Assembly: GCF_030269305.1 (NCBI RefSeq)
Contig: NZ_BSTC01000006.1
Location: forward strand, 62,001 to 126,000
Source of the DNA: Kineosporia sp. NBRC 101731
Lineage (GTDB): Bacteria; Actinomycetota; Actinomycetes; Actinomycetales; Kineosporiaceae
Direction of reading: 5' to 3'
DNA: 64,000 bases
Shown: piece by piece, positions 1 to 64,000 of the stretch
How the letters are laid out: every line of letters begins with the position of its first letter
How positions within the stretch are numbered: position 1 is the stretch's first letter
Notes under the pieces: generated by a model
What the model was told of the DNA's origin: nothing
The model's database searches: none
Seen by the model: only the letters and a program-made list of their open reading frames with translations
Translations under genes and position numbers: made by a program

Positions 1-1236
1 ACGGTCCGGATCTGCCTGCGCTACCGGGTGACCGGCCTGGCGGCCGAGGTGGGCTTCTTCGCCCTGCTCTCGTTGCCGCCGCTGGTGCTGGGGGTGGTCG
101 GGAGCCTCGGTTTCGTCGGTGACCTGATGGGGGACGAGGCGGTCGGCGACCTGCGTCAGCGGCTGCGCGAGCTGACCTTGACCTTTCTCACCGCCGACAG
201 CGTCAGCTCGGTCATCCTGCCCACGTTCGACCAGGTCATCGGGGCCGGGCGGGCCGACATCGTCTCGATCGGGTTCGTGCTCTCCCTGTGGTCGGGTTCG
301 CGCGTGCTGAACGTCTACCTGGACACCGTCTCGATCATGTACGGGCTCGGCGGCCTGCGCGGCATCGTGCGGGCCCGGGTGCTCTCCTTCTCCCTCTACT
401 GCCTGGCGCTCGTGGTCGGCATCGTGCTCATCCCGCTGGTGCTGATCGGCCCCGGCTGGTTGTCGAAGGTGATGTACGGCGCCCACTTCGACCTGCTCGG
501 TGATCTCGGCGGTTCGGACTGGGTGTACTGGCCCGTGGTCTCGGTCGCCGCCCTCACCGGCATCACCGGGCTCTACCACCTGTCCACCCCGATCCGCTCG
601 CGCTTCTACCGGGACGTGCCCGGGGCCGCGCTCGCGCTGATCATCTGGGTGGTCGCCAGTTTCGTGCTGCGCTGGACCCTGAACGAGTCGGTCGGCGGCA
701 CCTCGATCTACGGCCCGCTGGCCACCCCCATCGTCCTCCTGATCTGGCTCTACTTCCTGGCCATCGCGCTGCTCATCGGGGCCGCGCTGAACGCCGCCAT
801 CGACGAGCGCTGGCCGATCCAGGCCCGCGTCGAGGCCCGGGCCCTGGTGCGGGCGCGCCAGGCGGACGACCGGGCCCAGCGGGCCGCCCGGGGGGTCACG
901 CCGGACGAGAAGCCCGGCACCCTCACCCCGCTGGCACCGCGTCACGACGTGATGGATCCGGACGGGGATACGGACGAGGATCTGGACCCGGACCGCGTGG
1001 CCCTGCCGCGGGCCGTGCCGGAACCCCGGCCTGACCTCACCGACGGGCCCGATCTGCCGCATGGGTCCACCTCGATCCACGGGTCCACCTCGATCCACGG
1101 GCCCACCCCGATCCACGGGCCCGACCTGACCCGCGTGCCCGGCGGTGGCGACCGGTCCGGCCGCACCGACCCCGGCGACCGGCCCGCGCTGATCGATCTG
1201 GGCCCGGCCGGCGAGCCCGGCGAGCGCCCCCTCTGA
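1..1236 (+). CDS. YihY/BrkB-family integral membrane protein (5' end outside window)
   Basis: The reading frame is open from the first base, and the residues before the first in-window GTG (position 28) still look like family sequence, so the true start lies upstream. The protein has several hydrophobic segments and the family hallmarks of aromatic- and glycine-rich helices followed by a hydrophilic tail. Family members are inner-membrane proteins without a settled biochemical function (the old name ribonuclease BN is wrong). The last roughly 130 residues are hydrophilic and low in complexity, with a hexapeptide repeat near 1060-1122. A second member of the same family lies at 5323-6882. Family assignment is firm, function unknown. 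Confidence 0.85.
   Translation, partial: TVRICLRYRVTGLAAEVGFFALLSLPPLVLGVVGSLGFVGDLMGDEAVGDLRQRLRELTLTFLTADSVSSVILPTFDQVIGAGRADIVSIGFVLSLWSGSRVLNVYLDTVSIMYGLGGLRGIVRARVLSFSLYCLALVVGIVLIPLVLIGPGWLSKVMYGAHFDLLGDLGGSDWVYWPVVSVAALTGITGLYHLSTPIRSRFYRDVPGAALALIIWVVASFVLRWTLNESVGGTSIYGPLATPIVLLIWLYFLAIALLIGAALNAAIDERWPIQARVEARALVRARQADDRAQRAARGVTPDEKPGTLTPLAPRHDVMDPDGDTDEDLDPDRVALPRAVPEPRPDLTDGPDLPHGSTSIHGSTSIHGPTPIHGPDLTRVPGGGDRSGRTDPGDRPALIDLGPAGEPGERPL
1060..1122 (+). repeat. 18-bp tandem repeat inside the BrkB tail
   Basis: Three and a half in-frame 18-bp units encode a His-Gly-Ser/Pro-Thr-Ser/Pro-Ile hexapeptide in the hydrophilic C-terminal tail. The unit length matches other tandem repeats in this window (6920-7225 and 47921-48064). 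Confidence 0.8.
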
Positions 1237-1472
1237 CGTCCGCCCTCTGACGTCCGCCCTCTGACTACTGACGCCCGCCCACCGGGTTTCGACGGCGTCC
1301 CTCATCGGCCTGCACCCTCCCGGTAAATCAGGCGACAACCCCCATCGCGGTTCTTACTGTGGTGAGTGCGCCCGGGGAAGTCCTGGGAGCTGTCCCAGCC
1401 ACCACCGGCCCCACCCGGTCGTGGCGCGGGAGTCGCAGCGAAGCGCCATCGCGCGCAGGGGAGGAGGTCGAG

Positions 1473-1553
1473 ATGTCCACACCCGTTCGGGAGGGACGTC
1501 CCACGCAGATCCGCGTGCGCACCCCTCCCACCGCTCCTCCCGCGCCCGCCTGA
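1473..1553 (+). CDS. candidate 26-residue leader peptide or small protein upstream of rsgA
   Basis: ATG at 1473 follows a very strong Shine-Dalgarno sequence (AGGGGAGGAGG, about 1456-1466). The frame runs 26 codons to TGA at 1551-1553 and ends 34 bp before the rsgA start. The peptide is Arg/Pro/Thr-rich with a Pro-Ala tail and matches nothing I recognise. It may be a real small protein, a translated leader coupled to rsgA, or chance. The rest of the 351-bp gap (1237-1587) holds a short direct repeat at 1237-1265 and no other gene. Confidence 0.4.
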   Translation: MSTPVREGRPTQIRVRTPPTAPPAPA

Positions 1554-1587
1554 CCGGTCGGGCACCGTCATCGGAGAGGTACCACCC

Positions 1588-2634
1588 ATGTCTTCAGCGC
1601 GCCCGAAAACCGGTATGAACAGTTTCCAGCTGCGACAGGGTGTCGTGGTTCGCGTCGACCGGGGGGTGGCCACGGTCGAGTTGCCCGGCGGCCGTACGGT
1701 GCGGTCCAGTTGGGGCGGTGCCCTGCTGGCTGCCGTGCACCACGATCCCGAAGCCGCCCCGACCACCGGTGACCGCGTGCGGCTGCGGTTCTGGCCGGAC
1801 GACCGGATCACCGTCGAGAGCGTCGACCCGCGCACGACCGTGCTCACCCGTGCCGACGCCGACGGCAGCGCCCGACGGCAGACCCTCGCGGCCAACATCG
1901 ACGTCGTCGCCGTGGTCGAGGGCCTGGTGCCCGCCCCCGACCGTCATCGCATCGCCCGCCTCCTGGCCCTGGCCCGGGCCGGTGGCGCGCAGCCGGTGGT
2001 GATCCTCACCAAGGCCGACCTCGAGCCCGAGGCCCCCCGGATGGCCGCCGAACTTCAGGAGAACTGTGCCTGCCCGGTGCATGCCGTGTCCTCGGAGCAG
2101 GGCTCCGGGCTGGAGGAGGTGCGCGCCCTGTTCGCCGGTGGTCGCACCGTGGCCCTCCTCGGCGCCTCCGGTGCCGGGAAGTCGAGTCTGGTCAATGTCC
2201 TGTCCGGCGACGAGGTCATGCGCGTCAACGCCCTGCGCCGCGACGGCAAGGGACGCCACACCACCGTCACCCGCGAACTTCACCCCGTGGCCGGGGGCTG
2301 GGTCATCGACGGGCCCGGACTGCGCAGTGCCGGCATCACCACCGCTGCCGGCCTGGAGGACACCTTCGCCGACCTCACCACCCTGGCCGGGAGGTGCCGC
2401 TTCGCCGACTGCACCCACGCCGTCGAGCCCGGCTGCGCCGTCATCGCCGCGATCGGCGCCGGCGATCTCCACCCGGACCGCCTCGACTCCTACCGCCAGC
2501 TCGTGGCCGAGGGCTTCCGTCAGGAACGGCGCCACGACGCCCGCCTGCGCCACGAGGAGGTCCGCACGAGCAAGGTGAGGCACAAGTCCCTGCGGCGGCA
2601 GTATCAGAATCCCCCGGCCGGCGACCGCTGGTAG
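1588..2634 (+). CDS. rsgA: Ribosome small-subunit-dependent GTPase A
   Basis: RsgA (YjeQ) is a circularly permuted GTPase that helps late 30S subunit maturation in the cytoplasm. The 348-residue product shows an N-terminal OB-fold region. It then has the permuted order of GTPase motifs: G4 (LTKAD), the P-loop G1 (GASGAGKSS) and G3 (DGPG). At the C-terminus is a Cys/His zinc-knuckle (CRFADCTH followed by a further Cys). ATG 1588 was chosen because GGAGAGG lies just upstream and the OB fold begins soon after; an in-frame extension to 1366 has no such support. It is preceded by a small open frame and followed by non-coding DNA. Confidence 0.95.
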   Translation: MSSARPKTGMNSFQLRQGVVVRVDRGVATVELPGGRTVRSSWGGALLAAVHHDPEAAPTTGDRVRLRFWPDDRITVESVDPRTTVLTRADADGSARRQTLAANIDVVAVVEGLVPAPDRHRIARLLALARAGGAQPVVILTKADLEPEAPRMAAELQENCACPVHAVSSEQGSGLEEVRALFAGGRTVALLGASGAGKSSLVNVLSGDEVMRVNALRRDGKGRHTTVTRELHPVAGGWVIDGPGLRSAGITTAAGLEDTFADLTTLAGRCRFADCTHAVEPGCAVIAAIGAGDLHPDRLDSYRQLVAEGFRQERRHDARLRHEEVRTSKVRHKSLRRQYQNPPAGDRW

Positions 2635-3153
2635 CCGTTGCGCGGCCCGGACCGCGCCCTCCCGGTCATGGGCGTCTCCCCGGCCGGGTCCTCCCGAGGG
2701 GATGGTGGGCGCCTCCGCCGCGGCCGTTTCCCGCCGGTGCGAGGGCGGTGTGCGTGCCCCACCTCCGGGGCAGTGACCTCCCTGTGCCACGGGCGGGGGT
2801 GCGTCTCCCCACCCTTTCGTGATCAGGCAAAGTGTCCCCGAACCGACGCGTCGGCCCGGGACACTTTGCCTGATCACGAAAGGGGTTGGGCGGCGCCGAT
2901 TACGCCGGGCTTTGCCGAAACCCGCCGCTAGGGGCGGGAAGCTGCCTGATGATGGCGCGACGTGACGGTCGCGGGGGGACCGGGGGGTTCTGGCCAGCTG
3001 TGTCCTGAGGTGTCATCGACCCCTTGGCGATGGGGGCCATCGGGAGAAAAGGCCATTCCTGGGGCGGGGTATTCGTCCTGGGGCGACCGGTGCCTAGCGT
3101 GAGGCGTGGAGCGCCGAGGGCTGTTCGGTGTCTGCCGACGGACGGAGGGCACC
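2635..3153. other. Non-coding gap between rsgA and the excalibur gene
   Basis: This 519-bp stretch contains no open frame with a convincing start and family signature. Its only clear structure is the long inverted repeat at 2812-2884. The last bases carry the GGACGGAGGG ribosome binding site of the next gene. Confidence 0.6.
2812..2884. terminator. Long perfect inverted repeat, possible bidirectional terminator
   Basis: Two perfectly complementary 27-nt arms (2812-2838 and 2858-2884) flank a 19-nt loop that itself holds a 12-bp palindrome (CCGACGCGTCGG). The left arm begins CCCTTTCGTGATCAGG and the right arm ends in the matching GAAAGGG. It lies 178 bp after rsgA with no T tract, so intrinsic termination of the usual kind is uncertain. 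A structured RNA end or protein-binding palindrome is also possible. Confidence 0.6.
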
Positions 3154-3924
3154 ATGGTCGAGGGGTGGAGTTTCAACCCGCCACCGCACTGGCCGAGACC
3201 GCCCCGGGGCTGGAGGCCCCCGGCCGGGTGGCTGCCGCACCGGGACTGGGGCCCGGTGCCGCCGGGATGGCAGCTCTGGGTACCCACGCCGCCCTCCCAC
3301 CGCACCGGGCCGGTCCTGCTCGGAACTGTCGGCCTCGGAACTGTCGGCACGGCCGCCGCGATCGTGCTCGTCGTCTCCGCTGCCCTCTGGCTGCCACGGA
3401 TGCCACGAATGTCGCAGGCGCCACGGATGTCCGAGGGCGTCCCGGCGCCCGGCCGGTTGTCGGGTGCCGGAGAGCAGGGGCGGGACGATCTGGCGGGGGA
3501 CCTGGTCCCGACCCCCGGGGTCTCCGCCTCCGGGGTGCCCGGTCCTCCAACGGCGCGCCGTGGGGCCGGAGGGCTGACGCCGTGGGTGCCGATACCGTCC
3601 TCGGCCACCGTGACCCCCACCGCCGCCCCGGCACCTCGCTATCGCAGCTGCGACGCGCTCACCGCCGCATACCCGCAGGGTGTGGGGCTGCCCGGCGCCG
3701 TGGACCGGCCCGGTGCCTACCGGGACGTGCAGCGCCCCGCCGATGCACCCGGGCCGCTGCGGTCACAGGGCCGTGCCGGGGCCGGGTCGGGGCCGCCCGA
3801 CGAACCTGCCGTCGTGATCACCTCGGCCTATCCTGCAGTGACTGACTTCGGTCGCAGCACAGCACTTTACGGTGCCAATCAGCCACTCGACGCGGATCGG
3901 GACGGAATCGCCTGCGAGCGGTGA
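3154..3924 (+). CDS. Membrane-anchored protein with split excalibur calcium-binding motif
   Basis: The 256-residue product has a Pro/Trp-rich cytoplasmic N-terminus (about 1-50) and one hydrophobic segment (about 55-80). A Pro/Gly/Ala-rich linker follows. The C-terminus contains both halves of an excalibur motif: a Ser-Cys-Asp-Ala segment near residue 165 and LDADRDGIACE at the very end. Excalibur domains are extracellular, calcium-binding and stabilised by a disulfide between such cysteines. Here the halves are about 65 residues apart instead of adjacent, which is unusual. ATG 3154 follows GGACGGAGGG. Function is unknown; surface location is inferred. Confidence 0.7.
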   Translation: MVEGWSFNPPPHWPRPPRGWRPPAGWLPHRDWGPVPPGWQLWVPTPPSHRTGPVLLGTVGLGTVGTAAAIVLVVSAALWLPRMPRMSQAPRMSEGVPAPGRLSGAGEQGRDDLAGDLVPTPGVSASGVPGPPTARRGAGGLTPWVPIPSSATVTPTAAPAPRYRSCDALTAAYPQGVGLPGAVDRPGAYRDVQRPADAPGPLRSQGRAGAGSGPPDEPAVVITSAYPAVTDFGRSTALYGANQPLDADRDGIACER

Positions 3925-4342
3925 CGGGAAGTGGGTGATTGTCCGTAGTTGCATTGGTCGGTGTCGAGATAGCTTGTGGTGTCGACCATTTGCCGACACG
4001 CCGGGGGTGCGTCGATACGGTCCGCGAGTTATCCACAGATCGTGATTCCAGTGGCGGAGTTGCCGGGTCGGGTGCCTAGTATCTGGGGGAGCCGAATTTC
4101 GCGGGCTAGTGAAAGCTGCTGCGAGAGAAGAGTTCAGCGTGGAGGGACCGGTAAGGAGTTGATGGAGGGCACGAAGATGACCTGTGCCGGGGAGGTCCGA
4201 ATCAGGTCGGTTGTGTGGCATCTGACTACTTCGGTCCTGCTTGTTGGCGCGAATGCTGTTCTGCCGGAGCGTGTCAGGGGTCACGCTTGTCTTTTGGTCC
4301 GGCCGGCCGAACACGGTAACGACGGTAACGAAGGAGCCCCCG
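3925..4342. other. Non-coding gap, lower GC, with DnaA-box match
   Basis: This 418-bp interval is less GC-rich than the flanking genes and probably holds the promoter of the TPR gene. It contains a perfect E. coli-type DnaA box at 4029-4037. An open frame from ATG 4162 (preceded by AAGGAG) runs to 4377 and overlaps the next gene, but it has no recognisable features and is not called. Confidence 0.5.
4029..4037 (+). promoter_or_regulatory. DnaA-box match (TTATCCACA)
   Basis: A single perfect consensus DnaA box lies in non-coding DNA. No cluster of boxes and no dnaA or dnaN neighbour is present, so it is not an origin. It may be a titration or regulatory site, or chance. Confidence 0.3.
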
Positions 4343-5188
4343 ATGACTCAGTCCGCCAGTACCAGCGAATGTGGTGACCCCGTTGAGCCCGAAGCCCTCG
4401 TCCGCGCCGGGTGCGCGGCCGCCGACCGCGGTCATATCCGCGAGGCCCTGCGCCTCTTCGGTGCCGCCGCGCTCCACGGTGACGGTGCGGCCCAGCTGAA
4501 TCTGGGCAACACGTACATGCAGCTCGGTCGCCGGTCCGATGCGGTGGAGGCGTTCGGTGCCGCGCGGGCGGCAGGAGAGCCGGGCGCGGCGTACAGCCTG
4601 GGGCGGGCGCTGGAAGACCTGGGCCAGGTGGACGCGGCGTTCGAGGCCTACCAGCAGGCGTGGTCCGAGGGGGATGCCAAGGGAGCGATCGGCGCCAGCT
4701 GGATCCTGGGCGACCGCGGGAACCGCATCGAGTCGTTCGAGCTGCTGCGTGCGGCCGTCGGGCGGGGCAGCGACCTGGCGGCCGGGGTGCTCGGGGTACG
4801 GCTGTGGGAGGAGGAGCGGGCGCGGGAGGCCGAGGGGCTGCTCGTGCGGGCGCTGAACCTGTATCCGCCGACCCGCCCGCCGCTGGCCGAGATGTACCTG
4901 GAGCAGGGGCGCGCAGCTGAGGCGCTCGCGGTGCTGCGGCAGGGCACGCAGGCCCTGGAGGTCGAGTGCTTCCTGCCGATGGGCAACCTGCTCTACGAGG
5001 TGGCCGACAACTGCGAGGCGGCCGAGGCCGCGTACCGCATGGGCCTGAGCCTGGGCGACGCGAATTGCCGGCTGAACCTGGCCCTGCTGCTGCGGGCCAC
5101 CCATCGTGAGCAGGAAGGACTGGCCCTGCTGCTGGCCGCGGTCGAGGCGGGTGACGAGTTGGCTCGCAAGCACATGGAGATGGAGTAG
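4343..5188 (+). CDS. TPR/Sel1-like repeat protein
   Basis: The 281-residue product is built of helical repeats of 33-36 residues with the TPR/Sel1 pattern of small residues and Leu/Tyr, for example AAQLNLGNTYMQLG, GAAYSLGRALEDLG and NCRLNLALLLRA. Such solenoids mediate protein-protein contacts. No enzymatic domain, signal peptide or membrane segment is visible. ATG 4343 is chosen because AAGGAG (4331-4336) is well placed and the upstream extension is non-repeat sequence. It lies 134 bp before the BrkB gene; a shared role is not evident. Confidence 0.75.
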   Translation: MTQSASTSECGDPVEPEALVRAGCAAADRGHIREALRLFGAAALHGDGAAQLNLGNTYMQLGRRSDAVEAFGAARAAGEPGAAYSLGRALEDLGQVDAAFEAYQQAWSEGDAKGAIGASWILGDRGNRIESFELLRAAVGRGSDLAAGVLGVRLWEEERAREAEGLLVRALNLYPPTRPPLAEMYLEQGRAAEALAVLRQGTQALEVECFLPMGNLLYEVADNCEAAEAAYRMGLSLGDANCRLNLALLLRATHREQEGLALLLAAVEAGDELARKHMEME

Positions 5189-5322
5189 GCCGAGGCGCTT
5201 GCGCCGGCCCGGGCAAAAGCCGACATACCCCGCCGTCGGCGTGCCATTGCTCCTGCGTACCGGCATGCTGGTAGCCCTGGCAGCGGGCGGCACGCGCCCA
5301 TCGGGAGGGGCGTGACGAACGG

Positions 5323-6882
5323 GTGTCGGTGACAAGGCGGGCCACGCGGCGGGCGACGAGAGGTGCCAAGCAGGCCGGGCGCCAGGCGGAGAGGGTGCAC
5401 GACCGTCTGGACCGGTTCCAGCAGAAGCATCCCGTCATCGGGTTCCCGCTGGCCGTGATCTACAAGTTCTTCGACGACCAGGGCGGTTACCTGGCGGCGC
5501 TGATCACGTACTACGGCTTCCTGTCGGTGTTCCCGCTGTTGTTGTTGCTCGCGTCGGTGCTCGGTTTCATCCTCCAGGACAATCCCATGCTCCAGAAGGA
5601 GATTCTCGACTCGGCACTGCGCCAGTTCCCGGTCATCGGTGACCAGCTCGGTGACCCGACAGGGCTGCGGGGCAGCGCCACGGCGGTGGCGATCGGTCTG
5701 GCCGGTTCTCTCTACGGTGCGCTGGGCATCGCCAACGCGACCCAGAACGCGATGAACACGATGTGGGCGGTGCCACGCAACCGGCGCCCGAACCCCATCG
5801 CGGCCCGGCTGCGGAGCTTGTTCCTGCTGGCTGTCGGTGGCCTGACCTTCATCATCACCGGCAGCCTCGGCGGCATCGGCACCAACGTCAACGGGTTCGC
5901 CGACTTCATCAACTTCAACGAGGTGCTGCGCCTGCTCTCCGGGCTGACCGGCATCACCCTCATCACTGTCTTCTTCATGTTCCTGTTCCGCTGGGGCACC
6001 ACACGCAAGCTCAGCCGCCTCGACGTGCTCCCCGGTGCCGTCGCCGCAGCCATCGTGTGGCAGATGTTGCAGCAGTTCGGAACGGTCTACGTGGGTAGCG
6101 TGGTGCGGCACGCCGATGCGACGAACGGTGTGTTCGCCATCGTGCTGGGCCTGATCGCCTGGATCTACCTGGCCGTGGTGTCCCTGCTGATCTGTGCCGA
6201 GGCCAACGTGGTGCGGGTCCGTCACCTGTACCCGCGCACCCTGCTCACACCCTTCACCGACGACGTGGACCTGACCGAGGCCGACCAACGGGCCTATCGC
6301 AGCTACGCCCGGGCCCAGCGCACGAAAGACTTCGAGTGGGTCGACGTGGGCTTCGAGAACGACGGGCAGAACGCCACGGCCCGTCGTCGTCGTCGCCTGG
6401 CCCGGTCGCAGGCCAAGGAGGCATTGCGGGCGCAGGACACGCAGGAGTCGCCGGCGTTGCGGGAGATGCGTGAGTCACCAGGTGCACAGGGGTTTCCGGA
6501 GCCGGAAGGTCCGGGGGTTCCTGGCGCGTCGAAGGTCTCTGGCGCGTCGAGGGAGTCCGGCGGCCCGGGAGTTGCTGATGCCCCGATCCCGACGAACGAC
6601 CCGATGGGGCAGGGGCGTTCGCTGGGGGCACGCGATCCGATGGATTCGCGTGGGTCAGATGTTTCAGGCGAGGTGGACGAGGTGACGTCGGGGAACGAGG
6701 CGGCCCCCGACGCCCGGGTGGCCCGGGACAGCGGGTCGGCGTCGAAGGCTCGCCCGGTGGGCCGGGCCGATGAGACGGGAGCTCCGGTAGTGCGCGGTTC
6801 TGGGGAATCTGCCGGCCCTGGCGCACCGGGAGTACCGGAGGCTCGCGACCCGCACGAGTCCGGAGTGGTCCGCCGAGACTGA
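5323..6882 (+). CDS. YihY/BrkB-family integral membrane protein
   Basis: The 519-residue product starts at GTG 5323 with a basic N-terminus. The family core (about residues 40-310) follows: the conserved Asp-Gln-Gly-Gly-Tyr-Leu-Ala-Ala-Leu segment, a Tyr-Tyr-Gly-Phe segment and about six transmembrane helices. The last roughly 200 residues are a hydrophilic, Gly/Ser/Pro/Ala-rich tail likely to be disordered. It is a paralogue of the partial gene at 1-1236. Family function is unresolved; location is the cytoplasmic membrane. A large repeat-rich gap follows. Confidence 0.9.
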   Translation: MSVTRRATRRATRGAKQAGRQAERVHDRLDRFQQKHPVIGFPLAVIYKFFDDQGGYLAALITYYGFLSVFPLLLLLASVLGFILQDNPMLQKEILDSALRQFPVIGDQLGDPTGLRGSATAVAIGLAGSLYGALGIANATQNAMNTMWAVPRNRRPNPIAARLRSLFLLAVGGLTFIITGSLGGIGTNVNGFADFINFNEVLRLLSGLTGITLITVFFMFLFRWGTTRKLSRLDVLPGAVAAAIVWQMLQQFGTVYVGSVVRHADATNGVFAIVLGLIAWIYLAVVSLLICAEANVVRVRHLYPRTLLTPFTDDVDLTEADQRAYRSYARAQRTKDFEWVDVGFENDGQNATARRRRRLARSQAKEALRAQDTQESPALREMRESPGAQGFPEPEGPGVPGASKVSGASRESGGPGVADAPIPTNDPMGQGRSLGARDPMDSRGSDVSGEVDEVTSGNEAAPDARVARDSGSASKARPVGRADETGAPVVRGSGESAGPGAPGVPEARDPHESGVVRRD

Positions 6883-6919
6883 AGAGCCGGAAGGGTGCGT
6901 CACGCTCGCTGGGCGCCGC

Positions 6920-7225
6920 TTGGGGGTAGCGGTGCTGCGTGGGGTAGCGGTGTCGTGTGGAGCCGCCGTGTCGTGTGGAGTAGCGGTGTCGTGTGGAGTA
7001 GCGGTGTCGTGTGGAGTAGCGGTGTCGTGTGGAGTAGCGGTGTCGTGTGGAGTAGCGGTGTCGTGTGGAGTAGCGGTGTCGTGTGGAGTAGCGGTGCCGT
7101 GTGGAGTAGCGGTGCCGTGTGGAGTAGCGGTGCCGTGTGAATCAGCCGTGCCGTGTGAACCAGCCGTGCCGCGTGGGGTACTGGTGCCGTGTGGAGCGGC
7201 CGTGTCGCGTGAATCAGCCGTGCCG
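6920..7225. repeat. 18-bp tandem repeat array, about 17 units
   Basis: The unit is close to GTGTGGAGTAGCGGTGTC. Central units are near identical and units towards 7140-7225 diverge. Because 18 is a multiple of three, frames stay open on both strands (a Gly-Val-Ala-Val-Ser-Cys unit on plus), which creates spurious open frames. It starts about 40 bp after the BrkB stop codon. Confidence 0.9.
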
Positions 7226-7460
7226 TCTGGAGCAGGCGTACACGCGCGCATGAGGTGGAGTCGGCGGACCGACCGGCTCGCCGGGGTCTCATGGCGGACG
7301 AGTGCTCTGGAACGTGGCGAACCGGTGGGGGCACTCGGCGTCGTCCGGTGTGGGCGGCCGTTGACAGCGTCGCTCGGCTCAGCCACTCGGCTCAGGCGCT
7401 CGGCTCAGTCAATCTGCCGAGGTGCACGGCTCTGCCGAACCGTGGGGCGAGCCACCCGCG

Positions 7461-7506
7461 TGTGTACACATGGTTCACCTGGTACCAGGTGAACCATGTG
7501 TACACA
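7461..7506. promoter_or_regulatory. Perfect 46-bp palindrome, candidate operator or cruciform
   Basis: The 46 bp equal their own reverse complement with no spacer; the centre is GGTACC at 7481-7486. Each end is TGTGTACACA, itself a palindrome, and the core begins TGGTTCACCTGG. The nested symmetry suggests a site for a dimer or pair of dimers rather than a transcription terminator. It lies 240 bp upstream of the emfourin gene. Confidence 0.7.
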
Positions 7507-7606
7507 ACGCTCAGGCTCGCCCGCCCATGGCTTCATCGACGACCGGACACGGGGTTTCGCTGACCGAGGTGCCGGTGCACTGCTCAGGGAGGGTACTCAC
7601 ACGACG

Positions 7607-7635
7607 GCGATCGGTGCGCATTCCGCACCGATCGC
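7607..7635. promoter_or_regulatory. Hairpin with 12-bp perfect arms
   Basis: Arms GCGATCGGTGCG (7607-7618) and CGCACCGATCGC (7624-7635) flank a 5-nt loop. There is no T tract. It lies 110 bp upstream of the emfourin start, so it could be an operator, a 5' UTR stem or a terminator of upstream transcription. Confidence 0.5.
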
Positions 7636-7745
7636 GAGGATCATGGGGGTACCTCATCGTGGCGAGGGAGATGTCAACACCTTCGGCGTCAGCTGAAAAG
7701 CTCGTCAAAACTGTCCGTTCCGACTGAATCAGGGGGTGTTTCGCG

Positions 7746-8039
7746 ATGATCCTCAGCTTGCACCGCAGCGGCGGTTTCGCAGCCGTCACACAGCCAGAAG
7801 TGTCGGTGGACACGAGTACGCTTCCGAAAGACGAGGCCGATCATGTGGAGTCGGCGGTCCGGGAGGCCCGGGTCGCCGAGCTCGCGGGGCAGCCTGCGGC
7901 CGCACCGGGGGCGGGCGACCGCTTCGTCTATGAACTGACCGTCCACGAAGGAAATACCCGTCACACCGTGAAGGTCACCGAGCCCTTCGCAGACCCGGCG
8001 CTGGGCACGTTGATCGATCTGCTGTCGTCCTACTCGTAA
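7746..8039 (+). CDS. Emfourin-like inhibitor of the adjacent M4 protease
   Basis: The 97-residue protein starts with a beta-strand-rich segment (Met-Ile-Leu-Ser-Leu-His-Arg-Ser-Gly-Gly-Phe-Ala), has a central acidic/Ala-rich helix and a second strand pair containing DRFVYELTVHEG. It ends in a Leu-rich helix. Size, composition and position directly before a protealysin-like gene fit emfourin, a proteinaceous inhibitor of cytoplasmic M4 proteases. No signal peptide is present. It ends 22 bp before the protease, so the two are very likely co-transcribed. The assignment rests on pattern and context. Confidence 0.75.
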   Translation: MILSLHRSGGFAAVTQPEVSVDTSTLPKDEADHVESAVREARVAELAGQPAAAPGAGDRFVYELTVHEGNTRHTVKVTEPFADPALGTLIDLLSSYS

Positions 8040-8061
8040 GAGCCTCAGGGGGAGCGCACAG

Positions 8062-9201
8062 ATGAACACGTCAGAACGAGCCGTCGCCAGTCTTGGCCTG
8101 CACCACGTTCTTCCGCCGTACATGCTGGAACATCTGGCCGAACACGGGCCGGAGCGGCTGCGTGAGGCCGCCCGTGCCGATCTCGCCGTCGACCGGCAAC
8201 TACGTTCCGCCCGGGCCGCCCGGCCCATCGCCCGGTTCGGCAATGCCGCCGAGGCGACCGACACCACGCCGAACCGCACCATCTACGACGCGAAGAACCG
8301 CCGTCAGCTCCCCGGGGTCGAGGTGCTGCGGGAGGGCGGGCAGCCGGTCTCCGACATCGCCGTCACCGAGGCCTACGACGGGCTGGGTGCCACGTTCACG
8401 TTCTGGTGGGATGTGTTCGGGCGCAACTCGATCGACGGCAACGGGCTGCCGCTCGATGCCAGCGTCCACTACGGCCGCGACTACGACAATGCCTTCTGGG
8501 ACGGGCAGCAGATGGTCTTCGGTGACGGCGACGGCACCCTGTTCAACCGGTTCACCGTCTCGCTCGACGTGATCGGGCACGAGCTCGCCCACGGTGTCAC
8601 CGGGGCCGTGCGCGATCTGGTGTACGAGGGGCAGTCGGGAGCGCTCAACGAGTCGATGTCCGACGTGTTCGGCAGCCTGGTCAAGCAGTACGCGGCCGGG
8701 CAGACCGCGGAGGAGTCCGACTGGCTCATCGGTGCGGGTCTGCTGGCGGCCGGGGTGCAGGGCACCGCCCTGCGCTCGATGAAGGCACCGGGCACCGCCT
8801 ACGACGACCCCGACCTGGGCAAAGACCCGCAGCCCGCCACCATGACCGACTTCGTCGAGATGACCGACGACAACGGTGGCGTGCACGTGAACTCGGGTAT
8901 CCCGAACCGGGCGTTCTACCTGGCCGCCATCGGTTTCGGCGGATACGCGTGGGAGCAGGCGGGCCACATCTGGTTCGGGGCGCTGTCCAGCCCCGACCTC
9001 AGCACCACCGCCACCTTCGCCGAGTTCGCCGCGGCCACCGTGGCCCAGGCCAACACCCTGTTCGGTCCCGAGGCCGGTGCGGTGGTGGCCGACGCGTGGG
9101 GTCAGGTGGAGGTCGAGGTGATCGTCGAACTCCCGGAAGACGACGACCCCGTCGTGGACGTCACGCAGACGGATGCGAGGGCCGAGCAGACCGGCGCCTG
9201 A
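8062..9201 (+). CDS. Protealysin-like M4 metalloprotease (thermolysin fold)
   Basis: The 379-residue zinc endopeptidase has the active site HELAH (H173-H177), the third zinc ligand E197 in NESMSD (24 residues after H173, as in thermolysin) and the proton-donor-region His near residue 275 (GGVHVNSG). It has no signal peptide. A short propeptide of about 55 residues carries the PPYML motif typical of protealysin-type enzymes, and the long FTP propeptide of secreted thermolysins is absent. It probably works inside the cell or leaves by a non-classical route. CAGGGGGAG precedes ATG 8062. The partner inhibitor is encoded upstream. Confidence 0.93.
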   Translation: MNTSERAVASLGLHHVLPPYMLEHLAEHGPERLREAARADLAVDRQLRSARAARPIARFGNAAEATDTTPNRTIYDAKNRRQLPGVEVLREGGQPVSDIAVTEAYDGLGATFTFWWDVFGRNSIDGNGLPLDASVHYGRDYDNAFWDGQQMVFGDGDGTLFNRFTVSLDVIGHELAHGVTGAVRDLVYEGQSGALNESMSDVFGSLVKQYAAGQTAEESDWLIGAGLLAAGVQGTALRSMKAPGTAYDDPDLGKDPQPATMTDFVEMTDDNGGVHVNSGIPNRAFYLAAIGFGGYAWEQAGHIWFGALSSPDLSTTATFAEFAAATVAQANTLFGPEAGAVVADAWGQVEVEVIVELPEDDDPVVDVTQTDARAEQTGA

Positions 9202-9224
9202 CGGGAAGGGGAGCCTGACGGGAT

Positions 9225-9304
9225 GTGGGCCTGCCGGATGTGAGGCCTGCCGGATGTGAGGCCTGCCGGATGTGAGGCCTGCCGGATGTGAGGCCTGCCG
9301 GATG
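9225..9304. repeat. 16-bp tandem repeat, five units
   Basis: Five near-identical 16-bp units (core GGCCTGCCGGATG) lie between the end of the protease gene and the convergent M15 gene. Since 16 is not a multiple of three, the array is not coding. It may sit in the 3' UTRs of both genes. Confidence 0.85.
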
Positions 9305-9371
9305 CGAGGGCCGGGATGCCTGATCCCGGCCCCCCATCCCCGGATCTCATGAGCCGGCCGTTGCGGGAGGT

Positions 9372-10196
9372 TCAGGCGTAGTACCAGACCGCCGGTTCGG
9401 CCGGGCTGCCCTGGCGCAGGTCCACGTGCTGCACGTTCCCGTCGGCGCGGTGAACGCCGATGCCCGTGTAGGTGTCCAGATCCTTGATGCGGCTCAGGGA
9501 GACGGTGGGCGGGATGTCGATGGCGTCACCCCTGAGGTGCCTCGACGACGCGGCTGCGCCCACCGCGCGGTTGTGTCCGGTGCAGCGGCACCACGCCAGC
9601 GGCACCAAGCCGTCCGGGAAACACGTCGCCTGCAGTTCCTCGGCAGCGATCACCGACTGCCGGGTGGGCCAGATCCGACGGCAGTCGGCGTAGTGACCCC
9701 CGCACGGACACTGGGTCTGCGTGAACGAGAAGTGCGGCGACATGGTCGGCCGTCCGTCGAGGCTGCGCTGGTACGACTCGTCGATGGCCTGACTGGCCCG
9801 GGGCCCCATGATGCTGTTGGCCACGCTGCCCTCCATGAGCGAGGGGCCGAGCCGGAACCAGCCGGTCTTGAACGCGCGCACCGCCTGGTCACGCTCACCG
9901 GTGGTGCGGATGCGGAAACCGATGGCCCGCAGCCGCCGCGTCAGTTCGGTCCCGGTGAGCGTGGCGGACGCCGCGCGAGGGGAACGGGGCACGACGACGA
10001 GGCCCGGCACGTCGTCCGGCAGCCCCTTCTCCAGTTCCAGGGCGTCACCGGAGACGTCGGAGCGTGGTGAGAGCGGGTTGCGGTCGTTCGCGTCCGGACT
10101 GTCCTGCGCGATCGGGTCGCGATCAGGCTCGGGGCAGACGAGTCGGAGGGAATCGTCCGTGGTCGTTGTGGCGTCGTCGGGGGTCACGAGAGACAT
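9372..10196 (-). CDS. M15-like peptidase domain protein (D-Ala-D-Ala carboxypeptidase fold)
   Basis: The 274-residue product has an acidic, unstructured N-terminus (about 1-60), a middle helical region and a C-terminal zinc-peptidase-like domain. That domain carries SSRHLRGDAIDI (a His-x6-Asp pair of metal ligands) and a later His in VQHVDLR, the metal-ligand pattern of M15/VanY-type enzymes. There are extra Cys residues (CPCGGHYADC, CRCTGH). No signal peptide is visible, which is odd for a wall enzyme. The ATG at 10196 follows the likely domain boundary but lacks a strong ribosome binding site. Substrate unknown. Confidence 0.6.
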   Translation of the reverse strand: MSLVTPDDATTTTDDSLRLVCPEPDRDPIAQDSPDANDRNPLSPRSDVSGDALELEKGLPDDVPGLVVVPRSPRAASATLTGTELTRRLRAIGFRIRTTGERDQAVRAFKTGWFRLGPSLMEGSVANSIMGPRASQAIDESYQRSLDGRPTMSPHFSFTQTQCPCGGHYADCRRIWPTRQSVIAAEELQATCFPDGLVPLAWCRCTGHNRAVGAAASSRHLRGDAIDIPPTVSLSRIKDLDTYTGIGVHRADGNVQHVDLRQGSPAEPAVWYYA

Positions 10197-10267
10197 GATT
10201 CGAGACCGGTGGCCACGCCCGCAACGTGTGTAACAGGATTCTTCGCCGTGAATGGACTGTGAGTATG

Positions 10268-10309
10268 GCGTATCACCGTGTGTCGATTGAGCATCGCTGG
10301 GTGATACGC
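10268..10309. promoter_or_regulatory. Inverted repeat in the divergent promoter region
   Basis: Half-sites GCGTATCACC (10268-10277) and GGTGATACGC (10300-10309) are perfect inverted repeats 22 nt apart, between the divergent M15 gene and the ABC importer operon. The layout suits an operator for a dimeric regulator or a stem in the importer leader. Confidence 0.5.
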
Positions 10310-10438
10310 GAACGCGGGTGAACCGCTCCATCCGGGTGTGCCGACAAGATCCCCGTCCGGTCGTTGTCGTCGTCCTCCATCGACGGGGCCGGAGCCCGGG
10401 TGCTGTAGTGGGCACCGGTAACCGACGCAGGGAGATCA

Positions 10439-11758
10439 GTGAACATCGTCAGCCGCCGTGCGGTCCTGGCCGTCTTCGCCGCCAGTACGGCCGGAGCGCT
10501 CGCAGCGTGCGCCCAGGCACCCTCGACGACGGGATCGGCGGCGACCTTCACCCCGTCGTCCGACCTGGCGGCCCCCGGCAGCACCATTCCACCGGTCTCG
10601 GTCAAGGCCGCGTTCCCGCCGTGGGGTGACGAACTGCTCGGGGTGGCGGGCATCGACGACGGCTACTACCAGGCGGTCGGTATCACCATCACGCCGGAGC
10701 CCTACGGCGCCCAGCAGGATCTGCTGATGAACCTCACCCCGCTGATCAACGGCCAGGTCGAGCTGGGCGGGGGGTACGTTCCCTCGATCGCGAACCAGAT
10801 CGACAACGTGCAGAACGTGGTCGGATTCGCCGTCAGCGACGTCAGTTACGTGTACCGCATCGTCGCGCCGACCGGTAAGTACCGGACCGTCGCCCAGGAG
10901 ATGAAGGCCGGAGCCACCTTCACCGAAGCCCTGACCACGGTGATGGCACAGCTCAAGGGCCAGAAGCTGATCTGCGTCGAGGGCGGCAGCCCGCTGTTCC
11001 GCAACACCGTGGCCGAAGCGGCCGGGCTCGACCTGGACCAGGACGTCGACATCGAGTTCCTGGCCAACCCCGACCTGGTGAAGGCCGGGTTCGCGGGCAA
11101 GGCCGACTTCCTCTCCCCGTCGTCGGCGGGATTCGTGGTGCAGTTGCAGCAGAAGGGCTGGGAACCGCTGGTCGACCTGCGCCAGGTGATCGACAACCTG
11201 CCCTCCGAGGAGACCCTGCCCCTGCGCTTCACCTACTCCGGCCTGGTCACGACCACCGACTACGCGCAGGACAACTTCGAGACCCTGCTGCGCTTCACCA
11301 GCGTGATCTACCGGCTGATCGACGAGATGGAGGCCGACCCGGAGGCCACCGCCGCGAAGTTCGTCGACTACCTGAACAGCTACACCGGCACCGACCTGAC
11401 GGCGAAGGAACTGGCCGGGAGCTTCGACGACATCTACTCGCTGCGCAATTTCGACCGGGCCACCGAGTTCTACACCGATCAGAGTGACCCGTTCTTCTAC
11501 GAGAGCGTGGCCACCGCCAACCTCGCGGTGCTGGCCGGGCAGGGCGTGATCGGTCAGGGCCACACCCCCGACGAACTCAGCATCGCCGGCAAGGTCTACG
11601 CGGCCCTGGTGCGCTACCGCCAGGAGGCCGACAAGGCCCTGGCCGCCGCCCCCGACAGCGACCTGAAGCAGCAGGCCCAGACCCACTACGACGCCCGCAA
11701 CTACCTCGACGCCTACCGCTTCGCGGCCGCCTCGACAGCGGCGGCCGGCCAGAATTGA
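10439..11758 (+). CDS. ABC importer substrate-binding lipoprotein (NitT/TauT/NMT1-like)
   Basis: The 439-residue product begins at GTG 10439 after CAGGGAG. It has a basic N-terminus, a hydrophobic stretch and a lipobox (ALAAC, Cys24), so it should be lipid-anchored on the outer face of the membrane. The mature part has the periplasmic-binding fold of the NMT1/nitrate/taurine group, for example a segment around DDGYYQAVGITITPEPYG. The ligand cannot be read from sequence; nitrate, sulfonates, riboflavin or pyrimidine precursors are family options. The three following genes encode the permeases and ATPase, and their overlaps indicate one operon. Confidence 0.85.
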   Translation: MNIVSRRAVLAVFAASTAGALAACAQAPSTTGSAATFTPSSDLAAPGSTIPPVSVKAAFPPWGDELLGVAGIDDGYYQAVGITITPEPYGAQQDLLMNLTPLINGQVELGGGYVPSIANQIDNVQNVVGFAVSDVSYVYRIVAPTGKYRTVAQEMKAGATFTEALTTVMAQLKGQKLICVEGGSPLFRNTVAEAAGLDLDQDVDIEFLANPDLVKAGFAGKADFLSPSSAGFVVQLQQKGWEPLVDLRQVIDNLPSEETLPLRFTYSGLVTTTDYAQDNFETLLRFTSVIYRLIDEMEADPEATAAKFVDYLNSYTGTDLTAKELAGSFDDIYSLRNFDRATEFYTDQSDPFFYESVATANLAVLAGQGVIGQGHTPDELSIAGKVYAALVRYRQEADKALAAAPDSDLKQQAQTHYDARNYLDAYRFAAASTAAAGQN

Positions 11759-12552
11759 GGACGACGCGCAGCCCCCGGCTCGCGGCGATCCTCTGGGGGG
11801 CGGCCGGGTTCGCCGGCCTCTGGGCACTCTGGGAGCTCGCCGCCCTCGGCGTCGCGAACGACGCGGTGCTCCCGGGCCCCCGCGTGGTGCTCTGGCAGTT
11901 CGAGCAGCACGCCGGCGGGGACCGGGGCCTGGAGTTCCTCGGCATCGAGCACTCCTCGTACGGCATCAATCTGGCCTGGACCGTCGGCACCGCGGGCCTG
12001 GGCTGGCTGCTCGGGAGCACGCTGGGCGTCGTGGCCGGGCTGGGGGCCGCGCGCCGGCAGTGGCTGCGCGACGTCACCGAGCCCGTGCTGTTCGTCTTCG
12101 GGGCCGTGCCGGTGCTCGTCGTGGCGCCCCTGCTGCTCGTCTGGCTGGGCACCGGGCCGGTGGGCAAGCTGACCCTGGTGACCTTCTTCTGCTTCGTCGT
12201 GGTCGCGGTCGTCGCCCAGTCGGCGGCCCTCAACCTCCCCCCGGCCGTGGAGGAGTACGCCGCCACCCTGGGCCTCGACGCCCCGGCCCGGTTCCGCGCG
12301 GTGGTCCTGCCCGCCGCCTTCCCGGCGATCGTGGCCGTGCTGCGCCTGGCCCTGGCCACGGGCATCGGTCTGGAGGCCAGTGCCGAACTGCTCGGATCCC
12401 GGGTCGGCATGGGCCGTCTGATCTCGCTACGGGCCCAGCAGGGCAACGTCGGTGAGGTACTGTCCCTGTCCATCACCCTCGGCCTGGTGGCCGTACTGCT
12501 GGACACAGCCGTCCGCGCCGCGGTGGCCCCGGTCTTGAGGTGGCAGGGATGA
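11755..12552 (+). CDS. ABC importer permease (NitT/TauT family)
   Basis: A 265-residue BPD_transp_1-type membrane protein with about six hydrophobic helices. It carries the EAA-loop region that docks the ATPase (EEYAATLGLDAPARFRAVVLP). The TTG start at 11755 overlaps the stop codon of the binding protein by four bases, indicating translational coupling. A second, distinct permease is encoded after the ATPase, so the importer is probably a heterodimer. Confidence 0.85.
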   Translation: MRTTRSPRLAAILWGAAGFAGLWALWELAALGVANDAVLPGPRVVLWQFEQHAGGDRGLEFLGIEHSSYGINLAWTVGTAGLGWLLGSTLGVVAGLGAARRQWLRDVTEPVLFVFGAVPVLVVAPLLLVWLGTGPVGKLTLVTFFCFVVVAVVAQSAALNLPPAVEEYAATLGLDAPARFRAVVLPAAFPAIVAVLRLALATGIGLEASAELLGSRVGMGRLISLRAQQGNVGEVLSLSITLGLVAVLLDTAVRAAVAPVLRWQG

Positions 12553-13313
12553 GCGAGATGCCGGGCACCATGGGCCTGGAGGTCCGCCGCCTCACCGTCA
12601 CCTACGGCTCCGGCCCGAAGGCCGTCACCCCGCTGCGCGACCTCGACCTCGACGTGCCCCGCAACCAGTTCCTCTGCGTGCTCGGGCCTTCCGGCCAGGG
12701 CAAGAGCACCCTGCTGCGCTGCCTGGCCGGGCTGCTCGCCCCGACCTCGGGCACGGTCACCGCCCTGGGCCAACCGGTCACCGGCCCGAGCGCCACCCGG
12801 GGCATGGTCTTTCAGCAGGACGCGATTCCCGGCTGGCTGCGTGTCGCCGACAACGTCGCGCTCGGCCCCCGCAACCGCAAGCTGCCCGAGCACCAGTGGC
12901 GCCCCCGCGTGGACCACTTCATCGAGGCCGTCGGACTCCGCGGGCGCGAACGCGCCTGGCCCCGCGAACTGTCCGGCGGCATGCGCAAACGGGTCGCGGT
13001 GGCAGCGGTTTTCGCCAACGATCCGGGCATCCTGCTGATGGACGAGCCGTTCTCCTCCCTCGATCACCTGACCCGTCAGGACCTGCACGAGACCCTCCTG
13101 ACCCTCTGGCAGGAGACCGGTAAGACCATCGTGTTCGTCACCCACGACGTCGACGAGGCCCTCGTACTCGCCGACCGCGTCGTGGTGATCGCCGGCGGGG
13201 GAGTACGGGCCGACGCCGTGGTCCCCTTCCCCCGCCCCCGCACCGCCGACCTGCGGATGGACGCGGCAGCGAACGCCCTGCGCGCAGACCTCCTCCGGCA
13301 CCTGGCCGGATGA
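12549..13313 (+). CDS. ABC importer ATP-binding protein (NitT/TauT family)
   Basis: The 254-residue ATPase shows Walker A (GPSGQGKST), a Q-loop ([11 protein letters not shown]), the signature [12 protein letters not shown], Walker B ([12 protein letters not shown]) and the switch His (FVTHDVDEA). The DEPFSSLD and THDVDEA motifs are typical of the nitrate/taurine importer group. ATG 12549 overlaps the upstream stop (ATGA). An in-frame GTG nine bases earlier is possible. It energises uptake of the unknown ligand bound by the 10439 lipoprotein. Confidence 0.9.
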
Positions 13314-14257
13314 GCAAGGTGAGCTTCCCGCCAGGGGCGAGTCGTCGTCCCTCATCCGACGCGGTCGCCGACGTCGCCCTCAACAAGGTCGAGGGGGTTC
13401 GGTCCTCGCGTTTCGGGGTTCGCCTGAGGACGCGCGCCCGCGGGCGCGCGCTGGTCGCCGGAAGTCTGGCCGGGCTCGTCCTCTGGCAGGTCCTCGCCGT
13501 GATCGTCGGTGCCGTGACCGCCCAGGGAGCGCAGATCGTCCCCCCGCTCCCGACGATCTTCACCAGCGGCGTCACCGGGCTGAGTCACTTCTACCAGGGC
13601 GGTCTGGGCCCGGCCACCACGATCCAGGGCGCGCCCGACTCGGTGGGACTGGCGGCGCTCGCCGTCGGGCAGAACGGCCTGGTGACCTTGGTCCGGTTCT
13701 GGGCCGGGTACCTGCTCGCCGTCGGCCTGGGTCTACCTGCCGGACTGCTCGTGGCCGGCGCCCGGCCGGTGCGCCACGCCGTGGGAGGCGTGGGTGGGCT
13801 GCTGCGGATGCTGCCGCTCCTGGCCATGGCACCGCTGTTCACGCTGTGGTTCGGGGCGACCGGCCGGGCCGCCGTGCTCTTCGTGACCTTCGGCGCCTTC
13901 TGGGTGGTGCTGCTCGCCACCTCGAACGCCGTGGCCAACCTGCCGTCCCACGTCACCGATTACCCGCGCACGCTCGGGCTGGGGCCCGTCCGGCTGCGGA
14001 CCCGGGTGATCCTCCCGGCGGTCCTGCCGCAGCTGCGGGGAGCTCTGATGCTGGCGGCCGGCACCGCCTGGGCCTGTGTGCTGGCCTCCGAGCTGTACGG
14101 CATCCAGTCCGGCCTGGGCTGGGCCCTGAACCAGACCCTGGTCTACTCGCTCGTCGACCAGATGATCGTGCTGGCACTGCTCTTCGCGGGACTTTCGCTG
14201 GCCTCGTTACGCCTCGTCGATGCGGTGACCGGCCACCTGACCCGATGGACTGAGTAG
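13310..14257 (+). CDS. Second ABC importer permease (NitT/TauT family)
   Basis: A 315-residue permease with a 45-residue basic N-terminal extension and about six transmembrane helices. The EAA-type loop is near YPRTLGLGPVRLRTRVILP. Its ATG overlaps the stop of the ATPase gene (ATGA). It is clearly different in sequence from the first permease, so the complex is likely a heterodimer. The gene ends 68 bp before cydA; whether transcription reads on into the cytochrome operon is open. Confidence 0.85.
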   Translation: MSKVSFPPGASRRPSSDAVADVALNKVEGVRSSRFGVRLRTRARGRALVAGSLAGLVLWQVLAVIVGAVTAQGAQIVPPLPTIFTSGVTGLSHFYQGGLGPATTIQGAPDSVGLAALAVGQNGLVTLVRFWAGYLLAVGLGLPAGLLVAGARPVRHAVGGVGGLLRMLPLLAMAPLFTLWFGATGRAAVLFVTFGAFWVVLLATSNAVANLPSHVTDYPRTLGLGPVRLRTRVILPAVLPQLRGALMLAAGTAWACVLASELYGIQSGLGWALNQTLVYSLVDQMIVLALLFAGLSLASLRLVDAVTGHLTRWTE

Positions 14258-14325
14258 TACCGGCCCTGCCCGTGCAGGACCTATGTCACTACAGGCGACC
14301 CTCGACAGGGGGACAAGGTGGCACT

Positions 14326-15801
14326 ATGGACGCCCTCGACCTGGCCCGATGGCAGTTCGGTGTCACCACCGTCTACCACTTCATCTTCGTTCCCCTGACC
14401 ATCGGCCTGGCCCCGATGGTCGCGATCATGCAGACCCTGTGGGTCCGCACCGACGACGAGCGCTGGCTGCGCATGACCAAGTTCTTCGGGAAGCTCTTCC
14501 TGATCAACTTCGCGATCGGCGTCGTCACCGGCATCGTGCAGGAGTTCCAGTTCGGCATGAACTGGAGCGAGTACTCACGCTTCGTCGGTGACGTTTTCGG
14601 CGCCCCCCTCGCGATGGAGGGCCTGCTCGCCTTCTTCCTCGAGTCCACGTTCATCGGGGCCTGGATCTTCGGGTGGGACCGCCTGCCCCGCAAGATCCAC
14701 CTGGCCTGTATCTGGCTGGCCGCGCTGGGTGTGAACCTCTCCGCGTTCTTCATCCTCACCGCCAACTCGTTCATGCAGCACCCGGTCGGCGTGGAGTTCA
14801 ACGCCGAATCCGGTCGGGCCGAGCTGACGAGCATCGGCGACCTGCTGACGAACAGCACCGTGCTGTGGGCCTTCCCGCACCAGATCACGGCGGCGTTCAT
14901 GACCGCGGCGACGTTCGTCGCGGGCATCGCCGGCTGGTGGATGGTGAAGGCGCGGTTCCAGGCCCGGGCCGATCTGGCGGTCGGTTCCGACGACTCCGGC
15001 GTGAAGCACCCGGGGGCCGAGCTGTACCGCCCGGTCTTCCGGCTCGCCTGCGTGGTGCTGCTGCTCGCGGGGGTCGGCGTCGCCTTCACCGGTGACGGCC
15101 AGGCCAAGCTGATGTACAAGCAGCAGCCCATGAAGATGGCCGCCGCCGAGGGCCTGTGCGACACCGAGACCGGCGCCGGCTTCAGCCTGTTCGCGATCGG
15201 CAACCCGGGTCCCGGGCACTGCGACGTGACCACCGTGTCGATCCCGTACATCTACTCGTTCATGGCCACCGGAGACTTCAACGCCGAGGTCAAGGGGGTC
15301 AACGACCTTCAGGCCGAGTACTCCGAGAAGTACGGCGACGGAACCGACTACGTGCCGGTGCTGGCGTCCACCTACTGGAACTTCCGCTTCATGATCCTGT
15401 TCGGCGTCATCGCCGCCGCGTTCGGCGCCATCGGCCTGTGGGCCACGCGCGGCGGCCGCACCCCCGGCCGCTGGTTCGGCCGGTTCGCGCTGATCGCCGT
15501 CCCGATGCCGTTCCTGGCCAACCTGACTGGCTGGGTGTTCACCGAGATGGGCCGCCAGCCCTGGGTGGTCGCCCCCAACCCGACCGGTGACCCGGCGGTC
15601 CGGATGCTCACCTCCGAGGGTGTCTCCACGGTGGGCCCCTGGTCGGTCGGTGTCTCGCTGGTCGTGTTCACCCTGCTGTACGGGTCGCTCGCGGTGGTCT
15701 GGTTCGGGCTGATCCGCCGGTACACCGCGGCGGGTGCCCCCGAGGTCGAGGCTGGATCCGACCACGACGACGCCGACCGCCCGCTCAGCTTCGCCTACTG
15801 A
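14326..15801 (+). CDS. cydA: Cytochrome bd ubiquinol/menaquinol oxidase subunit I
   Basis: The 491-residue membrane subunit oxidises quinol and reduces oxygen at haems b558, b595 and d. It shows the N-terminal haem-ligand region (YHFIFVPLTIG), a second conserved His (FPHQITAAF) and the Met-containing FRFMILFG segment. A relatively short Q-loop is present, as in most actinobacteria. ATG 14326 follows AGGGGGA; the longer frame from 14272 has no support. It heads cydA-cydB-cydD-cydC, the usual actinobacterial order. Confidence 0.96.
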   Translation: MDALDLARWQFGVTTVYHFIFVPLTIGLAPMVAIMQTLWVRTDDERWLRMTKFFGKLFLINFAIGVVTGIVQEFQFGMNWSEYSRFVGDVFGAPLAMEGLLAFFLESTFIGAWIFGWDRLPRKIHLACIWLAALGVNLSAFFILTANSFMQHPVGVEFNAESGRAELTSIGDLLTNSTVLWAFPHQITAAFMTAATFVAGIAGWWMVKARFQARADLAVGSDDSGVKHPGAELYRPVFRLACVVLLLAGVGVAFTGDGQAKLMYKQQPMKMAAAEGLCDTETGAGFSLFAIGNPGPGHCDVTTVSIPYIYSFMATGDFNAEVKGVNDLQAEYSEKYGDGTDYVPVLASTYWNFRFMILFGVIAAAFGAIGLWATRGGRTPGRWFGRFALIAVPMPFLANLTGWVFTEMGRQPWVVAPNPTGDPAVRMLTSEGVSTVGPWSVGVSLVVFTLLYGSLAVVWFGLIRRYTAAGAPEVEAGSDHDDADRPLSFAY

Positions 15802-15817
15802 AAAACGGAGTCCTGTC

Positions 15818-16867
15818 GTGGATCTCGTCACCTTCTGGTTCATCCTCATCACCGTCTTATGGGTCGTCTACTTCGTCCTCGAGGGATTCGACTTCGGTGT
15901 CGGCATGCTGCTGCCCTTCCTGGGGAAGACCGACACCGAGCGTCGCGTCCTGATCAACACCATCGCCCCGGTCTGGGACGGCAACGAGGTCTGGCTGATC
16001 ACCGCCGGTGCCGCCATCTTCGCCGCCTTCCCGGAGTGGTACGCCACCCTGTTCTCCGGCTTCTACCTGCCGCTGCTGCTGATCCTGGCCGGTCTCATCG
16101 CCCGCGGTGTCGCGTTCGAGTACCGCGGCACGATCGAGAGTGACAGGTGGCGCCGCACCTGGGACGGCGCGATCATCTTCGGCTCCGTGGTGCCCGCCCT
16201 GCTGTGGGGCGTCGCCTTCGCCAACATCGTCGCGGGTGTGCCGATCGACGCCGACAAGCAGTTCACCGGAAGTCTTCTCACCCTGCTCAACCCGTACGGT
16301 CTGCTCGGCGGCCTGACCACCCTGCTGCTGTTCGCCTTCCACGGCGCGCTGTTCCTCGGCCTGCGCACCGAGGGTGAGATTCGCACCCGGGCGATCGATC
16401 TGGGCGCGAAGCTGGCCCTGCCCACGATCGTCGTGGCCGCGGTGTTCGCGGTCTGGACCCAGCTGGCCCACGGCCAGGCCTGGACCTGGGCGCTCGTCGT
16501 GATCGCCGCGCTGGCCCTGATCAACGCCGGGTACTGCGCCCTGAAGCACCAGGAGGGGCGTGGTTTCGCGAGCACCAGCATCGCCACCGTGGCGGCGGTC
16601 GTGCTGCTGTTCGGCTCGCTGTTCCCCGACGTGATGCCCTCGTCCACCAGCGCCGCGTTCTCGCTCACCATCCACAACGCCTCGTCCACGCACTACACGC
16701 TGGTCGTGATGAGCTGGGTGGCCTGCCTGATGACGCCGGTCGTGATCCTCTACCAGGCCTGGACCTACTGGGTCTTCCGGCACCGCATCGGTGTCGCGAA
16801 GATCCCGCCGGGCCACGGCCTGCTCTGGGACGCCAAGAAGGCAACCACCACGGAAGCTGCTGTCTGA
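15818..16867 (+). CDS. cydB: Cytochrome bd oxidase subunit II
   Basis: The 349-residue polytopic subunit carries the family hallmarks LEGFDFGVGMLLP near the N-terminus and APVWDGNEVWLI. It pairs with CydA to form the proton-motive but non-pumping terminal oxidase used at low oxygen or under nitrosative stress. GTG 15818 (ACGGAG upstream) is chosen because it starts just before the first helix. The stop overlaps the cydD start by one base. Confidence 0.96.
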   Translation: MDLVTFWFILITVLWVVYFVLEGFDFGVGMLLPFLGKTDTERRVLINTIAPVWDGNEVWLITAGAAIFAAFPEWYATLFSGFYLPLLLILAGLIARGVAFEYRGTIESDRWRRTWDGAIIFGSVVPALLWGVAFANIVAGVPIDADKQFTGSLLTLLNPYGLLGGLTTLLLFAFHGALFLGLRTEGEIRTRAIDLGAKLALPTIVVAAVFAVWTQLAHGQAWTWALVVIAALALINAGYCALKHQEGRGFASTSIATVAAVVLLFGSLFPDVMPSSTSAAFSLTIHNASSTHYTLVVMSWVACLMTPVVILYQAWTYWVFRHRIGVAKIPPGHGLLWDAKKATTTEAAV

Positions 16868-18543
16868 TGCGCCCGCTCGATCCCCGGCTGCTGCGCCAGG
16901 CCCGCGCGGCCCGGCTCTACGTCGGCCTGACCACCGGTCTGGGGGTGGCGACCACCGGGCTCCTGGTGGTGCAGTCGCTGCTCCTGGCCCACACCGTCGC
17001 CGGTGTCGCGGCGGACGGACTGTCCTTTGCCGACGTCCGCCCGCAGGTCGTCTGGCTGGGGATCGTGCTGGCCCTCCGGGCCGTGCTCGCCGGGGTGCAG
17101 GAGCGCTTCGGGCACCGCGCCGCCACCGCGGTGGTGCGTCAGCTGCGGGAGCGGCTGATCGGGCACGCCATCCGTACCCCGGAGGCCGCGGGGGCGGATC
17201 TCGCCCTGCTCGCCACCCGCGGTCTGGACGCCCTCGACGGTTACCTGACCCGCTACCTGCCCCAGCTGCTCCTGGCCTCCACCCTGACCCCGGCCGTACT
17301 GGTCGTGGTCTGGTGGGAGGACCGGCTCGCCGGTCTAACCATTCTCCTCACCCTGCCGCTGATCCCGTTCTTCATGGCCCTGATCGGGATGGCCACCCAG
17401 GCCGCCTCCGACCGCAGCCTGCTCTCGCTGCAGCGTCTGGGCACGCAGGTGCTCGACCTGATCGCCGGCCTGCCCACGCTGCGGGCGCTCGGCACCGCCG
17501 GGGCCCAGCGCGAGCGGGTCCGCGCCGCCGGCGACGCCCACCGTCGAGCCACCATGAAAACCCTTCGCACGGCCTTTCTCTCGGCCCTGGCGCTGGAGAT
17601 CCTGGTGACCCTGTCGGTGGCCCTGGTCGCGGTCGGCATCGGCCTGCGCCTGGTGCACGGCACACTCGACCTGCAGACCGGCCTGACCGTGCTGCTGCTG
17701 GCCCCCGAGGTCTACGCCCCGCTGCGCGCGGTCGGCACCCAGTTCCACGCCAGCCAGGACGGTCTGGCCGCGGCCCAGCAGGCGTTCGACGTGCTGGAAC
17801 GCCCCGTCGCCGAGCGGGGCACCACGCCCGCGCCCGACCTGGCCCGCGCCACCCTGGTGTTCGACGGCGTCACCGTGCAGCATCCGGGGGTCCCGGTCGC
17901 CACCCCCGACCACCTCACGGCCTCGGTCCGCCCGGGGGAGGTCGTCGCGCTCACCGGCCCCAGCGGCTGCGGCAAGAGCAGCGCCGTCGCGGTGCTGCTG
18001 GGGCTGCGGGCGCCCACCTCGGGTGACGTGCTGCTGCCGGGTTCACTGAGGCTCGCCGACGTCGATCCGGAGAGCTGGTGGAGCCAGATCGCCTGGTGCC
18101 CGCAGCATCCGGTGATCGTCCCCGGAACCCTCGACGAGAACGTCCGCCTGTTGCGCCCTTCGGCCACCGATGCCGAGGTGGCCCGGGCCGCGGCGGTCAC
18201 CGGCTTCGAGGACGTGGTGCGCACCGTTCCCGGTGGGTGGCAGTCCCGGGTGGGTCAGGGGGGCACCGGCCTGTCGGCCGGTCAGCGTCAGCGCCTGGCC
18301 CTCACCCGGTTGCTGCTGAGTGAGGCTCCGCTGGTCGTGCTCGACGAGCCGACCGCCCACCTCGACGCGGGATCGGAACAGGCGGTCCTCGCCCTGCTCG
18401 GCGAGCTGCGCCGGCGCGGGCGCACCGTGGTGATGGTGGCCCACCGCCCGACGCTGATCGCCGTGGCCGACCGCACGATCGACGTGAGTAGCACCGTGAG
18501 CCCGGGTCTGGAAACCGGCTCGCAGATGGGAGTCCCGGCATGA
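16867..18543 (+). CDS. cydD: Cytochrome bd assembly ABC exporter, subunit CydD
   Basis: The 558-residue half-transporter has an N-terminal six-helix domain (about 1-320) and a C-terminal ATPase. The ATPase carries Walker A (GPSGCGKSS), signature (LSAGQRQRLALTR), Walker B (LVVLDEPTAHLD) and H-loop (MVAHRP). With CydC it exports reduced thiols and/or handles haem so that cytochrome bd can mature. Its start overlaps the cydB stop, and its stop overlaps the cydC start. Confidence 0.93.
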   Translation: MRPLDPRLLRQARAARLYVGLTTGLGVATTGLLVVQSLLLAHTVAGVAADGLSFADVRPQVVWLGIVLALRAVLAGVQERFGHRAATAVVRQLRERLIGHAIRTPEAAGADLALLATRGLDALDGYLTRYLPQLLLASTLTPAVLVVVWWEDRLAGLTILLTLPLIPFFMALIGMATQAASDRSLLSLQRLGTQVLDLIAGLPTLRALGTAGAQRERVRAAGDAHRRATMKTLRTAFLSALALEILVTLSVALVAVGIGLRLVHGTLDLQTGLTVLLLAPEVYAPLRAVGTQFHASQDGLAAAQQAFDVLERPVAERGTTPAPDLARATLVFDGVTVQHPGVPVATPDHLTASVRPGEVVALTGPSGCGKSSAVAVLLGLRAPTSGDVLLPGSLRLADVDPESWWSQIAWCPQHPVIVPGTLDENVRLLRPSATDAEVARAAAVTGFEDVVRTVPGGWQSRVGQGGTGLSAGQRQRLALTRLLLSEAPLVVLDEPTAHLDAGSEQAVLALLGELRRRGRTVVMVAHRPTLIAVADRTIDVSSTVSPGLETGSQMGVPA

Positions 18544-20486
18544 CCGGCGAGAAGACCCAGGAGCTGACCGGCCCCGCCGCGCTCCTGCGGGTGCTCGGCC
18601 AGATGCGTCCCGACCCGTGGCGGCTCCTCCTCGGTGCCGTGACCGGAGCGGCCGCCGTCTCCTGCTCGATCGCCCTGCTCGGGGTCTCGGGCTGGCTGAT
18701 CACCCGGGCCGCGCAGCAGCCGCCCATCCTCTTCCTGATGGTCGCCATCGTCGGGGTGCGCGCGTTCGGGATCGGCCGCGGTGTGCTGCGGTACGCCGAG
18801 CGGCTGATCTCCCACGACGTGGCCCTGCGGGGCGTGGTGCGGCTGCGCGAGATCCTCTTTGCCCGGCTCGCCTCGGCCGACCAGACCGTCGCCGCCGGCC
18901 TGAAGCGCGGCGACCTGCTGGCCCGCCTCGGCGCCGACGTGGACGAGCTCGGCGACGTGATCGTGCGCGGCGTGCTGCCCTTCTTCACCGCGCTGATCAC
19001 GGCGTCCGCCTCGGTGGTGGCCCTCTGGGTGATCCTCCCCGAGGCCGGGATGGTGCTGGCGGCAATGACTCTCGTCGCGATCGTCGCCGTGCCCTACGTG
19101 GCCGGGATCGGTGGCCGGCGCGACGTGGTCGACACCGCGCAGGCGCGCACGCAGATGTCCGAGAACGTGCTGGCCCTCTTCGACAACCTGCCGGAACTGA
19201 CGGTCAGCGGCCGCACCGGCGAGCAGGTGGCGCAGATCGCCCGCAGCGACGACCGGCTCACCACCGGCCTGGACCGGGCCGCCCGTCCCGCCGCCTGGGC
19301 CGCGGGACTCGGCTCGGCCGTGATGTCGGCGGCCGTGCTCGGCTGCCTGATCGTCGGCACGCAGGCCGTGGCCGACGGACGGATCCGCGAGGTCGCCCTC
19401 GCTGTGCTGACTTTCGTGCCCCTGGCGCTGGCCGAGGTGGTCGCGGCCCTGCCCGCCGCGGCCGTCAGCCTGGTGCGGGCCGCGCAGGCGGCGCGCCGGG
19501 TGGCCCCCTTGCTGGAGGCTCCCACGCCCGACGGGCGGCGCACCCTCGAGGTGCAGGCCCGCCCGGTGCCGATCGGTGGTGTCCCGGCGCACCCGGGGCT
19601 ACGAGGGCTACGGGTGGTGCGGGAGCTGCCCGGTCTGCACCTGCGGGCGCAGAACCTGGGCGCGGGCTGGCCCGGGCGGGAACCGGCCGTGCGCGGCGTG
19701 GATCTTGACCTGGCCCCCGGCCGCCGGATCGCCGTGGTCGGGCCGAGCGGGCAGGGCAAGAGCACCCTGCTGCGCACCCTGGCGGGTCTGCTGCCCGCGG
19801 CCGAAGGGCAGATGCTGATGGACGGCAGCGACGTCGGCGACGGCATCGACCTGGCCGACGTGCACACCCGAAGTCTGCGCGCCCTGGTGCACCTGACGGC
19901 GGACGACTCTCACGTCTTCGGCACCACCGTGCGCGAGAACCTGCGGGTGGCCAGCAAGGACGCGAGCGACGACGACCTCCTCGAAGCCCTGGGCCGGGCC
20001 GGTCTGGGGGAATGGATCGAAGGGCTCAGCGACGGGGCGCCGGATCCGGGCGTGCCGGATCTGCCGGGTCTGCCGGATCTGGGCCTGCCGGATCTGGGCC
20101 TGCGGGGGCTGGACGTGGTCGTCGGTGACCCGGCCGGACCCGGTCAGGGCGCCGGCACCCACCTGCTCTCGGGCGGCATCCGGCGCCGCCTGCTCCTGGC
20201 CCGGGCGTTCGTCAGCGGAGCCCCGGTGCTGCTGGTGGACGAGCCCGCGGAGCACCTCGACCCGGCCACCGCCGACGACCTGGTCGCCGAGGTCCTGGGC
20301 TCGCCACGGGCCGGTCAGACCGCGGTGGTCGTCACCCACCGGCTCACCCCGCTGTCCCTGGCCGACGAGGTGCTGGTGATCGACAACGGGACGATCGCGG
20401 CCCGGGGCACGCACGACGAGCTGATCGCCACCTATCCGCCCTACCGCAGCGCGTGGGCGGCGGAGCGCAGCGAGCAAGCTGCGTGA
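18540..20486 (+). CDS. cydC: Cytochrome bd assembly ABC exporter, subunit CydC
   Basis: The 648-residue partner of CydD has transmembrane helices in about residues 30-330. Its ATPase has Walker A (GPSGQGKST), signature (LSGGIRRRLLLA), Walker B (VLLVDEPAEHLD) and H-loop (VVTHRLTP). An unusual Pro-Asp-Leu-Gly-Leu repeat (about 20041-20103) is inserted before the signature motif and lengthens this subunit. The ATG overlaps the cydD stop (ATGA). Confidence 0.93.
   Translation: MTGEKTQELTGPAALLRVLGQMRPDPWRLLLGAVTGAAAVSCSIALLGVSGWLITRAAQQPPILFLMVAIVGVRAFGIGRGVLRYAERLISHDVALRGVVRLREILFARLASADQTVAAGLKRGDLLARLGADVDELGDVIVRGVLPFFTALITASASVVALWVILPEAGMVLAAMTLVAIVAVPYVAGIGGRRDVVDTAQARTQMSENVLALFDNLPELTVSGRTGEQVAQIARSDDRLTTGLDRAARPAAWAAGLGSAVMSAAVLGCLIVGTQAVADGRIREVALAVLTFVPLALAEVVAALPAAAVSLVRAAQAARRVAPLLEAPTPDGRRTLEVQARPVPIGGVPAHPGLRGLRVVRELPGLHLRAQNLGAGWPGREPAVRGVDLDLAPGRRIAVVGPSGQGKSTLLRTLAGLLPAAEGQMLMDGSDVGDGIDLADVHTRSLRALVHLTADDSHVFGTTVRENLRVASKDASDDDLLEALGRAGLGEWIEGLSDGAPDPGVPDLPGLPDLGLPDLGLRGLDVVVGDPAGPGQGAGTHLLSGGIRRRLLLARAFVSGAPVLLVDEPAEHLDPATADDLVAEVLGSPRAGQTAVVVTHRLTPLSLADEVLVIDNGTIAARGTHDELIATYPPYRSAWAAERSEQAA
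20041..20103 (+). repeat. 15-bp coding repeat inside cydC
   Basis: In-frame 12-15-bp units encode Pro-Asp-Leu-Pro/Gly-Gly/Leu repeats in the ATPase helical subdomain of CydC. This looks like a slipped-strand expansion that preserved the frame. Confidence 0.7.
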
Positions 20487-20596
20487 GTCCCCCTCCTCCC
20501 CCCTCATGACTTTTCTCATTTCTTGTTCGTGATCATGGCGGGTTGTCCGGCGTGGCCCCACGAAGCATCACGACGGGGGGCCCCACCGGCCGCGCC

Positions 20597-20761
20597 CTAG
20601 AAGTCCCGGAACAGTTCGTCGTCCGGACCGCGGCGCGGGCGGGGGATCGGGGGCCGGTCTATGGCTTTGGCCCGGGCCAGCTTCTGGGCGGCTTCCTGCG
20701 CCTGCGCGATGGTCTCGCCCACGTGGTCGAGCCGGTCCTGAAGTTCGCGGACATCTTTCAT
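20597..20761 (-). CDS. Small coiled-coil-like protein, 54 residues
   Basis: The ATG at 20761 follows a good ribosome binding site (GGGAGGT on the minus strand). The peptide starts with an amphipathic helix rich in Glu/Gln/Ala/Leu (MKDVRELQDRLDHVGETI) and ends in a Pro/Arg-rich then acidic tail. No family is recognised. It is divergent from the methyltransferase gene and convergent with the end of cydC. Confidence 0.6.
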   Translation of the reverse strand: MKDVRELQDRLDHVGETIAQAQEAAQKLARAKAIDRPPIPRPRRGPDDELFRDF

Positions 20762-20921
20762 GTGACCTCCCGGTGAAGCTCTCGTCCAGTTGTCGTCCAG
20801 CCTTCGTCCAGCAGAGTGCGCCCGTCCCGGCGGGTTGTCGAGACCGGGTCCCCCACCCGCGCTAGAGTCCTTTTCGGGCTGTATGACGGAATTCATTGCT
20901 GCTATCAGGGGAGATGCCGGC

Positions 20922-21767
20922 ATGGAGGAGCACCCGGACTGGGCGCCCAGCAACATCGATCTGACCACGCCTTCCGCGGCGCGGGTTTACGACTATTTCC
21001 TCGGTGGGGCACACAATTTCGCGCCGGACCGGGAGATGGCCCGGCGCATCCTCGAACTGCACCCCTCGGCCGAGACGAACGCTCAGGCCAACCGGGCGTT
21101 CCTGCACCGGGCCGTGCGTCATCTGGTGCAGCAGGGCATCCGCCAGTTCGTCGACCTCGGATCGGGTATCCCGACGGTGGGCAACGTGCACGAGATCGCC
21201 CAGCGTGAGGCCCCCGATGCCCGTGTGGTTTATGTGGATATCGATCCCATCGCCGTCGCCCACAGCGAGCTGATCCTGCACGATGTCGGCAACGCCACGG
21301 TGATCAACGCCGACCTGCGCAACCCGCACGACGTGCTGGCCGATCCGCGCCTGACCGGGCTCATCGATTTCTCCGAGCCGGTCGCGTTCCTCATGGTGGC
21401 CGTGCTGCACTTCATCCCCGAGTCCGACCGGCCGGAAGAGGCGATCGCGCAGTACCACCGCGTCGCGGCACCCGGCAGCCATCTGGTGCTCTCCCACGGC
21501 TACGACGCCCGCCTCGACCAGGTGCCCGGCGCCGGGAGCCTCGACGAGAAGCTCGAGGGCAGGGGGCAGGAGGTGCTGGGCGTCTACCGGTCGGCCAACC
21601 CGATCACGGTGCGCACCCGCGGCCGGGTGCAGGAACTCTTCGACGGCTGGCCGATGGTCGACCCGGGCCTGGTCTGGGTTCCGCAATGGCGCCCGGACTG
21701 GCCCGACGAGGTCGGCGTGGACCCCTCGTCCAGCTACGTGATCGCCGGGGTGGGGCGCAAGAACTAG
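20922..21767 (+). CDS. SAM-dependent methyltransferase, DUF574 family
   Basis: The 281-residue product matches the actinobacterial DUF574-type S-adenosylmethionine methyltransferases. Visible features are the N-terminal signature (AARVYDYFLGGAHNF), the SAM-binding FVDLGSGIPT, the acidic loop VVYVDIDP and a central FLMVAVLHFIP. The substrate is unknown for the whole family. ATG 20922 is preferred because AGGGGAG precedes it; in-frame starts at 20883 and 20790 lack a ribosome binding site. The stop codon lies inside the left arm of the inverted-repeat element at 21764-21933. Confidence 0.88.
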   Translation: MEEHPDWAPSNIDLTTPSAARVYDYFLGGAHNFAPDREMARRILELHPSAETNAQANRAFLHRAVRHLVQQGIRQFVDLGSGIPTVGNVHEIAQREAPDARVVYVDIDPIAVAHSELILHDVGNATVINADLRNPHDVLADPRLTGLIDFSEPVAFLMVAVLHFIPESDRPEEAIAQYHRVAAPGSHLVLSHGYDARLDQVPGAGSLDEKLEGRGQEVLGVYRSANPITVRTRGRVQELFDGWPMVDPGLVWVPQWRPDWPDEVGVDPSSSYVIAGVGRKN

Positions 21768-21933
21768 GGCGTGTTTTGAAAGTCCATGCCTACTGCGGGG
21801 CACCCGGTGGCCGCCTGGCGGCACCGAGTGGGGCCCCACGTAGAACACCGCTACGAGGGGCCCCACTCGGCACCCCCCAGACGGTCACCGGGCACCTCCT
21901 CGCTACGGCAGCGACTTCCAAAACGCGCCCTAG
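21764..21933. mobile_element. MITE-like element or long hairpin with CTAG ends
   Basis: Terminal inverted repeats of 21 nt (21764-21784 and 21913-21933) match at 19 positions, begin with CTAG and continue GGGCG-T/C-GTTTTG. Inside is a second perfect inverted repeat with 14-nt arms CCGAGTGGGGCCCC (from about 21823) and its complement. The whole 170 bp folds as an imperfect palindrome with no open frame. It could be a non-autonomous transposon relic or a terminator for the methyltransferase gene. Confidence 0.5.
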
Positions 21934-21986
21934 CCCGTTCGGATGGCTTCGGTTGAGACCGCGGTGTCCGTGACTAGCGTGTGGTC

Positions 21987-22277
21987 ATGGTCACTATCGA
22001 GGATCACATCCTGAGCAAGGCCCGCGAGTTCGACAGTATCGGCGACTGGCCCCAGCCGTTCGGGGCGTTCATCCCGCCGGGTGGGTCCGAGGCCCGCACC
22101 GAGAAGGCCATCCGGGACCTGCAGAAGCAGGGGAGCCTGGCCGTCCTGGGTTTCGAGGCGGAGGGGATGCCCCGGGTCGACGTGGTGGCCGGTTTCGGCC
22201 CGAGGATCCCGCACCGCAACGGCCCCGGGCCCGGCGAACCGGCCCGGGGCCTTCGTCCGGCCGCCACCCAGCTCTAG
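21987..22277 (+). CDS. Hypothetical small protein, 96 residues
   Basis: The frame begins at ATG 21987 (an in-frame GTG lies at 21981). The first 70 residues look like a folded small domain (MVTIEDHILSKAREFDSIGD, then an Ala/Glu/Lys helix and LAVLGFEAEG). The last 25 residues are Pro/Gly/Arg-rich. No family is recognised and no strong ribosome binding site is seen. It converges with the small gene at 22284-22436, ending 6 bp from it. Confidence 0.5.
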   Translation: MVTIEDHILSKAREFDSIGDWPQPFGAFIPPGGSEARTEKAIRDLQKQGSLAVLGFEAEGMPRVDVVAGFGPRIPHRNGPGPGEPARGLRPAATQL

Positions 22278-22283
22278 TCGTCT

Positions 22284-22436
22284 CTAGTCGTCCTTGCAGG
22301 CGTGGAGGATCTGGTAGGCCTCGGCGAAGGTCTTGACCGCCGTGGAGTTGGAACCGCCCAGTGAACTCGGGGTGGAGGCCTGGCGGTTCATCGCCTCCAG
22401 CAGCTCCTGCATGACCTCTTCGCGGGTGATCGCCAT
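22284..22436 (-). CDS. Small hypothetical protein, 50 residues, downstream of pntB
   Basis: The ATG at 22436 is preceded by GGGAG at good distance on the minus strand. The 50-residue product (starting MAITREEVMQELLEAMNRQA) is mostly helical with a Ser/Gly-rich turn and ends HACKDD. It lies 52 bp after the pntB stop on the same strand, so it may be the last gene of the pnt transcript. No family recognised. Confidence 0.6.
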   Translation of the reverse strand: MAITREEVMQELLEAMNRQASTPSSLGGSNSTAVKTFAEAYQILHACKDD

Positions 22437-22488
22437 CAAATGCTCCCTGCCTGTCGGGGATGCTGCGAGAACCTAGACTAATTCGACA

Positions 22489-23913
22489 TCACAGAGCCCG
22501 CACGATCTCTTCGACCCGCTGCCGCGCGTCGCCGAAGAGCATCTGGGTGTTCTCCCGGAAGAACAGCGGGTTCTGCACGCCGGCGTACCCGGCGGCCATG
22601 GAACGCTTGAACACGATCACGTTCTCTGCCTCCCAGACCTTCAGCACCGGCATGCCGGCGATGGGGCTACCGGGATCGTCCAGGGCCGCCGGGTTCACCG
22701 TGTCGTTCGCACCGATGACGAGAACTACTGAGGTGGAAGCAAAGTCGTCGTTGATCTCGTCCATCTCGAGAACGATGTCGTACGGCACCTTGGCGTCGGC
22801 CAGCAGCACGTTCATGTGCCCGGGCAGACGCCCCGCGACCGGATGGATGCCGAACCGCACCTCGATGTCGCGGTCCCGCAGCCGCCGGGTCAGGTCGGCC
22901 ACCCCGGTCTGGGCCTGGGCCACCGCCATGCCGTAGCCCGGCGTGATGATGACCGACCGCGCCTCCTTCAGCAGCTGCACGGCGTCCTCGACGAGGACCT
23001 CGCGGTGCTCGCCGTAGTCGCGGCTGTCCGGAAGGGCGCTCTGGCTGCCGAACCCACCGGCGATGACGGACAGGAACGACCGGTTCATCGCCTGGCACAT
23101 GATGTACGACAGGTACGCACCCGAGGATCCGACGAGTGCGCCGGTGACGATCAGCAGGTTGTTGTTCAGCAGGAACCCCGAGGCGGCGGCGGCCCAGCCG
23201 GAGTACGAGTTCAGCATCGACACCACGACCGGCATGTCCCCGCCGCCGATCGAGGCCACCAGGTGCCAGCCCAGGGCCAGGGCGATCGCGGTGACGGCGA
23301 TCAGGAGGGCCAGATGCGGGGACGCGGTGAACGCCACCGTCAGCGCGCCGAAAGCTACCAGCGCGCCGATGTTCAGGGCATTCTTGCCGGGCAGGGTCAG
23401 GGGGGCGGAACTGATCCGCCCGGCCAGTTTTCCGTAGGCCACGATCGACCCGGTGAAGGTCACCGCACCGATGAAGACCCCGATGAAGACCTCGGCGTGA
23501 TGGATGGCCAGGAGATCGGAGGCGACCTCGGTCTGTGAGGCGCCGGCGTGCTCGACCTGGAGATAGCCGTTCCAGCCCACCAGCACCGCGGCCAGTCCGA
23601 CGAAACTGTGCAGCACGGCGATGAGTTCGGGCATGGCCGTCATCTCGACGCGGCGGGCCCGGGACAGCCCGATCACGGCGCCGCCGGCCACCGCCACGAC
23701 CGTGAGCACAAGCCCGGTGACGGCCTTCCCGGAGCTCAGGTCCAGGCGGTCGAGGGCCAGCCCGGCGGTGGCGACGAGGGCCAGACCCATCCCGGCGATC
23801 CCGGACAGGGCTCCGGAGCGGGAGGTCTCGTGCCGGGAGAGACCGGCCAGACTGAGGACGAACAACAGGGCGGCAACGATGTATGCGGCCTGGGCCGCGC
23901 TTTCGGCGGTCAT
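22489..23913 (-). CDS. pntB: NAD(P) transhydrogenase, beta subunit
   Basis: The 474-residue subunit has an N-terminal membrane domain (about 1-260, eight or nine helices) and a C-terminal NADP(H)-binding domain. Conserved segments are [41 protein letters not shown] and [12 protein letters not shown]. With PntA it couples proton translocation to hydride transfer between NADH and NADP+. It begins 5 bp after the pntA stop, so the two are co-transcribed. Confidence 0.96.
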
Positions 23914-23918
23914 CGGGA

Positions 23919-25478
23919 TCAGCCTTTCGAGAACATGCCGAGCATGCGCCGGGTCACGGCGAAACCGCCGAAGATGTTGACGGAGGCCAGGAAAACGGCG
24001 AGTGCCGCGAGCGCCGTGACGAGGAGGTCGTCGTGGCCGATCTGGAGCAGGGCGCCGACCACGATGATGCCGGAGATCGCGTTCGTCACCGACATCAGCG
24101 GGGTGTGCAGGGCGTGGTGCACCTGACCGATCACGTAGTAGCCGATCACCACGGCCAGGGCGAAGACCGTGAGGTTGCCGATCAGCTGGGCCGGGGAGAA
24201 GGCGGCCAGGAGGAAGAGCAGGGTGCCCACCACAGCGACGGTGGCGTAGGTCCGGCCCGGTCCCCGTGGCGAAGGAGCAGCCACGGCAACGGGTTCCGGC
24301 GCGGTCGCGGCGACGGGGGCCGCCGAGACCTCGACGGGCGGTGGTGGCCAGGTCAGGGTCCCGTCGCGCACCACGGTCATCGACCGCTGCACCACGTCGT
24401 CGAGGTCGAGCACCAGCTGCCCGTCTTTCCCGGGGGTGAGCAGCTTCATCAGGTTGACGAGGTTGGTGCCGAAGAGCTGTGATGCCTGGGTCGGCAGGCG
24501 CCCCACCAGATCGGTGTAACCGACGATGGAGACGCCGTTCTCGGTGACGACGACCTCACCGGCCCGGGTTCCCTCCACGTTGCCGCCCTGCGCGGCGGCC
24601 ATGTCCACGATCACGCTGCCGGGCCGCATCGACGCGACGTGCGCGGCGGTGAGCAGGCGGGGCGCGGGGCGGCCGGGGATCAGGGCGGTCGTGATGACGA
24701 TGTCGACGTCGGCGGCCTGCTCGGCATAGAGCTGCTCGGCCCGGGCGTCGTAGTCGGAGGAGGTCGCGCGGGCGTAACCGTCGCTACTACGGCGACCGTC
24801 CGCGTCCTCGGTCAGAACCGGCAGAAAGGTGCCCCCGAGCGAACCGACCTGTTCCGCGACCTCGGGTCGCGGGTCGGTGGCGCGCACGACCGCGCCCAGG
24901 CTGCTGGCCGTGCCGATCGCGGCCAGCCCCGCCACCCCGGCCCCGGCCACGAGGACCTTCGCCGGCGGGACCTTGCCCGCCGCCGTCACCTGGCCGGTGA
25001 AGAACCGGCCGAACAGGTTGGCCGCCTCGATGACGGCCCGGTACCCGGCGATGTTGGCCATCGAGCTGAGCACGTCCAGCGACTGCGCGCGGCTGATGCG
25101 GGGCACGGCGTCCATGGCCAGCACGGTGAGGTGCCGGGTGGCGAGCTGCTCGAGCAGCTCGGGATGGCGCGCCGGGGCGATCATCGACACCAGGGTGGCG
25201 CCGTCGTGCAGCCGGGCGATCTCCTGCGTGGTGGGCGCGTTGACCTTGAGCACGAGGTCGGCGTCCCAGGCCTGGGGCCGTGCTGTCACCCGGGCCCCGG
25301 CCCGGGCGAAGGCCTCGTCGCTGAAGGAGGAGAGGGCCCCGGCCCCGGTCTCCAGGAGCACGTCGTAGCCGAGCACGACGAGCTGCTCGACGGTCTTCGG
25401 GGTGGCGGCGACCCGGGTCTCGCCGGGGGCGGACTCGGCAACGACCCCGATGCGCAGCGGGGGCGGGGTTTCAGACAC
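23919..25478 (-). CDS. pntA: NAD(P) transhydrogenase, alpha subunit (fused PntAA-PntAB form)
   Basis: The 519-residue protein carries the NAD(H)-binding domain at about 1-375, with conserved segments [27 protein letters not shown] and [13 protein letters not shown] linker and a C-terminal membrane part of three or four helices follow (about 405-519). Many actinobacteria split these parts into two genes; here they are fused as in enterobacteria. The start at 25478 is GTG and lacks a clear ribosome binding site, so a leaderless start is possible. The 271-bp divergent region to 25749 holds the promoters. Confidence 0.95.
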
Positions 25479-25749
25479 AGGCAGATCCGATCATCGGCGA
25501 TCATCGACACCTCAGTAGTACAAGGATCACCGGATGATCAGAAGGTGCGGAATGCCCCCGGCTGTGACCTGGGCCGCCCGGCTTCCCCTGGGCCGAAAGT
25601 CCATGGCTGTGCCTGCGCCCGGGGCGGTCGGGCAAACCACAGGTCCCGGACGAGTCCGCAGTTCCCCACCCGTATGCGGTGGGGAAAGAGCACGATGACC
25701 AGAAAGCGGCCGACCTTCAGGGGGCCACCGTGAAGCATGGGGGGGCACC

Positions 25750-26412
25750 GTGAGGCTCACGATTGTCAGCGCCACCGGGGGAGTGGGCCGGGCCCTGATG
25801 AACCAGGCCGTGGCGGCGGGGCACGACGTCACCGCTGTCGTCCGCGACCCCGGCAAGGTGACCGCGGCAGTCCGCGTCGTGCAGGCCGACCTGAGTGCTC
25901 CGACGCCGCAGCTCGAGGCCGCGGTCGGGAGTGCGGACGCGGTGCTCTCCGGTCTCGGTCCCCGCACCCGGGCGGACGCCGGGGTCGCGTCCCGGGGCAC
26001 GCGGGTGGTGATCCGGGCGCTGCAGGCCACCGGCGCGCGGCGGCTGGTCGTGGTCAGCGCCGCACCGATCACCGCCTTCGCCACCCCGGGCCGTCCGCAC
26101 CCGCCCCGGCACGACCCGGGTGACGGTCCGGCGACCCGGTACCTGCTCGCCCCGCTGATCCGCAGGATCCTGCGCGAGTACTACGCCGACCTGGCCCTGA
26201 TGGAGGAGGAACTGCGCGACAGCGGGCTCGACTGGACGTCGGTGCGTCCCCCGCGTCTCACGGACGGCCCGCTCACCGGGACCTATCGCACCGCCCTGGA
26301 CCAGAACGTCCGGGGCGGGCTGTCGATGTCCCGGGCCGACGTGGCGCACCTGATGCTCGCCACCGTGACCGACCAGGCCACGGTCGGCCACACGGTGGGG
26401 TGTGGCTACTGA
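25750..26412 (+). CDS. NAD(P)-binding atypical SDR / NmrA-like oxidoreductase
   Basis: The 220-residue protein opens with a Rossmann-fold dinucleotide site (Ser-Ala-Thr-Gly-Gly-Val-Gly-Arg) followed by AAGHDVTAVVRDPGK. It has the RRLVVVSAAP strand and a C-terminal region with DWTSVRPPRLTDGP, all typical of the flavin reductase/NmrA-like group. The classical SDR catalytic Tyr-x3-Lys is not evident, so it could be a reductase or a redox sensor. It starts at GTG 25750 and converges with the next gene, the stops lying 3 bp apart. Confidence 0.8.
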   Translation: MRLTIVSATGGVGRALMNQAVAAGHDVTAVVRDPGKVTAAVRVVQADLSAPTPQLEAAVGSADAVLSGLGPRTRADAGVASRGTRVVIRALQATGARRLVVVSAAPITAFATPGRPHPPRHDPGDGPATRYLLAPLIRRILREYYADLALMEEELRDSGLDWTSVRPPRLTDGPLTGTYRTALDQNVRGGLSMSRADVAHLMLATVTDQATVGHTVGCGY

Positions 26413-26415
26413 AAC

Positions 26416-27426
26416 TCAGTCCCGGGGGGTCCATCCCAGCGCCGGGCCGAGCTTCGTGGCCATGTCGGTGAGGATCTGCACGTAGTCGTCGTGCTCGAAG
26501 CTGAACGGCAGCGCGAACGCCACCTCGTCGATCTGCGCGTAGGCCGCGTGTGCCCGCAGTTGCTCCGCGATCTGCTCGCTCGTGCCGATGAGGTCGCGGG
26601 CGAACAGGAGCTGGGCCGGACCCTGCGGCCGGGCCGTGCGCGGCGTTCGCCTGTCCACGTACGCCTGGTACTTCGCCATCTGCCCCGGCGTCGCCGAGTC
26701 GGTCGGGATCACCACGAGCCCCTGTGACACGCGCGCTTTCTCGCCCAGTGGGTGGGCTGCGCGGAAGGCCTGTACGTGGCTCAGCTGGATCTGCGCGAAG
26801 TCCGGTGCGGGGCCCTCGGCCTTCACCACGCTGCTGGTCAGGAAGTTCATGCCGTTCTCGCCCGCCCACTGGGCCGAGCGCAGGCTGGCCCCGCCGTACC
26901 AGAGCCGCTCGGCCAGGCCCACGGCGTGCGGCTGGACGCGGTCGGAGAACTCCTCGAACGCCCGGGCGCCGCTGAAGTCGGAGGCCTTCTCGCCGCGGAT
27001 GAACCCGAGCAGCCGCTTCACCCGTTCGTACGAGAAGTCTTCCACCTCGGCGGTGTCGGGGTAGAGCGCGTCCTTCACCGTGTCGTAGGACATCGGCGGG
27101 CCGACGCTCAGCCCGGGGTTCAGCCGGCCGCCGGAGAGGATGTCGACCGTGGCCCAGTCCTCGGCCAGGCGCAGTGGGTTCTCCCAGCCCAGCGGCGTGA
27201 CGGCGGTGCCCAGCTCGATCCTGCTGGTGCGCTGCGAGGCGGCGGCCAGCACGGCGACCGGCGAGGAGATGCCGAACTGCAGGTGCCGGTGCCGCAGCCA
27301 GGCGCTGTCGAACCCGAGCTGCTCGCCGAGCTCGATGATCCGCAACGTCGACTCGTGACCGGCCCGCGGGTCGGCCTCGTCGAACAACCCGATCGTCAGG
27401 AATCCCAGCCTCTGCAGAGCTCGCAT
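26416..27426 (-). CDS. LLM-class flavin-dependent oxidoreductase
   Basis: The 336-residue TIM-barrel protein resembles bacterial luciferase-like monooxygenases. It starts with the strand RLGFLTIGLFDE, has FDSAWLRHRHLQFGISSP, a TSRIELGTAVTPL segment and a C-terminal IGTSEQIAEQLRAH. Such enzymes use FMN or F420; substrate unknown. ATG 27426 is preferred; an in-frame GTG 15 bases upstream (27441) is also possible. No clear Shine-Dalgarno sequence is seen for either. Confidence 0.85.
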   Translation of the reverse strand: MRALQRLGFLTIGLFDEADPRAGHESTLRIIELGEQLGFDSAWLRHRHLQFGISSPVAVLAAASQRTSRIELGTAVTPLGWENPLRLAEDWATVDILSGGRLNPGLSVGPPMSYDTVKDALYPDTAEVEDFSYERVKRLLGFIRGEKASDFSGARAFEEFSDRVQPHAVGLAERLWYGGASLRSAQWAGENGMNFLTSSVVKAEGPAPDFAQIQLSHVQAFRAAHPLGEKARVSQGLVVIPTDSATPGQMAKYQAYVDRRTPRTARPQGPAQLLFARDLIGTSEQIAEQLRAHAAYAQIDEVAFALPFSFEHDDYVQILTDMATKLGPALGWTPRD

Positions 27427-27731
27427 AGTTGATTGTTGCACTACCTATGGCGTGCTGGCTGGCCTTGGGGTCGATGGTGCGAACTCGTCACGGTGCCGTC
27501 TCGGGATCGTGTGCATGCGGTGCGGTTCTGGCGCAGGGAATGCACACGATTCGGGGGTAGCGATAACAGGCTTTTGCCGTGGGGGCTCTGGGGTACGCGT
27601 GCAGAGGCTGTGGACGTCCGGGCGGAGTGGGTCTCCGGGGTGAGGTGGACGTCGGGATGGGCGGTCAGGCGTGGCGTGGCGCCGGGTTGCCGCCACATGT
27701 GCGGGAAAGAGTTCGACCATCCGGACGCTTG
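27427..27731. other. Non-coding divergent region
   Basis: Between the oxidoreductase start and the iron box no convincing gene is seen. Open frames here lack ribosome binding sites and protein-like composition. The region presumably carries the promoter of the oxidoreductase. Confidence 0.5.
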
Positions 27732-27750
27732 TTAGGTTAGCCTTACCTGC
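27732..27750 (+). promoter_or_regulatory. DtxR/IdeR-type iron box upstream of the AraC regulator
   Basis: TTAGGTTAGCCTTACCTGC matches the IdeR/DtxR 19-bp consensus (TTAGGTTAGGCTAACCTAA type) at most positions, including both TTAGG/CCT cores. It ends 32 bp before the GTG start of the AraC gene, where bound repressor would block the promoter. Repression by Fe2+-loaded regulator is inferred. Confidence 0.8.
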
Positions 27751-27782
27751 ATAACGATTGGACCGGTCGGGAGGCGGCACAG

Positions 27783-28619
27783 GTGACGCGGGTGATGTGG
27801 GACAGGCCTCGGAGTGAGCACCTGCTCCCCGATGATGCCCGGCCGTCCGGTGGCCACGTGATCAGTTGCGACGAGTTCGGATACGCGCCGGGGGAGCGGG
27901 GCGGCATCCTGGTGGCGCGGTACCGCTCCAGTGGCCCGCTGGAGTTCGGTGAAGGGCGCCAGAACGTCCTTCATCAGCTGTACTTCTCGCCCGGTGGCCT
28001 GGTCGGCGCCCGGCCGGGCGCCGGGTCGCAGTTCGTCGGCCCGGCCGAGGTGTTCTGGGTCCGGCGCGGGGTGCTGCACGAGGTCACGGCGGGCCGGCAG
28101 CAGATCGTGTACCGGGTCGGCCTGCGCGAGGAGCCGTCCGCGCTGAAGCACCGGCGGGTCGGCGCCGCCGGTATCGAACCCGAGGCCGTGGCCCTGCTGC
28201 GGGCGCTCGGTTCGTCGGGGGTGCCGGCGGCCCGGGCGGTGAAGGCCCGGGCCCGCGTGCTTGCCGGGATCGGTGCGACCTTCCGGGAGCTGGCCGGAAC
28301 CCCGGTCAACGGTTCGGGTTACGCGATGAGGGTCGCCCAGGCGCTGACGCACGACCCGGGCGACCCGACCAGCCTGGAGGAATGGGCCCGGCGCCTCCAC
28401 GTCAGTGTGAAGACACTGCAGCGCGACTTCGTCAAGGAGTTCGGTCTCTCGTACACCCAGTGGCGAACACGGTTGCGGCTGCTCGCCTCCCGGGTGCTGC
28501 TGGAGACCAGTCCGGTGACCGAGGTGGCCCGGCGTGTCGGCTACGCCAGCACCTCCGCCTTCATTGTGGCGTTCACCCGTGAGTTCGGGGTCACGCCCGG
28601 GCGTCAGCGGACGTCGTAG
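27783..28619 (+). CDS. AraC-family regulator, predicted iron-controlled
   Basis: The 278-residue product has an N-terminal sensor region of about 160 residues, including a cupin-like strand pattern (LHQLYFSPGGLVG). Its C-terminal double helix-turn-helix domain contains SLEEWARRLHVSVKTLQRDF and VARRVGYASTSAFIVAFTREFG. GTG 27783 follows GGGAGG. The iron box just upstream predicts expression under iron limitation, as for siderophore-system activators of the PchR/YbtA kind. However, no siderophore genes are in the window; the nearest candidate target is the orphan ABC ATPase downstream. Confidence 0.85.
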   Translation: MTRVMWDRPRSEHLLPDDARPSGGHVISCDEFGYAPGERGGILVARYRSSGPLEFGEGRQNVLHQLYFSPGGLVGARPGAGSQFVGPAEVFWVRRGVLHEVTAGRQQIVYRVGLREEPSALKHRRVGAAGIEPEAVALLRALGSSGVPAARAVKARARVLAGIGATFRELAGTPVNGSGYAMRVAQALTHDPGDPTSLEEWARRLHVSVKTLQRDFVKEFGLSYTQWRTRLRLLASRVLLETSPVTEVARRVGYASTSAFIVAFTREFGVTPGRQRTS

Positions 28620-28841
28620 CGGGCTCGTCCGCCGGCGGTTTCCAGGGGGCCGGGAAGGTGGGCCCGATGAGCCGTTACCGTCGACGAGATCAGCGTGAGC
28701 TGCCCCACGGCGTCCCCAAAGGCATTGCCGGGGCGAACCAATGGTGGACGCACGCACGCGCGGGCGGGTGGGCGTCCACCATGGGGGTGGGGGCGAAAAG
28801 CCAAAACCCCTTGATCACGGAGAAAGGGGTGGGGGGTTAGA
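28620..28841. other. Gap with short inverted repeats
   Basis: A perfect 11-bp inverted repeat (ATGGTGGACGC near 28740 and its complement near 28770) could terminate the AraC transcript. A further short repeat around a TGATCA core lies just before the ABC gene start. No gene is seen. Confidence 0.4.
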
Positions 28842-29654
28842 TTGCTCCGGGTGAACGTGGATGCGCATCAGAAGCAGGCTCTTGAACTGGACGCCGTCAC
28901 CTATCGCCGGGGGACGAAGCAGATCCTGCACGGCATCGATCTGAGCGTCGGGGCGGGGGAGCACTGGGCCCTGCTCGGGCCGAACGGTGCCGGGAAGTCC
29001 ACCGTACTGGCCTTTCTCGGCGCTGTGTCGTTCCCCACCTCGGGCACGGTGAGGGTGCTGGGGCACCAGCTGGGCCGGGTGGAGCTGGCGGCCCTGCGGC
29101 GTCGCATCGGGCATGTGAATCCCCGTCACCCCCTGCGGTCGGCGCTGACGGTGCGGGAGGTCGTGATCACGGGCCTGACCGGCACGATCGAACTGCCGAT
29201 GCGCTGGGCGCCGGCGCCGGAGCAGATCAAGCGTGCGGACGAGCTGATCGACCTGCTCGGTCTCACCGACCGCGCTGATCACGTCTGGCCGACGCTGTCC
29301 CAGGGTGAGCGCGGCCGCACCCTGATCGCCCGGGCCCTGGCCGGTGACCCGGAACTACTGCTGCTCGACGAGCCGTCCACCGGTCTCGACCTGGCGGCCC
29401 GGGAGCAACTGCTGGACACGATCGACCTGCTCGAGACCACTCACCCGGACCTGACCTCGGTGCTGGTGACCCATCACCTGGAGGAACTGCCCACGAGCAC
29501 GACGCACGCGGCCCTGCTGCGGGACGGGCGACTGGTGGCGGCCGGCGCGATCGACGCGGTGCTGACCAGCGAGCACGTCAGCACCGCGTTCGACCACCCG
29601 ATCCGGGTGGGGCGCCAGGACGGGCGCTGGAGCGCCCGCACGATCAGGACGTAG
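28842..29654 (+). CDS. Orphan ABC ATPase (YlmA-like)
   Basis: The 270-residue ATPase has Walker A (GPNGAGKST), signature (LSQGERGRTLIA), Walker B (LLLLDEPSTGLD) and H-loop (LVTHHLEEL). No permease or binding protein is adjacent. The sequence resembles cytosolic orphan ATPases of the YlmA type, with iron/metal-importer-like motifs. The start is uncertain: TTG 28842 sits 5 bp after a G-rich ribosome binding site, with GTG 28851 as alternative. Its 3' end overlaps the convergent serine hydrolase gene by 11 bp. Confidence 0.85.
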   Translation: MLRVNVDAHQKQALELDAVTYRRGTKQILHGIDLSVGAGEHWALLGPNGAGKSTVLAFLGAVSFPTSGTVRVLGHQLGRVELAALRRRIGHVNPRHPLRSALTVREVVITGLTGTIELPMRWAPAPEQIKRADELIDLLGLTDRADHVWPTLSQGERGRTLIARALAGDPELLLLDEPSTGLDLAAREQLLDTIDLLETTHPDLTSVLVTHHLEELPTSTTHAALLRDGRLVAAGAIDAVLTSEHVSTAFDHPIRVGRQDGRWSARTIRT

Positions 29655-31095
29655 GGGACTTCAGCTCGGCCAGCGGGGGCAGGTGCAGGGGCTCGGTCTC
29701 CCAGACCGCGCCGAACTTCTGGCCGGCCGGGTCGAGCTCCAGCACCAGGCCGTGCGGAGTCTCCAGGAACACCACGTCGATGCGCAGACCGTCGTGATCC
29801 TTGCCCGGGGTCGACTGGGTGGCGACGTGCCCGGTGGTCACCCAGCCGGACGCGGCCAGCGACGCGATCACGTCGGTGCCGCCGTCGCCGATGACGATCT
29901 CCCAGCCGGTCGGGCCGCCCTCGCGGATCTCCACCTCGGTCACGGCCCGGGCCTCACTGGCCCCGGTGACCGGGTAGATGCTCGACACCTGGGCCACGTC
30001 GACCGGTTCGAAGCTGGTGGCGGTGAACTCCGGCGCGCCGCGCTCGGTGACCACGGGCAGGGTGAGCCCGGCCAGGCGCCCGGCCAGCGTCTCGTCGTCC
30101 GCCGCCGAGCCACCCGCCGTGAGAGCCTGCACCAGGTACTCCCAGACCGCGCTGAGCAGCGACTGCATCTGCGGCGACTGCGAAGTGATCGCGATGACCG
30201 CGTCGGCCTCGGGCAGCACCAGGATGAACTGCCCGAAGGCGCCGTCGGCCCGGTAGCCGTGCCGCGAGCGCCAGAACTGGAAACCGTAGCCCAGCGCCCA
30301 GTCCGGCTTCTCGTCGGCGTCTTCGTCGACGGTGTCGACGTGTGACCGGGTGGCCTCGTCGATCCAGGCGGCGGGCAGCAGCTGCTTGCCCTCCCAGACC
30401 CCGTTCTGCAGGTAGAGCTGACCGACCTTGGCCAGCACCTCGGTCGGCACGTGCAGGCCGGAGTAACCGATCTCGCGGTCCTGGCCGTCGGTGAGCCATC
30501 CCAGGGTGTCGGTCACGCCGAGCGGTTCGAACAGACGCGGCCGCAGGTAGTCGAGCAGGCCCGAGCCGGAGGTGCGCTGGATGATCTGGGCCAGCGCCAT
30601 GGTGCAGGGCTGGTTGTAGGCGAAGATCGAGCCCGGCTCCTCGTCCGGCGGGATGCGCAGGAAACCACGGATGATGTTGCCGGTCTCGTCGAGCTCGGCG
30701 GCGCCCAGCGTCTCTTCCTGGTGCCCGCTGGCCATGGCCGCGACGTGCCGCACCTTCATCGACCGCGAGCGGGGGTTCGTGACGTCGGCGTCGAGCTCGG
30801 GGAAGTAGGACAGCACCGTGGCGTCCAGGTCGACCAGGCCCTCCGCCACGGCGAACCCGAGCGCGGTGGAGGTGAAGCTCTTGCTCACGGAGTAGATCAG
30901 GTGCGGGCGCGGCGGGGTGTAGGGCGCCCACCATCCCTCGGCGACCACGGCACCTGACTTCACCACGATCAGACTGTGCGGCTCGACCCCGTTCATGGTG
31001 GCCGTCGCGTCGAGGAACGCGGTGATACCGGCGGCGCCGACCCCTAGGGCGGAAGGGGTGCTTCGGGGGAGCGGGACGGACTGGGCGGTCGTCAT
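29644..31095 (-). CDS. Serine hydrolase of the beta-lactamase/penicillin-binding family
   Basis: The 483-residue protein has the SxxK nucleophile motif (S69-V-S-K72) in YSVSKSFTSTALGFA and a Tyr-x-Asn equivalent in FAYNQPCTMAL. The lipocalin-like C-terminal extension of many class C-type esterases follows. No signal peptide is visible, so it is probably an intracellular esterase/peptidase-like enzyme rather than a secreted beta-lactamase. The ATG at 31095 is at the edge of a 380-bp gap. Substrate unknown. Confidence 0.88.
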   Translation of the reverse strand: MTTAQSVPLPRSTPSALGVGAAGITAFLDATATMNGVEPHSLIVVKSGAVVAEGWWAPYTPPRPHLIYSVSKSFTSTALGFAVAEGLVDLDATVLSYFPELDADVTNPRSRSMKVRHVAAMASGHQEETLGAAELDETGNIIRGFLRIPPDEEPGSIFAYNQPCTMALAQIIQRTSGSGLLDYLRPRLFEPLGVTDTLGWLTDGQDREIGYSGLHVPTEVLAKVGQLYLQNGVWEGKQLLPAAWIDEATRSHVDTVDEDADEKPDWALGYGFQFWRSRHGYRADGAFGQFILVLPEADAVIAITSQSPQMQSLLSAVWEYLVQALTAGGSAADDETLAGRLAGLTLPVVTERGAPEFTATSFEPVDVAQVSSIYPVTGASEARAVTEVEIREGGPTGWEIVIGDGGTDVIASLAASGWVTTGHVATQSTPGKDHDGLRIDVVFLETPHGLVLELDPAGQKFGAVWETEPLHLPPLAELKSPTS

Positions 31096-31192
31096 CGCCC
31101 TATTTGATCACGAACGGAGGGTTGTCCGGACGCGGAGGTCACGCCGTAACCCGGCCTCCGGCCACCGGGCCGGGCCGGGTCGGCGAAAGGGG

Positions 31193-31381
31193 TCAGGGAC
31201 CGCCCACGGGGTGCCGGGGGCAGGGCAGTCGGGAGACGACACCGGGCGGGCCGGTGCCCGCAGCCGGGTCGGCGAGGTCGAGGACGGTCCAGGTCGGCCC
31301 GGTGGGCCAGCAGATCCAGCCCGGCCCGGCGAGAACGCGCACCAGGGCGTGAAAGATCCGGTGGAGCAGGGACGTGCGCAC
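31193..31381 (-). CDS. Candidate small protein, 62 residues
   Basis: The GTG at 31381 is preceded by CGGGAGGG at a good distance on the minus strand. The peptide begins with a hydrophobic/basic helix and contains the compact Trp-rich stretch GPGWICWPTGPTWTVLDLAD before a Pro-rich tail. No family is recognised. It lies in the gap between the serine hydrolase and the 31476 gene, on the same strand as both. Confidence 0.4.
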   Translation of the reverse strand: MRTSLLHRIFHALVRVLAGPGWICWPTGPTWTVLDLADPAAGTGPPGVVSRLPCPRHPVGGP

Positions 31382-31415
31382 GATGCCCTCCCGGGGCGGA
31401 ACGGGGTACGGACCG

Positions 31416-31462
31416 GCAGGGCCCCGCAGCCGGTGGGAGCGGTGACCGGTGCGGGGCCCTGC
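31416..31462 (-). terminator. GC-rich hairpin after the unknown two-gene operon
   Basis: Perfect 13-nt arms GCAGGGCCCCGCA (31416-31428) and TGCGGGGCCCTGC (31450-31462) lie 13 bp past the stop codon of the minus-strand gene at 31476. There is no T tract, as is common in actinomycetes. Confidence 0.65.
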
Positions 31463-31475
31463 GGTCAGACCACCG

Positions 31476-32123
31476 TCAGGCGATCTGCTCGGGCGCGAGG
31501 TAGCCGCCCATGTTGAACCGCAGGCTGGTCAGGTAGCCGACCGGCTCGCCCCACGGGTCCTTGGTGTCGTACAGCGGGAGCATCCGGTAGATCTGGCCCT
31601 TGCCGGGCGCGCCGGCCGGCGGGATCGACCGCACGTCGTCGATGGTCAGGATCACCGGTTCCCGGTTGAACAGCACCTTGCCCAGGCGGGGGATGTCGAA
31701 GAGGCAGCCCACGGCCATCCGGCAGGCCTTGGCGGCGGGGCCCTCACCGGCGTACGGGTCGAACGGCGTGCGGATCTGACCGGCCGACAGGCACTCGGGG
31801 TTGAGAGTGGTGGTGATCGGGCCGAGTTCCTCGGACTCGGCCACCATCTTCATCTCGATGAGATTGGTGTAGACCTCGGCATCGGCCCACTCGGTGTTGG
31901 TGGCGGGTGAGCGGACCACCCGCACGTAGCCGTCGAACTCGACGTTGAACTCGCCTACCCCGGGGATCTGGAACGTGTCCCAGGAGTGCAGTCCGAGGTT
32001 GTCGATGCCGGCTTCGGGGGGCGTCCACTGCACGACCGGGGTGCCGTTGTACAGGTTCGGCACGTTCTGGTCGACCGGGCGTCCGTAGATCGTCTTCTTC
32101 TCGGTATCGGGGGTCGTGGTCAT
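31476..32123 (-). CDS. Conserved-looking hypothetical protein, 215 residues
   Basis: The ATG at 32123 follows GGAGACAGTC on the minus strand. The product is soluble, beta-rich and without signal peptide. Recognisable stretches are FQIPGVGEFNVEFDGYVRVVR, which reads like a beta-sandwich strand pair, and CRMAVGCLFDIPRLGKVLF with two Cys. No catalytic motif is seen. It is the second gene of an operon with the HEAT/calcium-loop protein (35-bp gap). Function unknown. Confidence 0.7.
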   Translation of the reverse strand: MTTTPDTEKKTIYGRPVDQNVPNLYNGTPVVQWTPPEAGIDNLGLHSWDTFQIPGVGEFNVEFDGYVRVVRSPATNTEWADAEVYTNLIEMKMVAESEELGPITTTLNPECLSAGQIRTPFDPYAGEGPAAKACRMAVGCLFDIPRLGKVLFNREPVILTIDDVRSIPPAGAPGKGQIYRMLPLYDTKDPWGEPVGYLTSLRFNMGGYLAPEQIA

Positions 32124-32158
32124 GCGACTGTCTCCTTGTCCGGTGGTTCGTGGGGGCG

Positions 32159-33463
32159 TCAGATTCCGGCCGAGCGGTAGTCGCAGCAGGTGCGGCCCGG
32201 CTCGTCCGGGATCCCGTCCTGGTCGCTGTCCAGCTCGCCTTCCGCCGTGCTGTAGACGTCGCGTGAGTTCAGGTCGATCTTGCCGTCGCCGTCCCAGTCG
32301 TTGAGCTTTCCCTTGAACGTTCCGAGGATGAAAACATTTGTCATCGGTCCGATTTCGGGATCGTGCAGGGTGGACAGCACACCGTTGCCCGGGGTCAGGA
32401 TGTCTTCCAGGCCCCGGCCGGCGACGTTGTTGACATCGGTGTAGCCCCAGCCCTGGAAGCGACCACGCACATAGCGGATGGCGTCCTCGTCCCGGACCTT
32501 GATCCGCGGGTCCAGGTGCCAGTTGCCGAACCGGGAGAAGCCGACACTGGTTTCGTGCGTGCCCTGGCTGGGGTCGTCGGCGCGGCCCGAGCGGAAGAAG
32601 GTCCGCGGAACCTGCGACTCGAAGAAGAAGTTTCCCCGGTCCCGGCGGGTGCGGTCGGTGAATCCCTTGAACAGGTAGTTGTCCACGTGCTTCGAACCGT
32701 CCTGATGCAGGCCCGAGATGGTCTTGCCCATCAGGAGCTGACGTTCGCGGGTGGCCACGTTCGGGCACGCGTGCGCCTGCCCGTAGAGCCGGGCCAGTCC
32801 CTGTGGGGCCAGGGAGAGCTTGCCCCAGTGCCGGTTGGTGTCGTCCAGCCGCACGTACAGGTCGCAGTGGATGAGCAGGTAGATCGTCTCGTCGAAGGTG
32901 CGGTCCGGGGTGAAGACCGCCTGCCGGGCGTCGAAGCGGGGATCGCCCGTCGTCAGTTCGCTGGCGAAGAGTCCCGCCCACTCGGCGATCTCCGGGTCGC
33001 TGTCCTTCTCGAACCGTCGTAGCGCGGCCACCGCGTGCGGTCCGCCCAGCTTCTCCAGGGCCCACAGGACGTCCCATCGCACCTCACGGTCGGAGTCTTT
33101 CAGCACCACCTCGCTGAGTAGCTCGATGGCGTCCGGCAGGTCCCGGTCGGCGTACTCGTAGGCGGACTGCTCGCGCATCACCGGATCGGGGTGCTGGAAG
33201 GCATCGTGGCGTAGTTGCTCGTCGGTGCGGGAGTCGACGCGTACGGCCGCCTTGTTCAGGGCGTACCCGAAGTCGCTGGCCCAGGCGGCGGGGTCACCGG
33301 CGACGAAGCGGGGGTCCATGCTCAGCGTGGTGCGGTAGGCGAAGTTCAGGGCGTCCCGCTGGTCGACCGAGAGGTCGGAGAGCGCAGGCGCCCCGGCGGC
33401 CTGCTGATGGGCTGCGGCCTCCGAGGCCGCCTCGGGGGACTTGTTGACCAGATCGATGGCCAT
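32159..33463 (-). CDS. HEAT-repeat protein with C-terminal calcium-loop motifs
   Basis: The 434-residue protein begins at an ATG at 33463 preceded by GAAGGAGG. Residues about 75-175 form HEAT-like helical pairs (EQLRHDAFQHPDPVMREQSA and DSDREVRWDVLWALEKLGG). A central domain of unknown type follows. The C-terminus has two Asp-rich loops, DWDGDGKIDLNSRD and ELDSDQDGIPDE, typical of EF-hand/dockerin or thrombospondin-type calcium sites, and ends with a Cys pair. No signal peptide is visible, although such loops are usually extracellular. The combination is not one I recognise. Confidence 0.65.
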   Translation of the reverse strand: MAIDLVNKSPEAASEAAAHQQAAGAPALSDLSVDQRDALNFAYRTTLSMDPRFVAGDPAAWASDFGYALNKAAVRVDSRTDEQLRHDAFQHPDPVMREQSAYEYADRDLPDAIELLSEVVLKDSDREVRWDVLWALEKLGGPHAVAALRRFEKDSDPEIAEWAGLFASELTTGDPRFDARQAVFTPDRTFDETIYLLIHCDLYVRLDDTNRHWGKLSLAPQGLARLYGQAHACPNVATRERQLLMGKTISGLHQDGSKHVDNYLFKGFTDRTRRDRGNFFFESQVPRTFFRSGRADDPSQGTHETSVGFSRFGNWHLDPRIKVRDEDAIRYVRGRFQGWGYTDVNNVAGRGLEDILTPGNGVLSTLHDPEIGPMTNVFILGTFKGKLNDWDGDGKIDLNSRDVYSTAEGELDSDQDGIPDEPGRTCCDYRSAGI

Positions 33464-33779
33464 GCCGTGCCTCCTTCGTGGAACGGATGGGCTGAGACAT
33501 GAGCGTAGGTCGCTACCATTTCTATTAGCTTCTCCCGCCTTGCGGTAGCAGGTTCGCACGATGGAAGAACCGTTGTCCGCAACTTGTGTCTACTTTTGTA
33601 AGGAGAACGTCGGGTCGCGTAAACAACAGGGCGAACGTGAATACGCGGACTGTGCGATGAAGGGCGTTACCAGTGGTGATCTTTGGTGCGCTTGATGGTG
33701 AATATCTTTCCTGGGTGGGGAAAATGGTTCGGAATCGAAGCGGTGTGGCGATGTCCGGAAACGTCTGTGGGGCCAGGTC
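33464..33779. other. Lower-GC divergent promoter region
   Basis: This 316-bp gap between the HEAT-protein operon (minus) and the SRPBCC-AraC-kinase operon (plus) is clearly less GC-rich than its surroundings, with T-rich tracts near 33590-33600 and 33680-33730. It probably holds promoters for both directions. No gene is seen. Confidence 0.55.
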
Positions 33780-34595
33780 GTGACCGCCGTCCCGGTCGAG
33801 GTGAGTCTGTCGATCCCGGCGCCCACCACCGCGGTCTGGGACGCACTGACCAGGGCCGGTCTGGTGTCTCTGTGGTGGGGGCGCACCGCCCACGACCTCG
33901 ATGTGGTGGGCCGCGGGGCGGTCCTGAGCACAGGCACCAGCTCGGAGTACCGGGTTCGCCCGGAGGCGGTGCAGGCCCCCTGCCGGCTGGAGTTCACCAC
34001 GTCCTACCTCGGCTCCGGTGAACCCGTCCGGGTGCGCATCGACCTACGGCCCGCCGGCCCGGGCGAGTGCCGGCTGCGTCTGCGCGAGTGGCCGGACCAC
34101 CCCACGCCGGCAGGACTGCGGATGGCCCGTGAACTGTGGGCGCTCCGGCTGGAGCGGTTGCGGTCGGTCCTGGCCGGTGAGGCACCCGGGGAACCGGACG
34201 AGATCGTCGCCGGGTGCCCCCTGCGGGAGGTGGGCTGGCGGCCCCTGCACCGGGCGAACCTGACCCGTTGGCTGCCCATCGGAAGCACGGCGGAAGGGAC
34301 TGACATGTTCTACGCGATGGACTCGGTGGGAGCCAGACCGTTCCCGATCGTGGGGCTGCGTCTGCACTACGACGAGCGCCTGGAGCTGGACATCGCCGTG
34401 GCTCACGAAGGACCGCCCACACACGGCGAGGTCACCATCACCCCAGGAGCCGGCGCGGGACTGTGGATGGAGGTCCGGCACCGGGGATGGCGCACCAGCG
34501 ATCCCGATGCCGAGACCCGGCAGTACCTGCGCACGGTGTTCCGGGCCACCTGGGAGGAAGTACTCAGCCAGGCCGGCTGCGGGTCGGCCCGGTGA
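33780..34595 (+). CDS. SRPBCC (START/AHSA1-like) protein, 271 residues
   Basis: The N-terminal half (about 1-130) has the SRPBCC start pattern VEVSLSIPAPTTAVWDALTR followed by LVSLWWG. A second, more divergent SRPBCC-like half ends in TVFRATWEEVLSQAG. START-fold proteins form a hydrophobic ligand cavity. In the calicheamicin pathway CalC and its relatives are START-fold proteins that neutralise the enediyne, and this gene lies 3 kb before an enediyne cassette. That role is inference. It overlaps the AraC gene (GTGA) and starts at GTG 33780. Confidence 0.7.
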   Translation: MTAVPVEVSLSIPAPTTAVWDALTRAGLVSLWWGRTAHDLDVVGRGAVLSTGTSSEYRVRPEAVQAPCRLEFTTSYLGSGEPVRVRIDLRPAGPGECRLRLREWPDHPTPAGLRMARELWALRLERLRSVLAGEAPGEPDEIVAGCPLREVGWRPLHRANLTRWLPIGSTAEGTDMFYAMDSVGARPFPIVGLRLHYDERLELDIAVAHEGPPTHGEVTITPGAGAGLWMEVRHRGWRTSDPDAETRQYLRTVFRATWEEVLSQAGCGSAR

Positions 34596-35377
34596 CGCAG
34601 CACCAGGTGCCCGAGCTGCTCGCCGAGCACGAGGCCGCCGTTGACCGGGCCATCCGGGCGATGCGCCCGGCCCTGTTCCGGGCCGTGCGTCTGGATGATC
34701 ACGCCGCCGCCGGCATGTACAGCCGGTACCACTTCCACCGGGTCTTCCGCGAGGTCACGGGCACCACTCCCGCCCGGTACCTGGCCGGGTTACGGATGCA
34801 GGAGGCCAAACAGCTGCTGGCCGGGAGCGACCTGACCGTCACGACGATCAGCGGCCTGGTCGGTTACGAGAGCCTGGGCACCTTCACCACGCAGTTCGGG
34901 CGGCTGGTGGGCATCTCCCCGGGCCGGTTCCGGCAGCTCGTCGACGAACTGCACGACCTGACGGTGGACGACGTGGCCCTGGGCCCGTGGGCGCACGGGC
35001 CGGGCGCGCCCGGCCTGACCCGTCCACCCCGGGCCACCTTCGTGGGAACGTTCCGCGGAGGTCTGCCGACGGGCGTCCCCGCCTCCTTCACCCTGTTGCC
35101 GGACCTGGACGACACGGTGCTGGCCGCGATCGAGCGCCCCGAACGCGGCCACGCCCCGCTGGCCTTCTCGGTGCCGGCCGGTTCCCGGCTCACCGACATC
35201 GCGGTCGGCGTTCTGGACGACCTGCACGTAGGGACGCCGTCGGTGGCCCGCGAGGGGCCACCGGGTCTGCGCCTGATGCTCCGCATGCGGCCGTGGCGCA
35301 CCGTCGACCATCCGCTCGTGACGGCCGCGGCGGTGCGGCTTCTCGCCGCCCGGCGCCGTCCCGGGACCGCCGCGTGA
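34592..35377 (+). CDS. AraC-family regulator with GyrI/SRPBCC-like effector half
   Basis: The 261-residue protein starts with an AraC DNA-binding domain (about 10-115) containing SRYHFHRVFREVTGTTPARYL and ISGLVGYESLGTFTTQFGRLVG. A C-terminal domain of about 140 residues that may bind a small molecule follows. GTG 34592 overlaps the SRPBCC stop codon by four bases, and its own stop overlaps the kinase gene. A near look-alike in architecture is encoded at 50237-50968 on the other side of the enediyne genes, which suggests a pathway-linked regulator pair. Confidence 0.8.
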   Translation: MTQHQVPELLAEHEAAVDRAIRAMRPALFRAVRLDDHAAAGMYSRYHFHRVFREVTGTTPARYLAGLRMQEAKQLLAGSDLTVTTISGLVGYESLGTFTTQFGRLVGISPGRFRQLVDELHDLTVDDVALGPWAHGPGAPGLTRPPRATFVGTFRGGLPTGVPASFTLLPDLDDTVLAAIERPERGHAPLAFSVPAGSRLTDIAVGVLDDLHVGTPSVAREGPPGLRLMLRMRPWRTVDHPLVTAAAVRLLAARRRPGTAA

Positions 35378-36675
35378 GCGCCGGGTCCCGGGCCCGGTCG
35401 CAGCTGCCGGCCGGTCTGCACGCCGCGGCCCGGCTGGCCCGGATCGCCCTGGCCCTGCTCACGGGGACGGTCCAGTGCCTGCCGGAGCTCGTACGCTACG
35501 CCGGCCATCACGACGGCGTGCGGCTCCAGGCGCAGGCCGGCCGGATCGCCGGGGCCCGGTTGTGGGATCTCGGCCCGGCCTTCGTGAAGATCGGCCAGTT
35601 GCTGTCGACGCGTCAGGACCTGCTGCCGCCACGCCTGTGCGACGAGTTGCGGACCGGTCTGGCCTTCGGGGGACAGGGCCACCGATCCGGCGGCGCAGGC
35701 GGATCTCTTCCGCCCACCGGTGCCCGTGCGGTCGAGATCGGGTCGGTGGCCACCGTGCACCGCGACCACGTCGACGGCACCCCGGTCGCCGTGAAGCGCG
35801 TTCACCCGGGCGCCGAACGGCAGCTGGCGACCGACCTGGCCCTGGTCCGCGGGCTGATGCGGGCCGGCCTGCGGCTGGTGCCACGCAGCCGGGTGCCGCT
35901 GCCGGAGATCGTGGACGAGATGTGCCGCTCCGTACGGCGGCAGACCGACCTGTGCGCCGAGGCCGAGACCCTGAACCGCCTGAGCGGTCTGGGGGACCGG
36001 CTGCCGGTGGTGCTGCCCCGGGTGCTGGAGGGGCACAGCGACTCCGGGCAGCTGGTGATGACCTGGATCGAGGGGCAGGACCCGCACCGGCCCGTCAGCA
36101 CCCCCGACCGGACCGCTCGGCGTCTGGTCCTGGCGCTCTACGAGATGCTTTTCATTACCGGGGTGGTGCACTGTGACCTGCATCCGGGTAACTGGTGGGA
36201 AATGCCGGACGGGCGGATCGCGATCGTCGACGCCGGGTTCGCCTACGAGCTGGACGACGAGATGCGCTCGCACTTCGCCGAGTTCTTCCTCGGGATGTCG
36301 GCCGCCAATGCGGAGATCTGCGCCACCCACGCCCTGGCGGCGTGTGCCGTCCCGGTCGGGCCGGAACAGGAGGCGGGCTTCCGGGCCGACATGGAAGAGC
36401 TGATCAGGTCGAACACCGGTCTGACGGCCGGGACCTTCTCCCTCGCCCGGTTCGCCACCGACTTCTTCATGATCCAGCGCCGTCACCGGGCCTACTCGCG
36501 GGCCACCTTCATCTATCCGTTCATGGCTCTACTGGCCATCGAAGGTCAGGTTAAACAACTTTCGCCTGGATTGAACTTTCAGGCGCTGGCCGGACCGGTG
36601 GTGTTGAGGGCCATCGTCAACCGGGCCCGTTCCGGGTCGTCCGACGTGTACCGGAAGCCGCAAGGTATCGCTTAG
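35374..36675 (+). CDS. ABC1/AarF/UbiB-type atypical kinase-like protein
   Basis: The 433-residue product shows the family-specific KxGQ motif (K72-I-G-Q in FVKIGQLLSTRQDLLP), the Ala-rich loop region (IGSVATVHR), VAVKRVHPG with the presumed catalytic Lys, and HCDLHPGN near 266-273. The metal-binding DFG position reads D286-A-G, a departure from the usual Phe. The stretch between residues 85 and 125 is short and poorly conserved. UbiB-type proteins act on quinone/lipid pathways and hydrolyse ATP. GTG 35374 overlaps the AraC stop, so it is third in the SRPBCC-AraC-kinase operon, 112 bp before the enediyne cassette. Confidence 0.8.
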   Translation: MSAGSRARSQLPAGLHAAARLARIALALLTGTVQCLPELVRYAGHHDGVRLQAQAGRIAGARLWDLGPAFVKIGQLLSTRQDLLPPRLCDELRTGLAFGGQGHRSGGAGGSLPPTGARAVEIGSVATVHRDHVDGTPVAVKRVHPGAERQLATDLALVRGLMRAGLRLVPRSRVPLPEIVDEMCRSVRRQTDLCAEAETLNRLSGLGDRLPVVLPRVLEGHSDSGQLVMTWIEGQDPHRPVSTPDRTARRLVLALYEMLFITGVVHCDLHPGNWWEMPDGRIAIVDAGFAYELDDEMRSHFAEFFLGMSAANAEICATHALAACAVPVGPEQEAGFRADMEELIRSNTGLTAGTFSLARFATDFFMIQRRHRAYSRATFIYPFMALLAIEGQVKQLSPGLNFQALAGPVVLRAIVNRARSGSSDVYRKPQGIA

Positions 36676-36787
36676 CAGCTGGTGCATAGAGCAATTCGGA
36701 AGAGGCGCAGGGGCCCGGGAGTTGCGAGGGTAGCTCCCGAAGCTCATTTCACGATCCGGTGTAAAACTTGCCGTAGGGGGACTGGCC

Positions 36788-37759
36788 GTGACGTCAATGA
36801 CGGGCTGTGTCCGGGCGTGGATGCTGACGCCCGGGCCCGACGCGGTCAGGTTCACCACCCGTGGGTTCACCGCCACCGACCCGGCCGCCCGGCGCCGGCT
36901 CGAGGTGGTGGGTGAGACCTTCCTGGCCGGTCTGGATCGCGGACTGGCGGCTCGCGACCTGACGGGCCTGATTCCTGTTCTTGAGGGGATCGGCACGGAC
37001 CGCAGGGGTTTCGCGTTCGAGGGGGCGGCGATGGGCCTGGCTCTGGGGGACGCGCTGACGCCGTGGAACCGGAACCTGTTCGGTCGGTTCCAGGCCGGTC
37101 CGGGGGAGCGGCACGTCTATATGGCGTACGTGGGTGCGGGCTGGGCCATGGCCCGGCTACCGAGGTTCCGGTGGCGGAACATCACCCTTCGGGACCCGGT
37201 GCTGCGTTGGCTCGCGCTGGACGGATTCGGTTTTCACGAAACCTATTTCCGCACCGCGACAGTACTGCAACGCCGGGGTGGCCGACTGGTGCGGCCCCCC
37301 TGGCCGGACCCGACGGGTTACGCCCGGCGGGCCCTGGACCAGGGAACCGGGCGGGCCCTGTGGTTCGTGCGAGGGGCCGACGTGCGGGCCGTCGCGGCCG
37401 AGATCGGCCGGTTCCCGGTCGATCGCCACGCGGATCTGTGGGCCGGAACCGGCCTGGCGGCCACGTACGCCGGCGGGGCCGGCGTGAGTGACCTGCGGAT
37501 CCTGGCCGGGCTCAGCGGTGAGTACCGCCCCGATCTGGCCCAGGGTGCTGCCTTCGCCGCGAAGGCCCGGTTGCGGGCCGGCCTGGTTCAGCCCGAGACC
37601 GTTGACGCAGTAGGTGTTCTCGCCGGCAGTGGGCTGGCGGTCGCCGCCGGCCTGACCGATGAGGCACTTGTCGGTCTCGGCGGTGACGAGCCCGGTGCGC
37701 CGGCCTTCGAGGTGTGGCGGCGGCGGATCCGGCAGGACCTCGCCCGCGTCGTGAGCTGA
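36788..37759 (+). CDS. unbL: DUF1702 enediyne-cassette protein (UnbL/E3-like)
   Basis: The 323-residue protein has the DUF1702 features: FEGAAMGLALGD, HVYMAYVGAGWAMAR, LALDGFGFHETYF and a C-terminal VAAGLTDEALVGL. DUF1702 proteins sit beside enediyne PKS genes and are among the few proteins found in nearly all enediyne loci; their reaction is unknown. GTG 36788 follows AGGGGGA. It opens the five-gene cassette unbL-unbV-unbU-pksE-tebC, all on the plus strand. No signal peptide or membrane helix is clear. Confidence 0.92.
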   Translation: MTSMTGCVRAWMLTPGPDAVRFTTRGFTATDPAARRRLEVVGETFLAGLDRGLAARDLTGLIPVLEGIGTDRRGFAFEGAAMGLALGDALTPWNRNLFGRFQAGPGERHVYMAYVGAGWAMARLPRFRWRNITLRDPVLRWLALDGFGFHETYFRTATVLQRRGGRLVRPPWPDPTGYARRALDQGTGRALWFVRGADVRAVAAEIGRFPVDRHADLWAGTGLAATYAGGAGVSDLRILAGLSGEYRPDLAQGAAFAAKARLRAGLVQPETVDAVGVLAGSGLAVAAGLTDEALVGLGGDEPGAPAFEVWRRRIRQDLARVVS

Positions 37760-37821
37760 TCGTCATCACCCGGCCCGTCGGGCCGGGTGACCCGCCCCTG
37801 GGAGAAAGGCGCTGTCGCCTC

Positions 37822-39720
37822 ATGAAACCGTTCTCCGGACGTCCCGGGCTGCTGGTCGGGGCTCTCGCCCTGGCCCTCTGCGTGGTGGCCGGCCTGCTGA
37901 CCCGTCTGCCCGCAGCGAGTGCGGGGGTGAAGACCGACCTGGCCGGCCGGTTCGGCTTCGAGGTCAGCGACGCCAATGCCGATCCGGCGGGTGCGCGCAC
38001 GATCCGGCCGGTGCAGCCCGCCCTGGAGCACATCCGGTCGTGGATCTCCGCGGTCGGGGCGGGAGGTGGGCTGGCCGACCTGGACGGTGACGGGCTCCCG
38101 GACGAGCGTTGTCTGGTCGACCCCCGGGACGACTCCGTGACCGTGGCCTCGGTGCCCGGGGCGCCGGGGGCTCATTCCTCGTTCTCCCTGGAACCGGTCG
38201 GACTGGAGTACGACTCCTCCACCACCGCGCCGATGGGATGCATGCCCGGCGACCTGAACGAGGACGGCTGGACCGACGTGCTGGTCTACTTCTGGGGCCG
38301 GACCCCGGTGGCCTATCTGAGGGAGCCGGAGACCCCGCTGGGGGCGGCCGGGTTCGTGGCCACGGACATCGTCGACGAGCCGGGCCGGATCTGGAACAGC
38401 ACCACGGCCAACCTGGTGGACCTGGACGGTGACGGTCGCCTGGACCTGCTGATCGGCAACTACTTCCCCGACGGTGCGAGGGTGCTGGACACCTCGGCCG
38501 CCAACGACCCGCTGATGCGGATGCAGTCGTCGATGTCGGTCGCTTCCAACGCCGGCGTCAATCGGGTCCTGCGACTGACCGGGCTCCGGGATGCCGGTGC
38601 CGTGGACGCCCCGGTGTACGAGGACGTGTCCTCGGCCCTGAATGCTGAGGAGTCGCGGGGCTGGACGCTGGCGACCGGGGCGCAGGACCTCGACGCCGAC
38701 GGTCTGCCCGAGCTTTACCTGGCCAATGATTTCGGCCGGGATTTCTTGCTGCACAACGAATCACGGCCCGGTCGGATCAGTTTCTCCCAGCTCCGGGGAA
38801 GCCGGGGCCCGCTGGACCCGAAGTCGAAGGTGCTGGGTAACGACTCGTTCAAGAGTATGGGCGTCGCCTTCACCGACCTGAACGCCGATGCCCGGCCGGA
38901 CATTCTGGTCAGCAACATCACTACCGAGTTTGCCCTTCAGGAGAGCAATTTCGCCTTCACCAGTACGGACGACGCGGCGCTGGAGCAGGGTCGGGCGCCG
39001 TACACCGACGACAGCCAGAACCTGGGTATGGCCCGCACCGGCTGGGCCTGGGACATCAAGGCCGCGGACTTCGACGGTGACGGCAGTGACGAGATCGTGC
39101 AGGCTCTGGGCTTCGTCAGGGGCGATACCAACCGGTGGGCCAATCTGCAGGAACTGGCCATGACGAACGATATGGCGCTGCAGCACCCGGGAGCCTGGCC
39201 CGACTTCGAACCGGGTGACGACATCGCCGGTCATCAGCGCGATCAGTTCCTGGTGCGGGACGGCTCCGGCCGGTTCACCGACATCGGTGAGCAGATCGGT
39301 CTGCGGGATGATGCGGTCAGCCGGGGAGTCGCGATCGGGGACACCGATCATGACGGGCGGCCGGACGCGCTGATCGCCAAGCAGTGGGGCCGGTCCGAGT
39401 ACCTGCACAACTCCGGGCCGGAACGCTCCTACCTGGGCCTGCACCTCACCCTTCCGGCCCGGGGCGCGAACGGTCGGCCCCGGGACGCCGTGGGTGCCCG
39501 GGTCACCGTCACCCTGCCCGACGGCACGACCCGGCGCCAGCAGCTCTATCCGGCGAACGGCCACACCGGGGTGAACGCGCCGGAACTGCTCTTCGGTCTG
39601 GGGACGGAACGGGATCCGGTCGGTGTCGAGGTCTCCTGGCGGGACGAGACCGGTTCACACACCGTGCTCAAATCGCTCTCGCCGGGCTGGCACGACCTCA
39701 CCCTGAAGGCCGCCGGCTGA
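37822..39720 (+). CDS. unbV: FG-GAP/ASPIC-UnbV enediyne-cassette protein (UnbV/E4-like)
   Basis: The 632-residue product begins with a basic then hydrophobic segment (residues 9-30) that is a signal peptide or anchor, so it should act outside the cytoplasmic membrane. At least seven FG-GAP/VCBS-type calcium loops follow, among them DLDGDGLPD, DLNEDGWTD, DLDGDGRLD, DLDADGLPE, DFDGDGSDE and DTDHDGRPD; this is a beta-propeller. The C-terminus is the ASPIC/UnbV domain (GARVTVTLPDGTTRRQQL, PANGHTGVNAPELLFGLG). The reaction is unknown. ATG 37822 follows GGGAGAAAGG. Confidence 0.93.
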   Translation: MKPFSGRPGLLVGALALALCVVAGLLTRLPAASAGVKTDLAGRFGFEVSDANADPAGARTIRPVQPALEHIRSWISAVGAGGGLADLDGDGLPDERCLVDPRDDSVTVASVPGAPGAHSSFSLEPVGLEYDSSTTAPMGCMPGDLNEDGWTDVLVYFWGRTPVAYLREPETPLGAAGFVATDIVDEPGRIWNSTTANLVDLDGDGRLDLLIGNYFPDGARVLDTSAANDPLMRMQSSMSVASNAGVNRVLRLTGLRDAGAVDAPVYEDVSSALNAEESRGWTLATGAQDLDADGLPELYLANDFGRDFLLHNESRPGRISFSQLRGSRGPLDPKSKVLGNDSFKSMGVAFTDLNADARPDILVSNITTEFALQESNFAFTSTDDAALEQGRAPYTDDSQNLGMARTGWAWDIKAADFDGDGSDEIVQALGFVRGDTNRWANLQELAMTNDMALQHPGAWPDFEPGDDIAGHQRDQFLVRDGSGRFTDIGEQIGLRDDAVSRGVAIGDTDHDGRPDALIAKQWGRSEYLHNSGPERSYLGLHLTLPARGANGRPRDAVGARVTVTLPDGTTRRQQLYPANGHTGVNAPELLFGLGTERDPVGVEVSWRDETGSHTVLKSLSPGWHDLTLKAAG

Positions 39721-39775
39721 GCGCCGGTCCTCCGCCGTACTCCCGCTTCCGTCGTTCACGAAAGGGTCGCCCATC

Positions 39776-40729
39776 ATGCCCGACCGTCCCCCGGCCGACG
39801 TGCGGATCAAGGCGTTGCGCCGGTTCGCGCTCTCCATCACTGTCTTCAACGTCCTCGGGCACGTCTGGCTGGGGTTCGAGCAGGCCTACCTGACCCCCGT
39901 GGTGGGTGTGCTCACCGCCTACCTCCTGGAGATCGTCCTGGAGACGGTGGACTCCTCCGCCCGCGGGGTGCGCCCGCGGTTCGCCGGGCCGGGCACGACG
40001 CTGCCGGACTTTCTGCTGCCGGCCCACATCACCGGCCTGGCCTGCGCCATGCTGCTGTACGGCAATTCCAGTCTCTGGCCGACGATCTTCGCGGTGACGG
40101 TCTCGATGTGCAGCAAGTACATCGTGCGGATGCGGATCGGCCGCGGTCACCGGCACGTGCTCAACCCCAGCAACCTCGGTATCAGCCTGACCCTGGTGCT
40201 CTTTCCCTGGATCGCCATCGCGCCGCCCTACCAGTTCACCGAGTATGCCTTCGGCCCGGTCGACTGGATCATCCCGGCGGCGATCTTCGCGGCCGGAACG
40301 ATGCTCAACGGCAAGCTCACCCGGCGGGGCCCGCTCATCGTAGGCTGGCTAGGAGGTTTCGTGCTCCAGGCGGTGTTGCGATGGCTACTGCTCGGGGATT
40401 CCCTGGCCTCGGGTCTGCTGGTGGTCACCGGCGTCGCGTTCGTGCTGTTCACCAATTACATGATCACCGATCCCGGCACCACACCCACCGCGCCGTCCCG
40501 GCAGGTGGCCTTCGGGGTGACCGCTGCCCTGGTCTACGGTGCTCTGGTCGCCGCGCACGTGACCTTCGGCCTGTTCTACGCCCTCGTCATCACCTGTGCC
40601 CTGCGGGGCCTGCTGATCGCCGGGTCCCGGCTGCGGGAACCGGCGGGGGAGACCGCGGTGGTGTCGCCGCGTGAAGCGGTACCGGCGGAGCACGGCCGGC
40701 CCGTCGCCGCGGGTGGGGGGCAGGCATGA
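39776..40729 (+). CDS. unbU: RnfD-like membrane enediyne-cassette protein (UnbU/E5-like)
   Basis: The 317-residue polytopic protein has about eight hydrophobic helices. It carries the RnfD/NqrB-type motif HVLNPSNLGISL and a later MITDPGTTPTAPS, the pair that in RnfD surrounds the covalent flavin site. Enediyne UnbU proteins share this fold; electron transfer during polyene tailoring is a common suggestion but unproven. ATG 39776 lies 55 bp after unbV, and its stop overlaps the pksE start (ATGA). Confidence 0.92.
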   Translation: MPDRPPADVRIKALRRFALSITVFNVLGHVWLGFEQAYLTPVVGVLTAYLLEIVLETVDSSARGVRPRFAGPGTTLPDFLLPAHITGLACAMLLYGNSSLWPTIFAVTVSMCSKYIVRMRIGRGHRHVLNPSNLGISLTLVLFPWIAIAPPYQFTEYAFGPVDWIIPAAIFAAGTMLNGKLTRRGPLIVGWLGGFVLQAVLRWLLLGDSLASGLLVVTGVAFVLFTNYMITDPGTTPTAPSRQVAFGVTAALVYGALVAAHVTFGLFYALVITCALRGLLIAGSRLREPAGETAVVSPREAVPAEHGRPVAAGGGQA

Positions 40730-43700
40730 GACCCGGCGCCGACGACGTCGTGATCGCCGGTATGGCGTGCCGGTACCCGGACGCCGACGACCCGGCCCGG
40801 CTCTGGGAGAACGTGCTCAGCACCCGTCGCGCCTTCCGGCGGATGCCGCCCGGACGCCTGTCCCTCGACGAGTACGGCGGGGAGGGGCCCGACTCCACCT
40901 ACGTGACGCACGCGGCCGTACTGGAGGGGTGGGAATTCGACCGGCACCGTTTTCGCGTTCCCGGTGACATTTTTCGCGCCGTCGACCTCACCCACTGGCT
41001 GGCGCTCGAGACCTGTTCGGAGGCCCTGCGCGATGCCGGCCTGCCCGACGGCGAGGGCCTGGATCGCGACCGGGTGGGCGTGGTGCTGGGCAACTCGCTC
41101 ACGGGGGAGTTCAGCCGGGCCGCTCTGCTGCGGACCCGCTGGCCGTACCTGCGTCGCAGTATCGAGCAGGCGCTGCTGGACCAGGGTGGTGCCGGACTGT
41201 CTTCCGAGGCGCGTGAAGCTCTGCTGACCTCGGTCGAGGCCCGGGTCAAGGGCCCGTTCCCGGTACCGTCCGAGGAGACCCTGGCCGGTGGCCTGGCGAA
41301 CACCGTGGCCGGTCGGGTGTGCAACCATTTCGATTTCCACGGAACTGGTTTCACTGTGGACGGGGCTTGTGCATCGTCCCTCGTGGCGGTGGCCACCGGG
41401 GCCGACGCGATCACCGCGGGTCGTCTCGACGTGGTGCTGGCCGGTGGTGTCGACCTGAGCCTCGATCCTTTCGAGATGGTGGGATTCGCGCGACTCGGTG
41501 CCCTGTCCCGGGGCGGGATGCGGGTCTACGACGCGGCCCCGACCGGATTCCTCCCCGGTGAGGGATGCGGGGTGGTGGTGCTCTGCCGGGCGGGTTTCGC
41601 GAAGGAACACAGGATGCCGGTCTATGCGCGCCTGCTCGGCTGGGGGCTGTCGTCGGACGGTCACGGCGGCCTCACCCGCCCGGAGCCGCGGGGGCAGCGC
41701 CTGGCCATCGAGAGAGCCCATGAGATGGCCGGTCTCGCTCCGTCGGCGTCTGAGTTGATCGAGGGACACGGTACCGGTACCGCGGTCGGTGACGAGGTGG
41801 AACTGCGAGCACTGACGGCTGCCCGGGGACCGGGTGCGCCCCGGGCCGTACTGGGCACCGTCAAGGCCAATATCGGTCACACCAAGGCGGCCGCCGGTGT
41901 CGCCGGGTTGATCAAGGCGACCCTGGCGGTGCACCACGCCACGCTGCCGCCCACGACCGGTGTGCACGAGCCGCACGAACTGTTGCGCCGGGAGGACGCG
42001 TCGCTGGAGGTCCTGTCCCGGAGCCGACCCTGGACGTCGGCCGAAAGATACGCGGGAGTCAGTGCCTTCGGTTTCGGTGGGATCAATGCCCATGTCGTGC
42101 TCGGCGCTGCCGGGGCCCGGGGCACCCGGCGGGCGTCCCGGCCCGACCCCCGGCTGACAGTGCGACCACCCGGCTACGAGGTGGTGGTCTGCTCGGCCTC
42201 CGACTCCGGCGCCCTGGCCCGGCAACTGCGGGAGATCGAGCGGGTGGCCGCCCGTCTGGGGCACGGGGAGCTCACCGACCTGGCGGCGGACCGGGCCCGG
42301 CACTCACGGGGGACCGATGAGGCCCGGTGCGCGCTGGCGGTAGCGACCCCGGACGAGCTCCACGCCCTGGCCGGGTACGCGGCGGGGCTGGTCGAGACCG
42401 GTACCCGGGTGGTCGTCGATCCGGTGCGCCGGTTGTTCCTGGGCGCCGGGGCACCGGCCCGGGTGGCCCTGCTGTTCCCCGGTCAGGCTGCGCCCTGTTA
42501 CCCGGGAGCGGGACCGGTCGGCGACCTGCACGAGCTGCCGTCCCGGCTGAGCGCGCCGATGCCGGTCGACCCGGGCACGGTGCCTGACACCGCCCTGGCC
42601 CAGCCCGCGGTCATCCGGTCCTGCCTGGCCGGTTTGAGCTGGATCGAGGAACTGGGGGCCGGGGTGGACGTGGCCGTCGGTCACAGCGTGGGCGAGATCG
42701 CCGCGCTGGTCTGGGCCGGTGCCCTCACCATCGACGGGGCGCTCGAACTGACCGCGGTGCGGGGCCGGGCGATGAGTGCGTCCGGTCACGAGGTGAAGGG
42801 CGGCATGCTGGGTCTGTCCACCGACGTGGAGTCCGCCCGCGAACTGCTGGCCGGACAGGTGGTGGTCGCGGCCGACAACGGCGAGCACCAGACCGTGGTG
42901 GCCGGTCCGCGGGACGACCTGGAGACCGTGGCGGCCCGCGCCCGCGACCGGGGTCTCACCGCGACCTGGGTTCCGGTCGCGCACGCCTTCCATTCCCCGG
43001 CCATGGCGGACGCGGCCGGTCCCCTGAGGAGTGAACTGGCCCGCACGGCTCCGGTCGGCCGACCGGAGCTGCCCGTGGTCTCGACAATCACCGGCCGGCT
43101 GTGGGGGCCGGGCGACGAGGTGAGTGACCTGCTGGTGCGGCAGCTGACGGAACCGGTCCGGTGGCGCGAAGCCCTGAACCGGGTGCAGGCCGATCTGCTG
43201 GTCGAGGTCGGGCCCGGACAGGTTCTGGCCGGGCTGGCCGGGCCGACCGGGCGTCCGGTGGTCTCGATGGATATCGGATCGGGTTCCGCGGCCGGTCTCG
43301 CGGCCGCCACGGCGGCCCTGTTCGCCGCCGGAGCCGTGCCGGACGTCCACCCGTGGTTCGCCCGCCGGCCCTGCCGTCCCTTCGATCCGGCCCGGGAGCC
43401 GGTCTTCCTGACTTCGCCCTGCCAGGTGGAGGTCACCGTCCGGGTACCCGTGCCGTCCGGGGGATCGGTGACGAGCCCGGCCGGCGAGCCCGGACCCGGG
43501 CCCACCGACGAGATCAGGGACGCGGGTACCGACCTGCTGTCGGTGGTCCGGCAGCGGGTCGCCGGCGCGGCCGAGCTGGCGCCGGAGCTGATTGCCGAGA
43601 GCACCGGTCTGATGGCCGATCTGCACCTCAGCTCACTGCGGATCACCCAGCTGGCGGGCGACCTGATGCGTGACCTCGATCTGCCGGCGCCCCCCGGACA

Positions 43701-46131
43701 ACTGGTTCCGGTGACCGCGACGGTCGGGGAGGTCGCCCGCGCGCTCGGTGATCTGAGTTCCGGTGATCCGGAACCCGATGTGGTGGAGGGTGTCTCGCCG
43801 TGGGTGCGAGCCTTCGGTCACCATGTCGTCCCGGCTTCGGCGCCGTCCTCGGTGCCGGCCCGGCGGGCCTGGCAGATGGACGGTCTGGAGGGGCATCCCC
43901 TGGCCGAGGAGATCGGCACGGCGTTCTCCTCCCCGAGGCAGGAGGAGGGGCAGGGGCAGGCCACCCGCCTCCTGGCGCTGCCACCGGGCGCTGACCTGCC
44001 ACCGGAACCGGTGGTGCGCGTCCTGAAAGCCTCTGCCGCCGACCGGATGCCCCTGGTCGTGCTGCATCACGGAGGCGTCGGCGCCGCGATCGGCCGCAGC
44101 CTCGCGGCGGAGTACCCGGACGCTGACATCCTCGTGCTGGACGTACCGCCGACCCCGGACGGGGTGCGGGCGGCCGCGGCCGAAGCCGCCACCGCCTGGC
44201 GGGGGCACCACGAGATCGTCCACGCCGCCGAGGGTTCCCGGATGCGACCGGTGAGCACGCTGCTCGAGGTGCCGGCCGGTTCCGGGGCGTCGCTCGGGGA
44301 GGAAGGGGCGGTGGCCGGTCGTGGTGACGTCGTCGTGGTGTCGGGCGGGGCCCACGGCATCGGCCTGGAGTGCGCGCTCGCGCTGGGAGCGGCCACCGGC
44401 GCCCGGATGGTGTTGCTCGGTCGCAGTCCGGCCACCGCCGCCACGGTCCGGAGCGGGCTGGCCCGGTTCGCGCCGGAAAGCGTTGTCTACGAGCAGGTGG
44501 ATGTCACGGATGCCGCCGGCGTCCGGACGGTGATGGCGAGGGTGGCCGAACGGATCGGCCCGGTGCGAGGGCTTCTCCACGCAGCCGGCCGCAATGTGCC
44601 CGCGCTGATCGCGGACATCACCACCGAGGGTTTGCGGGAGACCCTGGCCCCGAAGATCACGGGCTTCGAGAACCTGGTCGCCTGCGTGGATCCCGGCCAG
44701 TTGCGTTTCGTCGTCACCTTCGGGTCGGTGATCGCGCGCACCGGTCTGGCCGGACAGGCGGAATATGCGATCGCCAACGAGTGGCTGGGCCGGCGTTGCC
44801 GGGAGCTGACGCGGTCGCGGCCCCGGGTGCGGTGGCTGAACGTCGGCTGGTCGGTATGGGAGGGCACCGGGATGGGAGAGCACCTGGGAGCGGTCGACCG
44901 GCTGCGCCGGCAGGGCGTGGCCCCCATCCCGACCGGTACCGGAACCGATTGGCTACTCAGGCTTCTTGCTACGCCCGGACTCCCGCCGGACGTCATGGTC
45001 AGCGGTCGGCTGCCAGCCGGGCCGGGACTGGCCCGCCCGGCCGGTGCCGATCCGGGCGGCCGGTTCCTGGAGACCCTGCGCAGCCACACACCCCAGGTGG
45101 AACTGATCGCGGACTCGGCCGTGTCGCTGGGCACCGACCAGGCCCTGGCCGACCACCGGGTCGATGGCGTGGTCCTGCTCCCGGCGGTGCTCGGGCTGGA
45201 GGCGATGGCGCAGGCCGCCGTCGAGGTAGGGGCCAAACCGGTGCCCGGAACCTTCCGGGATCTGCGCCTGGCCGCGCCGGTGACCGTGCCCGAGCGAGGC
45301 AGTCGCACGGTTCGGGTGGCCGTGCTCGCCGGTGACGACGGCAGCGTGCGCGCCGTGTTGCGCAGTGAGGAGACGGGTTTCTCGACAGATCATTTCGCCG
45401 CCACGCAGACAGCCCTCGAGGCGAAGGACAGCGGCCCGGGCCGGACGCTGCCACCGGGCCGACCGATGCCGGCCGCCGGGTTGTACGGATCGTTGTTCTT
45501 CCACGGGCCGAGATTCGCCCGGGTGCGCGGGCTGTACCGGCTCGGTGCCTACGAGGTGCTGGCGACGGTCGGTACCGATCCGGGGGCCCGGTGGTTCGGT
45601 GAGTTCCTCGACCAGCGGCTGGTGCTCGGCGATCCGGCCGCCCGGGACGCGATGATCCATGTGCTCCAGGCCTGTGTCCCCGACCGTCGGGTGCTGCCGG
45701 TGTCGGTGGACCGGGTCACCGTGCACGCCCGTGCGGAGGGGGAGATCACCGTGCACGCGGTCCAGATGTCGCAGGACGAGACGGATTTCGTCTTCGACGT
45801 GACGGCCTCGGACGTGACCGGTGTGCTCCTCGAGCGGTGGAGCGGGCTGAGGGTGCGCTCGGTCGGTCCTCTCGACTGTTCCGGTCTGGCGCTGCCGCTG
45901 GTCGGGCCGCTGGTGACCCGTGCCCTCAATACGGGGGACGAGGGCTACGACGTCCGGGTGGTGCCGGCCGGGCCGGGAGAACCCGGCGTGATCGAGCAGT
46001 TCCGGCTCGTCGGCGCCCCCGGCTCTCGCGCGGGGGTGAGCTGGCACCGGGGCACCGGGGCGACCTCGCCGGAAGGTGCCCTGCGACTGGATACGGCCGC
46101 GGGACCGATCACGGTGGAGGTCGCACGATGA
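40726..46131 (+). CDS. pksE: Iterative type I enediyne polyketide synthase, no visible PPTase domain
   Basis: The 1801-residue synthase has the enediyne domain order KS-AT-ACP-KR-DH. KS: Cys215 (DGACASSL), His348 (EGHGTG) and His385 (NIGHTKAA). AT: Ser654 in GHSVGE, then HAFHS. ACP: Ser970 in LHLSSL. KR: SGGAHGIG from 1206 and Tyr1347 in EYAIANEW. DH: His1477 in DHRVDGVVLLP and the later GDPAARDAMIHVLQACVPDRR. Enediyne PKSs are usually about 1900-2000 residues and end in an integrated 4'-phosphopantetheinyl transferase. Here the dehydratase ends near residue 1706 and only 95 residues follow, without the expected acidic metal-binding and Lys-rich motifs. So the ACP must be activated in trans if the enzyme works. 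Its start overlaps unbU and its stop overlaps the thioesterase gene. Confidence 0.95.
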   Translation: MRPGADDVVIAGMACRYPDADDPARLWENVLSTRRAFRRMPPGRLSLDEYGGEGPDSTYVTHAAVLEGWEFDRHRFRVPGDIFRAVDLTHWLALETCSEALRDAGLPDGEGLDRDRVGVVLGNSLTGEFSRAALLRTRWPYLRRSIEQALLDQGGAGLSSEAREALLTSVEARVKGPFPVPSEETLAGGLANTVAGRVCNHFDFHGTGFTVDGACASSLVAVATGADAITAGRLDVVLAGGVDLSLDPFEMVGFARLGALSRGGMRVYDAAPTGFLPGEGCGVVVLCRAGFAKEHRMPVYARLLGWGLSSDGHGGLTRPEPRGQRLAIERAHEMAGLAPSASELIEGHGTGTAVGDEVELRALTAARGPGAPRAVLGTVKANIGHTKAAAGVAGLIKATLAVHHATLPPTTGVHEPHELLRREDASLEVLSRSRPWTSAERYAGVSAFGFGGINAHVVLGAAGARGTRRASRPDPRLTVRPPGYEVVVCSASDSGALARQLREIERVAARLGHGELTDLAADRARHSRGTDEARCALAVATPDELHALAGYAAGLVETGTRVVVDPVRRLFLGAGAPARVALLFPGQAAPCYPGAGPVGDLHELPSRLSAPMPVDPGTVPDTALAQPAVIRSCLAGLSWIEELGAGVDVAVGHSVGEIAALVWAGALTIDGALELTAVRGRAMSASGHEVKGGMLGLSTDVESARELLAGQVVVAADNGEHQTVVAGPRDDLETVAARARDRGLTATWVPVAHAFHSPAMADAAGPLRSELARTAPVGRPELPVVSTITGRLWGPGDEVSDLLVRQLTEPVRWREALNRVQADLLVEVGPGQVLAGLAGPTGRPVVSMDIGSGSAAGLAAATAALFAAGAVPDVHPWFARRPCRPFDPAREPVFLTSPCQVEVTVRVPVPSGGSVTSPAGEPGPGPTDEIRDAGTDLLSVVRQRVAGAAELAPELIAESTGLMADLHLSSLRITQLAGDLMRDLDLPAPPGQLVPVTATVGEVARALGDLSSGDPEPDVVEGVSPWVRAFGHHVVPASAPSSVPARRAWQMDGLEGHPLAEEIGTAFSSPRQEEGQGQATRLLALPPGADLPPEPVVRVLKASAADRMPLVVLHHGGVGAAIGRSLAAEYPDADILVLDVPPTPDGVRAAAAEAATAWRGHHEIVHAAEGSRMRPVSTLLEVPAGSGASLGEEGAVAGRGDVVVVSGGAHGIGLECALALGAATGARMVLLGRSPATAATVRSGLARFAPESVVYEQVDVTDAAGVRTVMARVAERIGPVRGLLHAAGRNVPALIADITTEGLRETLAPKITGFENLVACVDPGQLRFVVTFGSVIARTGLAGQAEYAIANEWLGRRCRELTRSRPRVRWLNVGWSVWEGTGMGEHLGAVDRLRRQGVAPIPTGTGTDWLLRLLATPGLPPDVMVSGRLPAGPGLARPAGADPGGRFLETLRSHTPQVELIADSAVSLGTDQALADHRVDGVVLLPAVLGLEAMAQAAVEVGAKPVPGTFRDLRLAAPVTVPERGSRTVRVAVLAGDDGSVRAVLRSEETGFSTDHFAATQTALEAKDSGPGRTLPPGRPMPAAGLYGSLFFHGPRFARVRGLYRLGAYEVLATVGTDPGARWFGEFLDQRLVLGDPAARDAMIHVLQACVPDRRVLPVSVDRVTVHARAEGEITVHAVQMSQDETDFVFDVTASDVTGVLLERWSGLRVRSVGPLDCSGLALPLVGPLVTRALNTGDEGYDVRVVPAGPGEPGVIEQFRLVGAPGSRAGVSWHRGTGATSPEGALRLDTAAGPITVEVAR

Positions 46132-46625
46132 GCGCACATCCCTACTACGCGCACCGGCACCGGGTGACGCTGGACGAGACCAACCTGGTGGGTAACGTCT
46201 ACTTCGCGCACTACCTGCGGTGGCAGGGGCATTGCCGGGAGAACTTCCTGGCCGATCATGCCCCGGGGGTGATCGCCGCGCTGGCGTCGGGCCTGGCCCT
46301 GGTCACGCTCGACTGCTCGGCCGAGTTCTTCGCGGAGGGCCAGGCCCTGGACGTCGTGGAGATACGGATGCGTCTGGACTCGCAGACCGGTCACCGGCTG
46401 ACGATGTCCTACGACTACGTGCGCACCCTCCCGGCGCCCGAGATACTCCTGGCCCGCGGTACCCAGTCGGTGGCGGTCATGGAGCGGGGGGCGGAAGGAC
46501 TGAGGCCGGTCCGGATACCGGACGAGCTCACGAAGGCTCTTGATCCGTACCGGTTCCGGGCCGACGGTGGACAGCCGGCCCGGAACGCTCAGAGTGCGGC
46601 CGGCACCGGGACGGTCTCGGGCTGA
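46128..46625 (+). CDS. tebC: Enediyne hot-dog thioesterase (TebC/E10-like)
   Basis: The 165-residue hot-dog-fold thioesterase releases the nascent polyene from PksE. The signature is present in order: D16-E-T-N19, GNVYFAHYLRWQG (22-34) and C36-R37-E38. Asn19 and Arg37 correspond, as I recall, to residues important in CalE7-type enzymes, which lack the usual acidic nucleophile. The ATG overlaps the pksE stop (ATGA), so the two are translationally coupled. Its last 37 bases overlap the end of the convergent membrane-protein gene. Confidence 0.93.
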   Translation: MSAHPYYAHRHRVTLDETNLVGNVYFAHYLRWQGHCRENFLADHAPGVIAALASGLALVTLDCSAEFFAEGQALDVVEIRMRLDSQTGHRLTMSYDYVRTLPAPEILLARGTQSVAVMERGAEGLRPVRIPDELTKALDPYRFRADGGQPARNAQSAAGTGTVSG

Positions 46626-47350
46626 TCCTCCGCCGCGAGCGCGCCGGCGGTGCCGGTCTCCCAGGAGGCCCGCACCGCGGCCCGTTCCCGCCACAGGTGT
46701 CGGAGGGCAACGGCGAAGATCGCGGTCCCGACGATGTTGGCCAGGAAGTGCCACCAGATCCGGTAGGTCCACAGCCCGGGCCCGGGCGGCATCAGGCCCA
46801 GCCAGGTGGACAGGCCGATCGGCCGGGCCGCTCCCAGGCCGACCGAGAGGGTCAGCACCAGGTGCTCGACGCCGTGGATGCCCTGCATCCAGGTGCCCAT
46901 CACACCCCACCGGCGCGACCGGGTTCCGAGCGTGTGCCGCGTGATCAGCGCAACGCCGACGATACCGGCGAGGAAGATCGAGTTGCCGACGAAATGCAGG
47001 ATCTCCATACCGAAACCGGGTGTGTCGGTGGTGAACGAGCTGAATCCCCGGGCCAGGCCGTCACCCCACGGCGTCATCCAGGGCTTGGCCTCCGGATGCA
47101 TCGCCCAGTACCCCACCTGGGCGATGTGCTCCTGCACGTGCCCCAGCTGGCCGATCACGCCGGCTCCGATCACGGCCAGGCTGGCCCGGTACACCCAGAG
47201 CTGGCCGGGGCGTCGCCCGGCGACGGCCAGGCGCAGGACAGCAGCCCACATGACGATCGCCCAGAGCCCGAGTCCGGCGGCGCCCAAGGTGTCCCACAGA
47301 GACGCCTGTCCGCCCGCCATCTGCATCGGTTGGTCCATGTCCATAGTCAC
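46589..47350 (-). CDS. Polytopic membrane protein with conserved-looking histidines
   Basis: The 253-residue product has about six transmembrane helices. His residues lie at helix ends in three places: LGHVQEHIAQVGYW, MQGIHGVEHLVLTL and RIWWHFLANIVG. The N-terminus is Met-rich (MTMDMDQPMQM). Paired membrane histidines suggest a metal or haem site, but no family could be assigned firmly. GTG 47350 follows GGAGG; ATG 47344 is an alternative. It converges with the thioesterase (37-bp overlap) and is divergent from the KR-like gene, so it is probably part of the locus. Confidence 0.75.
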   Translation of the reverse strand: MTMDMDQPMQMAGGQASLWDTLGAAGLGLWAIVMWAAVLRLAVAGRRPGQLWVYRASLAVIGAGVIGQLGHVQEHIAQVGYWAMHPEAKPWMTPWGDGLARGFSSFTTDTPGFGMEILHFVGNSIFLAGIVGVALITRHTLGTRSRRWGVMGTWMQGIHGVEHLVLTLSVGLGAARPIGLSTWLGLMPPGPGLWTYRIWWHFLANIVGTAIFAVALRHLWRERAAVRASWETGTAGALAAEDQPETVPVPAAL

Positions 47351-47385
47351 CGGCAGTCCTCCAGAACGTGGAAAGGATCTGAAAA

Positions 47386-47399
47386 TGCCTTTAAAGGCA
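47386..47399. promoter_or_regulatory. 14-bp palindrome in the divergent promoter
   Basis: TGCCTTTAAAGGCA is a perfect palindrome with an AT core in otherwise GC-rich DNA, 36 bp upstream of the membrane-protein start and 93 bp upstream of the KR-like gene. It is a candidate operator controlling both. Confidence 0.45.
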
Positions 47400-47491
47400 A
47401 TGGTTACGCTACGGTCGCGAGCCGGGTGGGATTACTCGGACGTTGCTCTGTCGGCTCCCGGGCGGAATATTCCGACGGCGGGGCGGTTCTG

Positions 47492-48943
47492 ATGACTCTG
47501 CCCGCGACAGATCTCACCTTCGCGCCGACCGGCTCCGGTCAGCGCCCCGGTCCCGACGGCGATTCCGTGCTCGTGACGGCGGAGGGTGAGGCCCGGGTGA
47601 AGCTGGGTGAGACCTGGCGGCCCGGTGATGCCGGGCTGCTCCTGGACGGGGTGCGGTGGGCCCTGGCGGCCGGGGTGCCCCTGGTGCTGGAGCACGGGGG
47701 TGCCGGCGGTGGGAGTCTGCTGTGGGCGGCTCGCGCCGAGCATCCAGGCCTGCGGGTGAGGGAAGTGGGCCCCTCACCCGGTTGGCGTCACGTTCCCCTC
47801 GAGATTGCCGTCGGACCGCCGCGCATCGAGGGCCTCGCCATCACCGGAGGGCTGGGCGGGATCGGCCGGCATCTGGCGGCCCGGTCGGCGGGCTCCTTCC
47901 GTTCGGCCGGTCGGGGAATTGTGGCCGGTTCGGGTGGTGTGGCCGGTTCGGATGGTGCGGCCGGTTCGGATGGTGCGGCCGGTTCGGGTGGTGCGGTCGG
48001 TTCGGGTGGTGCGGTCGGTTCGGGTGGTGCGGTCGGGCCCGGTGGTGCGGTCGGACCGGGAACCGGACGGGTGTGGCTGGTCGACCGGCGTCCCGTCACC
48101 GGTCACCTGCCCGCCGGCGCGCTCTCGAGCACCGCTGACGTGGCCGCACGGGTTCCCGAACGGCCCTGGCCCGTGACCCATCTCGTGCAGGCGGCCGGCC
48201 GTCTGGACCTGACCCCGGTGCTGGACCTGGATGTCGCGGTGCTGGAGGAGAGCGCGGTCGAGAAGGCCGTGGCGCTGCGGCGGTGGGTGACGGCGCTGGC
48301 CCCTCAAGGGCTTCGCTCGGTGGTGGCGTTCGGCTCGGTGGAGTCCCGGCGTCCCCACCCGATGTTCGGGGCCTATGCATTGACGAACGAGTTGTTGCGA
48401 CGGGAGGCGGCCCGGTTGCGCCCGGAGTTCCCGGGGGTACGGATCGTTGTGGCCGAGTGGTCGCTGTGGGAGGGGGTCGGGATGGCCGCGGCCAGTGCCC
48501 AGGCGGCCGCGGGTGCGGGTTTCGCCGTCGTACCGGCCGGCTGGGGCGCCGATGTGACCTTCGCGTTGCTCGACGAGCGGAACCGGGTGCCGCCCGACAT
48601 CGCCCTGGGTGGGCCGCAGTCCGGTCCGGGCCGGGAGGTCTGTGGCATCGGGGGAGTGGGTGGTACCGCGCTGATCGGCGGTGACGGCCCCGGCGGCGTG
48701 TCGGTCGGAGCGGGAGGGACGAGCAGCCCGGACCGCTCCGGTCAGGACAGTCAGCGACTGGACCGACTGGACCGGCTGGTGCGGATCTGCCGACCGCCGT
48801 CCGGGGCGAGGCACCGGCGACTCGGCCTCGGCGAATCCGGTGGCCCGGCAGGCAATGTGGCGCGTGCGGTGGTGCGTGGGCGGCAGGTGACGACGTCCCG
48901 GGCGGTGAACTGGCCCGGCGGATCCGCGCGGAACGCGGGTTGA
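47492..48943 (+). CDS. Free-standing ketoreductase-like protein related to the PksE KR region
   Basis: The 483-residue protein parallels the part of PksE before and through its KR. It has a structural subdomain with VPLVLEHGGAGGG (compare MPLVVLHHGGVG in PksE), a nucleotide-binding GGLGGIG, an HLVQAAGRLD segment and catalytic-type Ser282 (FGSVESRR) and Tyr295/Asn299 (GAYALTNELL). AEWSLWEGVGM matches the PksE GWSVWEGTGM. A Gly/Ser/Ala/Val hexapeptide repeat interrupts the Rossmann fold after GGLGGIG, and the segment up to the catalytic Ser is shortened. Residues after about 380 are low in complexity. It may be a stand-alone reductase, a chaperone-like partner or a degenerating duplicate. Confidence 0.75.
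   Translation: MTLPATDLTFAPTGSGQRPGPDGDSVLVTAEGEARVKLGETWRPGDAGLLLDGVRWALAAGVPLVLEHGGAGGGSLLWAARAEHPGLRVREVGPSPGWRHVPLEIAVGPPRIEGLAITGGLGGIGRHLAARSAGSFRSAGRGIVAGSGGVAGSDGAAGSDGAAGSGGAVGSGGAVGSGGAVGPGGAVGPGTGRVWLVDRRPVTGHLPAGALSSTADVAARVPERPWPVTHLVQAAGRLDLTPVLDLDVAVLEESAVEKAVALRRWVTALAPQGLRSVVAFGSVESRRPHPMFGAYALTNELLRREAARLRPEFPGVRIVVAEWSLWEGVGMAAASAQAAAGAGFAVVPAGWGADVTFALLDERNRVPPDIALGGPQSGPGREVCGIGGVGGTALIGGDGPGGVSVGAGGTSSPDRSGQDSQRLDRLDRLVRICRPPSGARHRRLGLGESGGPAGNVARAVVRGRQVTTSRAVNWPGGSARNAG
47921..48064 (+). repeat. 18-bp coding repeat in the KR-like gene
   Basis: About seven in-frame 18-bp units (core GGTTCGGGTGGTGCGGTC) encode Ala/Val-Val/Ala-Gly-Ser/Pro-Gly/Asp-Gly. The array lies in the nucleotide-binding half of the Rossmann fold, where PksE has no such insert. 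Confidence 0.85.
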
Positions 48944-48950
48944 GCGGCGC

Positions 48951-49026
48951 GCGGACCGGGGTGGATCGCGGACCGGGGTGGATCGCGGACCGGGCGGCGC
49001 GCGGACCGGGTGGAACGCGGACCGAG
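48951..49026. repeat. 16-17-bp tandem repeat between convergent genes
   Basis: Five copies of GCGGACCGGG (starting at 48951, 48968, 48985, 49001 and 49017) are spaced 16-17 bp apart between the KR-like gene and the convergent SRPBCC gene. It is non-coding. Confidence 0.8.
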
Positions 49027-49040
49027 CCGGCCCGGGAACG

Positions 49041-49448
49041 TCAGCGGTCGAGGTGCTGCGCCAGAGCATCCAGGTACTCCGCCCATCCGGTGCTGTATCC
49101 CTCGGCGAGCGAGGGCGGTGGATCGTGATGCGTCAGCTCGAGCCGGGTACCGGAGCCGTGCGGCCACAGTCGTAACGAGACCGTGCTGTCCGGGTAGCCG
49201 GGGTCTTCGAGCCGCCCGTGGAACGATCTCAGCGCCCGGTCCTTCCCGCGGGAGCAGGCACCGATCACGAACCGTTTCGTGTACTCGCCGTCATCCTCGT
49301 GAAAGGTCAGTTCGTAGACCCCGTCCGGGGTACGGCGGGTGGGCGTGAACCAGAGACTGAGATGATCGGTTCCGGTGAGGGCGGACCACACCCGCGACGG
49401 TTGCGCGGGAAGGTCGCGAAGGAGGTGGACGGGTGTACCGGCCGTCAT
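49041..49448 (-). CDS. Small SRPBCC/AHSA1-like protein, candidate CalC-type protector
   Basis: The 135-residue START-fold protein has the AHSA1 pattern: PAQPSRVWSALTGTDHLSLWF near the N-terminus, a central acidic strand (ELTFHEDDGEYTKRF) and a C-terminal helix with GYSTGWAEYLDALAQHL. ATG 49448 is chosen because it overlaps the stop of the HxlR regulator (ATGA). HxlR-SRPBCC pairs are common in actinobacteria. CalC, the calicheamicin self-sacrifice protein, has the same fold and size and a Gly-Trp C-terminal helix, so an enediyne-protection role is a reasonable inference here. Confidence 0.75.
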   Translation of the reverse strand: MTAGTPVHLLRDLPAQPSRVWSALTGTDHLSLWFTPTRRTPDGVYELTFHEDDGEYTKRFVIGACSRGKDRALRSFHGRLEDPGYPDSTVSLRLWPHGSGTRLELTHHDPPPSLAEGYSTGWAEYLDALAQHLDR

Positions 49449-50116
49449 CCGTCGGTGGCCAGGCCCATCAACCGGGTGCATCGCTCGATCGCCTCGAAAT
49501 CGCCCTGGAGGTTGAGTCGCCCGGTGACGACGGCCTCGAAGGGGCTGAGGAGGCCGGCCCCGATCCGGATGAAGGTGCCGGCGTCGGTGGAGCAGATGAT
49601 GGCGGGGTCGGGTCCGGCGCCCCGACCGGTGACCGCCTTGCCGTCGCGGACCTCGATGTGGAAAGCCTCGTCGTCGACCCGGAACTCGTAGGTCTCATCG
49701 ACCGTGGGTCGGGGCCCGGCCGCCACCATCGCCTCGACGGCGAGGAAACCCCAGGCAGCACGCGTGTAACCGCTGACCGCGATGTCGTCGTCCAGACGTT
49801 GCAGCCCCCACCGGGCCAGCGCCAGCACCGGCTGGCGCAGCCCCGCGCCGAGCGCCGTGAGCTGGTAGACCTTGCCCCGGCCGTCGCCCTCCACCGGGGC
49901 GGAGTCCACGAGGCCCTCGTTGGCCAGGGTCTGCAACCGGCTGGAGAGCAGGTTGGGGCCGAGGCCGGGCAGGTTCTCGGCCAGCTGGTTGAACCGGGCG
50001 GGACCCAGGAGCAGCTCCCGCACGATCAGCAGCGTCCAGCGTTCACCGATCACGTCCAGCGCAGCGGCGAGGCCGCAGAACTGCCCGTACATGCGCTTGT
50101 CGGGAGCGGTGGCCAT
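49445..50116 (-). CDS. HxlR-family regulator with C-terminal SCP2-like domain
   Basis: The 223-residue protein has an HxlR winged helix in residues about 10-105 (LDVIGERWTLLIVRELLLGP, FNQLAENLPGLGPNLLSSRL). An SCP2/sterol-carrier-like domain follows (about 120-220: FRVDDEAFHIEVRDGKAV, GAGLLSPFEAVVTGRLNLQG), a hydrophobic-ligand pocket in this fusion class. The ATG at 50116 is preferred over an upstream extension to 50152, which reads as non-domain sequence. It overlaps the SRPBCC gene it probably controls. Confidence 0.85.
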   Translation of the reverse strand: MATAPDKRMYGQFCGLAAALDVIGERWTLLIVRELLLGPARFNQLAENLPGLGPNLLSSRLQTLANEGLVDSAPVEGDGRGKVYQLTALGAGLRQPVLALARWGLQRLDDDIAVSGYTRAAWGFLAVEAMVAAGPRPTVDETYEFRVDDEAFHIEVRDGKAVTGRGAGPDPAIICSTDAGTFIRIGAGLLSPFEAVVTGRLNLQGDFEAIERCTRLMGLATDG

Positions 50117-50236
50117 GGTGGTATCCGTTCGCGGGCCGGGCGGTGCACGCACCGGTTCCGGGCAGGTCGATCCTCAAAGAGATAGTCACCATGGTACGTC
50201 CCTCGGTCAGGCGATCACCAGGCCGGGCGGGGCGCG

Positions 50237-50968
50237 TCAGGCCGTGTACATCGCGCCGAGCATCGGAGGGTCGATCCGCCGGTGCGGACGCAGGCCCAGT
50301 CGCAGGGGTGGTGCGGCACGGCCGGGTGATACCCGGACCGGTCCGCTGATGGCCCGGCACGGTGAGGTGGGCGCGGGATGCGTGCGAAAGATCCGGCCGG
50401 GCACGGTCAGGTAGGCGAACATGTGCCAGCGACCGGGAGGTACCCGGTCCAGGTCGAAGCGCCCGGCGCCGGTCAGGCAGCAACGCACCGGATCTCCCTC
50501 GAACGCGGGCCGGGGGAAGAGCCCGACGAAGAGTAGGCCCGCCGCGCCCGGCGGTGGAATCACCACTCCGTGCACCGACCCTCCGCACGGCGCGGACGAC
50601 CGGTCCTCCTCCGCGGGCTGCTCCGGCAGCGGCCGCCAGCCCCGGCTCTCGCGGAAGGCCAGGGGCGAGAGGCCGACGCTCTGCCGGAAGCGGGTGCCGA
50701 AGGTGCCGAGGCTGGCGTACGACACCCGGAGGCTGATGTCGGTCACGTTCAAGGAGGTGGTGAGCAGGAGCCGTTTCGCCTCGGCGATCCGGACGGCGCT
50801 CAGGTAGCGCGCCGGAGGCAGCCCGGTCACCTGATGGAAGACGCGGGTGAAGTGGTACTTGCTGAACATGGCGACCCGGGCCATGTCGTCGATCGTGAAG
50901 GGTTCGCCCAGGCGTTCGTGCATGGCGTCGACGACTCGCTCGACCGCCGTCTCGGCGTCGCTCGGCAT
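50237..50968 (-). CDS. AraC-family regulator
   Basis: The 243-residue protein has its AraC DNA-binding domain first (about 1-100: SKYHFTRVFHQVTGLPPARYL and ISLRVSYASLGTFGTRFRQSVG) and an effector-like C-terminal half of about 130 residues. The order matches the AraC protein at 34592-35377, and the two helix-turn-helix cores are alike. The ATG at 50968 follows GGGGGG; a GTG at 50989 lacks a ribosome binding site. It is separated from the P450 gene upstream by 92 bp and from the HxlR gene downstream by 120 bp. Confidence 0.8.
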   Translation of the reverse strand: MPSDAETAVERVVDAMHERLGEPFTIDDMARVAMFSKYHFTRVFHQVTGLPPARYLSAVRIAEAKRLLLTTSLNVTDISLRVSYASLGTFGTRFRQSVGLSPLAFRESRGWRPLPEQPAEEDRSSAPCGGSVHGVVIPPPGAAGLLFVGLFPRPAFEGDPVRCCLTGAGRFDLDRVPPGRWHMFAYLTVPGRIFRTHPAPTSPCRAISGPVRVSPGRAAPPLRLGLRPHRRIDPPMLGAMYTA

Positions 50969-51060
50969 TCTCGGCCCCCCAGATGGCACCGTTCTGCTGA
51001 GTGACCGTTATATGTGCTAAGAAACCGTTTAGCAACCGTTAGTAGAGCATCTCGCTATTG

Positions 51061-52401
51061 CTAAAAGCGCTGGTGGTAACCCACCGTGGTGGGAGCCAGC
51101 CGCATGATGCCCAGACCGGGCGCCGCGGCCGGCTCCGGCGTCATCAGCTCCAGGTCGTGGCATCGGGTCAGCAGACCCAGGATCGTGCCCATCTCCAGCT
51201 CGGCGAACCGTGTGCCCAGGCAGGCGTGCAGCCCACCGCCCTGGTTGAGCAGACCCGACCGGGCCACACCGCCGGCGTCCCGATCCGGGGCGAAGCGCCC
51301 GGGGTCGAACCGGTCGGGGTCCGGGTAGAGATCCTCGTCCCGATGGGTCACAGGCGGGCAGAACAGCGTCTGCCAGCCGGCCGGCACGGTGAAGTCCCCC
51401 ACACGGTAGGCGGTGGCCGTCTGGCGGGTCAGCATCGTGGTCACCGGGCGCAGCCGCTGCGCCTCCAGCAGGCACCGGGAGAGCTCACCGGCCCGGCGCA
51501 GCGGGGCCAGGTCGTCGTCCTCGACCACGTCCACCGGGCCGGGCAGGAGATCACACACCTCGTCACGCACGCGGCGGGCGATCGCCGGATGCTGCAGCAG
51601 GAGAACGAGCGCCCAGCCGGTCTGGGCCGACGTCGTCTCGTAGGCGGCGTACACGAGAATCATGATCAGGCCACCGAGAGTCTCGTCGTCCATCGGCTCG
51701 GAGGCGGTGCTGCGCACGAGATGGCCCAGGAAGCCGTAACGTTCGGGGTCCGGATCCTGCCGTACGCGCTCCAGGTAGGGCCGCATCAGCTCGAAGGCCT
51801 CCCGGCGGGCCCGGTTACGGCGGATCAATCGGGGCAACGGTGCGTTCGCCGGGAGGAAGAATTCCATCCCGGCCGCGATGTCGGTGAACAGCCGCCGGAA
51901 CCGGGGGCGGTACGGCTCGAACTCCGGTCCGAGGAAGATCCGCATTGCGATCCGCATCGACACGTCGTCCAGCTCGGTGCCGATGTCGAAGGTTCCCTCG
52001 GTGCCCAGCCGGCCCAGCCAGGCACGGACCTCCGCGGCCATGGCGGTCAGGTAGGCGTCGTGGTGGTGGGAACGGAACGCCGGCATCAGCGCGTCCCGCT
52101 GCCGCAGGTAGACCTCGTGGTCGGCGGCCTGCATCACCGCCCCGAACATCGGCCGGAGCCACTGGTAGACCGGTGCGACCGCGAGAACCGTCTCGGGCTG
52201 GGCAATCGCAGCCTTGCTCTCGGCCGGCCCGACCACCACCGCCGCCCGCCGGGGTCCCATCCGGACCGTGAACACCGGACCCTGTTCCCGCTGCCCGCGC
52301 CGCATCAGGGCGACCGGGTCACGCATGAACTCGCCCAGGTTGCCGATGAACCGGCCCCCGCTGATCAGCGGGGGCGTCCGGCTGCCGGTCAGGAGGGTCA
52401 T
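51061..52401 (-). CDS. Cytochrome P450
   Basis: The 446-residue haem monooxygenase has an I-helix YAAYETT, the ExxR motif (EAQRLRP) and the haem-ligand region QGGGLHACLG with Cys as fifth ligand. The Phe normally seven residues before that Cys is not present in standard form. Length and N-terminus suit the CYP51/CYP110-like bacterial group rather than the compact CYP107 type. It overlaps the methyltransferase gene upstream by four bases, so the pair is one transcript. A tailoring role in the enediyne locus is inferred from position. Confidence 0.85.
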   Translation of the reverse strand: MTLLTGSRTPPLISGGRFIGNLGEFMRDPVALMRRGQREQGPVFTVRMGPRRAAVVVGPAESKAAIAQPETVLAVAPVYQWLRPMFGAVMQAADHEVYLRQRDALMPAFRSHHHDAYLTAMAAEVRAWLGRLGTEGTFDIGTELDDVSMRIAMRIFLGPEFEPYRPRFRRLFTDIAAGMEFFLPANAPLPRLIRRNRARREAFELMRPYLERVRQDPDPERYGFLGHLVRSTASEPMDDETLGGLIMILVYAAYETTSAQTGWALVLLLQHPAIARRVRDEVCDLLPGPVDVVEDDDLAPLRRAGELSRCLLEAQRLRPVTTMLTRQTATAYRVGDFTVPAGWQTLFCPPVTHRDEDLYPDPDRFDPGRFAPDRDAGGVARSGLLNQGGGLHACLGTRFAELEMGTILGLLTRCHDLELMTPEPAAAPGLGIMRLAPTTVGYHQRF

Positions 52402-53264
52402 GGCCGGTCACCTCCCGGGGCGGTGCCGCGAACGCACCACACCTCCCAGTGGGTCAGGAACGAGCCCCGCTCGTCGCGGACCGCCTCCATCCGGCGGGCC
52501 ATCTCGGCCCGGGCCGCGGGTAGCCGGTCCGGCGGAATCTGTTCCAGCACGACCCGTCCCGCCGTCTGCCAGAGCCAGTCCCACCACTGGTCCGGGCCGG
52601 TGAAGACCAGATCCAGGTGCTCCTGCGCGAGCTCGACCCCGACCAGACCCGACCGGCGCAGCAGGTCCTGGGCTCCGTCCCGGCTGCGCAAGGGGCTGGA
52701 GTCGCGGCCCGGTACCGGTGGCAGGCCGCCCTCGAGGAAGGGCAGCGCCCCGGCCGTCACCTCGAAGAACGCCGGATCGTCGGCGCCGAACAGGCTCATC
52801 GCGAAAGTTCCACCGGGGCGCAGAAGATCGTGGTAGACGCGGATCGCGGCGGCGGGGTCGGGCAGCATGAAGACCACCAGCCCGGCGGTGATCGCGTCGA
52901 ACGATCCGGGTGCGAATGCCGGGTCGGAGGCGTCACCGGTGCTCACCGCGACCTGACCCAGGCCCGCCCCGGCGGCCAGGGCGGCCGTTCGGGCGACCAT
53001 CTCCGGGGAGACGTCGATAGCGGTCACCGACCCGCCGGAGCCCACCGCCCGGGCCGCCGGGAAGGTGCAGGCGCCCCGGCCGCAGCCCAGGTCCAGCACG
53101 TCATCGCCCGGACGGAGCGGAACTCTCGCGACGAGCCGCTGCCCGATGAGGGAGAAGAACTCCACCCCGGTGCGGTCGTAGGACGGCGCGGCCCGGTCGA
53201 AGACCTCGGCCAGGTGCGCGGTCGTCTGCTGTTCCGGTGGGTTCCCGGTTCCCGTCTGCTGCAA
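52398..53264 (-). CDS. SAM-dependent methyltransferase (UbiE/class I type)
   Basis: The 288-residue enzyme has the class I fold: motif I VLDLGCGRGACTFPAA, VTAIDVSPEMV, a middle DAITAGLVVFMLPDP and LLRPGGTFAMSLFG. UbiE-like enzymes methylate quinones or polyketides. The start is TTG 53264 with an AAGGGATGGGA ribosome binding region. It precedes and overlaps the P450 gene, suggesting sequential tailoring of one product. Methyl acceptor unknown. Confidence 0.85.
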   Translation of the reverse strand: MQQTGTGNPPEQQTTAHLAEVFDRAAPSYDRTGVEFFSLIGQRLVARVPLRPGDDVLDLGCGRGACTFPAARAVGSGGSVTAIDVSPEMVARTAALAAGAGLGQVAVSTGDASDPAFAPGSFDAITAGLVVFMLPDPAAAIRVYHDLLRPGGTFAMSLFGADDPAFFEVTAGALPFLEGGLPPVPGRDSSPLRSRDGAQDLLRRSGLVGVELAQEHLDLVFTGPDQWWDWLWQTAGRVVLEQIPPDRLPAARAEMARRMEAVRDERGSFLTHWEVWCVRGTAPGGDRP

Positions 53265-53429
53265 GAGATCCCATCCCTTCTAGGACAACCTTCCGCGCCA
53301 GTATTGGGTTTTCCGTGGGCCCGGCGTTCTCCCAGGTTGCGCCGGTCTGCGCAAGTTCCAAGAAGGAGTCTCCTCGTCCAGGTCCCTAGCATCGGTACGG
53401 GAGCGACTTTCCGATGATGGGAGAAGCCA

Positions 53430-54143
53430 GTGGGCGTCCTGGGACTGCACAACGAATGTCCTCCGACCAACTATGGCGGTGAGGATGCGTCGGACATCGC
53501 CGAAGGGCTCGTCGCCGACGCCGTCGCCACCGCCGCCACGCTCCGCTCGGTCCGTGACTGCATGGACGCGCTCGCCAGCCTGGACGACACCGTGCGCTGC
53601 GTGGTGGAGGCCTCGGCCGGGGCCGTTGCCCCGGACGGGACCTTCGACCGATCGGTCGTGGCCGGCAAGATGACGGAGGTCCTGGCCACCTACGACGCCT
53701 GTTTCAAGGCGATCAGTGGCACCGTCGAGCACATCGACCTGGCGGTCAAGCAGTACGACAACCTGCAGGCCTACGCCGCGCTGGCCCTCGGCAAAGGACG
53801 CGACGAATGCTACGAGCAGCGACTTCAGCAACTCGGTGAGGGTGGCTTCCAGGGGATGGCGCAGGCACGGATCGCGTTGCTGCGAAAACTCCGGGTGCGG
53901 GTGCAGTTGTTGCAGCGGATGGAGGACTTCGGGCACGAGATCCTGTCCGGCTTCGACTTCAACACCTTCTTCCTGACCTTCATGCAGCCGATGCGCGACC
54001 TGGCGGTCTCCGCCGGTGATCTCTACAACGAGACGCTGCGGGGCGCCCTGGTCGCGTACGACACGCTGGTCAGGGTGTGCGACATGGCCGAGGGGAGGCC
54101 GACCACGACGTTGCGGCGGCAGATGGCGACGAGCCCGGCCTGA
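53430..54143 (+). CDS. Hypothetical all-helical protein, 237 residues
   Basis: GTG 53430 follows GGGAGA. The product is predicted almost entirely helical, with amphipathic segments (SVRDCMDALASLDDTVRCVVE, RIALLRKLRVRVQLLQRMED) and several scattered Cys. There is no signal peptide, membrane helix or recognised domain. It is divergent from the methyltransferase gene with a 165-bp promoter region. No function proposed. Confidence 0.65.
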   Translation: MGVLGLHNECPPTNYGGEDASDIAEGLVADAVATAATLRSVRDCMDALASLDDTVRCVVEASAGAVAPDGTFDRSVVAGKMTEVLATYDACFKAISGTVEHIDLAVKQYDNLQAYAALALGKGRDECYEQRLQQLGEGGFQGMAQARIALLRKLRVRVQLLQRMEDFGHEILSGFDFNTFFLTFMQPMRDLAVSAGDLYNETLRGALVAYDTLVRVCDMAEGRPTTTLRRQMATSPA

Positions 54144-54247
54144 GCGCCGCCTCTCCTGTGACTGCGTCCGGCGGTGTGGGCCCGGGCCTACGCCGCCGGA
54201 CGTAGCATGGGCACCCGTACAGCCACCGACGGGGCGGAGGTAGTCAG

Positions 54248-54718
54248 GTGTCCGAGACCTTTCAGGGCGAGCTGGTCTGCGAACAGGTCGGCGCGTGGAC
54301 CTATGTGACGGTGCCGCCGGAGGTGGCCCGGAGGCTGGGAGTGAAGTCCCGGCTCCCGGTGCGGGGCGAGGTGGCCGGCGCCGAACGGGCCGGCTTCACC
54401 GGCTCGGTGATGAGCGGTCCGGCCGGTCACTACATCGTGGTGAACCAGGCGGTCCGGGCGGCCGCCGGGGTCCGGGCCGGTGACGAGGTCACGGTGACCA
54501 TCTCGCCCGACGCCGCTACCCGCACCGTCGAGGTGCCCGACGATCTGACCACCGCGCTGGCCGCCGAGCCGGCCGCGCACGACTTCTTCGACCAGCTCTC
54601 CTACTCCCGCAAGAAGGAGTACGTCAGCTGGATCACCGGGGCCAAGCAGGCGCAGACGAGAGAGCGGCGCATCGGGCAGGCGATCGAGAAGCTTTCCGCG
54701 AGGCTGTATCTCAAGTAG
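54248..54718 (+). CDS. DUF1905 / YdeI-like protein
   Basis: The 156-residue protein has an N-terminal beta-barrel of the DUF1905 type (WTYVTVPPEVARRLG, VRGEVAGAERAGFTGSVM, HYIVVNQAVRAAAGVRAGD). Its C-terminal YdeI/OmpD-associated helix pair contains SYSRKKEYVSWITGAKQAQT and RIGQAIEKLSA. These small cytoplasmic proteins are widespread and of unclear function. GTG 54248 follows GGAGGTAG. It lies 62 bp before the di-domain SRPBCC gene, perhaps in the same transcript. Confidence 0.88.
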   Translation: MSETFQGELVCEQVGAWTYVTVPPEVARRLGVKSRLPVRGEVAGAERAGFTGSVMSGPAGHYIVVNQAVRAAAGVRAGDEVTVTISPDAATRTVEVPDDLTTALAAEPAAHDFFDQLSYSRKKEYVSWITGAKQAQTRERRIGQAIEKLSARLYLK

Positions 54719-54780
54719 AAGGCGTCGGGCCCCGACCGATCGGGCCGGTTTCCTGCCGGCCCCGAACGCCGGAGGCCACA

Positions 54781-55830
54781 GTGTCCGTCATCAACGAAAC
54801 CATCGCGTCCAACGGAGCCGGGGAGCCGTCCGACCAGGCCTGGCCGGACTTCCGGGAACTGGAACCGGCGAGCGCCCGGGCGGTCTTCCCGCCGTTGAAC
54901 GCCGCCGCGGCCCGTTCGATCGTGCAGGACCGCTGGGAGCGGCTGGTCGCGGTGGCCGAGATACCCCATCCGGTGCAACGGGTCTGGGACGCGCTCACCA
55001 CTCCTGACGAGATCCGGCACTGGCTCGCGGTGGTGCGGGGGCCGGTCGCCGAGATCGGGACCGACTACGTACTCGACTTCGAGGACGGCGAGTTCTTCCA
55101 GTGCCACACGCTCCAGGCGCAGGCGCCCGGCCCCGCCGGTGCCGTGCTCAAGCACTACTGGCGATGGGTCGGAGTGGGCCCGGCGACCCGGGTGATCTGG
55201 GAGCTGCGGCCGGTCGAGGGCGGCACCCGGGTGACCGCCATCGAGGAGGCCTACAACCCTCCCTCGGACTGGCGGGGCTGGAACGGTAACGGCTGGCCCG
55301 GGATTCTCGACCAGCTCTCGGGCTACCTGCGCACGGGTACGACCTGGCGCTGGCCCTGGCGGCGGATGGGGCCCTACGTACAGATCGAGCTGGAGTCCAC
55401 GCCGTACGACGCTTGGGAGATGCTGTCCCGGCCGGAGGCCCTGCGGTACTGGCTCCAGCGCCGGTTCGGGTCGTTCACCCCGGGAGATCGGCTGACCCTG
55501 GTGATGGGCGACGCCAGCGGCATCGTCGAGATGCACGTCGACCGGCACGTCGAACCCAACCAGGCCTTCCCCTCCTACCTGCCCTGGCTGGAGTTCCGGC
55601 TGAAGCGCCCGTCGTGGACCACCGAGCTGAGCGGAAAGCTCTACATCGAGCCCGCCGGACTGGACCGCGCGCTGTTCCAGGTCTTCCTGGAGAACTGGGA
55701 CAACCTGCCGGCGGACATCCAGCTCTCCGAACGGAGGATCGTGGCGGCGTTCCTGCGCGACTCCATGGTGCGGGCGCAGAACATGTGCGGCCCCCTGCCC
55801 ACCCCCGGGCACCCGCACGGCTGGGCCTGA
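54781..55830 (+). CDS. Di-domain SRPBCC (START-fold) protein, 349 residues
   Basis: Two START-like domains follow a 55-residue leader. The first (about 55-185) begins VAEIPHPVQRVWDALTTPDE and ends with a helix containing GNGWPGILDQL (about 169-179), close to the C-terminal helix pattern of CalC. The second (about 195-330) begins YVQIELESTPYDAWEMLSR. Alternatives are a CalC-like protection protein or an aromatase/cyclase-like biosynthetic protein, since type II PKS di-domain cyclases have the same fold and length. GTG start. It ends 10 bp before a P450 gene, so they are co-transcribed. Confidence 0.75.
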   Translation: MSVINETIASNGAGEPSDQAWPDFRELEPASARAVFPPLNAAAARSIVQDRWERLVAVAEIPHPVQRVWDALTTPDEIRHWLAVVRGPVAEIGTDYVLDFEDGEFFQCHTLQAQAPGPAGAVLKHYWRWVGVGPATRVIWELRPVEGGTRVTAIEEAYNPPSDWRGWNGNGWPGILDQLSGYLRTGTTWRWPWRRMGPYVQIELESTPYDAWEMLSRPEALRYWLQRRFGSFTPGDRLTLVMGDASGIVEMHVDRHVEPNQAFPSYLPWLEFRLKRPSWTTELSGKLYIEPAGLDRALFQVFLENWDNLPADIQLSERRIVAAFLRDSMVRAQNMCGPLPTPGHPHGWA

Positions 55831-55840
55831 GGAGGCACTG

Positions 55841-57103
55841 ATGACCACGTCCCGGACACATCCCGGAACCGAGGCCGAGCCCGACGTCCTGATGCAGCTC
55901 CTGATGCCGGAGGGACGGGACGACCCCTACCCGATCTATGCCCGGCTCCGGCACGAGTCCCCGCTCTACGCAAGCCAGTTCGGCGCCTACCTGATCAGTC
56001 GCCACGAGGACGTGGACCGCGTGCTGAAGCGGGCCGACCTCTTCCCGGGGGTAGACCCGGAGATGATGGACCAGATGTTCCCCCAGGCGGTCGAGCACGA
56101 GGCGTTCGAGGTGCTGGTGACCGCTCTGGTGGGGAGCAACCCGCCGAAGCACACCCGGTTGCGCGGGCTGATCGGGAACGGGTTCACCGCCCGTCGCCTG
56201 GCCGGCCTGCGTCACGGGCTGGAGCACCGCACGGAACAGGTGCTGGCCGACGTCGCCGAACGGCTGCGCTCGGGGGAGACCGTGGACCTGCACGAGTCGA
56301 TCTCCATGCCGATCCCCATGCACATGATCTCGGACCTGATCGGTATTCCGGAGGCCGACCGGAGGCGGCTGGCCCAAGGGGTGCCGGAGATGATGAATGT
56401 GGTCGACCCGGCGGCCACGCCCGAGGCGGTGCAGCGGGCCGACGAGGCGTTCCGCGCTCTGGGGGAGTATCTGGACGGCCTGATCGCCCGGCGCCGGTCC
56501 GACCCCCGCGACGACCTGGTGTCCATGCTGGTGGCGGCGCGGGACGAGGAATCGGGCCGGGTGGACGACAAGGAACTGCGCAACCTGCTCTTCACACTCT
56601 GGTCGGCCGGTTTCGAGACCACGGCGACGGCGATCGACAACGCCGTGCTGCTGCTCCTGGCCGACCCGTCCCGGTCCCGCTGGTTGGAGAACGAGCAGAG
56701 TACGGCGAGTTTCGTCACGGAGACCCTGCGGTACGAGCCGTCGGTCCACGTGGCCCCCGGTATCCGGTTCGCGGCCCAGGACGTGGAGCTGAGCGGGGGA
56801 ACAGTGCCGGCCGGAGCCCAGGTGCGGTTGCTCATCGGTTCGGCCAACCGGGACGGGGAGGTGTTCGAGAACGGTGACACGTTTGACCCGGGCCGTCCGA
56901 CGGTGGCCTCGGCCCGGCCGCTCAGTTTCGGCGCGGGTATCCATTACTGCCTCGGAGCCGGGCTTTCCATGGTGGAGATGGGGGTGTTGCTACCTCGTCT
57001 GCATCACCTGTTCCCGAGCCTGGTTCTGGCGGGACCGCCGGTGCGCCGCCGTTCCATCCCGCTACGTGATTTCGCTGCGATCCCCGTTCGTCTCGCGGAC
57101 TGA
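55841..57103 (+). CDS. Cytochrome P450 (CYP107-like)
   Basis: The 420-residue P450 is of the compact soluble actinobacterial type. The I-helix has AGFETTA, the K-helix ExxR is in TETLRYEP and the haem loop is LSFGAGIHYCLGA. The conserved HTRLR and NGFTARRL segments are present. AGGAGG lies just before ATG 55841, 10 bp after the di-domain SRPBCC stop. Such enzymes tailor polyketides by hydroxylation, epoxidation or cross-linking; the substrate here is unknown and the link to the enediyne is positional. Confidence 0.92.
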   Translation: MTTSRTHPGTEAEPDVLMQLLMPEGRDDPYPIYARLRHESPLYASQFGAYLISRHEDVDRVLKRADLFPGVDPEMMDQMFPQAVEHEAFEVLVTALVGSNPPKHTRLRGLIGNGFTARRLAGLRHGLEHRTEQVLADVAERLRSGETVDLHESISMPIPMHMISDLIGIPEADRRRLAQGVPEMMNVVDPAATPEAVQRADEAFRALGEYLDGLIARRRSDPRDDLVSMLVAARDEESGRVDDKELRNLLFTLWSAGFETTATAIDNAVLLLLADPSRSRWLENEQSTASFVTETLRYEPSVHVAPGIRFAAQDVELSGGTVPAGAQVRLLIGSANRDGEVFENGDTFDPGRPTVASARPLSFGAGIHYCLGAGLSMVEMGVLLPRLHHLFPSLVLAGPPVRRRSIPLRDFAAIPVRLAD

Positions 57104-57152
57104 TGCGCAGATCGCTGTAGAAACATGAACCAATTGAGGTTAGGGTCGTTCC

Positions 57153-58166
57153 ATGGCTGATGTGATCTCCGTCTCTGGCCTGAGAAAACGCCTGGGCCGC
57201 TCCGACGTGCTGGACGGCCTGTCGCTCTCGGCGGCCGAGGGCAGTGTGGTGGGTCTGCTCGGTCCTAACGGGGCCGGGAAGACCACCACCGTCCGGGTTC
57301 TCAGCACTCTCCTGAAACCGGACGCCGGCACCGTCGAGATCTGCGGCGTCGATGTGGCCCGCGACCCGTCGCGGGTGCGCCATCTGATCGGGCTCACCGG
57401 CCAGTTCGCCGCGGTCGATCCCATCCTCACCGGGCGGGAGAACCTCGAGCTGGTGGCCCGGTTGTATCGGATCCGCCGGGCCGAGGCCCGGCGCCGGGCC
57501 GGTGAGGTGATCGAGCGTTTCGGGCTGTCCGAGGTGGCGGGTCAGCAGGTACGCACCTACTCCGGCGGGATGCGGCGCCGTCTCGACCTGGCCGCGAGCA
57601 TCCTGATCCGGCCCCGGGTGCTCTTCCTCGACGAACCGACCACCGGGCTCGACCTGGAGGCCCGCCTCGGCCTGTGGGACGAGATCCAGGGGCTGGCCCG
57701 GGGAGGCGCGACCATCCTGCTGACCACGCAGTACCTCGACGAGGCCGATCATCTGGCCGACTCGGTGACGGTGCTGGATCACGGGCGCACGGTGGCCCAG
57801 GGCACGCCCGACCAGCTGAAGACCCGGATTGGTGGTGACCGGGTGGAGTTCCTCCTGGCCGATCCCGCCGACCTCGACCGGGCGGTCGCGGTGGTGCGGC
57901 ACGACGGAGTGGACGAACCGGTGACCGATCGCATCCTGGCCCAGATCACGGTGCCGCTGGTGGGTGACGTGACCTCCGTCAACGAGCACCTGCGGGCCCT
58001 GCACGCGGCGGGCATCGCCCTGGTGACGCACTCGGTGCGGCGCCCCACCCTCGACGACGTCTTTCTCACTCTGACCGGCCGGCGCATCAAACCCGGCGCA
58101 CCACCGCCGGACCGGTCCGGGTCGAGCGCCCACCCGATCGACGAGCCGGAGGAGGCCCAGCCATGA
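57153..58166 (+). CDS. DrrA-type antibiotic exporter ATPase
   Basis: The 337-residue ATPase has Walker A (GPNGAGKTT), a Q-loop (GLTGQFAAVDPILTGRENL), the signature YSGGMRRRLDLAA, Walker B (VLFLDEPTTGLD) and H-loop (LTTQYLDEA, a Gln in place of the usual His as in DrrA). A DUF4162-type C-terminal domain follows. It matches daunorubicin-resistance DrrA proteins that with DrrB export hydrophobic natural products. It overlaps the permease gene by four bases. It is 49 bp after the P450, so it may belong to that transcript. Confidence 0.92.
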   Translation: MADVISVSGLRKRLGRSDVLDGLSLSAAEGSVVGLLGPNGAGKTTTVRVLSTLLKPDAGTVEICGVDVARDPSRVRHLIGLTGQFAAVDPILTGRENLELVARLYRIRRAEARRRAGEVIERFGLSEVAGQQVRTYSGGMRRRLDLAASILIRPRVLFLDEPTTGLDLEARLGLWDEIQGLARGGATILLTTQYLDEADHLADSVTVLDHGRTVAQGTPDQLKTRIGGDRVEFLLADPADLDRAVAVVRHDGVDEPVTDRILAQITVPLVGDVTSVNEHLRALHAAGIALVTHSVRRPTLDDVFLTLTGRRIKPGAPPPDRSGSSAHPIDEPEEAQP

Positions 58167-59005
58167 CGTCGACCACCCGGCCCGAGGAGATCACCACCGG
58201 TCCACCGGTCCCGTCCGGGGCCGCCGCCGGTGGCGTGCTCTGGTTCCTCAGCGATGCGGCCCTGCTGACGCTGCGCACGATCAAGCACACCGTGCGGCGG
58301 CCCGATCAGCTGATGGCGGCGGTACTGCAGCCGATGATGTTCTTCATCCTCTTCACCTACGTCTTCGGCGGCGCGATCTCGGTGCCCGGCAACGACTACA
58401 AGCAGTTCGTGCTGCCGGGGGTGTTCGGGCAGATCGTGGTGTTCGGCGGCATCGCCGGCATGTGCGTGGGCATTGCCGAAGACATGCGCAACGGCATGAT
58501 GGACCGGTTCCGTAGTCTGCCGATGCACACCTCGGCGGTGCTGCTCGGCCGCACCGTGGCCGAAGCCCTGCGCAACTTCGTCGCGGTGATCGTGACCGGC
58601 GCGGTGGCCTATGCCTTCGGCTACCGGTTGCACGGCAGTTTCCTCCAGGTGCTGGGTGGTATCGGGGTTCTCGTGTTCTTCGGCTTCGCCGTGTGCTGGG
58701 TGCTGGCGGTCGTCGGCGTCACCGCGAGCAGCGCCGAAGGTGCCCAGACCACCGCCATGCCCTGGGTTTTCCTGTTCGGCTTCGTCAGTTCGGCGTTCGT
58801 ACCGTCCGAGTCGATGCCGGGCTGGTTGCGCCCGTTCAGCGACAACAGCCCGGTCACCCTCACGATCAACACCGCCCGTGACCTGTTCGCGGGAGCCGAC
58901 CCGGGTGGCGACGCCACCGCGTCCTTGCTCTGGTCGGCCGGACTGCTCGTTGTCTTCGTGCCGCTGGCGACAGCGCTCTTCCGACGGGCCACGGCCCGCA
59001 CCTGA
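58163..59005 (+). CDS. DrrB-type ABC-2 exporter permease
   Basis: The 280-residue permease has about six hydrophobic helices and the ABC-2 signature region (FVSSAFVPSESMPGWLRPFSDNSPVT) near the C-terminus. Its ATG overlaps the ATPase stop (ATGA). With the DrrA-type subunit it forms an ABC-2 exporter in the cytoplasmic membrane, here a candidate efflux pump for the locus product. Confidence 0.92.
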   Translation: MTSTTRPEEITTGPPVPSGAAAGGVLWFLSDAALLTLRTIKHTVRRPDQLMAAVLQPMMFFILFTYVFGGAISVPGNDYKQFVLPGVFGQIVVFGGIAGMCVGIAEDMRNGMMDRFRSLPMHTSAVLLGRTVAEALRNFVAVIVTGAVAYAFGYRLHGSFLQVLGGIGVLVFFGFAVCWVLAVVGVTASSAEGAQTTAMPWVFLFGFVSSAFVPSESMPGWLRPFSDNSPVTLTINTARDLFAGADPGGDATASLLWSAGLLVVFVPLATALFRRATART

Positions 59006-59035
59006 GAACGCCGGACCCGGACGGGAGGGCATGAC

Positions 59036-59806
59036 ATGGACGTCATCGGTGTGGGTTTCGGCCGTACCGGCACCACCACGCTGAAGCAGGCCCTGGAGAT
59101 TCTCGGCCTCGGCCCCACCTACCACACCCGGGAGATCTTCCAGGACCCCGACCGGCTGGCGCACTGGGAGGCGGCCCTGGCCGGCGATCGCGACTGGGAC
59201 AGGGTCTTCGAGGGATACCGTTCCACGGTGGACTGGCCGGGAGCGGCCTTCTGGGCCGAGCTCGTCGAGTACTACCCCGACGCCAAGGTGATTCTCACGG
59301 TCCGTGACCCTCGGCGCTGGCACCGCTCCAGCATGCGCACCATCTTCCTGGTCTACCGCCGTGACCTCCCCAGCCGGCTGCTGGTGCGGCTGATCCGGGT
59401 GCCGCTGCGGTTCGCCGACCGGCGGCTGCGGTCGTTCAACGAGACCTACGACGGCATTTTCCGCCGGCATTTCGCCGACGGCCCGATCCACGACGAGGAC
59501 TATGCCGTCGAGGTCTTCGAGAAGCATCTGGCGGCCGTGCGCGAGGCTGTCCCGGCGGAGCGTCTTCTCGTGTACAGAGTCGAAGAAGGGTGGCCCACCT
59601 TGTGTAAGTTCCTCGGTATCGGGATTCCCGTCCGAACCTTTCCGCACGCCAATGATCAGTGGGATTTCCAGCGCCGCAGCGGTGGTTTCGTGATGAAGGG
59701 AATGCGGCGGATGATCGGCCGGGCGGCTCGTGGGCTGAGCCCGGGTGGCTCGGGCCGCACGATCCGGGAGGCTCCTGACGCGCCGGGCGCCGACCTGACC
59801 CGCTGA
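59036..59806 (+). CDS. Sulfotransferase-family protein
   Basis: The 256-residue protein begins directly with the 5'-phosphosulfate-binding loop (VGFGRTGTTTLKQAL) and has the 3'-phosphate-binding segment VILTVRDPRRWHRSS. Both bind PAPS in Sulfotransfer_4-type enzymes. The usual catalytic His is not obvious. ATG 59036 follows GGGAGG. Its stop overlaps by one base the start of an alkylsulfatase-like metallo-hydrolase, so the two act together or on the same compound. A natural-product sulfotransferase is the simplest reading. Confidence 0.82.
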   Translation: MDVIGVGFGRTGTTTLKQALEILGLGPTYHTREIFQDPDRLAHWEAALAGDRDWDRVFEGYRSTVDWPGAAFWAELVEYYPDAKVILTVRDPRRWHRSSMRTIFLVYRRDLPSRLLVRLIRVPLRFADRRLRSFNETYDGIFRRHFADGPIHDEDYAVEVFEKHLAAVREAVPAERLLVYRVEEGWPTLCKFLGIGIPVRTFPHANDQWDFQRRSGGFVMKGMRRMIGRAARGLSPGGSGRTIREAPDAPGADLTR

Positions 59807-61113
59807 TGGCCGACGACCTGCTCACCTACGCCGATCGGGTGTGGGCGGGGGACGCCGACCTGCGGCCCTACTACTCCGGGCAACTGAACCGGGAGGGCTT
59901 GCACCGGGTCGCCGACGGCGTCTGGATGTGGCCGGCCACCGGCAATGTCTACGTGATCGATGTGGGTGACGCCCTACTGCTGTTCGACGCGGGTGACCGC
60001 ACGAACGCGCAGAGGTTCCTCGCCGCGCTCCGGGCCCTGACCGCCCGGCCGGTGTCGACGCTGGTGTACTCCCACGGTCACATCGATCATGTCTGCGGGG
60101 CAACGGTGATCGACGCTGATCCGGATCGTCCGGTGACGGTGGTCGGCCATGTAGACATTGCCCGCCGGTTCGACCGGTACCGGCTCACCCCCGGTTACAA
60201 CGCCCTGGTGAACCAGCGGCAGTTCCGTGCGCCGGGCCTCACCTGGCCGGAGGTGTACCGGTATCCCGACCGCACCTACACCGACGAGCTGCAGCTCGAT
60301 CACGGGGGTCTGCGGGTACATCTTCGGCACGCCCGGGGGGAGACCGACGATGCCACGACCGCCTGGATCCCCGACCTGAAAGTGCTTCTCTGCGGGGACT
60401 TCTACGCATGGAACGCGCCGAATGCCGGCAACCCGCAGAAGGCGCAGCGGCACGTGGCGGAGTGGGCCGCGACGCTGGAGTGGATGGCCGGCCTGGGGGC
60501 CGAGCTGCTGCTGCCCGGTCACGGGGTACCCGTGCGAGGGGCGGCGAAGGTGGCCCGCACCCTGACCGATGCCGCCACGGTGCTCACCCATCTGCACGAC
60601 GCCACCGTCGACCTGATGAACGCCGGGGCCACGCTCGACGAGATCCTGCACTCGAAGAGCATTCTCACGCCGACCGTGAAAGAACTGCTCGCCCGGCCGT
60701 ATTTGCGGCCGACCTACGACGATCCCGAGTTCATCCTGCACAACCTCTGGCGAGCCTACGGCGGCTGGTACGAGGGGGACCCCGCCGCGCTGCGCCCCGC
60801 GCCCCGTGCCGAACTCGCCACCGAGATCAGTGAACTGGCCGGTGGGCCCGGCCAACTGGCGGAACGCGCATTGGCCCTGTTGAACAGCGGGAATCACCGA
60901 TTGGCGGCTCATCTCGTGGAACTGGCGGCCCTGGCGGCTGACGATGACCCGCAGGTGCACCGGGCCCGGGCCGAGGTCTTCGGCGCGATGGAGGCCGATG
61001 CCTCGTCGTTCATGGCGAAGGGCATCTACGGCTGGGCCGCGGCTGGGTCCCGGGCCCGGGCCGACGGGTCCGATCCGTGGGCCGTGATGCGGGCCGGTCG
61101 CTGGGCCCCGTGA
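59806..61113 (+). CDS. Metallo-beta-lactamase-fold hydrolase, alkylsulfatase-like
   Basis: The 435-residue protein has the HxHxDH zinc motif (H90-G-H-I-D-H95), further ligands around HARGETDDATTAW and LLCGDFYAWN, and LLLPGHGVPV. The later helical dimerisation-type region (DPEFILHNLWRAYGGWYEGDP) and ALALLNSGNHRLAAHLVELA are typical of SdsA1/alkylsulfatase relatives. The SCP2-like C-terminal domain of full alkylsulfatases appears absent. The ATG overlaps the sulfotransferase stop. It may hydrolyse a sulfate ester or another ester made by the locus. Confidence 0.85.
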   Translation: MADDLLTYADRVWAGDADLRPYYSGQLNREGLHRVADGVWMWPATGNVYVIDVGDALLLFDAGDRTNAQRFLAALRALTARPVSTLVYSHGHIDHVCGATVIDADPDRPVTVVGHVDIARRFDRYRLTPGYNALVNQRQFRAPGLTWPEVYRYPDRTYTDELQLDHGGLRVHLRHARGETDDATTAWIPDLKVLLCGDFYAWNAPNAGNPQKAQRHVAEWAATLEWMAGLGAELLLPGHGVPVRGAAKVARTLTDAATVLTHLHDATVDLMNAGATLDEILHSKSILTPTVKELLARPYLRPTYDDPEFILHNLWRAYGGWYEGDPAALRPAPRAELATEISELAGGPGQLAERALALLNSGNHRLAAHLVELAALAADDDPQVHRARAEVFGAMEADASSFMAKGIYGWAAAGSRARADGSDPWAVMRAGRWAP

Positions 61114-61159
61114 TCGCGCCCGGGTGCTCCGTGTGAGCACCCGGGCGCCGGTCGGTGGA

Positions 61160-61546
61160 CTACTTCTTCTCCTCGACCACCATGACGCCGTTGCCGTCCG
61201 GGTCGTTCACGTTGAAGAACGAGCCGAACGGCGCGTCGAAGATCGGCGAAGGGTCAAAATTCTTCAGGGCGAGCGACTTGTGCAGCGCCTTCACGTCGTC
61301 GGCCGCTACCGACATGTGCATCACCCCGGGTTCGAGCCCTCCGACGGTCCAGTTGGCCAGCACGACCGTGGTGTCACCCGTGGTGGTGCCGAGCTGCAGC
61401 CAGCGCAGGTCCGGCTCCGGCGGCATCTCCTCCTCGGTCATGATGTGGTCGTTCGTGACGCTGAATCCCAGGCTCTCGTAGAACGAGAGCGCCTTGTCCT
61501 GGTCGGTCACCGGGATCGAGATGAGCGTGATGTGGCTGATTCCCAC
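61160..61546 (-). CDS. VOC-family (glyoxalase/bleomycin-resistance fold) protein
   Basis: The 128-residue protein contains the VOC pattern: VGISHITLISIPVTDQDKAL, FYESLGFSV, VMHMSVAADDVKALHKSL and FFNVNDPDGNGVMVVEE. These proteins bind metals and act as dioxygenases, isomerases or drug-binding proteins. GTG 61546 is chosen because AAGGAG lies just upstream; the longer frame to 61630 includes unrelated residues. It converges with the metallo-hydrolase gene. A role in product binding is possible but unsupported. Confidence 0.85.
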   Translation of the reverse strand: MGISHITLISIPVTDQDKALSFYESLGFSVTNDHIMTEEEMPPEPDLRWLQLGTTTGDTTVVLANWTVGGLEPGVMHMSVAADDVKALHKSLALKNFDPSPIFDAPFGSFFNVNDPDGNGVMVVEEKK

Positions 61547-61768
61547 CGGTTCGTCTCCTTCTTCGCGGACGTGATCGGATGCCGGGAGTCTGACGAACGC
61601 TAACAATACCGCTAGTGACCTCGGTCGCACCGCGGCTGCGTTCGTGCGGGTCGTGCTTCATGTTTCTCCGAGTGTTGCTATCAGTTCTGTGGGTCTTTCC
61701 TCCATCGGGCCGTGCCTGGGAGTGCCACGGCCAGGCACGTCGGCGCGAGCCTGCCTACGATCGACCGT

Positions 61769-62596
61769 ATGGCCCGCTCCGACCTCGGCGACTACCTGAC
61801 CGGTGCCCGCGCCCGCATCACCCCGTCCGCGGTGAACCTGCCCACCGACGGCCTGCGCCGGGTGCCCGGTCTGCGACGGGAGGAGGTCGCGGCGCTGTCG
61901 GGGGTCAGCGTGGACTACTACGTGCGGCTCGAACAGGGCCGCGAACGGCATCCGTCCGCCCAGGTGCTCGCGGCTCTGGCGGCGGCCCTGCGGCTGGGTG
62001 ACGACGCCCGGGAACACCTGTTCCGGCTCGCCGGGATGTCGTCCGGGGCGCGATCACCGGGGCCGGCCGACCGGGTGCACCCCAGCCTGGCTCAGCTCAT
62101 GGATGCCTGGCCCGACAACCCGGCGCTCGTCTACAACCGGGCCTACGACGTGATCGCGTCCAACGCCCTGGCCGACGCGCTGTTCTGCGACTGGCCGGGC
62201 GAACGCAACCTGCTGGGCGTCGTGTTCGGTTCCGCCGGTTCGCTGTACTCCGACTGGGACGACGTGGCCCGCAACTGCGTGGCCGGGTTCCGGGTGGCCC
62301 ACGGGCAGGCGCCCGACGACCCGCGGGTGCGTGAGGTGCTCGCCCGGTATCTGTGCGACGAGCGTTTCGCCCGGCTCTGGCGCGAGCACGATGCGCGCGG
62401 GAAAACCCTGGAGCGTAAGCATTTCGACCATCCTGAAGCGGGTCTTCTCACCCTCACGGGGCAGACCTTCGAGGTGCGGGCCGCGCCGGGGCAGGATCTG
62501 GTGATCTATCACGCCGAACCGGGTTCGGCCGATGCCCAGGCCCTGAGGCTGCTCGGTACGCTGGCGGCCACGAAAGCTCTGCATCTGAAAGGATGA
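61769..62596 (+). CDS. XRE/MmyB-type helix-turn-helix regulator
   Basis: The 275-residue protein has an N-terminal HTH (about 10-80: LRREEVAALSGVSVDYYVRLEQG) and a C-terminal MmyB-like ligand-binding domain (LMDAWPDNPALVYNRAYDVIASN, LLTLTGQTFEVRAAPGQDLVIYHAEPGS). Such regulators often control an adjacent dehydrogenase or hydrolase. ATG 61769 is preferred over 61712 because the HTH follows directly. Downstream lies a decayed hydrolase. The 222-bp gap to the VOC gene is a divergent promoter region. Confidence 0.88.
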   Translation: MARSDLGDYLTGARARITPSAVNLPTDGLRRVPGLRREEVAALSGVSVDYYVRLEQGRERHPSAQVLAALAAALRLGDDAREHLFRLAGMSSGARSPGPADRVHPSLAQLMDAWPDNPALVYNRAYDVIASNALADALFCDWPGERNLLGVVFGSAGSLYSDWDDVARNCVAGFRVAHGQAPDDPRVREVLARYLCDERFARLWREHDARGKTLERKHFDHPEAGLLTLTGQTFEVRAAPGQDLVIYHAEPGSADAQALRLLGTLAATKALHLKG

Positions 62597-62600
62597 ACAG

Positions 62601-62856
62601 TGACGGACACCAACCACAGCACGGTCGACGTCGACGGCGCTCTGCGGCGCTGACCGATCTGCCCGAGCCCGAGAAGCTCGCCGGGCTGCCACACCCGGCG
62701 CTGATCCTGACCTTCCCCGACGATCCCGGGCATCCGCTCAGCACGGCCACCGCGCTGGAGTCCCTGCTGCCCGGCGCCACCTTGTACACGCCCGCGTCCC
62801 GTCCCGCCGACGTCGCGGCGTGGGGTGCGGTGGTCTCGGAGTTCCTGACTGCTTGA
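62601..62856 (+). pseudogene. Remnant of an alpha/beta-hydrolase gene
   Basis: A GTG at 62601 starts a plausible enzyme N-terminus of only 17 codons (VTDTNHSTVDVDGALRR) that stops at once. In another frame, residues from about 62650 to 62856 read as a clear alpha/beta-hydrolase C-terminus (LPHPALILTFPDDPGHPLST, then a Leu-rich helix and VVSEFLTA). The middle, including the nucleophile elbow, is missing. A deletion with frameshift is the simplest explanation. An in-frame ATG at 62593 would give an 87-residue protein with an Arg-rich start, less likely functional. Confidence 0.6.
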
Positions 62857-62890
62857 GGACGTCGTTGTTGCCTCGGGCGTCCGGGTCCCG

Positions 62891-64000
62891 TCACCAGTTC
62901 TCGAGTGATCCGGCGAAGATCGCGGCGATGTCGTCCTCGTCCGGCGTGCGCGGGCAGGTGGTGAGCAGCCGCTGCTGTTTCATCGTGCCCGGCACCAGGC
63001 CGGCGATGTCGTCCTCGGAGTACCCGACGGCACGGATGCCGTTCGGGATGCCGATGTCGCGCATCAGGTCGACCAGCACGCCCGGCAGCTGCTCGCACGG
63101 GTCCCGGTGTTCTCCGGACGAGGGTGAGAGCCACTGTGCTGCCTGAAGATGCCGTTGCGGTGCGCTGTCGAAGGTGAACCGGAACGACTGCGGAGCGGTC
63201 AGCGAGACCGCCATGCCGTGCGGCACCATGGGTTCGTCCTGCGGGTACCCGCCCGGCCGGAAGTCCTTCACCATCCCCGCGATCGGATAGGCGTTGGCGT
63301 GCGGAACGTGCACCCCGGAATTGCCGAAGCCCATCCCGGCGAAGGTGGCGGCCAGCATCATCTCGCTGCGGGCCGCCAGGTCGTTGCCGCCGTCGTGCAC
63401 GGCCCGGCGGAACGACCCGGCCATCAGGCTCAGCGACTTCTCGCACCACAGGTCCGAGACCGGGTTCGCGCCGCAGTAGGTGACCCGCTGCTCGGGCTGT
63501 TTCCGGTCGAACGTGGTGTACCAGCGGGCGGTGTACGACTCCAGGGCGTGGCAGACGATGTCCATGCCGGCCGACGCGGTGACCTCCGGCGGCAGCGTCA
63601 TGGTCAGCAGCGGGTCGATCACGGCCAGGGTGGGCCGCAGCCGCCAGTGACTGATACCGGTCTTCACCCGCATCGAGAGCACGTCGAGCACGCACATCGC
63701 CGTACTCTCCGACCCGGTGCCCGCCGTCGTGGGCACGGCGATCAGTGGTTTCAGCTGATGGCTGGGTGCTTTCGCGCGCCCGATCGGCCGGTTCAGGTAG
63801 TCCATCAGCTCGCCACCGTCGGTGGTGATCAGGTTGACCGCCTTGGCCGTGTCGATGGCCGAGCCACCCCCGACCGCGATGAACCCGTCCCAGGGACCCT
63901 GCTCGCGGGCGTAACCGATTGCCTGGTCGAGGCTCTCGTCGGTCGGCTCGACGTGCACGCCGTCGAAGACCTCCGAGCCGATGTGGTGTTTCGCGAGCTG
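62891..64000 (-). CDS. Iron-containing dehydrogenase, hydroxyacid-oxoacid transhydrogenase-like (5' end outside window)
   Basis: The frame stays open to the window edge and the first visible residues (HHIGSEVFDGVHVEPTDE) are still family sequence, so the start lies beyond 64000. It shows the nucleotide-binding FIAVGGGSAIDTAKA, the LIAVPTTAGTGSE loop and a metal-site region with CHALES. It also has the GANPVSDLWCEK and FGNSGVHVPHANAYPI stretches that resemble ADHFE1-type hydroxyacid-oxoacid transhydrogenases more than simple alcohol dehydrogenases. The His/Asp metal ligands appear intact. It ends 34 bp from the convergent hydrolase remnant. Confidence 0.9.
   Translation of the reverse strand, partial: QLAKHHIGSEVFDGVHVEPTDESLDQAIGYAREQGPWDGFIAVGGGSAIDTAKAVNLITTDGGELMDYLNRPIGRAKAPSHQLKPLIAVPTTAGTGSESTAMCVLDVLSMRVKTGISHWRLRPTLAVIDPLLTMTLPPEVTASAGMDIVCHALESYTARWYTTFDRKQPEQRVTYCGANPVSDLWCEKSLSLMAGSFRRAVHDGGNDLAARSEMMLAATFAGMGFGNSGVHVPHANAYPIAGMVKDFRPGGYPQDEPMVPHGMAVSLTAPQSFRFTFDSAPQRHLQAAQWLSPSSGEHRDPCEQLPGVLVDLMRDIGIPNGIRAVGYSEDDIAGLVPGTMKQQRLLTTCPRTPDEDDIAAIFAGSLENW

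What the first reader, a model, noticed from the sequence alone, without database searches (positions are those of the whole stretch)
45840..46131. Enediyne PKS without its integrated phosphopantetheinyl transferase
Characterised enediyne PKSs end in a PPTase domain that activates their own ACP. Here the dehydratase ends near residue 1706 and only about 95 residues follow; none resemble the PPTase motifs, and the frame closes cleanly into the thioesterase start (ATGA). All other active-site residues (Cys215, Ser654, Ser970, Tyr1347, His1477) are intact. No other PPTase gene is seen in the window. This suggests either activation by a separate PPTase or a divergent subclass.
Basis: partly seen in the sequence, partly recalled or inferred. 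Interest (0 to 1): 0.8.

Follow-up and report, generated by a model that had tools for sequence, protein, structure and literature searches.

The report
Enediyne synthase with eroded activating domain
This bacterial synthase of the enediyne antibiotic type has lost the built-in domain that normally switches it on, as have several relatives independently, and it must probably be switched on by a separate housekeeping enzyme.

Summary
PksE (window 40726-46131, 1801 aa) has KS-AT-ACP-KR-DH within a five-gene E3/E4/E5/E/E10 cassette, but no PPTase. The DH fold ends near residue 1716; the last 85 residues match no PPTase profile and are modelled with low confidence; no PPTase was found in other frames or elsewhere in the window. 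It is not isolated. Of 85 PksE homologues compared, 15 (window included) form one clade, and 14 of these score below 76 bits against a PPTase profile (the 70 others: 95 or more). Eleven of the 15 lack the catalytic residues, with at least three changes in that clade. A second group of 8 keeps a full-length but eroded domain. Overall 22 of 85 fall short, in at least 7 changes, while 11 KS/AT/ACP/KR/DH active-site residues are invariant in 85 of 85. Best explanation: the ACP is activated in trans. The only PPTase detected in the genome is an intact-looking Sfp-type protein on another contig. In this clade the residue after the ACP serine is Leu (14 of 15) instead of Ile, a change that favoured Sfp in one published ACP; this link is not statistically significant. 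Trans-activation is inferred, not shown. New variant of a known kind.

The parts
36788..37759 (+). E3 homologue (DUF1702), first gene of the enediyne PKS cassette
   Evidence: Pfam PF08012 E 3e-108; homologue called in 12 of 15 clade loci, window included
37822..39720 (+). E4 homologue (FG-GAP / UnbV-ASPIC)
   Evidence: Pfam PF13517 and PF07593; 15 of 15 clade loci
39776..40729 (+). E5 homologue (named by position and conservation; the E5 label is recalled, no Pfam match)
   Evidence: 15 of 15 clade loci; no Pfam family at E 0.001
40726..46131 (+). PksE, enediyne-type iterative PKS: KS-AT-ACP-KR-DH, 1801 aa, no PPTase
   Evidence: Pfam; best solved relative by sequence DynE8 AT, E 8.6e-98; 11 active-site residues invariant in 85 of 85 homologues
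43624..43638 (+). ACP phosphopantetheine site HLSSL (residues 967-971, Ser970), Leu after the serine
   Evidence: Position; counts
45046..45873 (+). dehydratase region, residues 1441-1716
45874..46128 (+). residual tail, residues 1717-1801: linker helix plus low-confidence strands, where relatives carry the PPTase
   Evidence: Blocks from model residue 301 on have mean pLDDT 49-67; no PPTase match; weak similarity to L025/L026 tails
46128..46625 (+). E10 thioesterase, ATGA overlap with PksE; a lone 165-aa protein with no fused PPTase
   Evidence: Pfam 4HBT_2 E 2.3e-10; 15 of 15 clade loci

Best explanation
This is a working enediyne-type iterative PKS from a clade in which the C-terminal self-activating PPTase has become dispensable and is being lost. 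The ACP serine (Ser970) is most likely phosphopantetheinylated in trans by the cell's Sfp-type PPTase (contig 22 of the same genome), after which chain building by KS-AT-KR-DH and release by the E10 thioesterase follow the usual enediyne course. Shown here: the domain is absent, loss is recurrent, the other active sites are conserved, and one intact-looking discrete PPTase is detected in the genome. Inferred: that the PKS works, that this PPTase acts on this ACP, and that the Ser+1 Leu of the clade eased the switch. The short tail is probably the linker plus a scrap of the former PPTase.
Against: No activity data. PF01648 sees enediyne-type PPTases poorly (2 of 13 at E up to 1), so an unusual PPTase gene could be missed; an enediyne-PPTase profile in the own genome gave only weak matches (best E 0.126). 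The ACP change is not statistically independent of descent: 2 changes on the tree, and 4 clade members with the motif keep the PPTase residues; a Ser+4 trend is not significant either (same direction in 2-3 of 7 pairs, p 0.25-0.5). Three rows lost the PPTase residues with the usual Ile. Of the positions that matter for Sfp in TycC3, the Ser-3 Gly is His in 15 of 15 clade ACPs. Direction (loss rather than gain) is assumed; the change counts cannot show it.
Confidence: 0.77

Rival explanations
1. The synthase is dying: the PPTase loss is an early step in pseudogene decay and the PKS makes nothing.
For: In some pairs the tail evolves faster than the DH (L032/L033 dN 0.28 vs 0.15); a neighbouring stand-alone KR-like ORF carries an 18-bp repeat array.
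Against: Eleven PKS active-site residues are intact in 85 of 85, including the 22 with eroded PPTase; the cassette is open and conserved; the shortened tails occur in several genera. Faster tails are also seen with an intact PPTase (L059/L068).
Confidence: 0.1
2. An undetected dedicated PPTase, of a divergent or unknown family, is encoded in the genome or in the assembly gaps and serves this PKS.
For: The genome is in 88 contigs and enediyne PPTases are poorly seen by Pfam.
Against: Only weak matches to an enediyne-PPTase profile in the genome (best E 0.126); no discrete PPTase in the window or in the flanks held of the homologous loci; completeness 99.11%.
Confidence: 0.09
3. The tail is a minimal but active PPTase of a new kind.
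For: Weak similarity of the tail to the L025/L026 PPTase region around the metal motif (16 and 11 of 2000 shuffles with 61 residues; 122 and 46 of 2000 with 49 residues).
Against: 85 residues, without the Asp/Glu/Lys set (the aligned Asp is Ser, the Trp-Glu-Lys helix has no counterpart) and low model confidence. PMC4103896 (abstract and passages) reports the first and third residues of the metal triad as essential.
Confidence: 0.02
4. Assembly or sequencing error removed the PPTase.
For: Draft assembly; one relative, L086, has its PPTase in two frames.
Against: The frame closes on the E10 start codon, as in several relatives; no PPTase found in other frames; clade relatives from other genomes also have short tails.
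Confidence: 0.02

Closest known systems
SgcE / CalE8 / DynE8 enediyne PKSs
   Same: KS-AT-ACP-KR-DH order, E3/E4/E5/E/E10 cassette, H-L-S-S-(I/L) ACP motif; DynE8 AT is the best solved relative by sequence
   Different: They carry a C-terminal PPTase domain (CalE8: PMC3107222 passages; SgcE and DynE8 recalled); here only 85 residues follow the DH. CalE8 has Ile after the serine (HMSSI); here Leu
RerA / RerB of Rhodococcus erythropolis PR4 (PMC11563203)
   Same: Enediyne-like iterative PKS without an integrated PPTase; activation by a PPTase on another protein
   Different: RerA has two ACPs and its PPTase is on the neighbouring protein together with a thioesterase domain; here the neighbour is a lone thioesterase and no PPTase is nearby
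Couchioplanes L025 and Actinoplanes L026 PksE
   Same: Nearest relatives found (53% and 52% identity in the best segment), same cassette and Ser-Leu-Arg ACP motif
   Different: They keep a longer PPTase region (187 residues after the DH), with the third residue of the metal triad changed (DWA, DWD)
[not shown]
   Same: Listed there as a 1795-aa KS/AT/ACP/KR/DH enediyne PKS (passages)
   Different: The passages seen do not remark on a missing PPTase; its sequence was not compared here

Membership tests
Enediyne iterative type I PKS (PksE) | KS-AT-ACP-KR-DH domain order | tested here: met
   Pfam, (ACP below the Pfam cut-off, confirmed by the aligned motif); DH fold
Enediyne iterative type I PKS (PksE) | E3/E4/E5/E/E10 cassette (called common to all enediynes in PMC5181780, passages) | tested here: met
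   E5 by position and conservation only
Enediyne iterative type I PKS (PksE) | ACP motif H(L/M)(S/T/N)S(I/L) (PMC3107222, passages) | tested here: met
   HLSSL at residues 967-971
Enediyne iterative type I PKS (PksE) | makes a linear polyene released by E10 | not testable with these tools
   needs expression
Self-phosphopantetheinylating PKS (SgcE subtype) | C-terminal PPTase domain with the Asp-x-Glu and Glu/Lys residues | tested here: not met
RerA/RerB split system | PPTase on the same protein as a thioesterase in the next gene | tested here: not met
   The next gene is a 165-aa 4HBT protein; no PPTase found in the window
Sfp-type PPTase (contig 22 protein, L001) | PF01648 domain with GVDAE and WARKES motifs | tested here: met
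   best solved match Sfp, E 6.9e-7

The most novel reading that the evidence does not exclude
Enediyne PKSs have repeatedly outsourced their own activation. A change in the ACP recognition helix (Leu instead of Ile after the serine in one clade; Val there and Met at Ser+4 in another) let housekeeping Sfp-type PPTases load the ACP. The built-in PPTase then lost its active site, in some lineages surviving as a folded, catalytically dead pseudo-PPTase with a structural role, and in the window almost entirely deleted.
Probability: 0.4. Interest if true: 0.75.

Novelty: new variant of a known kind. Interest (0 to 1): 0.6.

Why it matters
Self-activation by a built-in PPTase is treated as a hallmark of enediyne PKSs. 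If it is dispensable and repeatedly lost, domain-based annotation that expects it will mislabel a whole clade, and heterologous expression of these synthases will need a suitable PPTase. The graded series (intact, triad changed, eroded but apparently still folded, deleted) also makes carrier-protein and PPTase co-evolution directly testable.

Tried and rejected
A sequencing error or hidden frame: no PPTase-like ORF found in the six frames of the window. A relocated enediyne-type PPTase: only weak matches in the genome, best E 0.126. An AcpS: not found. A discrete PPTase in flanking DNA: 12,343 ORFs of 70 aa or more from loci L015-L104 and the window (counted) gave 4 Sfp-profile hits, all inside PKS-length frames, and one non-PKS hit with the enediyne-PPTase profile, the second piece of the L086 frame; flanks are at most about 8 kb a side and some loci are cut by contig ends. 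The control there (27 of 27) is the profile's own members. A first version of that Sfp profile held wrong-frame sequences; its result is not used.

Full report
What is there. The window holds a five-gene enediyne PKS cassette: E3 (DUF1702, 36788-37759), E4 (37822-39720), E5 (39776-40729, named by position and conservation), PksE (40726-46131) and the E10 thioesterase (46128-46625). PksE is 1801 aa. Pfam finds KS, AT, a weak ACP, KR and DH and nothing after the DH. The best solved relative by sequence is the DynE8 acyltransferase. In CalE8 the second serine of HMSSI is the one required (PMC3107222, passages).

How common it is. Nine homologues came from 13 and 246 searched genomes (fetched). 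After 5 of 90 rows were dropped, an 85-row FastTree of columns up to the DH puts the window in a set of 15 (support 100) apart from 70 others. IQ-TREE on 30 chosen rows gives the same 15 (100). On 26 rows the branch around the 11 others has 100/100 support. Rooted with two other PKSs on KS-AT columns, the 15 are a clade (95/92) beside the 11 canonical rows used (92/88); the outgroup branches are long, so the root is tentative.

The rest of the enzyme is kept. By my gene calls the cassette genes E4, E5 and E10 are found in 15 of 15 clade loci and E3 in 12 of 15. So the PPTase alone is decaying while the other active sites stay conserved, which is hard to square with pseudogene decay.

Who activates the ACP. 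The window's genome (8.26 Mb, 88 contigs, 99.11% complete) has one PF01648 match, a 285-aa Sfp-type protein with GVDAE and WARKES motifs, nearest to Sfp among solved structures. TIGR00516 and an AcpS-like query from the same family find no AcpS. An enediyne-PPTase profile gives only weak matches (best E 0.126). Of six genomes of the genus, five have one PF01648 match and one has two; the seven others of the family have two to four matches at E up to 1, some of them below the cut-off or pieces of one gene. The 14 other genomes of the clade each have at least one PF01648 match over the cut-off. No discrete PPTase was found in the flanks held. By elimination the contig-22 enzyme is the likely activator.

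Why the switch may have been easy. The residue after the ACP serine is Leu in 14 and Phe in 1 of the 15, Val in 8 of 8 of the second eroded group, and Ile in the other 62. At Ser+4 the second group has Met in 8 of 8 and the clade mostly Val or Thr (11 of 15), against Gly in 49 of the other 62. In a published ACP that also carried a Gly change, Leu at Ser+1 gave about 95% and Ile about 30% loading by Sfp, and TycC3 residues at -3, +1 and +4 matter (PMC11744666, section 8 read). Sfp loads the CalE8 ACP in vitro even with Ile. This is suggestive only: Ser+1 changed twice on the tree, four clade members with the motif keep the PPTase residues, three rows lost them with the usual Ile, Ser-3 is His throughout the clade, and paired tests are not significant. 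The four could mean that the ACP changed first.

Relation to what is known. The nearest functional precedent is RerA/RerB of Rhodococcus, an enediyne-like PKS whose PPTase sits on the neighbouring protein with a thioesterase; inactivating the PPTase abolished the pigment (PMC11563203, main text read). A 1795-aa enediyne PKS listed as KS/AT/ACP/KR/DH in Herbidospora (PMC4599437, passages) may be another such case; the passages seen do not comment. I saw no statement that enediyne PKSs lose the PPTase in the listings or in the passages opened; most listed papers were not opened.

Verdict. The finding is real and correctly described. It belongs to the enediyne PKS kind by cassette and domains, but not to the self-activating subtype. 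The wider pattern, repeated erosion of the PPTase in an otherwise conserved synthase, is more interesting than the single case. Trans-activation is the best reading and remains to be shown at the bench.

Noticed in passing
window 47492-48943 (+): A stand-alone 483-aa ketoreductase-like ORF, 38% identical over 111 aa to the PksE KR, with an 18-bp x 7.3 tandem repeat (47923-48054) that adds a Gly/Ala/Ser-rich stretch. No separate copy was called in the other clade loci as far as they are held.
   Followed up: partly
L063, L057, L066, L038, L043, L065, L021, L053: A second group of PksEs with full-length but catalytically eroded PPTase and a shared ACP motif SSVTVMH.
   Followed up: partly
genus of the window (G000, G005-G009): 5 of 6 genomes have a single PF01648 match and no AcpS was found in the window's genome; one Sfp-type PPTase may serve fatty-acid and secondary metabolism alike.
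   Followed up: partly
window 35374-36675 (+): ABC1/UbiB-like kinase gene beside the cassette; the family is found in 7 of 15 clade loci, window included. Role unknown.
   Followed up: no
window 59036-61113 (+): Sulfotransferase followed directly by an alkyl-sulfatase-like metallo-beta-lactamase gene, near two P450s (51061-52401, 55841-57103) and an ABC transporter (57153-59005).
   Followed up: no
L086 (Nocardiopsis metallicus): The PPTase coding region is split between two frames, from a frameshift or a sequencing error.
   Followed up: no
window 46589-47350 (-): DUF6008 gene overlapping the 3' end of E10 on the opposite strand.
   Followed up: no
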